Source of the DNA: Bolinopsis microptera
Taxonomy: Eukaryota; Ctenophora; Tentaculata; Lobata; Bolinopsidae
DNA: 60,000 nucleotides
Direction of reading: 5' to 3'
Assembly (NCBI RefSeq): GCF_026151205.1
Contig: NC_087077.1
Span: 8,921,983 to 8,981,982, forward strand
Shown here: positions 1-60,000 of the stretch, in pieces
Layout: every line of letters begins with the position of its first letter
How positions within the stretch are numbered: position 1 is the first letter of the stretch
Translations under genes and position numbers: made by a program
Notes under the pieces: generated by a model
The model's database searches: none
What the model was told of the DNA's origin: nothing
The model's input: only the letters and a program-made list of their open reading frames with translations

Positions 1-561
1 AACCAGATATTGTTGGTCCTACATATTTTATATAGTATAATATAATTTAGTATATCAGGTCGATGATATATATTATATATACGAAATTCACTTTTACAAA
101 GCCTTTTCGTTGCTCCTAATGTTCTCCCCTTCAAGATAATGACCGTTTTAACCATGACTCAGGACTCTGTTTTACATCCATTGTTTGAACATATAATGGG
201 TTTTTTGTTTACCATTTACGTGCTTCCAGTTACAAACAATAAGTTTAGCAGAATTGAAATAATAACTGTCACTACATAACTTCTTCGCGTGTTCACTCAT
301 AATTTCACGATTAAAAGTCTTTGTATTGATGAAATTTAAAACATAACTGTACTCGTAATGACAATAAACATTCGTAATAACTGAACCTAGGTACTATTTG
401 TCCCAAAACAATTCTACATAAAATATATAAGCAAGGTTATAATCTAAGAAAATATTTTCTAAGTTCCACTATTTCAGTCCTCAAATAATCCACGTTTTAA
501 CACACTTTTATGTAAGTCATGGTGTTCTGCTGGTTAAAACTGTAAACAAAACGTGCATCAG
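1..561. other. Gene-free flank
   Basis: AT-rich sequence with no exon, RNA gene or clear repeat that I can support. It lies 3' of the antisense PAN/GCC-like gene that ends at 562. Confidence 0.4.
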
Positions 562-1303
562 TCAAAAGCACTTTTCAGCTTTACCACCCTTCCATCCACA
601 GGTTACTCCTTTGCATTGAGCGCTCAAAAAGCACATCATCTTAGCATCGTCGTGGTTCATCTCTTCCGAGTAGATTGTAGTAGGCCGTATATTGTTATGT
701 GCATCCCAGCAGTACTCGCCATGCAAGAGGTGGCAGTCATTTAAGGACGTTGAACCTGGTTTAGAGACCCTATGTTTAGGGCAGTTTGCACATTCCAGCG
801 GGGAACTCTTGTACTGGTTAGCCGGGCAAGGTCCCTCCTTGCTGAGGCAGGGTTTGAAGGCGGAAGTGGCCCATATGGCACTTACACGTGGTCCATGTGT
901 GTCGTCTTTGAGGAAACACGATCCCTTCTTAATTCCAGTGTTGTAGTAGACTACTGCGTGACACCTGTGGAAATTTATATAAAGAAATAAACCGGAGATA
1001 TATCTTGGATTCAATTGTAAATGTTTTTTAATATGAAAATGTATTCCAAACACTTGCAGAGTTGCAGTGTCATTTATAATGATAGATACAACATAATTAA
1101 ATGATTAAAGAGAGCGCGTTTATAAATGTCTTTATATGGAACCTGTCATCAGTTATGCAGCTATCCTTGCATGCCTGGAAGTTAGGTGCGGTCCACTTAG
1201 CTCCGGCGATATCTCCACCATAAACAACCTTTTTGGGGACATTGCAGTCATCTGCAGCCGCCAGAGCAACCAGAGTAGCACAGAATACAACGAACAACTT
1301 CAT
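562..1303 (-). CDS. Secreted PAN-like cysteine-rich protein, shortened paralog
   Basis: Two-exon model: 1303-1143 and 964-562, joined in phase 2 through gt-ag, giving 187 residues. Exon 1 encodes a signal peptide (MKLFVVFCATLVALAAA) and the start of a PAN/apple-like cysteine module. Exon 2 completes it (VVYYN...GSCFLKD...FKPC), followed by a single CPANQYKSS-type GCC/ephrin-receptor-like repeat and a second PAN-like half (HLLHGEYCWDAHNN). The paralog at 3235-4245 has the same plan, but this copy lacks about three GCC repeats. It stops at KCF, where the paralog continues about 28 residues, apparently after a small frameshift. The product is probably extracellular. Function is unknown. It may be a functional short paralog or a decaying one. 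Confidence 0.7.
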
Positions 1304-3234
1304 CTAAAATCAGTTGGACAATAAATAAATCATAGAATCAATTGACTTGACTTTAAACCCGCCACAACTTACTGTTGTATTGGCTATAAATTGGTTAGCC
1401 AATTCCTAGATAATTCAGTTTAGTTAAAAATACGATTAAACGACTAAAGCACATAATATAGTCGTAATCTCAAAGATGAAAAAGGGATAACTTACTACTT
1501 GAGATAGTAACGATAATAGTACAATAACCAGAACTTGATAAATCTAAGCTTACTAATCTCAACTCATTAAAGCTACCAGACGAATACTGAGTAACCTTAA
1601 CTTATTCTCCGTGATCTAAAATAAAATTCCATCTATCCAGGCCGACCAGAACCAAACCATAACAAGTTCTGCTCCAAATCACATCATACCTCATATATAT
1701 AATGTAATATATTACTGTGTGTGTGGTTTGCATCTCGTCTCCCTGCAAAACTATCAAGTCCACGATATGCTACACCTTGATCTTTTGTCTTTTCACGTCC
1801 CCTTGCTTTCCCTTGTAGTAGCTTTTGTTAATTATGATTCTTTTCGCGTCCTCTTGCGTTAACCCTTTTGTAGCCTTTGTTGAAAAACTCATCACTATTC
1901 CAATTACATCTCCACTCTATTTAGTATTTACTCTAGTCGCCGGAAGGTGTCGAGAGTGCACTTGGCTCTGTAAAATTTTGTCCCCTCAAACAAGTTTTAA
2001 ATTAAGTAAGTAGGTCATTGGTAATGGGCCATTACCAATGACCTACTAATGACCTACTAAGTACAAGTACTAATGCAATGGTACCTCTAAACTAATCACT
2101 TATGTTTCATATTAGTCGCATAAGTGGGAAATTTATACTTCAGCATCTAAATTCTAAAGGGCTTAGAAGCTTGAAGATCGGGCTTAATATGACCACATTA
2201 TCCATGTTTATTCTAACACTATGAAGATTCTGTAGGGCGTAGGCCCCAATTTCTCACTTTTGAAGGAAAAATGAGATATAATGATTTTCACTGAGGTGCA
2301 AAAATACTGGTCATGAGCTAGATCTGCTAGAATCTAGGTGTAGTTGAGTTCGCACTTTGATGTCTACATTGTTTGTCGACATAGGGTCCTTTTTAAGACA
2401 TAACAAACCAGAGCCATTAAGTTATGCAACTTCTATTGGTATTCCTGGTCCTAGAGGGCGAAATCATTAAATTGCCCTCAGGCGCACATATGTTATTTTT
2501 GCATCTCATCTCCTGAGAGTTGAAACTTTGAAAGGACTATTAGTTTAGCTTAAAATTACTGCAATGGCCATATTAATATACAAGCTATGAAGCAACATAC
2601 GGCCATTTTAATTTACAAGCTGTGAGGCAACATAAAATCCACATAGCTTAGTTTTCAAGATATTCATAAAAATTTGTTTTGTGCCTCAGCGAATCCCAAA
2701 ATAGCACTGGGTACAGGTATTATATCTGAATGCAGCTAAATTTTCAACATGACTATTGACCATATTTTAATATTTACATGTACAGGTTCAGTAGCATGGC
2801 TGATTCCCTAAAGTGTAAAGATGTTTATATTTTGCAGAAAAAGTCTAAACTCTATTTGCCTTCTCTCTAGCTCTCTCGGTGTCCTTGATGTAATCCCAGG
2901 ATTTAATTACTAGATAATTACCATTATTTAAACAATTGCTCTGTTTTCTATTGTTTTTACACACAATGTGCTTTTGTTATTACACGCATTTAGCTACAAA
3001 CAATAATTGTAGCAGAATTATTATAATTACTGTCACCAGGTCTTTGTGTGTTTAATTTCAATTTGCAACAAATAAAAATCTTAAATTCGGAGCAAAATTA
3101 TGGTACTCTTATTAACAATCAACAGTCGTGACAACTGAACCTACTTATAGTAGTAAACAAAATTGCCACTCAAATAAATTAGTAAGTATAAATTTAGTAA
3201 GTTCCACTATTTCAGTCCTCAAATCATTCACATC
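1304..3234. other. Intergenic region without recognised gene
   Basis: About 1.9 kb of AT-rich sequence between the two antisense paralogs. Only short unconvincing ORFs are present. The one structure I can support is the hairpin at 2010-2046. Confidence 0.45.
2010..2046. repeat. Perfect 18-bp inverted repeat
   Basis: Two 18-base arms (gtaggtcattggtaatgg and its exact reverse complement) are separated by one base. The sequence taatgacctacta is repeated just downstream. It may be a small foldback or a MITE end; function is unknown. Confidence 0.85.
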
Positions 3235-4245
3235 CTAACATTCCTTGACGGAAGTGTACCACTTCTTCCTCTCTTCCTCGTGCTCTACTCCGCTAGCCAA
3301 ATAACACTCAGAAATTTCTCCTCTCCTCCGTCTACAACTTATCCCCGTGCAGTTAGCATCCTCAAAACAGGCCTCGTTAGCCTCATCGTGGCTCATCTTG
3401 TCGCTGTACACCCCAGTTAACCTCACATTGTCATACAGAACCCAGCAGTGAGCTCCGTTCAGAAGTTCACAGTCATGAGTTGAAGTGGAACCAGCAGGAG
3501 AAACGTACCCATCCCCACATGGTTTACAGTGAGCAGCACCAGTCTCGTCGTTGTAGGTATCAGCAAGACAGGTTTCACAAGATCCCTGGTTGACTCCGTT
3601 GAAGGTACCAATAGGGCACTCCGAGCAGGATGAGGAGCTTGCTCTAGAGAAGTGTCCGGGAGGGCAGGCAGTGCAGCTGCTAGCTCCGTGGGCACTGTAT
3701 GTGTTGTGAGGGCAGCTGCTGCAGGCCCGGGCAGAGGACTTGTACTGTCCTGCTGGGCAGGGACCCTCCTGGTTGATGCAGGGTTGGAAGGCGGCGGTGC
3801 ACCATGCACAGCCAATACGTCCCCAGTGTGAGTTGTCTTTCAAGAAGCACTTTCCCTCAAGGAAACCCCAGTGGTAGTATACTACTCCCTCACACCTGCG
3901 AAAGTTTAAATTAAGTATAAAACCGGAGGCAAATATTAATTTGTAAAGAATTTCGCGGAGGGTTTCAATCATGAAATTTTAGTCTATTTAAAATATTTGC
4001 AATGTCAATGTCATATTTAAATGTCATTATAAAACAAAAATAATTACATTTAATTACAAGAATTATTGCTACTATGTCTATGTTTCAAACCTGTCGTCAC
4101 CTCTGCAGCGATCCTTGCAATCCTGGAAGCTATTTGCATAAAAGGAGTAAATATCTCCAAACCAAACATCCGTGCCGGCAACATTACAATCGTCAGCAGC
4201 AGCCAGACCAGCTAGGGAAACACAAAATACCACGAACAGCTTCAT
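3235..4245 (-). CDS. Secreted PAN-like / GCC-repeat cysteine-rich protein
   Basis: Two exons, 4245-4091 and 3895-3235, joined in phase 2 (gacag|gtttga donor, gcag|gtgtg acceptor), encode 271 residues. A signal peptide (MKLFVVFCVSLAGLAAA) is followed by a PAN/apple-like module with CKDRC and the C-E-G-V-V-Y-Y pattern. Next come about four consecutive GCC2/GCC3 (TNFR/ephrin-receptor-like) repeats with the C-P-x-G-x-[FY] signature. A second PAN-like cysteine module (ELLNGAHCW...CTGISC) leads to the C-terminus WYTSVKEC. There is no membrane segment, so the product is probably secreted. Such domains usually mediate extracellular binding; the ligand cannot be inferred. The domain names are my recognition, not a search result. 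It is the fuller paralog of 562-1303. Confidence 0.8.
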
Positions 4246-4371
4246 CTTGAATCAGTAGAACAATGAATCAAATATAGACATCGATTGACTTTTATAGGTA
4301 TTTAGTTCCTCGCCACTCCCTCTACTGTTACTAAGGACTTATAATTTTGATCTTGGACACACCTTCACAGT

Positions 4372-4885
4372 TTGTCTAAATTCGTGGAATTCCCGTCTGA
4401 ATGGCAGGTAAAAAGACACAACGTTGTGTGAGGTTTTTGGTGGTAGTTATTGTCCTCGTATCACTTACAAATAACCTCCAGTTATCGTCCTGAATCTTTC
4501 CGAGACCTGTCACAAGTTTTGTTAAATATCGGGCAATGTTTGAGCCTATGCCACCATTTCATGATGCGGTGATAGATCCCCACTCTCCAGTGCATTCACT
4601 ATAGTTTGTATTCAACTTCCAATAAAACTTGACAGTTTAACTTATTTGGTTGAGTTGTAGACTGAACGGCGGATAAACAGACAATGTTAGATGAGGCAGT
4701 TTCGGATGGTAGTAGTAATTGTTCATATTGCATCCAAACGTGAACTAAAGTAATAATCCTTAACTAATTTCTTTTCAAAACTTGGCACAAATTTTGGTAA
4801 ACACCACGCACAACTTTTGAGGTGATGCCACCACTTCATGTTGTCACAATAGTTGCCGGGTGAACTCACTACAGCTCGGGCTTTA
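4372..4885. repeat. Diverged tandem duplication, about 260 bp per unit
   Basis: Two adjacent stretches (about 4372-4615 and 4635-4885) share order and many words: ctgaa(t/c)ggc, a ggtggtagt-like run, a cacaa-ttttggtaaa-like run, and gccaccattt/cttcatg. They are clearly related but strongly diverged and contain no open frame. The rest of 4246-5384 shows nothing I can name. Confidence 0.5.
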
Positions 4886-5384
4886 GCAAGACATTAGCCT
4901 GTTTTGAAGCTTATGTTGTAAACTCCGCTATTTCTAGAATAGGAGGGGTCTGGGGTGGGAGGGTTGATACCCTCTGAAATCAACAATTCGACGGGTATTT
5001 TACTTAAATTTCGTAAACGAATCTCTCTGCTACCTATAATACCCCAGTACCCACGTAACGCAGGACATTCTTCGATTCACAGCTTATCACACAGACATTA
5101 TTACTAACATGAAATGAGAATAATCAATCCATCTTTAGAAAAAAATCTAGCCCCAAAGTTTTTAAAGAATCTCATATAATATTGTCCATTTACAAGAGTT
5201 TTCTCCTCCCTCAGCTTCCCCGTAATATTCATAGTTCATACTAATAAATTACGGGTTTCTTGATCTTGATACGAAATGCTCTATTATGGTAGATATCTCA
5301 CACGCTCCTTAAATTGATGTTCAATTAATCCCGTTTTCACACAATAACGTAATTAACCCCATTTAACCGACTAAATCTTCTCAG

Positions 5385-8300
5385 GGTAAGAAATACACCA
5401 GTCAGATATTGAGTAACCTGCTGAAGAGGCAAATAGGGACCCGATACCCGACTGTTGAGTACATCTTGTCCCAGAAAAAGACTGAAAACGAGTCAAGCTT
5501 TAACGACATATTAGATGAACTTATTCAAGGGTAAGCAGGGCGGACAGCTAGCTGATGATAATTATAATCGTAGATAAATTAAAGTAGATGTATGTATATG
5601 ATGAGATATCGAACATTATTAAACGGCACGTGGGCACGAATGGTGATTATTTCTGATAACTCATTCCCATGAGTGTGGTTAATGTTATTGTAGTCTTCCT
5701 TCGACTCTACAGTTATAACGCGCTAACTTTGAAATAAAAGTTCTTTGGTTTTATTACCTTCATTGACTTCTCAAATTTGTTGCTGGCACCAACGAGCTTC
5801 ATTCGTAATAATTATCCAACCCGAAAGATAATATGTTGAGTTAGACTGTGAATTAAATTGAAGTTTAATCTGGCTACTCTATCACGAATGAAGATGTGTT
5901 TCAAATATCATAAATATTGAATGCGCTATCAAATGTTATTCAACGGCTGCTATAACCACATTAGTGGAGAACATCCCAGAAAGTTCAAAAATACAGTTTT
6001 TACTGATGTCAGTCAGTAACGAGATCATATTATATGCTACAGGATAGTAATTAAACCTTATTTAGCAATCTGGATAACTCTTTACTTCTTTAAAAGTATT
6101 GATAACAGTGACATCCTAGTGTATTTCCATCGACCAGAATATCTAGAATTAGTGTTCTATTCTGAGAGTTGCTCACTAAATATATATATTTCAATGTGTC
6201 CTTCATCTGTCCATAAACAAAACCATGGACAGAAACACGATATGGATGTAATTCAGAGATTGTAGCTATTGCACCGAAATACAATACCATGATTTTAATT
6301 GGATCTCCTTTTAATATCACACATTCCTGAGTTCCTCACTAGATCATATTTCCAAATCATTTATCAGGATCGAGATATCAATATAGATCACTATTCAGTA
6401 TTAATAGTTCATGTCTTTAATTCGTTAGCATAATAATAATATATAATATGATGAGTAGAAGTTTACTTAAGATCGTGATGTAATTGAGCGCAAAGAGCAT
6501 GACATACTGATTTGTTTAAAAAAAGTTTACGGTCTCGTAATTTTATTATAGGTGACCTACTAGTGACTAGTGTATATTATTATGTAATTCATATTACATT
6601 CTATTCACTAGAGCATTATATTCACTGATTATTCATTTGTCAGAAATGCATAATTATGCTTCTGTTACTTGTTAGATTATAAAGGTATCATTAGTTAACT
6701 TGTCATTAAGAAATTTTGAGTACATACTTTCATTATATAAAACTCACTTACATGATATAAACTTACATGATCAATGATGTAAGCTTTGTTTTATGAAAAA
6801 TGCCATTTAAGGTATTTGTGTTTATTTTTAAAACATACCTCATATACCTATACCCACATGTTCTATGTAGACATTTAATGCAGGATATTCAACATTTCCT
6901 CTTGTTTATTGCATATATTCTAATAAATCTCTGTAGTTATCTCTCATATCTATTAAGTACTGTTGGAATTATTTCTCATATCTGTAATTATATCTCATAT
7001 CTATTAGGTAATGTTGGAATTATCTCTCATATCTGTAATTATATCTCATATCTATTAGGTAATGTTGGAATTATCTCTCATATCTGTAATTATCTCTCAT
7101 ATCTATTAAATACTGCTGGAATTATCTCTCATATCTGTAATTATCTCTCATATCTATTAAATGCTGTTGGAATTATCTCTCATATCTGTAATTATCTCTC
7201 ATATCTATTAAATGCTGTTGGAATTATCTCTCATATCTGTAATTATCTCTCATATCTATTAAATATTGTTGGAATTATCTCTCATATCTGTAATTATCTC
7301 TCATATCTATTAAGTACTGTTGGAATTATCTCTCATATCTGTAATTATCTCTCCTATCTATAAAATATTGTTGGAATTATCTCTCATATCTGTAATTATC
7401 TCTCATATCTATTAAATACTGTTGGAATTATCTCTCATATCTGTAATTATCTCTCATATCTATTAAATACTGTTGGAATTATCTCTTATATCTGTAATTA
7501 TCTCTCATATCTATTAAATGCTGTTGGAATTATCTCTCATATCTGTAATTATCTCTCATATCTATTAAATATTGTTGGAATTATCTCTCATATCTGTAAT
7601 TATCTCTCATATCTATTAAGTACTGTTGGAATTATCTCTCATATCTGTAATTATCTCTCCTATCTATAAAATATTGTTGGAATTATCTCTCATATCTGTA
7701 ATTATCTCTCATATCTATTAAATACTGTTGGAATTATCTCTCATTACATCTGTAATTATCTCTCATATCTATTAAATACTGTTGGAATTATCTCTCATAT
7801 CTGTAATTATCTCTCATATCTATTAAATACTGTTGGAATTATCTCTCATATCTGTAATTATCTCTCATATCTATTAAATACTGTTGGAATTATCTCTCAT
7901 ATCTGTAATTATCTCTCATATCTATTAAATACTGTTGGAATTATCTCTCATATCTGTAATTATCTCTCATATCTATTAAATACTGTTGGAATTATCTCTC
8001 ATATCTGTAATTATCTCTCATATCTATTAAGTACTGTTGGAATTCTCCAAATTAACTGACATCCCAACTCATGTAGCCTAGTTATAGTAAATATCTCACC
8101 ATATTAACCATATTTATTGTTCAATCATAATATTTATGACAAATATTCCGGGAATATTATTCCCCATATTATTCCCTCAACTATTTGCATTGTAAATACC
8201 CCACACGCTTCCAGGTACGATCACCAAGAAATTGCTCTACATTCCGGGCTGGTGCTCAGAGAATGTACGAAACACGATTCCATTGCCTCCATAGTTCTCT

Positions 8301-10159
8301 CCGATCAGAAATTCTTTGATTTCTTTGTTTACGTTGAAGTCTCTACGTTTGACATCGCCTCTGATGCTTTTGTCACATTTAAGGTAGTAAAAATAAAACC
8401 CTCAATTGATTCAAAGCTTTGGTGGATTGGTTTAATCATAAAAATCGTATCTAAAAAGTTTTGCTTGACTACATATTATGAAATACAATAATATGATTCA
8501 TCTCTTTTCAGGATTTGCTAACTGTACATAAGAACTCGGCAGCTCAGTTTCTAGAAAAGAATTATGATAGATTTTTCACTGATTACAAGAAACTGTTAAA
8601 GTCAGAGAACTACGTTACGCGTAGACAGTCTCTAAAGGTACCTTGATTCTTGTATAATATCCAAACAACATTTAATATTTGAATTTTGAAATTTCACCTT
8701 CATTTTCATCTACAAAACCAAATTAAGGGTTGTTTAAAACCACACAAAGTGCATGGTTTACTTCCTTCATGTGCTCAAAGTTGATAAGTATAAATTCTTG
8801 AGATTTTTGAAATTCTTGAAACTCCTAAAACATATGAATAAGTGAGTGTAGTCACGTTTTGAGGCTGTGTGGTAAATAAAAACCACAGAAATATGTCGAT
8901 TTCTGTAGAAAATGAAAATGTTCTTATTGTGTGTGATGTGATGTTTTAAATGATTTATGAATGTTTCATCGATGCTTAAATCCACTAACTTAAATATTAG
9001 ATATTACAATATTTTACAATTGCGGTCGCATTATGACGCATTACAAAGTGAAATTTCCCTCCTCCAACGGAAACATCTCCAAGGAATGTTTATGAACAAC
9101 CCAGCGCATATTTATACCGCTTTATGATTACTCACAAATATGCATATGTTACAGTTACTGGGTGAATTGTTACTCGATCGGCACAACTATTTGACGATGG
9201 ACAGATATATTGGAAGTGCTGATAATCTCAAGCTAATGATGACTATGTTGGCGGATGGCAGCCGAAGTATTGCCTATGAAGCCTTTCACGTTTTTAAAGT
9301 AAGATAATGCGCGGCGCGTGCTATTACTGGTTTTGAAAGATTTCCTGTGATCTAAGGACTATCTGCCATTGCTACCTGTTCGACGCGCACGAACGCGACG
9401 AACGTTTCATTTACGATTAAATTAACTAGCTTCTGATCTCAGCCATGCTGAGCGGTTATATCGCTATCGTAAGACGTAACTGACTATTTTTTCTAAATTC
9501 TGGTATGTTCCCCGGTTTTAACTCCTCACAATGAATGATATAATCCCTATATTGATAGGGAAAACGGATATTTGTAATTGTGTTGGTTGTTGATCAATGA
9601 TGAGGAAATTTGATACTTGGATAAATATCACTTGTTGGTAACAGCGCTCCTGTGTGAATGGTCTATTCACCTGATTTGAATTTGATAAAATACAGCAATG
9701 AAATGTGCTTGTTTGACAGATACTTTGAGATTAATTTGAATTACCTTTCAGATCTTCGTCGCGAACCCCAACAAGAAAAAGGAGGTTCTAGACATTCTTC
9801 TTAAAAATAAAGAAAGACTTATTGACTTCCTATCTAAATTCCAAAGCGATAGGAAAGGTAAGTAGTTTCTTTTGTCAGTGTTATTCTGATGAGACTAGTT
9901 TATTATAGGCAAACATTTAGTAGCAAGTGTCTGATATGATGATGGGTTTGTCTCAAGTCCAAAATTTAAAAACCTTGATCGTGTGTTTTAGATCATACAT
10001 CTACATGCTCTTTCATTGCTTAATACTTAAACTCACGTTTCTCAATTCACAGAAGAAGAGCAATTTCACGAAGAGCGGGAGTACCTTATCAAACAAGTGA
10101 AATCCTTACAGCGGCCCGTGGAACCGAGCCCTGCGGCTGCAAACGCCCCGGAACAATAG
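5385..10159 (+). CDS. CAB39: Calcium-binding protein 39 / MO25 scaffold, C-terminal exons
   Basis: Six exons fit in phase: 5385-5530, 8215-8383, 8512-8637, 9155-9298, 9752-9857 and 10053-10159 (stop tag), 265 residues in total. They match MO25 from its GKK...QIL segment onward, with [68 protein letters not shown] and [21 protein letters not shown]25 is an armadillo/HEAT-like cytosolic scaffold that stabilises the LKB1-STRAD kinase complex and activates STE20-type kinases. About 95 N-terminal residues known from the family are missing here. The first listed exon starts at a normal acceptor (ctcag), so upstream exons must exist but were not found. The 8215 exon follows a 51-bp minisatellite intron. 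Identity is very secure; completeness is not. Confidence 0.93.
6933..8044. repeat. 51-bp minisatellite, about 22 units
   Basis: About 1.1 kb of head-to-tail units built from ttggaattatctctcat, atctgtaattatctctc and atatctattaaatactg, so each 51-bp unit looks like three related blocks of about 17 bp. Units are highly similar; one near 7741 carries a 3-bp insertion (cattacatc). The array lies in the CAB39 intron between exons 5385-5530 and 8215-8383. Because 51 is a multiple of three, one plus-strand frame stays open across many units. I regard that as a by-product, not a gene. Confidence 0.95.
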
Positions 10160-10375
10160 TCCATTTGTACATAATTAGATATATTATATAGTGCTTGATT
10201 TGCTCTTACCACCCTTTTAAATGTGTTTTGGAAGATCGTTTGTATATCAATAGCAAGGATCACCAATATTGGATCATGCAGTTTTTTCAATGAAATCTTA
10301 AGCGTTGAGGTACTGAAGATTATCACCTCTTTCAATTAGGCTTGATCGCCACACACATTCTTTATTATGTTAGTT

Positions 10376-10381
10376 AATAAA
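10376..10381 (+). terminator. Polyadenylation signal of CAB39
   Basis: A canonical aataaa lies 217 bases after the CAB39 stop codon, in AT-rich sequence. It is the most likely 3'-end signal for that transcript. Confidence 0.5.
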
Positions 10382-11217
10382 CTAAGTTACAAAAGGTTGA
10401 GCCTCTAAAAGTCTAAAGTGGTGTAACACCATTTTTGCTTAACAATAGTGAATAGTTCCAATATCCAACGTAATTGGGAAACTCGAAACGAGTCAATCAA
10501 ACGCACGAATTTCAGTCGCAAATGGTTCACCTTTAATAATAGGCATCATAAATTATGATGACCATTGCTGTCGTCTGTTTACCAATCTAAATAATGAAAC
10601 TTGCCATTTTTCATCCCTTTTAAAATTTCTATTAAGCTGGTTCATGCTGACCGAAATGCGGTACGATTAAAACTTTGATTATGTTCATATCAATCAAGAA
10701 GACCAATTTTCGCACCTTTTTGAAGTAAAGTATGTTTTGGAATTTTTTAGTTGTGAATACGTTGCATAGCACTATACTGGGATGCAAACTGTGGCTCTTG
10801 CTAACGCCAATCCGATCATGGACTGGAATTTTATTAACGACTATCTTGATCTTAGGGTGTGCTGGAATTATTGTTGGTCGGAATGTTAAATTCGAAGATT
10901 GGGTATTTAAAGAATTGGGGTCCATGAAGTTCACATGCCAGTCGTGTGTTAGGTTTTGTCAGATTGGGGTTGATCGTTAAAACGGGGACGTTATGTTAGT
11001 TCTACAGTTTATATCTGCCATGTAAAATTATTTTATGCTTAATATTTTTGGTTCATCTAAATTCACTGCGTTATCTTGAGTTTTTCTATATATATTCAGT
11101 AAATTTAATTTACTTGAAATGCCACCTAGTTCTTAGTACTCATTAAAAACGGCTTATTACTCGTTGAAAAACGGCTATATAACTAAAAATTAATGTTTTA
11201 CTTAACTGTTCAATAGA
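10382..11217. other. Intergenic spacer CAB39-EMC10
   Basis: There is no supported gene. Overlapping open frames on both strands (10632-10980) resemble nothing I know. The region must contain the EMC10 promoter, but no specific motif is evident. Confidence 0.4.
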
Positions 11218-14200
11218 ATGTGGTACGGTGTGTTGATAGCGTTGTTACTGGAAGTGGTTGTCTCCCAACATGGAGAGTTCATCCTGGGTGTGGAGCACAA
11301 GTTTGGTATGTGTTATTTTTTTAAATACTGTGCATTCATTATTTTAAGCTGTGAGATATCAGTGCTCTTTCTAAATACTCCAGATTTTGTTATTTTTTTA
11401 GTTACCCCTACTGTTTTGACGCCACCTAGATATTAACTTGTAATTTCTGCAATAAGTCTGAAATCAAAAAAGAACTGACCCCAATCACAAATCTAACAGG
11501 CGTTGACGGGGAGTGGATAAGAAGAGCAAACGTAATTCTACCGTCAATAAAACAAAGCAGTCTCCCTGCTCATAACATTCCTCAGTTCATCCCGGTAAGC
11601 GTGATTAGTGTTGATTCCGTTAAATGGTGATTTAACATAATGAAATAATGAAGTAGTTGCCATATAAATATCTCAAATTTGATCGCTCATATGTTTTTAC
11701 AAAATGTGTACATATTTCGTTATGTTCAGATATCTGCTAACGAAAGAGTGGAGGATTTAAAAAGTATAGGCGATAAAAACGACACCCTCTATTACATCAG
11801 GGTGCCACACAAGGTAAACTGCATATTCATGGAGCATCGGCTCACTCCAGTCTTCATTCCACAGTAACAAATTCCACAAAGTTTTCCGAAACTTTCGCAT
11901 CATCGAATATATCCCCTGATTTACAGTTACCCACAGTAACGTATCACATTTTGACGGTGAGTTTATACTTGCAGGCAGTAGAAGAAGGTGAGAAGCTGGA
12001 TACAAACAGTTACGTAGGTCTAGTGGTTCGCGCTTGCAGTCTCATAGAGTCGGACCTGACTCACAGTCTTAACATCCACATGGACAGCACAGGTTTGTCG
12101 TAAAAACATTGTTACGAAAATACTTTATTTAATTTAAATAACCTCATGATTTTGTGTACGATTTTGCCGATTGATATATTTTGGAAGTATTACGATTATT
12201 CCGTGTGCAATCCTTTGAGAACAGTAAGCGCGTTGATATTGGATTGTTGTGTTGTTTGTGTTGACATGATGTTTAAGTTGATTGAGGGTTGAACGTGTTA
12301 GAGTTTAGTTTAAGGTTTATTCTCACATGTTAGTAAATTCCTATCCCATCAAAAAGAATGAATCTCTTCCAACGTAATGAACCTACGTTTAGGACCACTA
12401 TCGGGTTGTAAAAGTTTACTACTTAAAAGCTGCCAATATGTCTTTCGGATTTTGTGGGAATTTTCTACTTGGCTTATCTACCGCTAATTTAATTTATTTC
12501 AGAAGATAAATAAAACAAATTTTAAACAAAAATTAAACAAATCATTAAACCTGAACAGATGCAGAAACAACTATTCCAACACACCAATGACGCCACTGGT
12601 AGCGCCCCTGAATCACATCACAGTTCTCAACCACCATCTTATAAATATGGTCCTTTGCCTCCTCGCTCAATCTCCCATACTCTGCTTGCAACGAGAAGTC
12701 TATCTTGTAGTTCCTCCCCGGAGTGTCAACTCTCTGAACAAAGTCGTCTACGTCCTCGTAGGAGCGCTCTCGAATGGTTGATATAATGAGGCCGGAGGGG
12801 TCCTCCTCCAACTGAGATATTATCTTCTCTGCGGTCAAAGAATGGTCTCCGATACATTTGCTTGGAGAAAAGATCTTTGGGTCACTTCTATCCATCAAGT
12901 AAGAGAATATCGCTGCTGTAGCACCTTCTCCTTGGTTGAAAATGAGCATCTTCCCTCCTGGTTTAAGGAATTTAGTGGCATAAAGGACAGCTCTGTGTGG
13001 GTCCTCAAAACCGTACAGACTGTGAGCAAACAGGATGAAATCAAACTTATCACACTTGCTTTCCTCAAACTGGAACTCTGTGTTGAAGAATGATGAGCTG
13101 ACATTATGCTCCGTCCCTAGACTCCCCAGCGTGGAATGTAGTTCACTCACGTGCTCGGCGTTTGGCTCAACAACGTAAATGTATTCTATCTTGAGTCCAT
13201 GTTCCCGTACAAGCTTCTCCTCAAAGTTCCCTCTCCCTGCTCCCACGCTTAGCATTTTAACTGGGTTCTCGTTGAATTTGTTTTCGATTATAAATTCATT
13301 CGCTATGCGGGCCATGACTTCGTACTCTTCTGAGACGTCCTCGAAGACGGACCAATCGCGAGCGTATTCCTCTTCGGTCAGTGGGGGTGTAGTTTCCAAA
13401 TTAATTTCAGAGTTGCTCATCCTTAAATGATTGACAGTTTTGGTTTATTAATTGTATGATATATAAAGCAAGGAAACTACAGTTTATCATGGTGAAAACG
13501 GTCATTAAAACGGCTCTGGCACAAGGTACAATCATAATCCATAATAAGAAATGTGTGGACGTATACAATATGATATAAATTTAATGAGGCAAACGCACAA
13601 AGATACCACACGCAGATACAAAGCACTCTTAATTTAACTACGATACCAAAATACGGAAAACGCTACAAACCTTGACGAAAACAAAACGCAGGGGTGTAGG
13701 AATGATTTTCTTCGTGAGGGGGCCAAAATCTTAGAGTTTTTCAAATTTAGCACGCGCTTTGGCCACAGCCTGAATTTCAAAAACAGCAAAACGTGTAAAA
13801 GGCCTAGCTGAGCAATTTGGCAATAGAGATCATTTTCAAACACAGTTTCAAGAACGATGCATATTAGGGCCTGCAAACAGCTCTTGCGAAATAAGTGTAG
13901 TTCGAAAAAGGGATGCATATTGTATTCTCTCGAAAAAAATGTCAGGAAATTTGCTTCCAGAATTGAAATCTAGCAATGTGAAATGATAAATAAATAAACA
14001 AAGATTTTGTTGTGCCAATTTAAGGGTCAAAGGAAAAGTCCAGCAAATTTTGAAAAATATGCTTACAGTAATAGGTCTCACTCTCAAAGAGGGTGCAACA
14101 TGCAAGGAGGGAGAATCTGGAACAATTTTTGGAAAAGGAATAAATTCTAGCAATGAGGTAATTTGAACTACAAGGGGCAAACTGTGTCCTGCTAATTTAC

Positions 14201-17200
14201 TCCCACGGCATAAAAAACTTATCGGTAATGTTATCTGAATTTTATAATCGCTAGGCTTCTGAACTTCTGATAAATCCTGACATGTAATATATTTTGTTTT
14301 AAAAACCCGAGGGCCACCCATAAGGGCTTTGAAACCGGTTTATTGAATACGATATAATATACAAATAAACTGTAATAATATCGTAACATTCATGTCGATA
14401 CTAACTGAAATAATATAATCTGTAGGTAAAATAATAATACTGTCACATAATTAAGATATATGATATAATAAAATAAATGTCTCTTTTATTTCCACACTAA
14501 TTCTCACACCAAGCTTTAATTCACACACCAAAACTTTAAATTTTATCAAATTACAAATGTCTTAATATGTACGTCTCTTATCTTTAGTTAAAAAGTCAGG
14601 GGTGCAGCCGTTGTACTTCAATTAAAATAATTGATCACGCCGGAACACGATGTTATTTTATCAAAATCAGCTACCCGTGAGAACTGGAACAACCAAAACC
14701 AGTTGACCAAGATAAAAACTATAAATAACCTGTTTCCTCCAAATTACTGAGAAGTAGGCCCTCTCGCTACAGTTAATCTGTATTGATTTGTCGAGTGTCC
14801 AGCTGATTGGGTAATACCCGATGGGTATCCTACTTACTAATACTATGTACCATAGTGCATTCAAAGCATGTTTAGATATCTGAGTTAGGAGAAGTGTCAG
14901 GAAAGCACCTGGCTGGTTGTAGAGAGAGAAGTTCAGCGATATTAAAGAAGCATTATAACGTTTAATAATTACCATTCTACCATCTTGGATATATTTTAAT
15001 GATTCGAAACATCTAAGCGGCTAAATATAATCAGCATATTTTATTGCTTTCAGCATGATGATACCTAATTTTAGCGTCATCAAGATTTTACCTATTGTCT
15101 GGCACGAAGGTTGCTTGTCCCAGTCCCAGGTCCCATCCTCCAGACATGTGATAGTGTGAGAGCCAGTGTTCACGTGACCAGATCTACACTTTACTTCCAG
15201 GGTACTTCCAGGGATCGGAGGATACTCAGGGTCAAGGTCCGTGTTTGAAAACGTTGGAGTGTCGCATGTTACTGAAAGAATGTGAATTAGAATAAGGGAA
15301 ATTCCAGAGTTTGACTTCCCTTTTTTTTACAGTTTTACCTGTTTGACTTCCCTTTTTAAGTACAAGAACAGGAGCTTCTACTATACAATAGAAAAATGTT
15401 CCCATCCCTAATACAGAACCTTTTTCATTTTACCTGATGATCTGTAGAAGATTGTTGGTGAAGGAGGACTGCCACTCTTGAACATAAGATAAGATGAATC
15501 TCTGGTGAAGGCAGCCTGACATATATCTGAGAAACTTGTGTACTCAAAGCTCCAAACTTCAACTTTGTTACATTCTATCTTCAGATTAGTGGGTGTTTTG
15601 AATATGATCCAAGTTCTGTAGAAATGAGCTGGAACGTTGGTCATTGTGAAGCCGTCTTCTCCGTACCCACCATTACAATCTGGGCTTAACCAGATACTGA
15701 ACTGGTTAAACTTGAATGACATCGAGAAAACCATTTCTCTTGATGCGTCAGAGAACTTAATCCAGAGCTGAGAGTTGTCGTTATCAGCCCAAGTTCTAAG
15801 TTGAAGTGGAGTTGTTTCAATGTCAAAGTGAACGACTTCTGTTAATTTAGCTGCTTTCCAATCTGAGATGTGAATAAATTAAACATCAGGGATTGATTGG
15901 AAATCTAATATAGTTTGAGTATAATAATGGGACAATAAATAAGTTTTCTGATCTTAAAGAGTTCATCTTAAAGTTAATCGTAGTTTTACCTGATGCTCTG
16001 TACTGCTCAGCAGCTTGTCCGCTGTTATCCACAAAGAACATCTGAATAGAGGGTTGGTTGAACGCTGTGCATTTGATGTCTCCTTTAACAGAATCACTGT
16101 AAGTGTACTTCAAGCAAAACTCTCCGTTACACTCAATAATCAACTCTTTAGATGTCTTGAAGACTGTCCAAACAACTTCAGTTGTTGCTGGTTCCGGGTC
16201 AAAAAATGCTTCACCTGGGCCGTTACAATCTGCCAACCATGCGCTGTTGTCCTCGATTACTATCGCCAACGAGAATACATCAAGGAATTCAAGGTTACTT
16301 ATACTTATAGGAACTGCTATGGTTCCTTTAATCCAGACATATTCGCCAGGGGTCCCTTTAGCGGTGTTCGACTTCAACTCCAGTGGTACTTCATCCAGAT
16401 TATGGTCAAACTTTACTCCTTTTACAACGGTCTGCCACTCTGTAATAGTGACGGTGGTCAGGAATTTTATCAGCAGTTGTAAACACAGTAAACGTTGTTA
16501 CTATCTGTTAGAAAATAACAATATAAGATTGGACAGAGTACTGAACAACACGAGTATTTTTAAACGAGATGACTCACCTCTTGTTTCAGTAGCTTCCACA
16601 GAGAAAGCCCACAATAAGAGCAGAAGAATGAACTTCAGCATGAAATTTCACTTCTAGAATCTAAGAAAACGTTCGGATAATTTAAGAAAGAGACGTTAAA
16701 AAAATATCAAATTAAGGCAAATTTGTAAATAACATCTTGATAGATAAAAGGTACTTTCAATCATAGCTTTATTCACAAATCTGTACCGGTCTTAGCGAAC
16801 AATAAGAACAGGTGCTTTAACAATTACGTGTGAGGGATTTCTAATGCGTTTCAGATTTCGATGTGAACATCATTACTTCAAGTAAATAACATTATCGGCT
16901 TTATTACGCCCCCTGGCGGTACCGTTAATCATCATGAACAATATCAGAACAACAGTAGACATGACATATCGTGAACTGTGCGTGGTCGTGGTTCTGAATG
17001 AGGATTGCAGATGGGAGGCAAATTGAATTTAAACATAACATCGTCACGACGTTATGTTTAAATTCAATTTACATCGCGTCACAAAGCTTTGAAATCAACC
17101 ACAGTTCTACTGTCAATACGTGTCTACTTTGGGTACTGAACTGACTGCTGCGTAGTGTTGGCGTGGGCCACTGTAATTAAATCTCAAACGATATACTCTA

Positions 17201-20200
17201 AGTTATAAACAAATGACACTTGCCATTAACAACGGTTCAACTACCTAGGCGTTAATTACTTTTGTGCAATTACGGTAAATGTTTTTCCTTAGAAGCAATA
17301 TATTTCCTTAAAACTATATATTTTCTTACTTGATCATCACCCCGGTGAGAGCCACGTTTCTCAGACGTTAATTATTATTGCCTTACAGCTGTAATAGTTT
17401 TTCTACTTATGATCTGTTTACTGTTAATAAGTTTCCTAGTAGCTATAATGTTTCCAACTTAAACATCGTCTCCATAGCAACAGAGTGCTGTACACGTACA
17501 CGTGATGGATATATTAAATATGAGCAGGCGCGCGCTTTAATCATCGATATGAATTATAATTTCTACAAATATATTTCCTCTACGTCTACATCTGACGGCT
17601 GGTCATACAATTAAAAATCTGCATCTTTTAGGCCATAAGAAAGGATAAGCCTAAAATATAAATGGAGCTTCGGTGCGAACTTTAATTAAATTAAATGCAA
17701 TTACGAGTTACGACCTAAGTAAGTCGCATATCTCTGTGCACGTTACAATTCCAAATATCCAGGCTGTTAAATTTGCCAAATTTTGTCAAAAAGTACGACG
17801 TATTTAGAGTTTTCAAAATGTACGCGAATTATTCGCCAATTTACAACTTCAAGTTTTAATTTTTAGGGCTGCTAAATTCGTCGAAAAATTCGGTAAGAAT
17901 GCGGCTGTGGGAACGCGCAGCATTCTCGAGTCTACATATATCTGTATAATCTGTATAATCTAGTTGGATATGTGAATTGTGACGTTATACTTCAAATCTC
18001 AAACTTACAAATCTCGACAAGTAAACTAGACTGTGGAGGAAATTAAGTGATTTCGAGTTTATTAAGAGAAGTTAGTTTACTCAATAACGTCTTCGGGTAT
18101 GAGATAAATTTAACCCCTTGCGATCTTGGTCAGTACCTACGCTAGTCACTAACCAGTAACCACGCACGTGTTGCGGGAAACACATGTTTTGGCAATATTC
18201 CACCATACAAAGCCAACTATAGTGAACATTTTGATGCAGGCAAGTGATTTCCTGTTCCCGTATTTGGTATATTTTTTTAAATGCGGCAATTAGAGAAAAA
18301 TTCGTATGCGAATTTAATTCAAATAATACGTTTAGTGCGAATTTAACAGCATTGCCAAATATATCATCAATTTTGAAACCTTTATTGCCACAGTCCCTAC
18401 TAATACATAATATACTACTGGATAAACATCCATGACTCACCATTAACCGACTGTCGAAAGTAATACAGAAATAACAATATGTAACGTTTTATGCGACCTT
18501 AAAAACAGGGTTGGGAAAAACGTTTTTTGCGTTTTTTTAAGAACCGGCGTTTTTTGCGTTTTTTAAAGACAAATTTGCGTTGTTTCGAAAAAAACGTTTC
18601 GAAAATGCCAGAAATCAACAAATTTCTCAACATCACGCAACCAGCGGCAGTTAAACATCTCTAAATTTCAACTACATTTACAATTTCATCGTCAAAGATT
18701 TGAACTGTGGATTAGTAAATATCTGTCATAACATCCAATACCAACACACACACATCATCATAATATGGTCTGACAGTCTATCCTCTATACAAGCTATATC
18801 CTCGTTTGCAACGAGGAGTAGAACTACTAGAGAGTGTTATGACACCCTCAATGCACGTGGATCCACCAACACTCTAGAGATCCGATGGATAGCTGCACAC
18901 ATCGGATTGTGGGGTAATGAGAAATCAAATGAGCTGGCCAAGATTGGCACAACTAGTAAATCCACTTTGAACCTATTCCACAATCTTTCATTAAACGCCT
19001 GATCGACGACAAAGTCACCAGACCAAATCAGGAAACCTGGTTAACTGATGGACCCAGACACACTAGACTGACACTCGATCACACACACACATCAACATCA
19101 TCAAAAATCTTTACACTACACTCAGCAACAACAGACAAAATTACAGAACTGCAGTGCACCTCATCACTGGACATTGTGGCTTAAACAAACAGCTCCATAC
19201 CATTCGGAAATCAAGCACCCGTGCTTTTCCTATGTGCGGCGACGGAGAGGAAACTGTTTCACACTTTCTAGGACAGTGTCCGGCTATTGCCCAAATAAGA
19301 GGTCAATATTTCCAGGACTATTACCTCTCCTTCAATGACATATTCGTCATTCGACAACCAACACATCTCCACTATTGACAACTTCGCAAACTGCACCAAA
19401 CGCTTAATTGTACCGGAGAAGCTGGACCAGACTGTTGTGACATAGCGACTACTCACACATCGTCTTAGTTCACCTTTCTCTTCCACACCCAGTTGCTACT
19501 TCAGCGTTCATACACGACACATCTTACAACACTTACCATCATCCTACATTACACATTTTGATTCCCCCGGCATCCTTCCATAGGACTGCCATACCCCATC
19601 CACATGCTATCCTCTCGTGGGCCATCCAGGCCCAGCCTCTCTTTAAAATTTTTCTTAGAAATCCAAGCGAACATTCTAGAAGACTTCTATAAATAGTAAA
19701 TACACAGTACAGTGTACTGTGGACGTGATATGCATGGCGCCATGGCTGGTCATACAATTAAAAATCTGCATCTTTTAGGCCATAAGAAAGGATAAGCCTA
19801 AAATATAAATGGAGCTTCGGTGCGAACTTTAATTAAATTAAATGCAATTACGACCTAAATAGGTCGCATCGCTCAGTACGCGTTACAATTCCAAATACAA
19901 CATTATTGCCACAGTCGCTACTAATACATAATAAGCCACTAGGTAAACATCCGTGACTCACCATTTACCGACTGTCGAAAGTTTTACAGAAATAGCAATA
20001 TGTTACGTTTGATGCGACCTTGACAAAGGTGGATAAACAGTTTGCCTAGTAGAGTAGTAGGTAACTGTACTGAACAGTCCTTTGATTTGGGCTTTGGCGC
20101 AGTTTACTTGTTTATTGGTAACTTAGATGTGCGGAATGTTAGCAATCATTATCAGGGTCTTTGTATTTGACAGTGGTACAATAACGTTACTATACTATTA

Positions 20201-23200
20201 AGTTATACTACTACTATATGACGATGATCTTGGTTTTATTCCTTAAAATGTAAATTTAAAGTTTATAAGACTTTAAAAGTTGATTGGTCTGATACCACAA
20301 CCTGATCATCGCGGATTGATAAATCACTCTAACGAAGAAAACACACTCAAAAAGCTGAATAGGAAAGCCTTGGGCTTTTGATGTTACTGCAGATTTGAGA
20401 TGATTTGTCGTAATGGTGGCCTCCTAATGAAAGCTAGTTACTAACCTACAAATAATGACCTGTAATTATTGAATATCTGAGTTGAAGGAATGTTAATCAT
20501 ACAAACAATGATACAGTGTGTGTACCTGAGCACAAGTCAAGCCATTGGGATACCTTGATTCGGGGGGGGGGGGGGGGGGGGGGGGGGGGATACCTTGCTG
20601 TTCGTACTTGCCCAAGAGGCGAGAGGCATAAATTTGCGCGCGGCGTGGCCAAGGTCATGCAATAAGATGGAACTGGTGCATAACTTTATCGCCACAACAA
20701 TTAATGTAATACCTGGGCAAATATCAGTGTTACAAGATTCTGTTTCTTTAGCATCTCCCTCGCACTCTGCACCACCATTTGATGGGACAGGGTTGGTACA
20801 AGATCTGCTTCTAGTTTGAGTTCCTCCACCACAGTCTACAGAACAGTCCGACCAGTCTTCATATTCGCTCCAACCGCCATCAACTGAGAGATAAGGATAG
20901 TAGTACATTTGTTTTCGGTAACCTAGGTATTGTCAACATTGAAAACGGATAACCATTAGTACCATGGCCATGGTTATCCGTTATATTAGATAACTCCCGC
21001 CATTCGAGCACTTGTACACTATTTGGCTATTTCTTGTGAAAAACGACGTTTTAACTTAAGTTTCACTCGATTGGCAAGTCTGATAGTGATAATGATATGA
21101 GATGTTAAGTTATGTCCAACTGGCAACTATTGATTAAGCTTCTTTTGGCCCCCTGATCCCTATTTTCAGCTGTGTAAACAAGTACCGGTCCACTGGTCAT
21201 CTAAACCCGGTGTTTGGTGAACAGTGAACTGCCATCTAGTGCTATAGCAATACTAATACATATAACATTAATTATTCGCACATCAGCTATTAACTATTTC
21301 CAAAATAACTTACCGTCAGGTTTAGATGTGGGTCCGGGAGTACAATCCACATTTTCTGGCCAGTCACAGGTCTTTAGTTTCAAGCTGAACTGAAACATTT
21401 ATTTTTTAATTGTGTAACCAATTGTTTATTGAGTTTTTATCAACATTTTTAACATGTTCCTTCTTTCTATCATATCTAGCATTAAGAAGCCTTTCACATA
21501 CCAGACAGCTAATTGTACTATTATACCAATGATCTGAGATCTCTAAAGTTGGTCTAGATTCACAAGATTTACAAGATTTACAAGATTTACAAGATTTACA
21601 AGATTTACAAGATTTACAAGATTTACAAGATTTACAAGATTTACAAGATTTACAAGATTTACAAGATTTACAAGATTTGAACTGACAAGGAGCCACTGAA
21701 CAATTAAAATCCATACACACACCAGAAACCTAGACGGCTAACTAAAATATACAAAATTAGCTATACTCAAAAACTTAAACGGTTTATATTAGTCTGTAAA
21801 CACCTTTGAGGATTGTATCTGAACTAGACAGGGCGTTCCACTAATCTCAACAAAATATTTCAATTTCTCAGTTTAGAGTAAAAAATCTTAATTTAGCCGT
21901 TCCTTATTTTTTCATGTGTTATATTGGTTGGGATCGTCTAACTTACTAATTGAACTAATTCTGTAGACAGTCATGGACTTATAAACAAGATAGATTTAGT
22001 TCTACGACACAATTTGATGTTTAAGTTAATAACAAATTGAATCTGTTCCACGTTAAACCACGTTGCCATAAATGAGAATAAGTAGGAAATTTCGGATAAC
22101 AAATAGATTAAATACCTCATACATACTACTATACACAAAAATAGGATATCACAATTTTAAGCACGCCGAATCAAAATGAAATACAAGACCATGTTAAATA
22201 CATGTGTATAATGATACACATGTACAATCACCAGCAATCACCAGCAACTGAAAGCGACACTTAAATTAGGTAATAATAAAAAAAGATAAGTCTCTTACCA
22301 CTAATACGCCGGCACAGTTCATATGATGAGCCTGTCCTGAGGAACACGAGTAATACTTGGAACAGTCCTCTGGGTCCCTGAAGAGTCCGGCAGCTGGCGG
22401 ACATGTGTATCCGTAGATAAGGGCCGGCATTAAGCCGAGGAGAAATAGTTTCATATCTTATAACGAGAAGTTTTGTTATGATCTCTGCATCATAAAGAGT
22501 TATTACAAAATTTGTATTAAATTTTTAAATTTTTAATTTATCGTGTGATGGCACTTTTTTCCCTTTTTTTTTCTTCAGAGAGCAGGCTTGCCACATAGGG
22601 CCTGTTGTTCCGAACTTTTATGCAAGGTGCTAGGTTGTGGTACACACTCAACTATAAGATAATCTGAGAGATACTGTGTGACAATGCTAAGAATGTCGTA
22701 GTGAGAGAAAGTTAACTGTCGATAAATTCATGCGAGTTCAAATTGTTGTGATGGGTGACATGATAATGACTGATAAGAGAAAGTTTTCATGTCAATTGTG
22801 CCATAATCCATAACAGTATGATGACTGTCAAAGTGTCGACCACTAGGTACTTGGACGAACAAGTGTACTCGAACAAGTGTACCCTAGCCGCTAGGGCAAA
22901 AAAGTGAAATGCACAGTCAGCATTTAAAAAAAAAAATAGGCCAAGAAATAGGAGTTTTAGAGCTCAAAATTTGGACCCCCGAGTGATGTCAAAAACACGA
23001 ATTAAATTGGTATTAATAATTATTTTAGTCTCTTGAGTCTTGACACCATTTTAGGGTTATACGGGTTCCTGCTGGTGTTTGTAATCCTTATGAAATTTAA
23101 AGGTGTGTAGTCGTTATCCTCAGATTTTTGGTCAATTATAATCGTTTATCGCTAAGCCCTGAGATTTCTCCCATTCAAATGCAAGGCATGAAAACTATCA

Positions 23201-26200
23201 ATGTTATTTATATCGGTTGTTGTATTATCCTCTCCACTTCAGTTTGATTTTATACTAGAAATTTAATGCAGCGTTAATTGTCCAATTACTTAAATTCTTG
23301 ACTGCTGAACGTTTAAAAAGTGTAGTACTTTGTACAGAAACATTGTGACAGCTCAGTACCAACCAAAATAGTAACCAGCCTACCATAGTAAAATATGGTA
23401 GAGGCAAGAAACAAATGCAGTAATTTCAACACGAATAGTAAATACAGAACAGTAAAAGGACTATTTATATACAGTTGATCCAGTACGTGGCTAGACTGCG
23501 ATTAGTCTGCATGCTCATGATTTAAGTTGTTCTTTCTGTGTCATTAGAGGCGTCAGGACAGCACCATTAACATTGCAGCCCTTCCCTGGCCAATGTCAAT
23601 ACCTGCACTGGACTACTAAGATCAGTACTTATAATGCTGGACCTCTTACAAAATAAAAGCCTTTATCTACTGCAGAAGGGAGAAGGGTGCATATTGGGTC
23701 TTTAGTCTTTACTACTAACGATCATAAGATTTTAGATCAGCACAGTAGAAGTTGTGGTCAGACAACTGTTAACTGTTTGAAGGCTCATGATGTAGGTTGT
23801 TATTTTGGTGTGTCGTTAGAGAGGCAGTAGGAAAATACCATTGTATATTTATTTGTATAGAAATTGACGCACCAAATACAAGGTATTATAATACCTTGTA
23901 TTTGGTGCGTCAATTTCTACTCGTGAGAGCGAAAAAAAGCGGTATATTTATATCACCGTTTACCATGAATTTTGCGATGTCTCTTGTTTCTAGAAATGTG
24001 GATGGAATTGAATTACGGAATTCAAGCACGGATAAATTTATAATAGGAGAAAAGGCAGGTATTTTCTTGGCAAGTATTTTCTAGCTCCGTCACGTTTCTG
24101 CCGGTTATTTTTACAGTTACAAAATAAAAATGCCAATGGTGCCCTTGAAGATTTGGATATCTGAGTTTGAGGAAAAGTTAATATCATATTTATTAACAAC
24201 GGTTTGCACAGAGTACCAATGGGTTGGATCATTGGGTTGCCTTGATTGACGATGTCAATCCCTCGCGGCCCGCAGCTCTGCCAAGAACGAGAATCATGTA
24301 TTGATGCGCGATGTGGTTGGGACTGGGTAGTGCAGTGACCTACTGACTTTCCCTTAAATCAGGCTGCGCCATAGGGTTAGGACTGTGTCCCTGGATGTAT
24401 CGAAATTCAGATATTTGATTTTATAAAACACTACTGGGTTTAGGTAAATTGTGAGCGGTCGCGAAGAGATTAGGAATAGTGTACCTATTTTCTGGCACGA
24501 AGGTTGCTTCTCCCAGTCCCAGGTCCCATCTTCCAGACATGTGATAGTGTGAGAGCCAGTGTTCACGTGACCAGATCTACACTTCACTTCCAGGGTACTT
24601 CCAGGGATCGGAGGATACTCAGGGTCAAGGTCCGTGTTTGGAAACGTTGGGGTGTCGCATGTTACTGAGAATGTGTTTTTGAAATAAGGGAAATTCCAGA
24701 GTTTTTACATGACCTAATTGACTTATGACGTTCCTTTTTAAAAACAAGAACAAGAGCTTCTACTATACATTTAAAAAATGGCCCCATCCCTAATACATAA
24801 CCTTTTTTATTTTACCTGATGGTTTGTAGAAGATTGTTGGTGAAGGAGTACTGCCACTCTCGAACTTAAGATAAGATGAATCTCTGGTAAAGGCAGCATG
24901 ACATATATCTGAGAAACTTCTGTACTCAAAGCTCCAAACTTCAACTTTGTTACATTCTATCTTCAGATGGGTTGAAGTTTTGAATATGGTCCAAGTTCTG
25001 TAGAAATGAGGTGGAACGTTGGTCATTGTGAAGCCGTCTTGTCCGTATCCAGTGTTACAATCTGGCCCTAACCAGATACTGAACTGGTTAAACTTGAATG
25101 ACATCGAGAACACTTCCGCTTTTGAGGCGTCAGAGAACTTAATCCAGAGCTGAGAGTTGTCGTTATCAGCCCAAGTTCTGGGTTGAAGTGGAGTTGTTTC
25201 TATGTCAAAGTTAACGACTTCGTCTAATTTAGCTGCTTTCCAATCTGAGATGTGAATAAATTAATCATCAGGGATTGATTGGAAATATAAAAAAATATGA
25301 CTTTTGACAGCTACCAGTAACTGAAGTATAATAATAAGAAGATAACTAAATATTCTGATCCTAAAGAGGTCATCTCAAAGTTAAACGTAGTTTTACCTGA
25401 TGCTCTGTACTGCTTAGCGACTTGTCCGCTGTTATCCACAAAGAACATCTGAATAGAGGGTTGGTTGAAAGTGTTGCATTTGATGTCTCCTAGAATAGAG
25501 TCACTGTAAGTGAACTTCAAGCAAAACTCTCCGTTACACTCAATAATCAACTCTTTAGATGTCTTGAAGACTGTCCAAACAACTTCAGTTGTTGCTGGTT
25601 CCGGGTCAAAGAATGCTTCCCCTTGGCCGTTACAAAATCCCAACCATGCGCTGTTGTCCTCGATTACTATTGCCAACGAGAATACATCAAGGTCATTTAT
25701 ACTTATAGTTATAGGAAGCCCTATGGTTCCTTGAATCCAGACATATTTGCTAGGGGTCCCAGTGGCGGTGTTAGACTTTATCTCCAGAGGTACCTCATCC
25801 AAGTTATGGTCAAACTTTAATCCTTTCTCAACGGTCTGCCACTCTGAATAATATATTGAATATTTAATAACGATAGCTTGGAAATACATAACATTAAATA
25901 ATTGTAGAGCTACCATTATTTAAAAAAACACAATATCGTGGAAATCGAGGGATAATTGAAATGTTTTTAAAGATATTTGATAACCTCTGGATTCAACCAC
26001 TGTTGTCAAAAGAAACAGCAGTAAAAGTATTAACATCGTTTGGTCAATACTTTTCTTCGTGAAGCTGAACCCTATCTGGAAACAATTCATGTACTATGAA
26101 ATAAACGAGTTGGATTATATTTAATATATACAGTGACTAAGTTAATTTATTAGTTTTCAAACTGTTTTAAGAAACAGTGGCTATTTAATTAAAATGATAA

Positions 26201-27633
26201 TATCATCTGCATGCTGAATCGAATCAAACCCTGCCGGGTTAGTCATGATGTTGAAGACATGAAGCTGTAGATCAAACTAAAATTAACTACAAGTTGTAAG
26301 AAACGCCCGGCCACTACCCTTAGCAGACCAGCCGTAAGAAATTATACGTTTATCAGACGGTAATTACTGACTATGAAACAGCGGTCACTTTTATTCGTCC
26401 CAGGTAACTTTTCTCTGCTGTACGTGCCTCGTAACTCCATAGCATATAATCGCAACCTTTTACGTGTTACTCGACAACTACAAAATTTCCAATTATCCAA
26501 CCCCCGCACCGGTGCAACGTTATTTATTAACTGAGCAAAGTTAATGACTTGAACTGTTCGTTTACTGCCACTGTGGACATGATCATTTTGTAATTAGATC
26601 TTTACTGCGTAAATCGTTTGCCTGTCATGTAGTTATTAATAAATCTAGACATAACGAACATGACGATAGTTGTTGATTTCAGACATTCGTTTGGGTTAAA
26701 GAGATGGTAATTTTCTCGGGTAATAATAATTGTGATTATCTCCCACGTTGTTCTTGACATGCAGTGCATAAACAGTTGGGGTGACTGATTGAAAGTGCAG
26801 AGTTTAATTTTCTGATTGTCGTGGACTTACCTTCAGAGATCAAGTGTTGCTGCCACGTGGATCGTTACGTTATTAATACTGAATAATTCAAACTTTATTT
26901 TCCAAGCTTTACCAGCTTTTGAGCTTTAGGGTACATATAAACTGGTTTTCCAATTTTATAAAATCAAAGTCTTAAAATTCAACCACTATTAAATTCTGCT
27001 CTGACAGGTTAGGTAATAGGAACCAGCGCCTTTAAAATACCTAAATAAGTCAATCTTAAAATAATCTAAAAATAACTTCAATTTAATGAAGATTTTTAAA
27101 GAATATTTAACGAGTGAACTTACCTCTTCTTATTATTTCAGGTTATGTTACAGGGTTGTCACTTTACAGTACAGCAGAGGAATGCACTGGAAGGATAACT
27201 ACTGCTACCTCTTTCAACACCGAATGCTCGGTCAGTATCTACATTCTACATACTTTACCCTGCCCAAATTTTTCTAAGTCCCAACTTAACACCATCTTCG
27301 TTCAATTCATTTCTGGACGGTTTTCTTGTTACATCATGATTAAGATTAATTATTATCTGTCGGACAGATGTCGCCCAATCATAAACTAATTCATAAACTG
27401 ATTTTACCTCTGTTCTGTTTTGTTTTTAGTTAGCTGTACTGATAGGTCATGTTCAGGTATCGTTCCCAATCGTTGGAGCAAGTCCTGACGTCCACTCCTT
27501 TATATCAATGAAGGAAAAAGAAGAGAAGAAAAAGACCGACGAATCTCAAGATAAACGATCTTTCCTTGCTAAATATTGGATGTATATTCTACCAGTATTT
27601 CTACTGCTCATGATGAGCATGGGTGGACAATAG
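11218..27633 (+). CDS. EMC10: ER membrane protein complex subunit 10
   Basis: Six exons join in phase: 11218-11305, 11500-11594, 11730-11813, 11975-12092, 27142-27230 and 27430-27633 (stop tag), giving 225 residues. A signal peptide ([16 protein letters not shown]) is followed by a luminal beta-rich domain with family landmarks: LYYIRVPHK, a Y-V-(x)n-V-R-A-C-S-L-(I/V)-E-S-x-L motif, [13 protein letters not shown] and a conserved cysteine in AEECTG. A charged linker precedes the C-terminal membrane anchor [23 protein letters not shown]10 is a luminal/membrane subunit of the EMC, which inserts and folds multi-pass and tail-anchored membrane proteins in the ER. Intron 4 (12093-27141) is 15 kb and hosts four antisense genes. 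The last exon is the first unit of a three-copy tandem array, so transcripts could use alternative copies. Confidence 0.93.
12545..13420 (-). CDS. Histamine N-methyltransferase-like SAM methyltransferase
   Basis: Intronless ORF of 291 residues, close to the length of vertebrate HNMT (292). It has a class I methyltransferase fold: motif [18 protein letters not shown] (about residues 54-70) for SAM binding, the acidic strand-2 motif YVVEPNAEH (82-90), [16 protein letters not shown] (126-141) and [11 protein letters not shown] (151-161). The HNMT resemblance is in the early KMLSVG-G-G...VVEPSAEQ-like segment and the H-S/M-L-Y motif. A small-molecule N-methylation role is a family inference; the real substrate is unknown, and such genes are often multicopy in non-vertebrates. 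The ORF is complete, with a start at the only reasonable ATG. It lies antisense in EMC10 intron 4. Lack of introns fits a retrocopy or an ancestrally intronless gene. Confidence 0.82.
   Translation of the reverse strand: MSNSEINLETTPPLTEEEYARDWSVFEDVSEEYEVMARIANEFIIENKFNENPVKMLSVGAGRGNFEEKLVREHGLKIEYIYVVEPNAEHVSELHSTLGSLGTEHNVSSSFFNTEFQFEESKCDKFDFILFAHSLYGFEDPHRAVLYATKFLKPGGKMLIFNQGEGATAAIFSYLMDRSDPKIFSPSKCIGDHSLTAEKIISQLEEDPSGLIISTIRERSYEDVDDFVQRVDTPGRNYKIDFSLQAEYGRLSEEAKDHIYKMVVENCDVIQGRYQWRHWCVGIVVSASVQV
13421..15091. other. Intronic spacer without supported gene
   Basis: This is part of EMC10 intron 4. Minus-strand open frames at 13634-13918 and 13848-14321 look like translated repeat DNA with recurring 'attctagcaatg' and 'gaatctggaac' words. 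The 3' exons of the neighbouring sushi gene, if any, should lie here, but none could be fixed. Confidence 0.4.
15092..16641 (-). CDS. Secreted double-module plus sushi protein, copy A (3' end open)
   Basis: Four exons: 16641-16578 (signal peptide [17 protein letters not shown]), 16439-15990, 15862-15434 and 15271-15092, together 374 residues. Every intron is phase 1. Exons 2 and 3 each encode one module of about 145 residues, and the two modules are related: both open with a Trp (EWQTV / DWKAA) and share W-x-[VI]-F-K-T-x(3)-L-x-I-E-C-N plus a later cysteine. Exon 4 encodes a sushi/CCP domain (VTCDTPTF...VKCRSGH...[17 protein letters not shown]). The protein is probably extracellular and ligand binding. 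I do not recognise the repeated module; a lectin-like beta-sandwich is only a guess. Exon 4 ends in an apparent donor, so a further exon probably exists downstream. Close paralog of 24485-26036. Confidence 0.8.
17020..17070. repeat. 25-bp inverted repeat
   Basis: Two 25-base arms with one mismatch are separated by a single base (centre 17045), built around aattgaatttaaacataac. It can form a strong hairpin; function is unknown. Confidence 0.85.
17597..18500. repeat. Dispersed element, long copy (904 bp)
   Basis: It begins ggctggtcatacaattaaaa and ends with tatgtaacgttttatgcgacctt. The first ~130 bp and last ~115 bp match 19744-20021, which lacks the interior. The open frame on the minus strand at 18081-18443 shows no recognisable domain. 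It is probably a nonautonomous mobile element, with the second copy an internal-deletion derivative. Element class is undetermined. Confidence 0.75.
18690..19480 (+). pseudogene. LINE 3' remnant: RNase H and Cys-rich tail
   Basis: Two frames carry pieces of one retrotransposon ORF. 18763-19000 encodes an RNase HI-like segment ([14 protein letters not shown] ... [21 protein letters not shown]), and 19154-19376 encodes a CPMC-type Cys/His tail ([19 protein letters not shown]). The region between is out of frame with stops, so the ORF is broken. RNase H followed by a C-x2-C...H-x3-C tail is typical of Jockey/CR1/I-type LINEs. Neither the reverse transcriptase nor the endonuclease is present. It lies between two copies of the 17597/19744 repeat in EMC10 intron 4. 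Confidence 0.82.
19744..20021. repeat. Dispersed element, deletion derivative (278 bp)
   Basis: This copy keeps the two ends of the 904-bp element at 17597-18500 (start ggctggtcatac, end atgcgacctt) but misses about 630 bp of interior. It has the same orientation as the long copy. Confidence 0.75.
20562..20589. repeat. Poly-G tract, 28 bases
   Basis: An uninterrupted run of G is flanked on both sides by the short direct repeat ataccttg (20550-20557 and 20590-20597). The tract could form a G-quadruplex. Its length is likely to be unreliable in any assembly. Confidence 0.9.
20713..22454 (-). CDS. Secreted chitin-binding (CBM14) plus thrombospondin type 1 protein, 3' end open
   Basis: Three exons join cleanly: 22454-22299 (phase 0), 21389-21314 and 20883-20713 (phase 1 at the end), 134 residues so far. 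Exon 1 encodes a signal peptide ([15 protein letters not shown]) and a peritrophin-A/CBM14 start ([21 protein letters not shown]). Exon 2 completes it with the hallmark CDWPENVDC. Exon 3 encodes a thrombospondin type 1 repeat ([25 protein letters not shown] ... [20 protein letters not shown], written here in part). The product is presumably an extracellular protein that binds chitin, as in a perisarc or cuticle. The last exon appears to end at gcccag|gtatta. A short candidate terminal exon after 20524 is uncertain because a poly-G tract lies just before it. Nested antisense in EMC10 intron 4. Confidence 0.82.
21562..21678. repeat. 9-bp microsatellite, 13 perfect units
   Basis: Thirteen consecutive copies of acaagattt lie in the first intron of the CBM14-thrombospondin gene. 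On the minus strand they read as a Lys-Ser-Cys run, but splice-compatible exons exclude this region from the gene. Confidence 0.95.
22915..23075 (-). repeat. Dispersed repeat, inverted relative to 36540-36725
   Basis: Shares, in reverse orientation with 36540-36725, the segments agcaggaacccgtataac, aaaatggtgtcaa, ctcaagagactaaaataatt, gggggtccaaat and gagctctaaaactc-like text. It is an old dispersed repeat with no coding capacity seen. Confidence 0.75.
23858..23919. repeat. Perfect 62-bp palindrome
   Basis: 31-base arms (tagaaattgacgcaccaaat... and exact complement) meet at 23888/23889 with no spacer and no mismatch. Surrounding sequence is unremarkable intron. It may be a recent foldback insertion or an inverted duplication artefact. 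Confidence 0.92.
24485..26036 (-). CDS. Secreted double-module plus sushi protein, copy B (3' end open)
   Basis: This paralog of 15092-16641 has the same four-exon, all-phase-1 structure: 26036-25985 ([16 protein letters not shown] signal peptide), 25843-25397, 25244-24816 and 24664-24485, 369 residues. Exon 2 is one codon shorter than in copy A; exons 3 and 4 have identical lengths in the two genes. Module landmarks are conserved ([39 protein letters not shown]), as is the sushi domain ending in DWEKQPSC. The exon-1 donor (gttatc) is weak, but phase and alignment to copy A support it. No stop is reached after the sushi exon, so a 3' exon is missing from the model. Likely role: secreted binding protein of unknown ligand. 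The two copies flank the CBM14-thrombospondin gene. Confidence 0.8.
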
Positions 27634-28312
27634 TTAACTTTTATTTTACAAGTTGACACAACGTTTATCAACTGAGACGTTCGGTTTTGTTATACGAGTT
27701 TACGGGTATTTTATTTTCTGATATAATTGTTGCTTTAAATGCGCTGTTTACCGTTAGCTTTGTGGACCTTAAATCAGTGAATTCTCCTATGCCTGACATA
27801 AAGGAAGTGATCGAATCCAGAATCTAACCGAAAGTGTTTGCGCCAAAGACAGATAACCCAAGTATGAAGCAGCACCTTCCATTTCTGAATTTAATTCTTG
27901 AAATTTAGTCTATTTATGCTTATATATTTCTTTAATAATTTGAGATAAGTTGTTATTCGTCTGAAATTATTTGAAGCGTATCAATTATTAAAACTTAAAC
28001 GGTTTGCCGTGTGGTGGAAAATCTATCCTAAAAAACCCCAAGACAAATCCAGTATGCGCGCGATATGTTGGTACGTTAGATAAGACCATATTGTGTCCTA
28101 TATAATTATAACTTATGATTTGATCGATGGGTAACTAGCCTGGAATATTATTTCGAGAAACAAGGGGTATACAGTGAATTCAACCGATATTGAACTTTTG
28201 TTGGGTTGCAGACACGACATCCACTGGCACTACTTCCCTCCTTGGGTGACTGACCAAATTTAGTTAGCTGAGGGCAGTGGCGTTACGTTGCCTGTTGACG
28301 CCCCCGCCTTCA

Positions 28313-28447
28313 TTTATATCAATGAAGGAAAAAGAAGAGAAGAAAAAGACCGACGAATCTCAAGATAAACGATCTTTCCTTGCTAAATATTGGATGTATA
28401 TTCTACCAGTATTTCTACTGCTCATGATGAGCATGGGTGGACAATAG
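28313..28447 (+). pseudogene. Duplicate of EMC10 terminal coding segment, copy 2
   Basis: It encodes the charged linker and membrane anchor of EMC10 ([12 protein letters not shown] ... YWMYILPVF ... GGQ, stop) with no visible change from copy 1. The duplication starts inside the exon, so the copy lacks the acceptor and the first 69 coding bases of the true exon. It is not an independent gene, and it would be used only through a cryptic acceptor. Confidence 0.85.
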
Positions 28448-29124
28448 TTAACTTTTATTTTACAAGTTGACACAACGTTTATCAACTGAGACGTTCGGTT
28501 TTGTTATACGAGTTTACGGGTATTTTATTTTCTGATATAATTGTTGCTTTAAATGCGCTGTTTACCGTTAGCTTTGTGGACCTTAAATCAGTGAATTCTC
28601 CTATGCCTGACATAAAGGAAGTGATCGAATCCAGAATCTAACCGAAAGTGTTTGCGCCAAAGACAGATAACCCAAGTATGAAGCAGCACCTTCCATTTCT
28701 GAATTTAATTCTTGAAATAGTCTATTTATGCTTATATATTTCTTTAATAATTTGAGATAAGTTGTTATTCGTCTGAAATTATTTGAAGCGTATCAATTAT
28801 TAAAACTTAAACGGTTTGCCGTGTGGTGGAAAATCTATCCTAAAAAACCCCAAGACAAATCCAGTATGCGCGCGATATGTTGGTACGTTAGATAAGACCA
28901 TATTGTGTCCTATATAATTATAACTTATGATTTGATCGATGGGTAACTAGCCTGGAATATTATTTCGAGAAACAAGGGGTATACAGTGAATTCAACCGAT
29001 ATTGAACTTTTGTTGGGTTGCAGACACGACATCCACTGGCACTACTTCCCTCCTTGGGTGACTGACCAAATTTAGTTAGCTGAGGGCAGTGGCGTTACGT
29101 TGCCTGTTGACGCCCCCGCCTTCA

Positions 29125-29259
29125 TTTATATCAATGAAGGAAAAAGAAGAGAAGAAAAAGACCGACGAATCTCAAGATAAACGATCTTTCCTTGCTAAAT
29201 ATTGGATGTATATTCTACCAGTATTTCTACTGCTCATGATGAGCATGGGTGGACAATAG
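29125..29259 (+). pseudogene. Duplicate of EMC10 terminal coding segment, copy 3
   Basis: Same content as the copy at 28313-28447, with the open frame and stop intact and no splice acceptor of its own. It precedes the only complete left flank of the MITE. Confidence 0.85.
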
Positions 29260-29898
29260 TTAACTTTTATTTTACAAGTTGACACAACGTTTATCAACTG
29301 AGACGTTCGGTTTTGTTATACGAGTTTACGGGTATTTTATTTTCTGATATAATTGTTGCTTTAAATGCGCTGTTTACCGTTAGCTTTGTGGACCTTAAAT
29401 CAGTGAATTCTCCTATGCCTGACATAAAGGAAGTGATCGAATCCAGAATCTAACCGAAAGTGTTTGCGCCAAAGACAGATAACCCAAGTATGAAGCAGCA
29501 CCTTCCATTTCTGAATTTAATTCTTGAAATAGTCTATTTATGCTTATATATTTCTTTAATAATTTGAGATAAGTTGTTATTCGTCTGAAATTATTTGAAG
29601 CGTATCAATTATTAAAACTTAAACGGTTTGCCGTGTGGTGGAAAATCTATCCTAAAAAACCCCAAGACAAATCCAGTATGCGCGCGATATGTTGGTACGT
29701 TAGATAAGACCATATTGTGTCCTATATAATTATAACTTATGATTTGATCGATGGGTAACTAGCCTGGAATATTATTTCGAGAAACAAGGGGTATACAGTG
29801 AATTCAACCGATATTGAACTTTTGTTGGGTTGCAGACACGACATCCACTGGCACTACTTCCCTCCTTGGGTGACTGACCAAATTTAGTTAGCTGAGGG

Positions 29899-29941
29899 CA
29901 GTGGCGTTACGTTGCCTGTTGACGCCCCCGCCGAAAAAGCG

Positions 29942-29975
<34 letters not shown>

Positions 29976-30187
29976 TTTTGGTGCCCCTCCCTAAAATTGG
30001 ACAAATTAGGTGATTTTAGAGGATACGCCGGGTAAAATCTCTAAAAAAGTGTGTATCTAGAGCAAAACGCGCAGTTTTGCTAGTACTTTAGTTAAGTTTT
30101 TGAAATTGTCCCACATTCAAACGACGATTTGCCCCCCCCCCCCCTCCCCCGCACAGCGGGGCCCTTTGTTAGTTCGTTACGCCACTG
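29899..30187. mobile_element. hAT-like MITE, 289 bp, with poly-C core
   Basis: Left end cagtggcgttacg and right end cgttacgccactg form 13-bp terminal inverted repeats with one mismatch. The interior contains 34 C (29942-29975), the segment ctagtactttagttaag and a second C-rich run (30132-30150). The left flank is gctgaggg (29891-29898), but the right flank here is ctcgcacc, so this right end does not show a matching duplication. The matching gctgaggg instead follows a second right end at 38167. Confidence 0.75.
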
Positions 30188-32710
30188 CTCGCACCCAGTT
30201 TTTTCTCGACCTTTGCCTGTCTAGATCCATAGTGTTTTGTTGCACGTCATCTGTTTATACGTACTGGAGTCACCCAGGACAGATTAACACACAATAGCAG
30301 CACCTCGAAAAGGATGTGATTCTTCATCACTTACTACTACTATAACTAGTACTATGGTCGTTGGATTTGGAATAGGGGCGGTTCTAGATTCACGATCACT
30401 ATTCCCTGAGATTATAAATATTCTCTTGTTGCTTGTACCATCACATATAATTTCAATAATTTTACAATATCGCATTATTGTTATATCAGTTATAATAGCA
30501 GCTACACATGTTTGATGGATTAAAACACTTTTATGACGGTGCTGTTAGAATAACAAAATATTTACGCTGTAAAACAGTTAACATGTTATATTAAGATCAT
30601 CAAGAATAATATATTAATATTATAACACTCACGGTACCAAACTGAGTAAAAAATAACAACTTTCCAGTGTCTTAACCATAAACTTGACATGCACGCTGCA
30701 ACCGGACCCCTTTTGATCGTGGCCGGCTTCGCGTGCGCGAGAGGTGTGCAACGTGTACTTGTACTTGTAGCAACCATAAACCTGACTCCAAATGGAAGTT
30801 CACAATTTGATTTGTAGTGACCTTGATTGACGATATATCAACCTTTCCAGATCGTTGCTCTTATCTGCAAAGCAATGATCTCGAAGCGATTAAGCAAGAA
30901 TGATAGTTCACGCAGCGCGTCAAAGCGGCGACGTCCTCCATGCTCCAATTCCAAGCTACTCCAACTCCAAGTAGTGACCATAATTTTATAACAAACATTT
31001 TATCTAAGAAGTCATCCTATCAAGCTTCAATTTTTACTTTTCTGTGTTGTTTCCCGGAAACATAATCTGATCAGTCTCGATCTCTAGGTATGGAATGTGA
31101 TAATGTGATAGACATGGGCGGATATAACTATACGTATAAATTACAAGCCCAGTTCCAGTGACACCAGGTCAGACTTATCAACTTAACTAGTGTAACCCGG
31201 CCTACGGCCGGGATTTCACTGCCGCAGTTAAAAAGGGTAGGAGTAATTACCCGCTGAGTCAAAACCCGCATTAGGTGACCCAATAGTTTCTTCAACAATA
31301 ATCTCATAATCAGTTATTTCTTGTGGATAATTAAGTCATTATTAGCCATGAGGCACCACACTCCATGATCATAAGGTCTGAACACCGAGTATTACACCTC
31401 ATCACTCCCGTCTTGAACCGCTTTCTATTTTTATTTAAATTAACCCTTGTTAACTCCGCACCACACCCGCATATTATATTTGAAAACACGCATAACATTG
31501 TCGTATGAACTCTCTCTCTCTCTCTCTCTCTGCAGTCCAAACAGACCCCAAACACTAACAGTCCCCCCTCCCCTAATAAGCTTAAGGTATAACATTACAG
31601 CGGATCTTCCGGGCTAATCCAATTATGACGCAGCTATAACATATTACACAGTAATGAGAGAGAGAGAGAGAGCAAGCCCCGTAACTCTTGCCGTTCTGCT
31701 CACGCAATTTTATGTAACATTTGTGGTACAAAACCATCAATTAAACCACTTACCATCGGCCGATTTTTAAAAAAATTTCCTATGGGCTTCATCAGAGTTT
31801 TGTCGACACTATACCGAAAAAATCAGTCCCGTAACTCTTATAACACGAGGAAATATGGTCAGAACTGAACAACAACAACAACAATTTGATACGAAAAGTG
31901 GCATGCAACGTATGTCAAACAACAATGAACAACCACACTCAAAGACTGAAGATTCAGGAGGACTCTGTATCCCAGAAATTTCCGATACGAGATAGGGGAC
32001 GGGTTCTATAAACAATTAACATCAACAAAATTCAATTTCCCTGGGAAGTTAGTTAGTTGCATTGGACGAATTTATTCGATTTAGACTCGTGCAAAATGAT
32101 CTTATGAACCAATTTAATTTAGCCACGAAATACGTAACAAAAATGTGACAAATTTCCTGAGCTGAAGTGGACTGATCATGGGGAGGGTATATAATTATAA
32201 TAGGGGATACCTACCTTTGGTACCTTGGGTTCGTTTTAGTTGGTTTATTTCCCTTGATTTCCCAATCACCTAACCATATAATTGTACGAAAGTATCCCAC
32301 TTTCTATTGGCATTAAACCGTTATAGTTATACAACACGTATTGTTATATGTAAGTCTATGTATCATGTATGATGCTGTAACTTTAATGGCTTTTACTAAT
32401 TCGCTCGCCCAAAAATTTTACGTGACTTTGGTTTTTATGGTTTTGCCTTTTCACAAGAATTTTCTTAAAATTTGGGCGAGCGATTTAGTAGGAGCGAACT
32501 TTAATTACATTTACACTGCAACTGTTGAGCTTGTTTTTATAGAAAAATATCTAAATAGTGGCATTCAGGAGCCATCTTAATACGGTTACATTTGTTTATC
32601 CATGCTTTATTTGTTCACTTGGTTTTGACCTTAATAATTAAATTATTTGCTATTTCCAACGATGATTGGTCAGTTCACAAAGTGAAAATGCTGACCAGTT
32701 TTTAACTTTA
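30188..32710. other. Gene-free repeat-rich interval
   Basis: No supported gene. The interval contains a hairpin cccggcctacggccggg (31197-31213), CT and GA microsatellites (31510-31531, 31656-31672), and an inverted pair around cgctcgcccaaaaatttta (32402-32420 with 32466-32483). The ORFs here have no recognisable domains. Confidence 0.5.
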
Positions 32711-32842
32711 AGCGAACGACCGATTTCAATTTCGGTATAATATTGCATTTGCGGACGGTTATTCAAATTAATATCATTTCCTTTTGTTTGGGAAGAGAGA
32801 CACTGGCAGATGTCCACTCTACCCATGATTATAGGTTTTGGT
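32711..32842 (+). repeat. Dispersed repeat copy 1 (upstream of Ly6 gene)
   Basis: Runs from agcgaacgaccgatttcaat to tctacccatgattatagg. It matches 34710-34855 in the same orientation and 34348-34494 inverted. It is more diverged from the latter two than they are from each other. Confidence 0.85.
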
Positions 32843-33400
32843 CAAAAATTAATAATTGATTCATGATAATTTTTTTATTATCATTGTCCAAGTTACGGCG
32901 AAATGACAGGCTAAGCTGTAAGAGTAAGACTAAGTGTAAGGGCAACTGTAAGCGCCGGCCAGTATAACTTTTTACTTATTTAACGGCCGCTAAGCCACTT
33001 ACATTTTTTATAATCGCGGTCTTTCCTTCTCCAGGCTCAATGAAACTTGTGACAGGGAGTGTGATTACTAATCGCACTGATTTTCTGAAATTGGAAATGT
33101 ATACTGTAACATCGTGTTCCGAAATTTTCTGCCCTTACGCTACTAGTACTAACAGTTTCCATTATTTTCATTTAAATTTAATTGATCCGGACCTGACACA
33201 TGATGTAAATTTGTAATGATCTTTTTAATTATTTGAGATTATCACACCCGAGCGTGATAATCTCAATAACAATCTGAATAATATCGCTCCCACTAAACCT
33301 TCATTTAAGGTTGTTTGGAGTCAGTTTTTTAAAATTAAATCGAAATAATCAGAGAATCTTAAACTGATATTTATTAACAATTTATTTACAGTAGCTGAAA

Positions 33401-33919
33401 ATGAAGATAGCCATAGCTATCATAATAGTGGCAATGGCGGCACAAGCTCAGGGGCTTCGCTGTCAAACTTGCACGGACCATGACCAGGCAGGAGCAAAAA
33501 TATTCGGCGAAGCAGGCAGCGTGCAAGAGGAACCGTGTACAACAACAAGTGTTATTGATTGTGTCGAGGATCGTAATATCAATATGATGCCTGATATGTG
33601 CGCAAGCCTTTTCCTGACCTACTCGTCCATTGTGGATGGAATACGCACTGAGAGCTATACTAGAAGTTTTGGTTGTGGTATTAAGGAAAGTATGCTCGAA
33701 GCGGAAATGTGTGGGGGTAATGAAGATTATTTTAATAATGCTGCTGAAGGATTGGCTGATTTTACCTGTCGGATGGACGTGTGCGAGGATGACGGGTGCA
33801 ATTACTTCTTGCAGGACGACAAGAAGAACGAGGAAAGTGACGTCGAGAGATATGTATCATCGGAAACTCGAGCGGAGACATCGATCTTTCTCGTCGGAAT
33901 CTTCTCATTCCTTATTTAG
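33401..33919 (+). CDS. Ly6/uPAR-type three-finger surface protein
   Basis: Single coding exon of 172 residues. An acceptor-like tttacag at 33385-33391 just before the ATG suggests an intron in the 5' UTR. A signal peptide (residues 1-18) is followed by mature protein beginning LRCQTC. Ten cysteines (21, 24, 46, 54, 67, 92, 104, 123, 128, 133) include the C-x2-C start and the closing C-x4-C-N motif (CEDDGCN) that define the Ly6/uPAR fold. The C-terminus is a short hydrophobic tail (IFLVGIFSFLI) after a polar stretch, as expected for a GPI-anchor signal. Predicted role: cell-surface protein; ligand unknown. Spacing between cysteines is longer than in classic Ly6 proteins. It stands between inverted copies of a dispersed repeat, inside the interval bracketed by the hAT-like ends. 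Confidence 0.85.
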   Translation: MKIAIAIIIVAMAAQAQGLRCQTCTDHDQAGAKIFGEAGSVQEEPCTTTSVIDCVEDRNINMMPDMCASLFLTYSSIVDGIRTESYTRSFGCGIKESMLEAEMCGGNEDYFNNAAEGLADFTCRMDVCEDDGCNYFLQDDKKNEESDVERYVSSETRAETSIFLVGIFSFLI

Positions 33920-34347
33920 AAACAATTACTTTTCGCAATTTTTCAAAACATTCTTTCTTATGTTGAATTTATAACTAAATAGTAAAAACATTCATAAATA
34001 TGATTAAACATTAAAAGGAAATGCAAAATTGAACAGGGATTGGCAACGGCCGTTTAATTTTATTCGTTAGTTAGAAACACCTTAAAACGCAAATTCGTTG
34101 ACACTCAATTCCGTATGGACATTTGCTTGAAAAGTGATTGCACCGTACCATTTAATTAAACTTTTCAACGCAAACGAAGACCTTTAAAGATTCAATTTTT
34201 TTGTAAAAAATTCTGTCGCGTGTTAAAATCAGTGTAGTGTAAAATGTTTATAATCCCATCGTTTAGTGATCATATTTTATAAAACGTTTTTGGTCATCGC
34301 ATGTTTACAATTATAATTATCAACTTATATTTTTGTTCTATATACTA

Positions 34348-34855
34348 ATTTTACCAAAACCCATAATCATGGGTAGAGTGGACCGCTGCCAGTGTCTTTC
34401 TTTCCCAAACAAAAGGAAATGATATTAATTTGACTGACCGTTCTCAAATGCAAAATGATACCGAGAATGAAATCGGTCGCTCGCTTTTCCCATTAATTCA
34501 CGGCTTACGAATTGTAATAATTTTCGATTGATTACATGTCAATCAGATGCTGTAAAAATCTCTTTGGGTTGCGTTCGGGTCGATACCTAGTATTTCGGGG
34601 TAAGGGTGGTAGTTATCACTTATTGAATTAGCTGAAGTTTATTGAATCTTTATTGCCGAGTACAGCTGCCTTTGGGTAGTTCTTCTTAATCTATTACAAT
34701 TGTAAATGAATGGGAAAAGCGAGCGACCGATTTCATTCTCGGTATCATTTTGCATTTGAGAACGGTCAGTCAAATTAATATCATTTCCTTTTGTTTGGGA
34801 AAGAGAGACACTGGCAGCGGTCCACTCTACCCATGATTATGGGTTTTGGTAAAAT
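34348..34855. repeat. Foldback element with ~147-bp arms
   Basis: The left arm 34348-34494 and right arm 34710-34855 are reverse complements with few mismatches, separated by 215 bp. The outer ends read attttaccaaaaccc and gggttttggtaaaat. The arms are also related to 32711-32842. No ORF is present. Confidence 0.9.
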
Positions 34856-37028
34856 ATCATCTCTTTTTGATTATAATGTCATATCAGGCCCAGGGTACTT
34901 TATAAAGTCGAAATATAAACTGATATCTTCATTATAATAAGGAGGAAGTTTCAACGATTTCGAAATTTTTCCTTTAAAAACATTTCCTTGTGTTTAGGTA
35001 AGCATATCAGTCCATCACTGACTGAATATACCACTTAATACTCATTCAAGTTGACATTAAATTCATATATAATGACATTAAACTGTCGTGGCAAAGCAGA
35101 ATTTGTTGGAAATCACGAATGAGCAAAATTTTCACCTTTCGCACGTGCAAACTTTGAGCGGACGTTGCATGCGCATCCAATATTGAATCGCCGTAAATTT
35201 TTGCATGTAATCATTTTATATATAGCTTGATAAGCATGCAAAGTTTCAAAGTATTTCAAGAAGAACTGTAATCACAACGGCACTCTAAAGTTGACAGAAA
35301 ATGACGAAAACAGCAATTTTCAGTGATTTTAGCAATTTTCTATCAATTTGGGCGTGTCCCCACGTGTGCAACTTTTCGATTTTCAACTTTAAAACTAGCC
35401 TAATGCACAATTTATACCTATAGGAAGCAGAACTGAGCTCCACAACCCAAGGCATGGCCCAACACCAAAGAATACTAAATCGCAAAATTGACGTTTTTAT
35501 AAAATAATTCTTCAAAAAAGCACAAACTTCAATGACGAATATCTTTATGAAGGAGCAAGCTAGAAAAACTTTCCGGTAGATTTTCAGAATGCTTGAACAA
35601 TTATCTAAGATGAAATTTTCCTCAGATTTTGAATAAAATTACTCCTTAATGGGTTAAAATTAATTTTAAAAGTTATTACTTTGTCAAAAATCAAGTTTTA
35701 AAAACGGTTAACTTGATGACGTCATCAAGGGGTGTTTATGACGTCAAATAAATTTTGTATACAATGTAAACTAAAGTGTAAACAATTATTTGCAAGAGCT
35801 GTGGTCGGAAATGGCTGTATCTTTTATACTTTTGAATCTATGGACACTTAAATACAAGCTACAATTGACTGGCAAAGCGTCTATCCCTGAATATATATGT
35901 ATGTATATCTGTATATGTCCCGACAATCTGTCGTAAAACAGGGGTTCTAGAAAACCCATTTCCCGATGCTCCTGAAACCTGAAACTTTTTTTGCAGTCAA
36001 TTTGGTCAACGTCTAGACGCCCTGAAAAATTTCAGATCTCTAACTCAATTTTAACATGGTTTTTAGGGCACCTGAATATGGCGATTTTGGGTTTTTTACC
36101 GAATTTCGTATAACAGTGCTGGCGAGTATTTTATGCAAATTTCTTAAAAATCTGAACATAACTATTTTTTATTCCTGTCATCTTTGACATCAAATTAGAA
36201 TGTTTTGAACTAAAAATAAATCTGCTGAACGACTTCCGATGAGTCTTAATGCCTGGAAAACTCCTGCCGGAGGCGGCCGGAGTGCACGCTTCGCGTGCAC
36301 AAAAGAGGCTTGTAACGTGTACCAAAGGGGGTATAATAGTAAAAGGGGTATAATAGTAAAGGGGGTATAATAGTAAAGGGGGTATAATAGTAAATGGGGA
36401 ACATAGTATACCCACAATAAATGCAACGGTCGTGCTTGCCAGCACTGTGATTTAAAACTTCTGTAATTTCATTTCTGTTTCAGTTATGCATTTGATTTTT
36501 GGTATGCGTATAGAAAATCGATACGGCTTTAAAATGGCTAGCAGGAACCCGTATAACTATAACCCTAAAAGTAAAATGGTGTCAAAACTCAAGAGACTAA
36601 AATAATTATACCTATTTATAATTTAATTTTATTTAATTCGCGTTTTTGACACTACTTGGGGGTCCAAATATTGGGCTCTAAAACTCTTATTTCTTGTCCA
36701 ATTTTTTATTTTTTCATGCTGATTTGGAGGCCATTAAAGCATTTGGCCCAGTCAAAAACGTTTTAGTTTTATATCTTTTACGGTTTTTTGCGGAACGTCG
36801 TGTTAAAGTTGATGCCGTGGTGTCAGTAAAATGGTACGGATCCATATATATCGTCTCGCTTTATATATACTTATAGTAAGCTCACTCACGAGACTCAGTA
36901 GGAGTGATTTAACTGCGAGGGACACCGACAATTGAGGCTAACGAATTAGCCTCATCACTTTTAAAAAAGAACTTTCTCTTGTTACGTTCATGATATCCAA
37001 TTCCAAGTTGCGAGTATAATCCATTGTG
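34856..37028. other. Gene-free interval with short repeats
   Basis: No exon is supported. It includes a 16-17-bp tandem repeat (ggggtataatagtaaa, four units, 36327-36394) and, at 36540-36725, the plus-strand partner of the dispersed repeat at 22915-23075. Confidence 0.55.
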
Positions 37029-37650
37029 ATTATACTTGATCGAGATCTAAGTTTAAATATTCGAGGTGAAAATGAGGCTAACCACTTTTTGAGAGGGTGA
37101 AATGAGGCTAACAAGTATACTTTTGTGTATATTTTCGAGTAGGTTCGGTATTGTGACTATCTAATATGTTAACAATAAATATTGATGTGTCCTCTTCAAG
37201 CTCAACATTTTAGAAATCGCCGAGTCTACTTGTAGGAGGCCAAAATGAGACTAATAAATTAATTATAAATAATAATAAATAATTCGACCGCATTTTAACT
37301 TTAATGTACATTGTACGGAAACAGGTTAACAGCTCACAATTTATTTGATGTCCATGTTGCACATGAAATTTCTTGGCATTATACTTAATCGGTATCTAAG
37401 CTTCAAATATTCGAGGAGAAAATGAGACTAACCACCTTTTGAGAGGGTGAAATGAGGCTAACAAGTATACTTTTGTGTATATTTTCGAGTAGGTTCGGAA
37501 TTGCGACTATCTAATAGTAATATGTCAACAATAAATATTGATTCATCCTCTTCAAGCTCAACATTTCAAAAATCGTTGAGTGTACGTGTAGGAGGCCAAA
37601 ATGAGGCTAATAAATAATTCGACCGCATTATTTAACTTTAATGTACGGGA
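37029..37650. repeat. Tandem dimer, period about 349 bp
   Basis: 37029-37377 and 37378-37650 align along most of their length (gaaatgaggctaacaagtat, tattttcgagtaggttcgg, caacaataaatattgat, gtaggaggccaaaatgag). The motif aatga(g/a)(g/a)ctaa recurs several times within each unit and also just outside it, near 36940 and 37750. Confidence 0.85.
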
Positions 37651-37849
37651 GCATGTAATAGACCCACTATACAACTTGTAATTGTAATTGTAGCCCGAAG
37701 GTTATTGATACTTTATCGGAACTTATGTGAGGTTGGATTGAGGCTACCTTCCCTCCTTAAGGCAAAATTGAGGCTAACACTAACAGATTCACTACGCAGT
37801 CAAACGTCCATTGCACAAATTGTCGTGAGACTACTTTGTAGGTTTACAT

Positions 37850-38084
37850 TTACAACCTACCAGGACGCGCGCCGAGTTGGACTCGTCGACGGTCCTGGAA
37901 TATTCAATATTACTATTATATATATATATGCCTATGGAACAGATATTTTACGAGTTGTAGCGCGATGCACTACTGGGTCGCGCGCGCATCAAATAATGCT
38001 TCTCTTCGGTTAGGTAGGTAGATCGGCGAGATGCGAAGGATTGACATCGTGAATCAATTTTACGAGTATCACCCGTTAACTAGT
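37850..38084. repeat. GC-rich dispersed repeat
   Basis: It contains gacgcgcgccgagttggact and tttacgagtatcacccgtta, both seen again at 58026-58100, 58508-58545 and 58640-58672. The middle part (gcgcgcatcaaataatg...gatgcgaaggatt) recurs at 55604-55690. It abuts and seems to truncate the hAT-like right end that follows. Confidence 0.75.
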
Positions 38085-38167
38085 ACTTTAGTTAAGTTTT
38101 CGAAATTGTCCCACATTTGAACGACGATTTGGCGCCCCCCTCCCCGCCGCCCTTCGTTACGCCACTG
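38085..38167. mobile_element. hAT-like MITE right end, followed by 8-bp TSD
   Basis: Matches 30080-30187 from ctagtactttagttaag to cgttacgccactg with a shorter C-rich stretch. It is followed at once by gctgaggg (38168-38175), identical to the 8 bases before the left end at 29899. The left half of this copy is missing. Confidence 0.75.
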
Positions 38168-38175
38168 GCTGAGGG

Positions 38176-40334
38176 TTGTGTCGAAATTTTCTACAATGTA
38201 AATAAAAACGGCCGTCAAGTCATTCTAATTTTTTGAATTAACCCTGATTGGCCCGATACCGCGCGCGTCGATAGAATTGACTTTATGTCAAAGTGGCTGC
38301 TGAAAAAGTGGACTTTGTATCAAATTTTTTGTTTATGCGCGTCACAGGGCATCCTCTATAAAAGGTTCGAATTTGTCTAACATAACAGTAGTTAAGTCTC
38401 AAAATTAAGCATACATGTATATTGGGAAATCTGGTTCTTAAGAACTGATTGCTGATACACTGGCCTTACTATGCAGTACCTAATCTGGTGACTGGTTTCA
38501 TGGTACACCGTAGTTGGTTGCAGACTGCAGTCTGTTGATATTTTTTTTATGACAAATTTAACTGAAACCAATTGATGTGTAGATAAATGTACATAGTCCA
38601 GGCGAAATCTTCACCAACGTCCAACATGCCAACATAAATCAAATTTGTGTCATTGGATTTCTATAGTAGGAACACAAGCAGAAATTATAATAAGATGATA
38701 TTTCAAGTGGCGACATTCTTACAATTTTGCTAGAACGCCCCCTCACTGACATTGCGTGGTTCATCTAATATTGGCAGATTAGACCTGATATCTACCGTAA
38801 CGAAGGCCAAGGGATTAAGATTATGGTTGTACATATTCTCAGATCCCAAGACTACTACGGAGCTACAGGATAAAGATCACCCCTACAGTATAAATATCCC
38901 CCAAGTTCCAGTCTATCGTCACAAATTGCCCAAGAGACACAATATGAAGACGTCACATATCACGTGGCTGAGGGCTCCCTCGCATGAGACGTGAGGAAAT
39001 CATAGTATCAAACCCTGGAGGGTGCTGGATCGAGCATATCGAGCGTAGTATGCTAACGAGCTCTACTTGTGCATTGTCTAGAAGAAAACATGTTAAGCAC
39101 CTCAATTCGTGACTACAATTACTAAATGTTGTTGTAGAATAACTTTAAAACGGGAAATAATTCCAAATTTCTTCAGTCTGGAGAATTATACTGTAATATA
39201 AATCACTGCCTCGTGTATTTCATATAAACTTGGTACAGTAGTTTCCGGGTATTCTTTTCAACTACTCAAACACAGGTTTTGTAAGGTTCTTCTTTTTTCA
39301 CAATTCACATATTGTATATAAAAACTAACCTATTTCTTCTTCCTCAACCACCGTATACGGCGAATCTGTGGAAAGCTCTTGTTGAAAAATTAAAAACTTA
39401 CCGATCCAAATTCCCATAGTCGATATTCATAGTTATCAAGGTTCTGGGTTCACCCCATGTTTGTTGTTTGTTTGTTTATAGAACCCGTCCCCAATCTCGT
39501 ATCGGAAAATGACTAAACTCAGGTCTGAGTGTGAATACGGGTGGTACCTGCAAGAGTGTTCATTAAGCATTTAGAGTTCTGTAAAACTGCAGTTACAATT
39601 GTGCTAGAGTATTTTTAGTATATACGATTGGTATCAGAAATATATCCCTACATGCTTCCAAAATTTGTAAAGCCGTAGTACATACATATCACACTACACC
39701 GGAGCCTACACAGTGCAATCTCCTCCATACCAGTCGATCTGCGCCGCGTATGTTTATATAAGCGCGCGGCGCAGACTGGAGGAAACCACACTCTGCAAGT
39801 TCGATCCAGTGCAATGCTACATGTACGTACTACGGCTTCATCTCCAACTTTCTGCACAATGTACTGGAATGTTTTGAAGGAAAAGAATGAACAAAAAAAA
39901 GTGATATATATAAATAAAATCAGCGATTTAATGTTAGCCTTAAGAGGGTAACTTTAATTCCCTGGTTTCTAAAATCAGCTTTTTAATAAAATAAAATAAA
40001 GTATGTAACGTCGATACCAAACCGATTATTGAGCGATAATAACTGAGTAGTTTATTCCTGGGTTGCGGAGTCATTCAGATGTTCCAGTTTTCGAATGTGG
40101 TTCTTGTTCAGTTCTTGACCAGAAGTGTCTAATGAAGTAAGTCAGACAAGCAAACTCTTCCTTTAATGCTGATATAAGTCGTCTCAATCCCAGAAATTAT
40201 GAATGATGACCCAGTGTAAAAGTGCAAAAATCGACCGAAAATAACAAAAACTAAAAACAGTTAAAAAGTGACAAGATTCAAACACAAGGAAAATTAATAA
40301 CTTAGAGCGTAATAACCAATATCTCCAAACGGAG
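38176..40334. other. Gene-free interval
   Basis: No confident gene. 38767-38995 is open in two plus-strand frames and follows an ag acceptor-like site, but neither frame is recognisable. An imperfect GC-rich hairpin (ccagtcgatctgcgccgcg with cgcgcggcgcagactgg) spans about 39729-39779. Confidence 0.45.
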
Positions 40335-40689
40335 TTTTCTGAGAGGGTGAGAGGTTCTTTAATTAGAGCTAATGATTAAATGAGACCCACTAAAGGTACT
40401 AAATTAACCGGACTGCTAGCAAGGAATCGAGAGTGGAAATAAAAATAAAAGCGGAATAAATTTTAAGATCGGGTTCACCCCATAGCTATACTACAAATCG
40501 TGGGCAAAGGATTTTCTGAGAGGGTGAGAGGTTCTTTAATTAGAGCTAATGATTAAATGAGACCCACTAAAGGTACTAAATTAACCGGACTGCTAGCAAG
40601 GAATCGAGAGTGGAAATAAAAATAAAAGCGGAATAAATTTTAAGATCGGGTTCACCCCATAGCTATACTACAAATCGTGGGCAAAGGAT
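40335..40689. repeat. Perfect tandem duplication, 177 bp
   Basis: 40335-40511 is repeated at 40512-40688 with no difference that I can see. The unit begins ttttctgagagggtgagagg and is non-coding. The identity points to a very recent duplication or an assembly artefact. Confidence 0.95.
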
Positions 40690-41430
40690 TATAAATTTTG
40701 ATAAGGTGCTTTATTATTGCATGCAGATAATCAATGTGAAGCAATTCAACTTGACACTACATTTTTGTGCAGAACACTCAATTGATGTCTGGTGTGAGGA
40801 CTGACAAATTGCATGTTGATAATATTACTCTCAGTACTAATTGAAATTTGATAAGCTTAGTATTTCAATCAAGTCCAGGAGATGATTCCCTTCCCTGTCA
40901 ATCTTTAGAACCTTACGGCTTACATTACGGCTTACATTAAGAGCGATGGAACTATGGAAGCCAGATCTTGCATCAAAAAATATAAAACCGTTTTAAATAT
41001 ACAAAAATAGTTCTGAATTAAGTGGTAAGTACTAAGTAGGGGTCGATTTACAATAGGCAAAAACCAATAACCATGGTATAGGGTAATTAAGGATTGGGTC
41101 GCTCTGAGTTGGATTGTCTAATAAAGAACAAAGACTCTTGATCATAAAAGGAAGTCTAAATCATAAATAATTGGATTAACTTTCATGTGGAGAACGCACT
41201 CTTTATTATACTCTAAACTCAGCATACCGTTTAATGCAGGAGTTCATTGCGAGGCACCTTAATTATATCTATTGATAGATTTTGTATGCGATTCAATCAC
41301 AAAGAACCATTTAGTATCACTACATCTTTTTGATGACAACAAAAGTGATCATTGTGCAGCGATTGCTACGATTTGCATAATTTCATAAACCGTATTTATA
41401 TGCAGATTATTTGTCCATTTTCCCAGTAAA

Positions 41431-41593
41431 TAGATCACAATTACCTACCCTTTTGGACAATGGTTCTACCAATACACAATGGTATTTAAGGTCTCTGGAT
41501 GATGAAGATAGTTCCGTTAAAACCAATAGTTCTTCTCCTAACGGTCACATGGTAACTTCACAGCCTATAGCTCACGTGATAGCAGGGCTGTGA
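41431..41593 (+). CDS. Possible orphan terminal exon
   Basis: After a ttttcccag acceptor, the frame reads VNRSQLPTLLDNGSTNTQWY and on through LDDEDSSVKTNSSSPNGHMV to a stop. It has balanced composition and a hydrophilic tail, unlike the surrounding noise. No upstream plus-strand exon of matching phase could be fixed, so it may be the last exon of an unmodelled gene or chance. Confidence 0.25.
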
Positions 41594-43416
41594 ATCTGAT
41601 GAAAAGGACCAGGTTGCTAAGGGTGGAGGGGTTTTTGCGTTTAATTCCCTCAAATTGTGACAAGTTTCAAAAACAAAGGATGTAGTGTAATTTAGCATGT
41701 GGATCGGCGAAGGATCGTGAGCTCCAGCTCTCGCATAATTGGCTGTCAGGTATCACATGACCAAAAACAGGCAGCTGATTGAACGGGAGGGTGGAGTACC
41801 AATACTGAACCCTTAGGGTGGTTGTTTTATGTAAATCACATGCGGACAAGTTAGTGAAGTAAGCGAGAGAGAGCCTGATTCGGTAACTGTCCACGGATCA
41901 CTTCATTAAAACAAGACTTTTAATAAGAACATTTTTGCAGCTGAAATCAATCAATCATAATAATTACTATTTTACGGATGATTATCACTTTGAAGATTGA
42001 AAGATTTAGTCAGTGGGATTGATTTCACCTAAATTTCAATGGGTTGCCGAAACATTTGGGAGCCGTGATCGAGTACAGTCCGAATACCTGCATTGCGTGA
42101 TATTCGACTTGATTCACGTGTACATTTTCCTATAAATAAATGCCAGCGTGGAGAATTATAAATTATCCACATCAGGTTTCTTCAACATTAAAATTAAAAC
42201 TTCTGTAGGATTTAGCGTCGAGGGAGACGAATCTTTATGGACAAACGAAATTTGATAAAGTTAAGTTTGAATTAAAAGAGATCAGTTAGAAATTTTGACT
42301 CATGCTGAATAAGCTGCGGTTAATAAGATGTAAAAAGTAAAACGATTCCTTTTTGAACGCATGAAATACTTTTAAAACCTGTAAATAACAGAAAATTGTA
42401 GTATGACATAACATGGCATTATTTTGAACGTTTGTTGTTCAGATTTATGTTGAACGGTTGTTGTTCAGATTTAAAAAGAAAACAAACCATTGAGTTCACC
42501 CACTGAACACGTGAGATAGCAATTAATATTTAATTACTATACTACTCCGTGTTAAGTTTCATAATTAATATATTCACTAATAATATAGTAAATGGGTTGA
42601 CGAAGTTATGAATACTCTCAACTTAGACAATGTTGATAATTTAATCCAAAACTTTAACCGGAAAATGTAGGCTCAGCGTTAAGCGCTGCATATAATATTC
42701 AGTCGAAGTTAATTGAATGGTTAATTGCAACTAAACTAAGCTGGATAATCATATTATACGCATTATCAGAATTCACAAGTGTGAACATTGAATCGTATAA
42801 AATATTGATTGATAAATTTTCATTTGAGATAATCAATATTATTATTTTATACGATTATACGCTTTATTATCTAGAATATCCAGTCTACGCTTAACTAACT
42901 ATGTCAATTAACCAATCAACTACTCCCAATATGAAAACAACAAATAATCCATTAAATTTAAATATTGAATAAAAACGAGTAATTAACTTAACAAACCCAA
43001 ACAAAAAGGGTAACTTTGATCATGATTTAAATTACTTTAATACATATTTTGAACATGACATATTGAACCAACAGAAAATGAGTCACGGCTTGAGAATTTA
43101 ACAATCTGTGAATCTGTGTGTCACTTAAATTCAACATCTTAATTATCATCAAAATTGATCACAATTAAAATTGAACAAGTTATATCGATCAGTTTATGTT
43201 CAGAACTCATCTGAAATGATTTTACTATTGATCACACGTTTTAACTTAGATTTTACTATCTATAATTTAACAAAATCTAGAAATCAAAAACAACTCCATT
43301 CTGTAAGATTAACTTTACAAAGCTTATTTTAGAATCGTCCAACAATGTCCGGCGTATATGACGTCACGAGGTCATGTTATGACGTAACAAGGTCACATTC
43401 TGAGTTTGTGACGTAA

Positions 43417-46400
43417 TTAATTGACGCTGAGATCGCTGACTGCTTTCGTCAGATTAGTTATTGTTCCTCTTAACTTCAGTATTTCCTCGATAAGGTCAGA
43501 TTTCGGGAGATCGTATAACGCGTTTCCTCCTGATAAAATTAAAAATTAAAATTTGACGATTTCATAGATTAGAATTATACTTTATTAATGGTGGATCAAA
43601 TAACTAATGGCTCAAATAAGAAGTAGAAATTGCGCTAAAAATAAATATCAGATCATATCTATACTCCTGACACCAAATATAATGATATAAACCAGTTTTA
43701 GAAACACAATATCCTTCAGCCCCATCTCACTATGCCAACTAAACAATATTAGCAAGAACACACCCCAGTGAACCCGGGTCAAATGTCACGTGACAGCTGC
43801 CAAATGTCACGTGGCACGTGCCACGGACAGGAAAAACCTCAATTTACAAACACCGGGTGTAAACTGTAAAGTGCATTCTAAAATCAGGCCGCTGCACGTG
43901 TCAGCTGATTAAATGATTTAATTAATTAGCTATTAAGTTTCTCTGCAAGCTGTGCTGAACTCGAAGTGAGTCCGGATTTAATCACGTGTTTCTGTAATGT
44001 CGTCATGAGATATAGCGCTTATCAGGCAAATTTGTCATAGTTATGTGGTTTTAAATGTAACTGCTAATTTTACGCTTCGGCTAATTCAAAGAGTTGTTCC
44101 ACCGCTAAATTTAGGAATAATATTCGACATTCCTTTGTCATCAATTTCTTGCTGGGAATTGCTGAATTGAACTATTTCTGAGCAGCTAGTTATGCACTAA
44201 AATAGTCAAATTTCAACATTAGTGCCTGCAACCTCTATTTTAGGGTTATCTAACTCTAAGACATGTTCCAACAAAAAGAGTTTTAAGGAAAATGTAACTT
44301 TTACAATGCATTTTACAGTTATCAATTAAGAGTACAATGCATTCATCAATAGAGTAACATAGCAGCCGAAACATTAAAAATCATTTAACAGTATTAGTAA
44401 ACTGTACAACATCGAATTCCGAACCATCTTGACCACAATCCTATTATTCCATGGCTTCTAGAGTACTAAAGTTTATATTCTAAAAATGCAACATTTCCAT
44501 TCAATTATAGCACCAACTTTATATTCTCAATATCAACCAATAAAATGCGCGGAAATCTGGCATTAGAATAGTTTACAAATGTTACAGTAATACAGTGCAG
44601 TAATGTAAAACTCACCACTGCCAGTGTAAACGGAGGAGCCCTCAGAGAAAGCCCCCGGAGGAGCTATGATATCTTGATCGGGTTGCGGGGCAACTATCTC
44701 CAACTTTCTGACCGGGAGGTCGGAGAGGTTCGATATTCTTCTGATCGGGTGAGGGGACAACTTCCCGGCGTTGAGGAGGGGTGACATGTTCCTCCTGTAA
44801 AACATGTGGTTAGTTTATTTATAACACGTGCTAGAACACGTGATAAGTTTATACGTGCTCTGAATCCTTGGAAAACACGGATACTGTACAACAGAAACCC
44901 TGAAAGTCAGGTTCGAACGAATGAGTTAATATCAGATCATGTTGCCCGGTTATGTTATTGATGAACTTTACATCAGGGTAAAACTCATAGTATTATCAAA
45001 TAGAAACAGAGAAGTGACATAGAGAAGTTAAAGTTTGCATACCTAAGTTTAGGAGTATCAGGAGTAGAGCAGGGAGTGGAAGAGACAGGGACCTCAACAG
45101 AGTCATTAGAAGCAGTTTCCGGTTCAACAGAGGCTTTGAGGGAGGAGGAGGAGCTACTTCTCTGTCGAGGTGGCGGAATCACTGAAACATGGGTGGGTTA
45201 GTTGGGAGGTTCAACTCTCGTGTAACTAGTTATCTATTATATAATATATGTAGTAGGGGTATGTGTATTGTATATCATTACCATTTACCAACAGTTATTA
45301 TTTTATTATTTAGAGTAATTAGTAGAACCTTCATGAGATTTTATTGATAATTCAATAGAGATCAGTATACCCCGAATGTATTGTGACTGTGTAAATTACT
45401 GTTTATATTTTACTCTGATTTACTCTTCTCGTTCTCAAAACGTGCAGTGAAACAGAAATCTCGATACAGATAAAACAATCGGTAAATTATACGGTAAGAC
45501 TCTACAAAATATGTGGATACTACAATATTGTAATGTCGGTTTCATTTCTCAACTGGGTATAGTAATAATACTGTTTATTCTAATGATGTGGTGTTACACT
45601 TACTTCTATTTGCTTTACCAAGTAGAGATAACAAGGTCGAGATTAGGTTAAAATACTGAAATATCAGCTCTTTTCTGATGACGTGTTAAATACACACGAC
45701 AAGTTAATTTCCTAGCACAGCAAATATGGACCAGCAGATTCAGTAGGATTCACACATAATATGCTAGATCTCAGCTTCATACTAGAGATAGTAGAACTTC
45801 AATAAACCATGGCCAGGGAAGAAGTGTTCCAATAATTTATGATAGTTCATAATTTCATTCCACGCGTGCTGCACTGCAGTATGAAAGTAGAATTATATAT
45901 TTTATTACATTTCATTTTGTAGAGCAGTTAAGTAAATATGTTTTATTGAGGAACCTAGCACATGAGTGGCACAGCATGAACGTGTCAATAAAATATAACT
46001 TTTTGTGAAAGTTTGCACTGAATTGACAGATCTATTGGAACAAGATTGCCATGTCAGATCTATCAAATTGAAAGTAAATATAGCATAGTTTAAGCCTTAT
46101 CTGGGTAGCTTCATTTATCTAAAAATATCAAACTAGATGTCTATCATCATGGCAGATTTATTTAATTTAAAGCGAATATTATATATAGAGCATGAGCAGT
46201 TTATGTTTATATTGCCTTTTCTGGGTATCTTCATTTATATAAATTATATAACTTGACGTCTAGCACATGGCAGAATTATTTAATTGAAAGTACAAATATA
46301 GAACAGTTTATGTTCATATTGCCTTTTCTGGATATCTTCATTGGGTTCATTTATCTAAAATTATCAAAATTGATGTCATCATGGCAGATTTATTTAATTG

Positions 46401-49400
46401 AAAGTGAATTTTGGAGCAGTTTATGTTTATATCGCTTTTTCTGGGTATCTCGTTCATTCAATTGGAGCATATACATTATACATTCAATTAAAAATATAAA
46501 ATCTTATGTGTATCATTCCTGAAAGACTGCACACTAGGGAATTGTGAAAGCTAACTGCCTCAAATTCCCCAGCATGTTATTTCCTAGTTCACACATACTA
46601 TGCACATAGCCTAACATAGGGCACAACATTGTACAATACAGGGTAATATATGCAATTTGTATATTCATACTTTCTACAATAACTCACCTAAGTAGGGAGA
46701 GAAACTATAATTCAGATGTAAAAACTGCTAAATTATTCATTTAACATGTCTTTGAAACCAGGCTCTTTACAAACCACTCAGTTGCATATCGTTAGCTCAA
46801 ACCACAATCATCTAAAGAATCAGCTGTCATAATGACGGAGGTGATTATTCCAATAACCCTGCTCAGAATAACAGTAGACTGATGAGGACCTTTGTGTAGC
46901 CTTTGTTCAGGACACAATCCCGACACTTATTATGCAGAATAGGGTCCCAATTATACCAAATATCAGCCATGAAGAGCACTATTGCACACTGTTCTAAGAG
47001 GAGAACCTTATAGTTTAGCAAGACAAGTTGTCCAACACATGCACGGATTGAATAACACGGTTCATCAGCCAGTCAGACCGTCTATCGTAATAACATGGCC
47101 ACTAAGTCCGGCACTTGGGGAGGAAACATAGGGTCCCACTTTCCCAATACGTTGTAGATTTCAAGAGTTATACTACAGATGTCGTCAAGATAAGTCGGCA
47201 TCTAGGACCAAGTTTGTTTTGACACGTGACATCATAAGATAGTGGTCTCTGCATATCGGCGAGTGTAGGAACTGTTTTAACATGTTTCAAATCATCAACC
47301 AACATGTCTTATCACATCACATGTATTATTGTAGATGTGAGAGAGAGAGTCAGGGCACTAGTAAATAACAAGGAGCAGCTATCTTTATCACACTTAACAG
47401 CTTCCTTATCACATTTCTCAGGTATCCTCTATTATCACTAAACTATAAGATTGACAGATGAAATGAGCTGTACCTATCGTCACACCAGATGAGTGGAGCC
47501 CAGCTAGCCCCCTCTAATATACCGTGAGAAACCCTACCAACCCCCAATAACACTCGGTAATACTGTAATGGTTCTGGGAACTTAAGTTAAGTGATTGTAA
47601 GTCTGGAGACATTAAAGATGTCAGGTGACTGATGATGATGACAGTTCTGTTGTGAGCATGACTTGAGATGGCGTGTTGCCATACGTCATGGTGATAGCTC
47701 ACTTCTCAGGGCACGATTACCTTCTTGAGTAGTTTCAGGGTCCTCCATCATGATGCTAACTGACGTGATTCTCATCGTCATAACAACAGTAAATACGTCA
47801 CAAAATAGTATAATACTATAATAGGTAATGTGGAATGTAATGGAACGAGGGCAGCTGCGAGTTTGTGCCAACCAGAACTAATCTTTGTGTGACAAAATCA
47901 CAAACGTAACAGTCATAGTGTTAAATAATGATCAGAGTGCAGTGAAGATTGTTGGAACTTGATAACACCCACCAATAACGTTATCCACCACCAATAGATA
48001 CTAAATAGTATTCACGCCACAGATTCACGCCACAGAGGGCGTAATCAGCAGGTAAATGTAAACCATAAAAAGGACGTTCATTTATATTGTATATTGTTAG
48101 CGGTACTACTATACTAGTGCCATATTATGGTAATACACTTAGATACACATTACACATATATCAAATAAAGATACAGGACTTTAATCTTCATGGCACCAAA
48201 TAGTTGCTCGTGCCGTTCCGAGAGTGGAGTTTACGTATAAAGTTATTAACTTCACTGCACTATATAATAATATAGCCAAGTTAGTAACTTTCTATAAGAT
48301 TCTGAATAATACAAATTGGAGACTGTGAAGTGTGAACTGACAGTAAAGAAATGCTCATTGAACGATACCATATTTGGTAATAAAAATTGTGAATCAGTCA
48401 CTGATGATTATTTACGACTGAGCAATCATTAAAGCAAAAGAGATGGACGACCTGTTATGAACAAATAAGGTCTTATCTTGTTGAATCTTCCTCACCTGTC
48501 TTTCTTTAGAACTTTCGAGCAATTTATATGCACATATTATAATACGTTCGTTATCGACGTTAGTTATTAAAATTATTTCTATAAATAGTTTAGATTTAAG
48601 TTTAGTTAACTTACAGTTACATGATCTTCCGGGAAGAGTCCTGGTATTTACACACATTCCATCACTGCCACTGTCACTGCTGGCTGTGCTGTACACTGCA
48701 CTTGGTCTGTAAGGGAATGTTGTTAGTAAAACGGTTTTAAATTCCATAGGAAACTGTACACGTTCACATGTCATTTAGTTATTAAGTTACTACCTGCTTG
48801 ATAATAAACATTCATCACACAACTGCCTTGATTGTTGAAGTTACACTTATTTTGAACATTTACTTTTAGTTCACATATAATCATATTCGAGACAACATTT
48901 CCCACATATCCGACATTATAATAAACCATTACCTAACGTGTTTGAGTTAAGATTACACCTGACATCTATAAAACACAAGATTGCTCAGCATTTGTATGTA
49001 TTGGTAGTCTACACGCAATCATGATTACTTTTATCAAGATTACACAATCGTTGACGAACTAACAGTATAACACCCATAACATCATATGTTATTTATTCAT
49101 TATATTAGATAATAAATCCCCGTCCACTATGTCCTTACTTAGCAACAAAACCTCTATTATTACATTGCAGGAATTAACAAGAAACAACCAACTATTCTGT
49201 TTCAAACAACACAACCTGCGATAACAGTATGTATAATTATTTAGTCACTACTATTTTAATCTATATTCTAATTTCGTTTTAAGCTACAGGACTTTAGATT
49301 TGGCATATGAAACTGACGACCCAATTCCTTAAAAAATAGTCAACTAAATTCACAACTCCTAAAAAACAAACTAAAAAACCGTTTATTCACCTATGATGCC

Positions 49401-52400
49401 TGTTCCTAGGGGCAGCTCGAGGGGGTTTGTAAGGAGTAACAGGAGATTTGCCCGTGTCCGAATGTGATCCTTCTGTTTCTGAACGTGATGGTGTCCTCCG
49501 CAGTGATTTGATCTCGTCAGAGGAACTGGCACTTTCAAATGTTACTTTAACTTTTGCGTTCTGCTGGCCCACTCCACCTGGTGAGAGCAAGTTGTTAGTT
49601 TCAGAATATTACAGTGATGAAAGTGCCTCGTGGAATAGAACTATTAATCCTGGTGAAACTTGCTGACATCTGCTTACAATCTGTTCAATGTTCATCTCAG
49701 TAACAGATCGCAGAGCACGTTGTCATAAAACTCACCAGATTTAGTTATGACAGAGACTGGAGAAAGCTGAGCATTGCGTGGTAGTCGCACCAGGATCTTC
49801 TCAGAGCTGAAGTGCTGGATGTTCTCTGTGCAGTCCACACCTCCCACATGGACAGAGACTATATCAGATTGAGAAGTTCCTAGGTTCCTTCCTTGTATTA
49901 GGACCAGCAGTTTCTTGTTTCTCTCTTCCTGTACAGGTATTATAATTGTGAACAAAACTTGCAGTCACAGATGAAAAAGAGAAACATATTATAATTTTGC
50001 TTTTTCCAAGATTATTCTCAAGAGTGACCTTTTAATGTCGAAGCGTGTCATAAATGTTAGAATCTATTTTATTTATTCATAATATTTCAGTAGTTGCATT
50101 TAACTAAGAGAAATCACTTACACTTGCACTCTTTTCTGTGAGGTTGGATTGAAGTTCGGAGGATTTGTTCCTGAGCTCGCCACACGTCCTCTGTTTGCTA
50201 CAATTCACATACTGGTGACCATGTCGAGCTATCATGCCTGCTCGTGTCCGTTCGTTCACATAACTGTGACACCTGAGATGTCGGATTTGACGATAATTCG
50301 CAGTATGTAAAGAGTGGCTGAGATTTACTAACAGCATGTCAAAGGTGACAATGTCTCTCTTAGAGCATGAAAACGGAGGGAAAGTCTGCAGCTAAATATC
50401 TCAACCCTTCAACCACCCCGTTGATCTAATAACCGTCCACTAAAAATTATACCGCCCAAAAAACTTCGATGTTTGATAGACTGGGGATGAAGATCTGACG
50501 GGAATTTTATCAATTGATAATTATTAGCACAAGACAAATAGCTCAGACATAGCGATTAGCGATTGGTGCTTTGCAAGCGATGCGTGGTTGGTATTTGGTA
50601 TGATTCTTCGTGTGCGGTTGATAGACCGAGGGCTAAATCATTATCTTTCAAACCGTCTGATTTTCATGTGACAGGTTTCAATTATTAAAATTATTAGAAT
50701 TTATAGCGACATGAGCAAAAGATGTCAGGTCATCTTGAGATAAGGGAAATCGCCTAATGAACCCACAACGATTTGATAGCGCATTTGGAGGTAAATTTCT
50801 TGACTTCAGAGTTGAAGAATTTGAGAGGTTTTTATATTAGATCAAATAAGATAATACGTAAAATAATAATGATAATGATAATTATTAATTAAAGATCTAA
50901 CCCAGTTTTAAACTAATTACAACACTACAAATCTATTGCATTTATTGAGAATTATGTAACGTACTGGTAATCTTGTTTTGCTCTTATGAGTGGGTCAATC
51001 ATTTATTTTTAATTGTAGTTGACGAAATGAGAGTCTCCACTCAGTGTGTAAAAACATAATTCTTTGTCGACGTTTCGGCTACATGCCTTTGTCATAAACA
51101 GGACGTACTGAAAACTTACATAGCTGCAAAGATACAATGTTAAAATAATCTATTAAAATAATCTATTAATACTATACTATAGATTATTTTAATAGATTAT
51201 TTTAACATTGTATCTTTGCAGCTATGTAAGTTTTCAGTACGTCCTGTTTATGACAAAGGCATGTAGCCGAAACGTCGACAAAGAATTATGTTTTAACACA
51301 CTGAGTGGAGACTCTCATTTCGTCAACTACAATTAAAAATAAAACTATGTAACGTGATGGAAATATTTTAAACGGGTCATATCCTGTCCAAACCCAGGGT
51401 GGATAACACGAAGAATTTGTTGAAACTTTGTATGAAAAGTATTAATAGTAATAAAGACAAGATCTAACCGTTGAATTCCACGTGTGGAGGATTTCTGAAT
51501 ATTTTCGTTGCGTTCCAAACTCATTGTGCCACTTGAGTTGTGTGAGGCTAAGAGATCAGGATCTGATGCAAAGCGAGACATTACTGTCTCTTTGAGCTTT
51601 CTTGTAGTTTGTAGCAGGCGCTTTCTGGTCTGGAAATTATGATGGTTTTCATTACACGATTCTAATTTTATTTACAAATCCGCACATGTGCAAAGACCAT
51701 ACATTTCCAATTAATGACCAAATATTAAACTATTAAATGAATATTAGAGCCGAGGTAAAAATGTACTACAACAAAATAAAACTTTATTATACATACCAAG
51801 GTAGATTTCTCTTCAAGGGTCAAGGTGAAGGATACACAGCATGGTGATTGCTCGTTCAGTAGGTCCACAAACCTGGTGTTCAAGCTGCCCTGTTTTACTT
51901 CTTTTACTGGAATCTGTAGAAGTGTTCTTAATTAATTAGAGCAAATGCGTTAAGATACTCACTTTTGGCGATCTTATCCAATTCAATAGGAGAATCATAG
52001 CATGAGAAATTTGCAGGATGAACAATACTTGAAATTTTAATTTTATATTCTACATTTCTCCAAAATGTTTAAAAGTAGATCAAAACTAACCTGTAAAGAC
52101 CCTAATATTTGATCAGCATCACGGATGATAAACAAAATATTCTCCTTTTTGGATGCTCTTTTAAATTCAAAGCTGTGATTCCAGATGGGATTATTTGAGA
52201 CTATACTCGCTGTGTGAGCAGTCTGGTTACTTATCCCTGAAAATATATTTAAAATATAATCTTTGATGATCAAATAAATTAAGGCTGCAATAGAATTCAT
52301 CCACAGATTCTATTCAAAATCAATTTCCATAAAATAGTCCAATAATTTATACACATACAATGATACTTTCCATAGTTCAACAATTTAGGCACATACCACA

Positions 52401-52502
52401 GATAACGTTAGCAGCTGGAATAATTCCTGGTACACAACCAGGTACATTTCTCCCAGATAATATCTTTATCCTCATGAAACATCCCCCATCATCTTTACCC
52501 AT
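43417..52502 (-). CDS. C2 and IPT/TIG domain protein, 527 residues
   Basis: Eleven exons join in phase with gt-ag at every junction: 52502-52397, 52236-52091, 51913-51797, 51629-51469, 50272-50122, 49928-49736, 49577-49391, 48706-48615, 45181-45043, 44794-44616 and 43529-43417 (stop taa). Residues about 8-118 form an N-terminal C2 domain (MRIKILSGRNVPG, NNPIWNHSFEF, LFIIRDADQILGSL). The usual SDPY loop is AANVI, so calcium binding is doubtful. Residues about 228-315 form an IPT/TIG domain (KLLVLIQGRNLGTSQSDIVS, SSEKILVRLP, VITKSGG) close in pattern to the N-terminal IPT of exocyst Sec5/EXOC2. The rest is Ser/Pro-rich and probably phosphorylated, ending in a helical LPKSDLIEEILKLRG tail reminiscent of Rab11-FIP C-termini (weak). 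It is probably a cytosolic trafficking adaptor; that role is inferred, and I recognise no named ortholog. Confidence 0.85.
46047..46455. repeat. Imperfect tandem repeat, units of 98-118 bp
   Basis: Four units are marked by atg(g/t)cagatttattta at 46051, 46149, 46267 and 46381, each followed by aattgaaagt-like, cagtttatgtttatattgcc and tttctgggtatcttcattta. It lies in the intron between exons 48706-48615 and 45181-45043 of the C2/IPT gene and is non-coding. Confidence 0.85.
50963..51345. mobile_element. Near-perfect palindromic insertion (~170-bp arms)
   Basis: Arms about 51003-51170 and 51172-51342 are almost exact reverse complements meeting near 51171; a single mismatch was noted. Each arm holds ggcatgtagccgaaacgtcg (51258-51277 and its complement 51068-51087), a motif I associate with Penelope-like elements and their hammerhead ribozymes. 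Both sides carry tatgtaacgt (50953-50962 and 51346-51355), a probable 10-bp target duplication. It sits in the intron between C2/IPT exons 4 and 5. Confidence 0.75.
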
Positions 52503-53487
52503 GCTTATTTCTCATTGGTAACCTTGGGAGTTAAAATTTAAATCTTCGGGCACTTACTCATTTAAACAGCAAAATTACAATTTAGGAATCGTAGAAACCA
52601 TATAGAAACCATATAAAAATAAGAAATGTTAATGGTAATATCTTATTTGAAGTGAGTGGAGAGCAAGACCTCGCAGAAGATGTTTAAAGCAGAATGGATA
52701 CAATCACCGATTTTGACATTATATATACTCTAATTCGACTGTCATAAATCGTCATAATGATGCTATATAAGGACATGTATAGTTCAATGACAACAAGCTA
52801 GAACTTCCAATTCAAATTACTGCCTTGATTCAAGCATACTCCTATTCTGATATCAGAAATTCTTTGATCAGTTTTGGAATCAGAATTCATCCTCAAGATC
52901 AAGAGAAGGTCAAACTATAGATCCATGGATCTCTGCAAGGTTCCAAAATTGATCTTGGAATGTACAGTTTTCAATCTTCTACTACACTTCGAAATAATGC
53001 AAGTATGATTATTAAGCTGAAGTATGTAACAGGGCCAGGGTGAGCCATGCTTTATGAAGTATGAATCCTGTGATGAGCTGAGGACTCCATTAGATCTATG
53101 ACCCACGGTCGACTCAGATCAGAAACCGTGATTAAAAGATAAATGATTTAAAACACAAATATTACTTACTATTAGTTAGGGAATTAATAGCTACACAACA
53201 GGCTTTAGTGTGGGGCCTTGTTAAAGGATTATAGATCTTGTAAGGGCATCCTTTAGTAAAAATTTACTTCAGAAACATTAGTGATTAGTCAAATGTTTAT
53301 TCTATAAGTTACATGGGAGTGTACTAAAAATCTACAATTAATTTGCCACAAGCATCTTTACGTTGTCCATAGTCCTTGAAACCACCTCAAAGACTTGTAA
53401 AACTGATGGGCAAAACTACCTAGAGCATATTTTTTCCAGGCACCCCAGAACAAAAATTAAAATTTGCTCAAGAACTCAATATGATAA
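52503..53487. other. Upstream region of the C2/IPT gene, no other gene seen
   Basis: About 1 kb with no supported exon. It should contain the promoter and 5' UTR of the antisense gene starting at 52502, but no specific element is evident. Confidence 0.4.
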
Positions 53488-53704
53488 GGGTGCAAAAAAA
53501 AAAGAAAAAAAAAAGGGGGGACCCCCAACCCATGTAGCTGAGACACCTCACAGCAAGTAGACCAAAGTGGCTCTTGCTTGTGAAAGGTGCGTCAACTACC
53601 CGCCGAAGCGGTGGGTTGGGAGTCCCCCCTGGGATCATTTCGTCCGTAAAATTATATACAACATAAAATAGTACAGTAAAATATCAAAATTTACATAAAC
53701 AAAT

Positions 53705-55351
53705 CTAGGAGACCTCAAAGCTCGTCTTCTGGGGGATGAGGTTGAAGGAGATGTCATGCAGTTCAAGATGCTGGGCCGTTGATCTTCCTCTGATTCCTCT
53801 TAGTGCAATGAGTGTACTTCTTAACAGATCAAATCTAAATCGTGTTCTGATATGATTTTTGACTTGGCTCTTGGCTTCTTTTTTATGGTCAGCTATCATC
53901 TCAGAGACACGATCTACAAATACAGTGCATAGGGGTCCCATACCTCCAGAGGTTGTGAAGACTAGAGGGACAAAGGATCCTTTCTCTGACTGAAGTACTC
54001 TCTCTTCATACAAATCTTTCTTTTCTTTCTCGTGATCTTTATAGATCTTATCTAGCGTCTTAAATGTGTTTGTGTCACAGTTAGGATGTGTGACCCTAAT
54101 GTCAAAGAATGTTCTTTCAAAGGGTGCATACAATCCGACAGCTGCAACATCAAGACGGGCTTCATCCTGGGTGTTGGTCTTTCTTGAGAAGGAGCTTGGT
54201 TGGACTGTCAGGAGTGCTGGTTCTATCCTTACATCTTTACACTTTGCTTCTCGGAGGAAGAAAGCAGCAGTATCTCTAATAGCGTTGTGGCGCATGCTAA
54301 CGTATCCGCCTAGTTTACAGTCAAGGGCGTGGTAGATACTGTTAACATTTCCACAAGCACATTTAGAGGGCACTCCTTGGATCTTCCAACCATACCTTAA
54401 GCGTATGCTGTCTTGGAACTCCTGCCTGTTCAGAACATAGTTGAGGTCTTTCAGTGGTAGTGTCGAAAGCCATGTTGAGGCTCCCTTCTCTCTTGCTTGG
54501 TCTAAGTGGTTCTTTAGTTGATGATCTGATTCTTTGTGGAGCACCTTGAACCTTTGAGAGAGAAACTCCTCTTTCTGTTTCCTCAGTTCTTCTTTCTTTT
54601 CTTTTATCTTGCCCATGTCCAGCTTGGTGATATCCGGGTCTTGTTGGTTGATCAAACTCACGTGGTCTTTAGTTACCGCTACTGAGTAAGCATATTCACG
54701 GGATGTTATTCTGACAGGATTGATGATGCCTAGCCCGCCACAACGAACAGGAAGTTCGAGGATATCTCTCTCGTGCTGGTTGACTGGACGACCGAGGAGG
54801 GCTGGAATGAGCACATGCATGATCTTGCTCTCCAGTGGGGCAAAGTACTCTGCAATGTCAGGTATTGTTCTCATGAAGAACCTCCATCGGTGGCATATTC
54901 CTTTGGTGAAGGCTGAATAAGCCAGCTGTGGTTCTTCAGAAGCGATATCAGCAAGTTGTTCAATATCTGTTATCCATTTCTCAACTTTTTCTTTGATGTA
55001 ATCTTCCCTGTATTTCTTTGATCCTACCACTGCATTACCTGGGGACCTCAGGCTATCATGTTCAATAACAATAGAGATTCGGCGGAATGACAGGCTGAGC
55101 GCGGCCCAGTAAACCACTGCACCAAGGTGACGTTCTCCAGATGTCGTGATCTTAACTCCAAGATGCCCAAATAGTGTCTCTGCTACAGCCTGGTCTTTAG
55201 GATTCTTGACAATTAGAATGGTCTTTTTAGCGTTGGGATAATACCCATATCCCGGACCGATGTCACAAAGTCTATTCCACCACTGAAGAAGTTGGATGAA
55301 GCTTCCACATGCAGAGCTGTCATCAGCGTACCAGACCATGGTTGCTTCATG
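53705..55351 (-). pseudogene. Reverse transcriptase C-terminus plus CCHC and RLE endonuclease
   Basis: About 548 codons are open. The RT catalytic motif WYADDSSACG (YADD at 55330-55319) is followed by GYGYYPNAKKT and RHLGA, then the thumb region (WRFFMRTIPD, LPVRCGGLGIINP). A coiled, charged segment leads to a CCHC-type finger (CACG...HALDC, 54361-54317) and a PD-(D/E)XK restriction-like endonuclease (ARLDVAAVGL, FFDIRVTHP with FDIR at 54106-54095). The order RT, CCHC, RLE is that of early-branching, R2/NeSL-like LINEs. The N-terminal half of RT and any upstream domains are lost, so the copy cannot move by itself. Residues encoded by 55113-55027 are a MITE insertion that kept the frame. Stop-free length suggests recent insertion. 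Confidence 0.85.
55035..55113. mobile_element. 79-bp MITE inside the RT ORF
   Basis: Ends ttacctggg and cccagtaaa form short inverted repeats, with ccactgca directly repeated on both sides (55027-55034, 55114-55121), an 8-bp TSD as in hAT elements. Element plus TSD is 87 bp, or 29 codons, and has no stop in the RT frame. The same core (gggccgcgctcagcctgtca) occurs at 56911-57003. Confidence 0.85.
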
Positions 55352-55382
55352 GTGGGTGCAAAATGACTGCAACGATCACAAT

Positions 55383-55568
55383 ATGGCAACTGATAGTAAA
55401 AAATGCTTAAAGCATCTCGAATCAAGCGCCAAGATATTTTCTAACTTTCGTGTAGAAGGTTTTAAAAAACTTTTGGATAAGTACAAAATAGCCACAACAA
55501 GCACGTTTATGTACAAATTAAAGACCAACCTAAAATACTTACTTTTCGAATTACTAGCGGAAAATTGA
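55383..55568 (+). CDS. Small lysine-rich ORF, unrecognised
   Basis: 61 codons from ATG (MATDSKKCLKHLESSAKIF ... FELLAEN). It starts 20 bases beyond the LINE target duplication, so it belongs to the pre-insertion locus. Composition is protein-like (Lys-rich, helical), but no family is recognised and no partner exon can be tied to it. It could be an exon of a broken gene or of a mobile element. Confidence 0.25.
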   Translation: MATDSKKCLKHLESSAKIFSNFRVEGFKKLLDKYKIATTSTFMYKLKTNLKYLLFELLAEN

Positions 55569-55865
55569 TTTTTGGCGTAGCGATTTAGCAAAAATATAGG
55601 TTGTGGTGCACTGCATTACTGGGCTGCGCCGCGCATCAAATAATGTTTCTCGCAACCGGCGCCACCGGTCATGCAGAGCTGCGAAGGATTAACATCAAAC
55701 ATCGTCAATCAAAAATATAGATGGTTATAAATTAAGTAAGAAATATGAAAAAGACTTTCGAATATCCAAAAAACCAAACCAAATCAAATACTAGCTGCTA
55801 GCTATACAAATGGATTTGAAAATTTGCTTCTACTGTGTGTTGTGTGCGCTGTAGGTCTTCTGTTG

Positions 55866-56620
55866 ATCACATAGCCATGTGTCTACGCGCGTACTGAGCT
55901 GCGTGACGCTTGACGGATGTTACTCGTCTAAATTTCTTCGAAGTAGCGCGCGCCGCTTTCTTCTCGAAAGCACGCGCCGGGCCTGATCATTAACAATGGT
56001 CAGCGTGAAGCGCGCTTTTTCACGCGCTACTGCAAGCGAGAGGGCTTTGGTTAGAGCAAGGTCTTTTGCCAGCTTCGGGTAAAACAAAAAATTATAATTG
56101 TGAGCCAAATGCAATTTAACAAATAACAAATAACACAATTACTGCAAAGTCAGGAAAAAATCGATATTTAAAAAAAGAAGCGTTTTGTAAATCTTTATTC
56201 CACTGGGAAGTTTTTAATATAGGATAATGTTTTTGATAGATTTTTAAAATATTGTATTTGATAAATAATTAATGTTGGTGAGAAATATTGATAATATATT
56301 TTTTCCATAATGCGATGATATTTTATAGACATGTGTGATGCGATGATGTGATGTCAACATTTTACTTTACTTTACAAGAGCAAGAGCTGGTCCCAAGTCC
56401 AGAGCTAGTCCCAAGTCCAAATAAACGCCGTTTTATTCTTTGTAATTTTCAATGTTCAATAACCCTGTTTAGTCATTGACTACTGATTTACAATGTTCAA
56501 AAGCTTGCTCTAACCAAAGCCCTCTCGCTTGCAGTAGCGCTTGTGAAACAAGCGCGTCACGCAGTACGCGTATACACATGGCTATGTGAAGCGTATTGCG
56601 TATACACATGGCTATGTGAA
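55866..56620. mobile_element. Foldback element with one arm interrupted
   Basis: The left arm (cacatagccatgtgt...gcgtgacgcttg, then cgctactgcaagcgagaggg...ttagagcaag, ending about 56062) and right arm (56503-56620) are inverted copies separated by about 440 bp. The left arm is split near 55912-56021 by a GC-rich repeat (gatgttactcgtctaaattt ... gatcattaacaatggtca) that recurs at 58088-58162. The end of the right arm is partly duplicated (gcgtat-tacacatggctatgtgaa twice). Confidence 0.8.
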
Positions 56621-56910
56621 TTCAAAAGCAAAACGTATTTAAAGTAATGTATATATGTGAATATATTGATTCTAAATCATAAATACATGGTAATAGATTT
56701 GATCTCGATTTATGAAGTTTAATAAAACTAAAAGTTCTAGTAATTACTGCAATGCGCGCAATTTGGGAATTGTACTGCATTCGGCGGAGATATATAAACT
56801 GCGCCACAGATTTCACCTAACCATGTGCTTTCGCGCCATACCACCGCGGGCGCGCTTGTTTCGTACAATTTTAAATAACAGATGCGGGCGCGCGCCACTG
56901 CATGCACTGC

Positions 56911-57003
56911 TTACTGGGCCGCGCTCAGCCTGTCATTCCGCCTAATAATCTCTATTTTATGTTGTTAAACAACATAAAAGCCCGGGGTCCTCAGATCAGG
57001 TAA
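56911..57003. mobile_element. 93-bp MITE, second copy of the family in the RT ORF
   Basis: It starts ttactgggccgcgctcagcc and ends gatcaggtaa, flanked by the perfect 8-bp direct repeat tgcactgc (56903-56910 and 57004-57011). It shares its core with 55035-55113 but is longer by a central AT-rich hairpin (atgttgtttaacaacat-like). Confidence 0.82.
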
Positions 57004-57011
57004 TGCACTGC

Positions 57012-58009
57012 AAGCGCAAGTTGCAAGGGCTCTGGATTGTGGATAGAGCAACCAAAAATTATAGTTGTAGCTTAATTGACGATGTCAATTCATCGCAGCT
57101 CGGCGAGGCGCATTTCGTTGTATCACGTTGTGACACCCACGGTCGTTTCGTCCTGACGGTCGTTTCGTCCTGACGATACAGGGGGAGCCGCGAATTTTGT
57201 GCGCGGCGGGTCATACAACGTATGACAAGCATTTCGCAGTAGCGCATTTCGCCGTTGAAAGAAGCATAATTGAGTGCGCGGCGCGGCACAGTAACGTGCA
57301 TCGCGCTACAAAGTGTCTCTTTAAACTTTACCTAAACAATTACCAACAGGTTGCAGTCAGTGATATAAAAGGAAAAATCCCTCTCGAACTGTTTCTCAAC
57401 AAATACAAATATAGGAATCTTGATACTTCAGAAACTCACATCAAATGGCTAACATGCACTTGCAGTAACATGGCTATTGTCAGGTCACAGCCTACTTGCT
57501 ACTAGCTTACTTTGATTAGATAGTGGCAAACAATGTTAACTTTGAGACGCAAGACTGCGATGCGAACACTGCCCAGGGGAAGCAAAAACTTCACAGCACT
57601 TCTTTGCGAATGCATCCAGCTGATGACTCTCAGATTGAGGATATTTGGTAAACCTCTTCTCACAATGGAGGAAATTATCAACAGTAAACACAACCACATT
57701 ATCAAATTTGTGTAACAGTCGATAATACTAAAAAGGGAAAATCTCTTGGGTAACCTCGCGCTACTCCTAGTCCTAGGAGTTCACATCAGGAACTACACTA
57801 AAACCCAACCTAAACACTAAACCCGTCCTGGCCTACCTCTACATAGAAACGCCAATTCCAGGAGTTAATTGACCTCACTCGGAAATCCCTTGTCTACCCG
57901 CTGAAGTATTACAACGGAAGTGGGTTTGCTCTGAGCCAGGTAGTGACAGCTTCATATCAAGACTCCAGAGGTCTGTTGATTTCTTAAATACTTCGGGAGT
58001 CCTGTTGTA
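57012..58009. other. Weak ORF remnants, no recognised gene
   Basis: 57358-57505 (AVSDIKGKIPLELFLNKYKY ... stop) and 57533-57715 (MLTLRRKTAMRTLPRGSKNF ... stop) on the plus strand have coding-like composition but no recognised domain, no matching splice phases and no clear start. They may be decayed transposase or gene fragments. Confidence 0.3.
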
Positions 58010-58680
<671 letters not shown>

Positions 58681-60000
58681 TTGCCATTTTTATTCAATTT
58701 GTAACTCCCCTGGGATTTTTATTTGAAATATACTCAGTCCTTACTTCACGCTTTTTTATAAAGTTTACATATTACATGAAATTATTTGTTTTGGTTAGCG
58801 AACTTTATAAATACTTAAAGTTGTACAACTTGTAGTCAGCGTGCATGCTAACTTGTAACTAGTTTAAACATTTTTAGTTAATCATAATGCATAATGATAA
58901 GGCCAAACATCTAGACATTATTTAAATCATCCTGCAAACTTTTTTGTAAGTGCAAGGATGTCGCAATCTCTATTATAATTCAGAGATAGAGAGGACATAC
59001 CTGCAATTTGCAATAGCAGCTATAGTTAAAAACCTTGCATTTTAAAATTTATAGCACATCAATCGTCCAACCACAAATAAAAGCGATGTGGAGGATATAA
59101 TACCTGTCCAATATGGCTTAACCATTTCTGATAAATCTCCTTGACACGCGTCACTTGCGTATTACTATCGGTATAAATATAAGGTTACATCACACTATAT
59201 ATTGGGAGAGAAGAAATGAAACAAGATTTTTTTAAACATAAAATTGGAATGATCTGTGATATTTTGCGATATAATATGATGGGTCCACTCAAAAGTAATT
59301 TAGAAACCCTGACATCGTCCCGACCATTTGTGTTCAATACCAGATTCAATCATCAAGAGCAGTGATCACTAGATTTGAAATATTGTGCGCTATCACTGGC
59401 TATTGGATCCTAGCAATTGTGCTAGACAAAAGAATTCAACATAGTAGGTTTATAGCAAACTGATGCTGGCCATCCACACAGAGATTCGCACGACTTTGAG
59501 TCAGGGTTTCCATTCTAACCAAGTTGTAAGTTCAGAAGTCAGAACATCCAATAATTCCAATTCGTTTTTCAATATCTCAAGAACTTTAAGCCGAGCTGGC
59601 TCCATTTTGAAACCCAATGTATTTTCAACTTTTGAGACTGATATGATGTAAAATTACAAAAGATCTCCTATTAGCGCTGTAGAACCACAGCAAATATCGA
59701 AACAAAACTCAGATCTCTTAAAGCATCCATATCTAAACAATGCAGATATAATGCTGATAAATTGAACATTGAAAGCAATAGTAACATAGCATAAGCAATA
59801 TAATCAATATAGTAATATAATAATTATTATCATAACAGTTATATTATCATAATAATTATTATCATATATTATTATATATCTCAAAAATACATCACATAGT
59901 CTGAAGATTATAACAATCAGCGATAGCAAATAAAACCTTCTTATTTCGGCTTGAAGAGCGTGTTTTTATTTAAACTTAGAAGGTCAGCGGTTGTAGCAAC
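58681..60000. other. AT-rich terminal interval, no gene seen
   Basis: No supported exon. An AT-rich inverted segment (ataataattattatcata repeated in both orientations) lies at about 59812-59878. Confidence 0.45.

Follow-up and report, generated by a model that had tools for sequence, protein, structure and literature searches.

A 60,000-nucleotide stretch of Bolinopsis microptera DNA, here called the window, contains two ends of one MITE family that lie more than 8 kb apart and are flanked by the same 8-mer. Is the DNA between them a single composite transposon that moved a gene, or one MITE into which other DNA has been taken? How excisive elements come to carry host genes is described as poorly understood (PMC3260210). 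Our analysis suggests, as a somewhat probable answer, a composite hAT-type macrotransposon: the 8.27-kb interval would have moved as one block, bounded by one MITE's left end and a different MITE's right end.

Results

The interval proposed by the sequence-only reading, 8.27 kb (8,269 bp) between hAT-like ends with an identical 8-bp duplication, was recovered at the outer ends 29899 and 38167. The 8-mer GCTGAGGG at 29891-29898 abuts the left end CAGTGGCGTTACG at 29899-29911, and the right end CGTTACGCCACTG finishes at 38167, with GCTGAGGG again at 38168-38175. The left end differs by 1 base from the family consensus CAGTGGCGTAACG; most aligned copies of the family have CAGTGGCGTAACG and CGTTACGCCACTG as their ends. 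The nearer right end at 30175-30187 is followed by CTCGCACC and not by GCTGAGGG, in agreement with the absence of a matching flank reported there. A perfect outer target duplication (TSD) with none at the inner right end supports a composite. The window has 6 occurrences of GCTGAGGG versus 0.48 expected: ahead of the left end at 28267, 29079 and 29891, because an 812-bp tandem triplication copied that junction, once after the right end, and without a MITE end at 5208 (minus strand) and 38967.

The MITE family looks like a non-autonomous hAT-like group. Its members are short and non-coding, and they are numerous and alike in size (about 288 bp), as is typical of MITEs, with 2,587 exact end 13-mers and 558 exact matches to a 27-base core. 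The assignment draws on the 8-bp TSD, on the start of the ends, as hAT ends often start with CAG, and on the presence of hAT transposase domains, the hAT dimerisation domain PF05699 having 150 scored places in the genome, all above the cut-off. No transposase with ends matching the family was found among the PF05699 places in a by-eye comparison covering C1 0-10.4 Mb.

We compared the 8-mers flanking the family ends, 65 distinct ones at left ends and 69 at right ends, a set to which the window contributes its left end and its inner right end. Of the 4,485 combinations, 41 pair identical 8-mers, each time within one element or its segmental duplicate, which speaks for a composite in the window. 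Three further combinations agree at 7/8, two of them being single elements (L012 and C1:6423118) and the third pairing ends 2.27 Mb apart. Besides the window, 27 of 29 two-ended elements have a perfect 8-bp TSD, while one has 7/8 (L012) and one 2/8 (L005); L002, with only one end visible, is outside this count. A chance match of the flanks was rejected, with 0 matches between unrelated elements in the 4,485 combinations. Target preference was rejected too, although the sequence-only reading had named it as a possible source of the shared flank: among the family ends read, GCTGAGGG flanks no other MITE copy, and the nearest flank is GCTGAGAC of L007. Nor is the tandem array the source of the right-hand GCTGAGGG, the right flank having no match to the 812-bp unit.

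On C1 we also surveyed flanks, covering 80 among the first 100 matches to the ends; the remaining 20 are ten close plus/minus pairs. These 80 ends include 17 places with both ends and a TSD (16 at 8/8 and one at 7/8), one of which is longer than 1 kb, and three two-ended places without a TSD (C1:1621917-1622996, 3762978-3763292 and 10079516-10079953). Among 15 left-end orphans on C1, a diverged partner end was recognized with a perfect TSD in two (L175 and L182) and with a TSD of 6/8 in L170 and L184, and L173 is a fused tandem MITE. We found no further composite among the 80 ends, the orphans covered being left ends.

The features in and next to the interval are given in Table 1. M1 and R2 are in direct orientation, and MITE positions 182-288 are present twice, the inner copy being complete. 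R2 has no inner (left) end and starts exactly at the 3' end of the common repeat X, which fits an older neighbour carried along and not a fresh repair joint. Within M1 there is a 34-C tract at 29942-29975, and repeat X has a nested insertion at about 37957-38060. We considered repeat X as a TTAA-specific transposon and dropped this idea; some of its copies have 8-9-bp duplications (by eye).

Table 1. Coordinates of the features of the 8.27-kb interval and its left flank (positions in the window)
Feature	Position	Strand	Remarks
Last coding exon of EMC10	27430..27633	+	exon edges by eye; 3' part inside triplication unit 1
812-bp tandem triplication	27499..29932	+	end of the EMC10 last exon, 3' flank, GCTGAGGG and first 34 bp of M1
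Left copy of target duplication GCTGAGGG	29891..29898	.
Complete 289-bp MITE (M1)	29899..30187	+	left end is the outer end; own right end at 30175-30187 without TSD
Interior DNA adjoining the inner right end	30188..31175	.	one match elsewhere, 118 bp at 75% (C7), among the best 40 of 1502 candidates scored
Dispersed repeat	31175..31640	.	93-97% identity to ~40 other places among the matches listed
Ly6/uPAR-like ORF	33401..33919	+	intact, single exon, 172 aa, stop present
Second, foldback-type MITE	34343..34860	.	154-bp arms, 98% complementary; edges by eye
SINE-like repeat X (TTGTAGG...CCCGTTAA)	37838..38079	+	edges by eye
Truncated MITE right half (R2)	38080..38167	+	MITE position 182 to right end; outer right end
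Right copy of target duplication GCTGAGGG	38168..38175	.

Two minor variants point to M1 being a coherent MITE, its left end and inner right end belonging together. In the left half, a run of exactly five A within GAAAAAGC occurs in 5 of 30 aligned copies (L004, L005, L008, L011 and L020), and CCCGCACAG in the right half in 4 of 30 (L002, L004, L005 and L008). The two variants co-occur in 3 of the 30 copies, and M1 has both; the variant of L005 was counted from the alignment, as a table with a length cut-off misses this copy. The aligned copies are the best matches to M1, so these frequencies lean towards M1, and the linkage argues for coherence modestly. Counting substitutions outside the C tracts, the left half of M1 does not stand nearer to L008 than to the family at large, with 3 differences to L008, 3 to most copies, and 6 to L004 and L005, which tells against the linkage.

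No second full copy of the interior was found in 30188-31640, 33380-34340 and 37640-38167 (2,942 of 7,892 bases, 37%; best candidates scored). The other 8-kb copies for which the sequence-only reading proposed a search thus did not appear in these stretches, and we rejected an 8-kb transposon family with more copies; the result fits cut-and-paste movement. We saw no haplotig, empty site or other copy of the flanks in the assembly for 26401-28308 and 38168 to about 39457. The flanks searched are otherwise single-copy, and both are on one 20.9-Mb contig.

The sequence-only reading had missed the 812-bp tandem triplication. Units 2 and 3 are identical and unit 1 has two extra T, and the breakpoint lies 34 bp inside M1 with a 4-bp filler, TTCA. 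Reversed-ends transposition was rejected as the origin of the triplication, since the breakpoint is within the MITE and not at its end.

The ORF in the interval encodes 10 cysteines and a terminal CN, with a signal peptide and a hydrophobic C-end recognized by eye. In comparison with 4 paralogs, 8 of the 10 cysteines and the CN are invariant. One of the 4 paralogs matches UPAR_LY6 (E=0.0085) and two match Quiver u-PAR/Ly-6 (best E 0.12), while the best domain match is to DUF7630 in one member (E=0.00049). The window protein itself has no domain match, no PDB match was found, and the predicted fold, with pLDDT 36.8, is too poor to use. These data point weakly to a Ly6/uPAR-type protein, the class to which it had been assigned. 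The Ly6-like family is dispersed, with matches on C1, C5, C8, C10, C11, C12 and others. The foldback MITE breaks a 3' flank that is common to the paralogs; in L032, L033, L038 and L039 the 3' homology continues, by eye, beyond the point equivalent to 34344, where the window has this MITE. We therefore rejected the idea that the gene is carried by a small inverted-repeat element belonging to it alone.

Not every long interval between TSD copies is composite: C1:1641288-1650639 (9,352 bp), the other one seen, consists of one MITE that a satellite array of about 9.07 kb has split. Two other MITEs with the TSD kept have taken in about 610 bp and about 77 bp. Splitting is thus a live mechanism in this genome and counts against the composite reading. 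MITEs with internal satellite arrays have been described (PMC12628747), and the C1 case is of the same kind, whereas the interval in the window does not consist of a tandem array. The split MITEs L164, L165 and L168 have complementary halves that overlap by at most 8 bp. This simple layout is not seen in the window, where the left piece is complete and the right piece repeats MITE positions 182-288. Between the composite and the split MITE left side by side by the sequence-only reading, the simple split thus fails on its halves, and the composite gives the best fit to a full MITE, a truncated half and a TSD at the outer ends only.

Discussion

As in a macrotransposon, the window has two MITEs in direct orientation, outer ends with one TSD, and a different flank at 30187. 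We infer the transposition event, its transposase and its donor site as follows. At an earlier genomic place, ~7.9 kb would have separated the complete M1 from a second MITE of its family, represented by its right half; both would have pointed the same way and enclosed the Ly6-like gene along with several repeats. A hAT transposase acting in trans may have joined M1's left end to the right end of this other MITE in one complex, bypassing the right end of M1 itself. The whole block would then have been excised and inserted ~0.6 kb downstream of EMC10, duplicating GCTGAGGG. The tandem triplication, which covers the end of EMC10 and the left junction and has one of its breakpoints inside the C-rich part of M1, would have come afterwards.

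An alternative hypothesis, which we consider unlikely but worth serious attention, is that one MITE stood at GCTGAGGG and a break in it, e.g. on excision, was repaired with foreign DNA, which would have been captured through abortive gap repair or ectopic conversion. The left stump would have paired with a MITE elsewhere, copied past its right end, and been joined to the surviving right half. Such capture likewise accounts for the outer TSD and for the truncation of the right half, MITEs of this genome have absorbed DNA with the TSD kept, as noted above, and repair errors are cited as a suggested capture route (PMC3260210). However, copying should leave a donor, and a second full copy is absent from the three interior stretches searched. 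The split copies read have complementary halves, whereas the window doubles part of the MITE with a complete inner copy. The linked variants modestly favour a single MITE as the source of both the left end and the inner right end, and the right junction of the interval sits exactly at the end of a repeat.

It is also conceivable, though quite improbable in our view, that a DNA circle bearing part of a MITE alongside the Ly6 block entered a MITE already standing at GCTGAGGG by homologous recombination, so that two hybrid MITEs resulted, with the TSD copies outside. This reproduces all the junctions and leaves no donor copy, and many similar MITEs exist to recombine with, judging from the exact core matches; but it needs circle formation and ectopic recombination versus one event for macrotransposition, and we have no direct evidence of it. 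A coincidence between the flanks of unrelated MITE fragments, or an assembly misjoin at the C tract or the tandem array, seems least probable of all: both of these sequences do lie at the left junction, and the three two-ended C1 places without a TSD indicate that pairs of ends are not always one insertion, but a chance 8-mer match is expected in ~1 per 65,000 pairs (by arithmetic), none was seen between unrelated elements, and the single-copy flanks on one contig argue against an artefact.

In the Ac/Ds macrotransposons of maize, as in the composite reading of the window, the outer ends of two linked hAT elements carry the intervening DNA and make 8-bp TSDs (PMC9910405). Their excision and reinsertion were observed, whereas the window presents the end state only, and its outer elements are, unlike theirs, a 0.3-kb MITE and a truncated one (PMC9910405). 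Ds-l4-483 of maize is similar in structure, having a complete short hAT-type element, kilobases of foreign DNA with transcribed sequence, and a duplicate truncated copy that closes in a terminal repeat and a TSD copy (PMC3260210). It measures 7,344 bp versus 8,269 bp in the window, belongs to a different family and host, and its first element is described as TSD-flanked itself, whereas the flank of the inner right end in the window differs (PMC3260210). In Anopheles gambiae, the animal element AgaP2-P12MITE combines the ends of two subfamilies, and its authors suggested macrotransposition (PMC1562414). It differs from the window in being a MITE of the P-element family, and no host gene is mentioned in the description consulted (PMC1562414).

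Matching ends and a TSD are insufficient for calling a composite: seen from outside, a MITE enlarged by a satellite array looks the same. We can only speculate, with little expectation of being right, that hAT MITEs of this genome, even truncated ones, work in pairs as composite transposons taking whole host genes to new places and that the Ly6-like family spread partly in this way. The window interval adds to a kind of move already known from maize and, if confirmed, would be a natural hAT macrotransposon that moved an intact gene and whose ends consist of no more than one 0.3-kb MITE and a fragment of another.

Structure of the interval

The outer ends of the 8.27-kb interval share an 8-bp duplication (TSD), as the sequence-only reading had claimed: GCTGAGGG stands before the left MITE end (29899) and again after the right end (38167), while the nearer right end, 30187, is followed by CTCGCACC. 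Two more GCTGAGGG in the window, at 5208 (minus strand) and 38967, adjoin no MITE end. The MITE family, of about 288 bp, has 2,587 exact end 13-mers and 558 exact matches to its 27-base core; the eukaryotic assembly is 264.65 Mb and the contig of the window 20.9 Mb. Among 29 other two-ended elements at the fetched family loci, 27 have perfect 8-bp TSDs, the others matching at 7/8 (L012) and 2/8 (L005). We compared the flanking 8-mers of these loci and of 80 of the first 100 end matches on C1, a contig of the assembly. The 65 distinct left and 69 distinct right 8-mers give 4,485 combinations, 41 of them identical, and all 41 belong to one element or its segmental duplicate. Hence the common GCTGAGGG means that the outer ends either came in together or are the two halves of a single insertion. 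Recombined or decayed end pairs also occur in the genome, since three two-ended intervals among the ends compared on C1 (1621917, 3762978 and 10079516) lack a TSD. The region C1:621-650 kb (L090-L099) has two groups of MITE ends whose TSDs are identical; they recur at 25,037- and 16,613-bp spacings, suggesting a rearranged segmental duplication.

M1, the left piece in the window, is a complete MITE, own right end included; R2, the right piece, repeats MITE positions 182-288 in direct orientation. The TSD-bracketed composite structure at 29891-38175 is confirmed.

The duplication and left end occur three times (28267, 29079 and 29891), which the earlier reading, correct on the junctions, had missed. 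The copies stem from an 812-bp tandem triplication, each unit starting within EMC10's last exon (Pfam ECM10, E=3.4e-12; PDB EMC10 chains also matched) and stopping 34 bp into the MITE. Unit 1 departs by two T from units 2 and 3, which match each other exactly; the joint has a 4-bp filler, TTCA, and the last exon is contiguous through unit 1. The triplication is later than the insertion, because every unit contains the TSD and left end.

Features of the window
Feature	Position	Remark
Tandem repeat, 51-bp unit x 21.8	6930-8044
Two similar open-frame sets	15024-16497 and 24357-25919	minus strand
Tandem repeat, 9-bp unit x 13.7	21556-21678
Tandem triplication, 812-bp unit	27499-29932	EMC10 last-exon end joined to MITE position 34
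M1	29899-30187	289 bp
Single-exon frame, 172 residues	33401-33916	intact
Repeat X copies	37838-38079 and 58511-58671
R2	38080-38167
Open frame, 556 residues, YADD motif	53708-55375	minus strand
AG run, 286 bp	58170-58455

Origin of the interval

MITE ends and a TSD alone do not demonstrate a composite, because MITEs with internal inserts keep both. Among the ends compared, one other long TSD-bracketed interval lies on C1 (1641288-1650639, 9,352 bp; locus L164, 1641268-1650660). Here a single MITE serves as host of a satellite array: some 25 copies of a 366-bp satellite interrupt it near position 30-36, its TSD TGCAAAAG remaining intact. Two shorter split MITEs (901 and 365 bp, TSDs intact) contain about 610 and 77 bp of inserted DNA, by eye resembling nested elements that have 7-8-bp duplications. 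The pieces are complementary in all three cases, overlapping by at most 8 bp, whereas the window interval has a complete left piece and a doubled 182-288. The earlier choice between composite and split MITE leans to the composite, though not with certainty. The satellite insertion and the triplication breakpoint (position 34) lie in the same C-rich stretch, which has long C runs in several aligned copies; the two events suggest that it is fragile.

We slightly favour movement of the whole block by macrotransposition. R2 begins precisely where repeat X, a SINE-like repeat, has its 3' end, the position that an old neighbour would take. TTAACTAGTACTTTAGTTAAG is exact at this site alone, with three one-mismatch places. 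Capture of foreign DNA into one MITE, copied during repair, is distinctly less probable. M1 looks like one coherent MITE, which argues modestly against capture: exactly five A in the left half occur in 5/30 aligned copies, CCCGCACAG in the right half in 4/30 and both in 3/30, as in M1, frequencies that lean towards M1 because the copies were chosen as its best matches. By substitution counts the left half of M1 stands no nearer to the locus L008 than to most copies. Copying should also leave a donor, but searches with three stretches of the interior (2,942 of 7,892 bases) gave no second full copy; the sole other match to 30188-31175 is 118 bp at 75% (best 40 of 1502 candidates).

No other composite was seen among the MITE ends compared, and searches with the flanks (26401-28308 and 38168 to about 39457) revealed no empty site in the assembly. 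hAT dimerisation domains over the cut-off occur at no fewer than 150 places (best 150 of 365 candidates), none tied to MITE ends by eye on C1, 0-10.4 Mb. hAT transposase domains are plentiful genome-wide, and seven places have 513-530-residue open frames; their nearly equal scores may indicate recent activity.

Other features

Repeat X, very abundant, ends in ACGAGTATCACCCGTTAA (last 22 bp: 1,986 exact copies). Some copies have apparent 8-9-bp duplications, and the first in the window holds a nested insertion flanked by TTTTACGAG. The two open-frame sets suggest a local gene duplication; in the first, a Sushi repeat scores E=1.7e-7 and a macroglobulin MG3 match stays below threshold. The 556-residue frame has no Pfam match over the cut-off and by eye resembles a LINE-type reverse transcriptase.

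The cargo gene and related elements

The cargo had been called a gene of Ly6/uPAR type. Its frame is intact, and 8/10 cysteines and the terminal CN are invariant among four paralogs. UPAR_LY6 matches one paralog (E=0.0085) and the related Quiver model two (best 0.12), but DUF7630 scores best of all, in one member (E=0.00049). The window protein has no profile match, and its single-sequence fold prediction was unusable. The cargo is likely, though not proven, to be Ly6-like. Its nearest relatives lie at C1:18.236 Mb (86% DNA identity over 759 query bases, the coding region partly missing), at C8:2.975 Mb and at C1:12.903 Mb, where the frame is open. Other chromosomes carry weaker ones.

A complete element plus a partial copy in direct orientation is also the layout of the maize compound element Ds-l4-483 (PMC3260210) and of maize Ac/Ds macrotransposons (PMC9910405). 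The interval is most likely a natural hAT macrotransposon of this known kind, with the Ly6-like gene as passenger.
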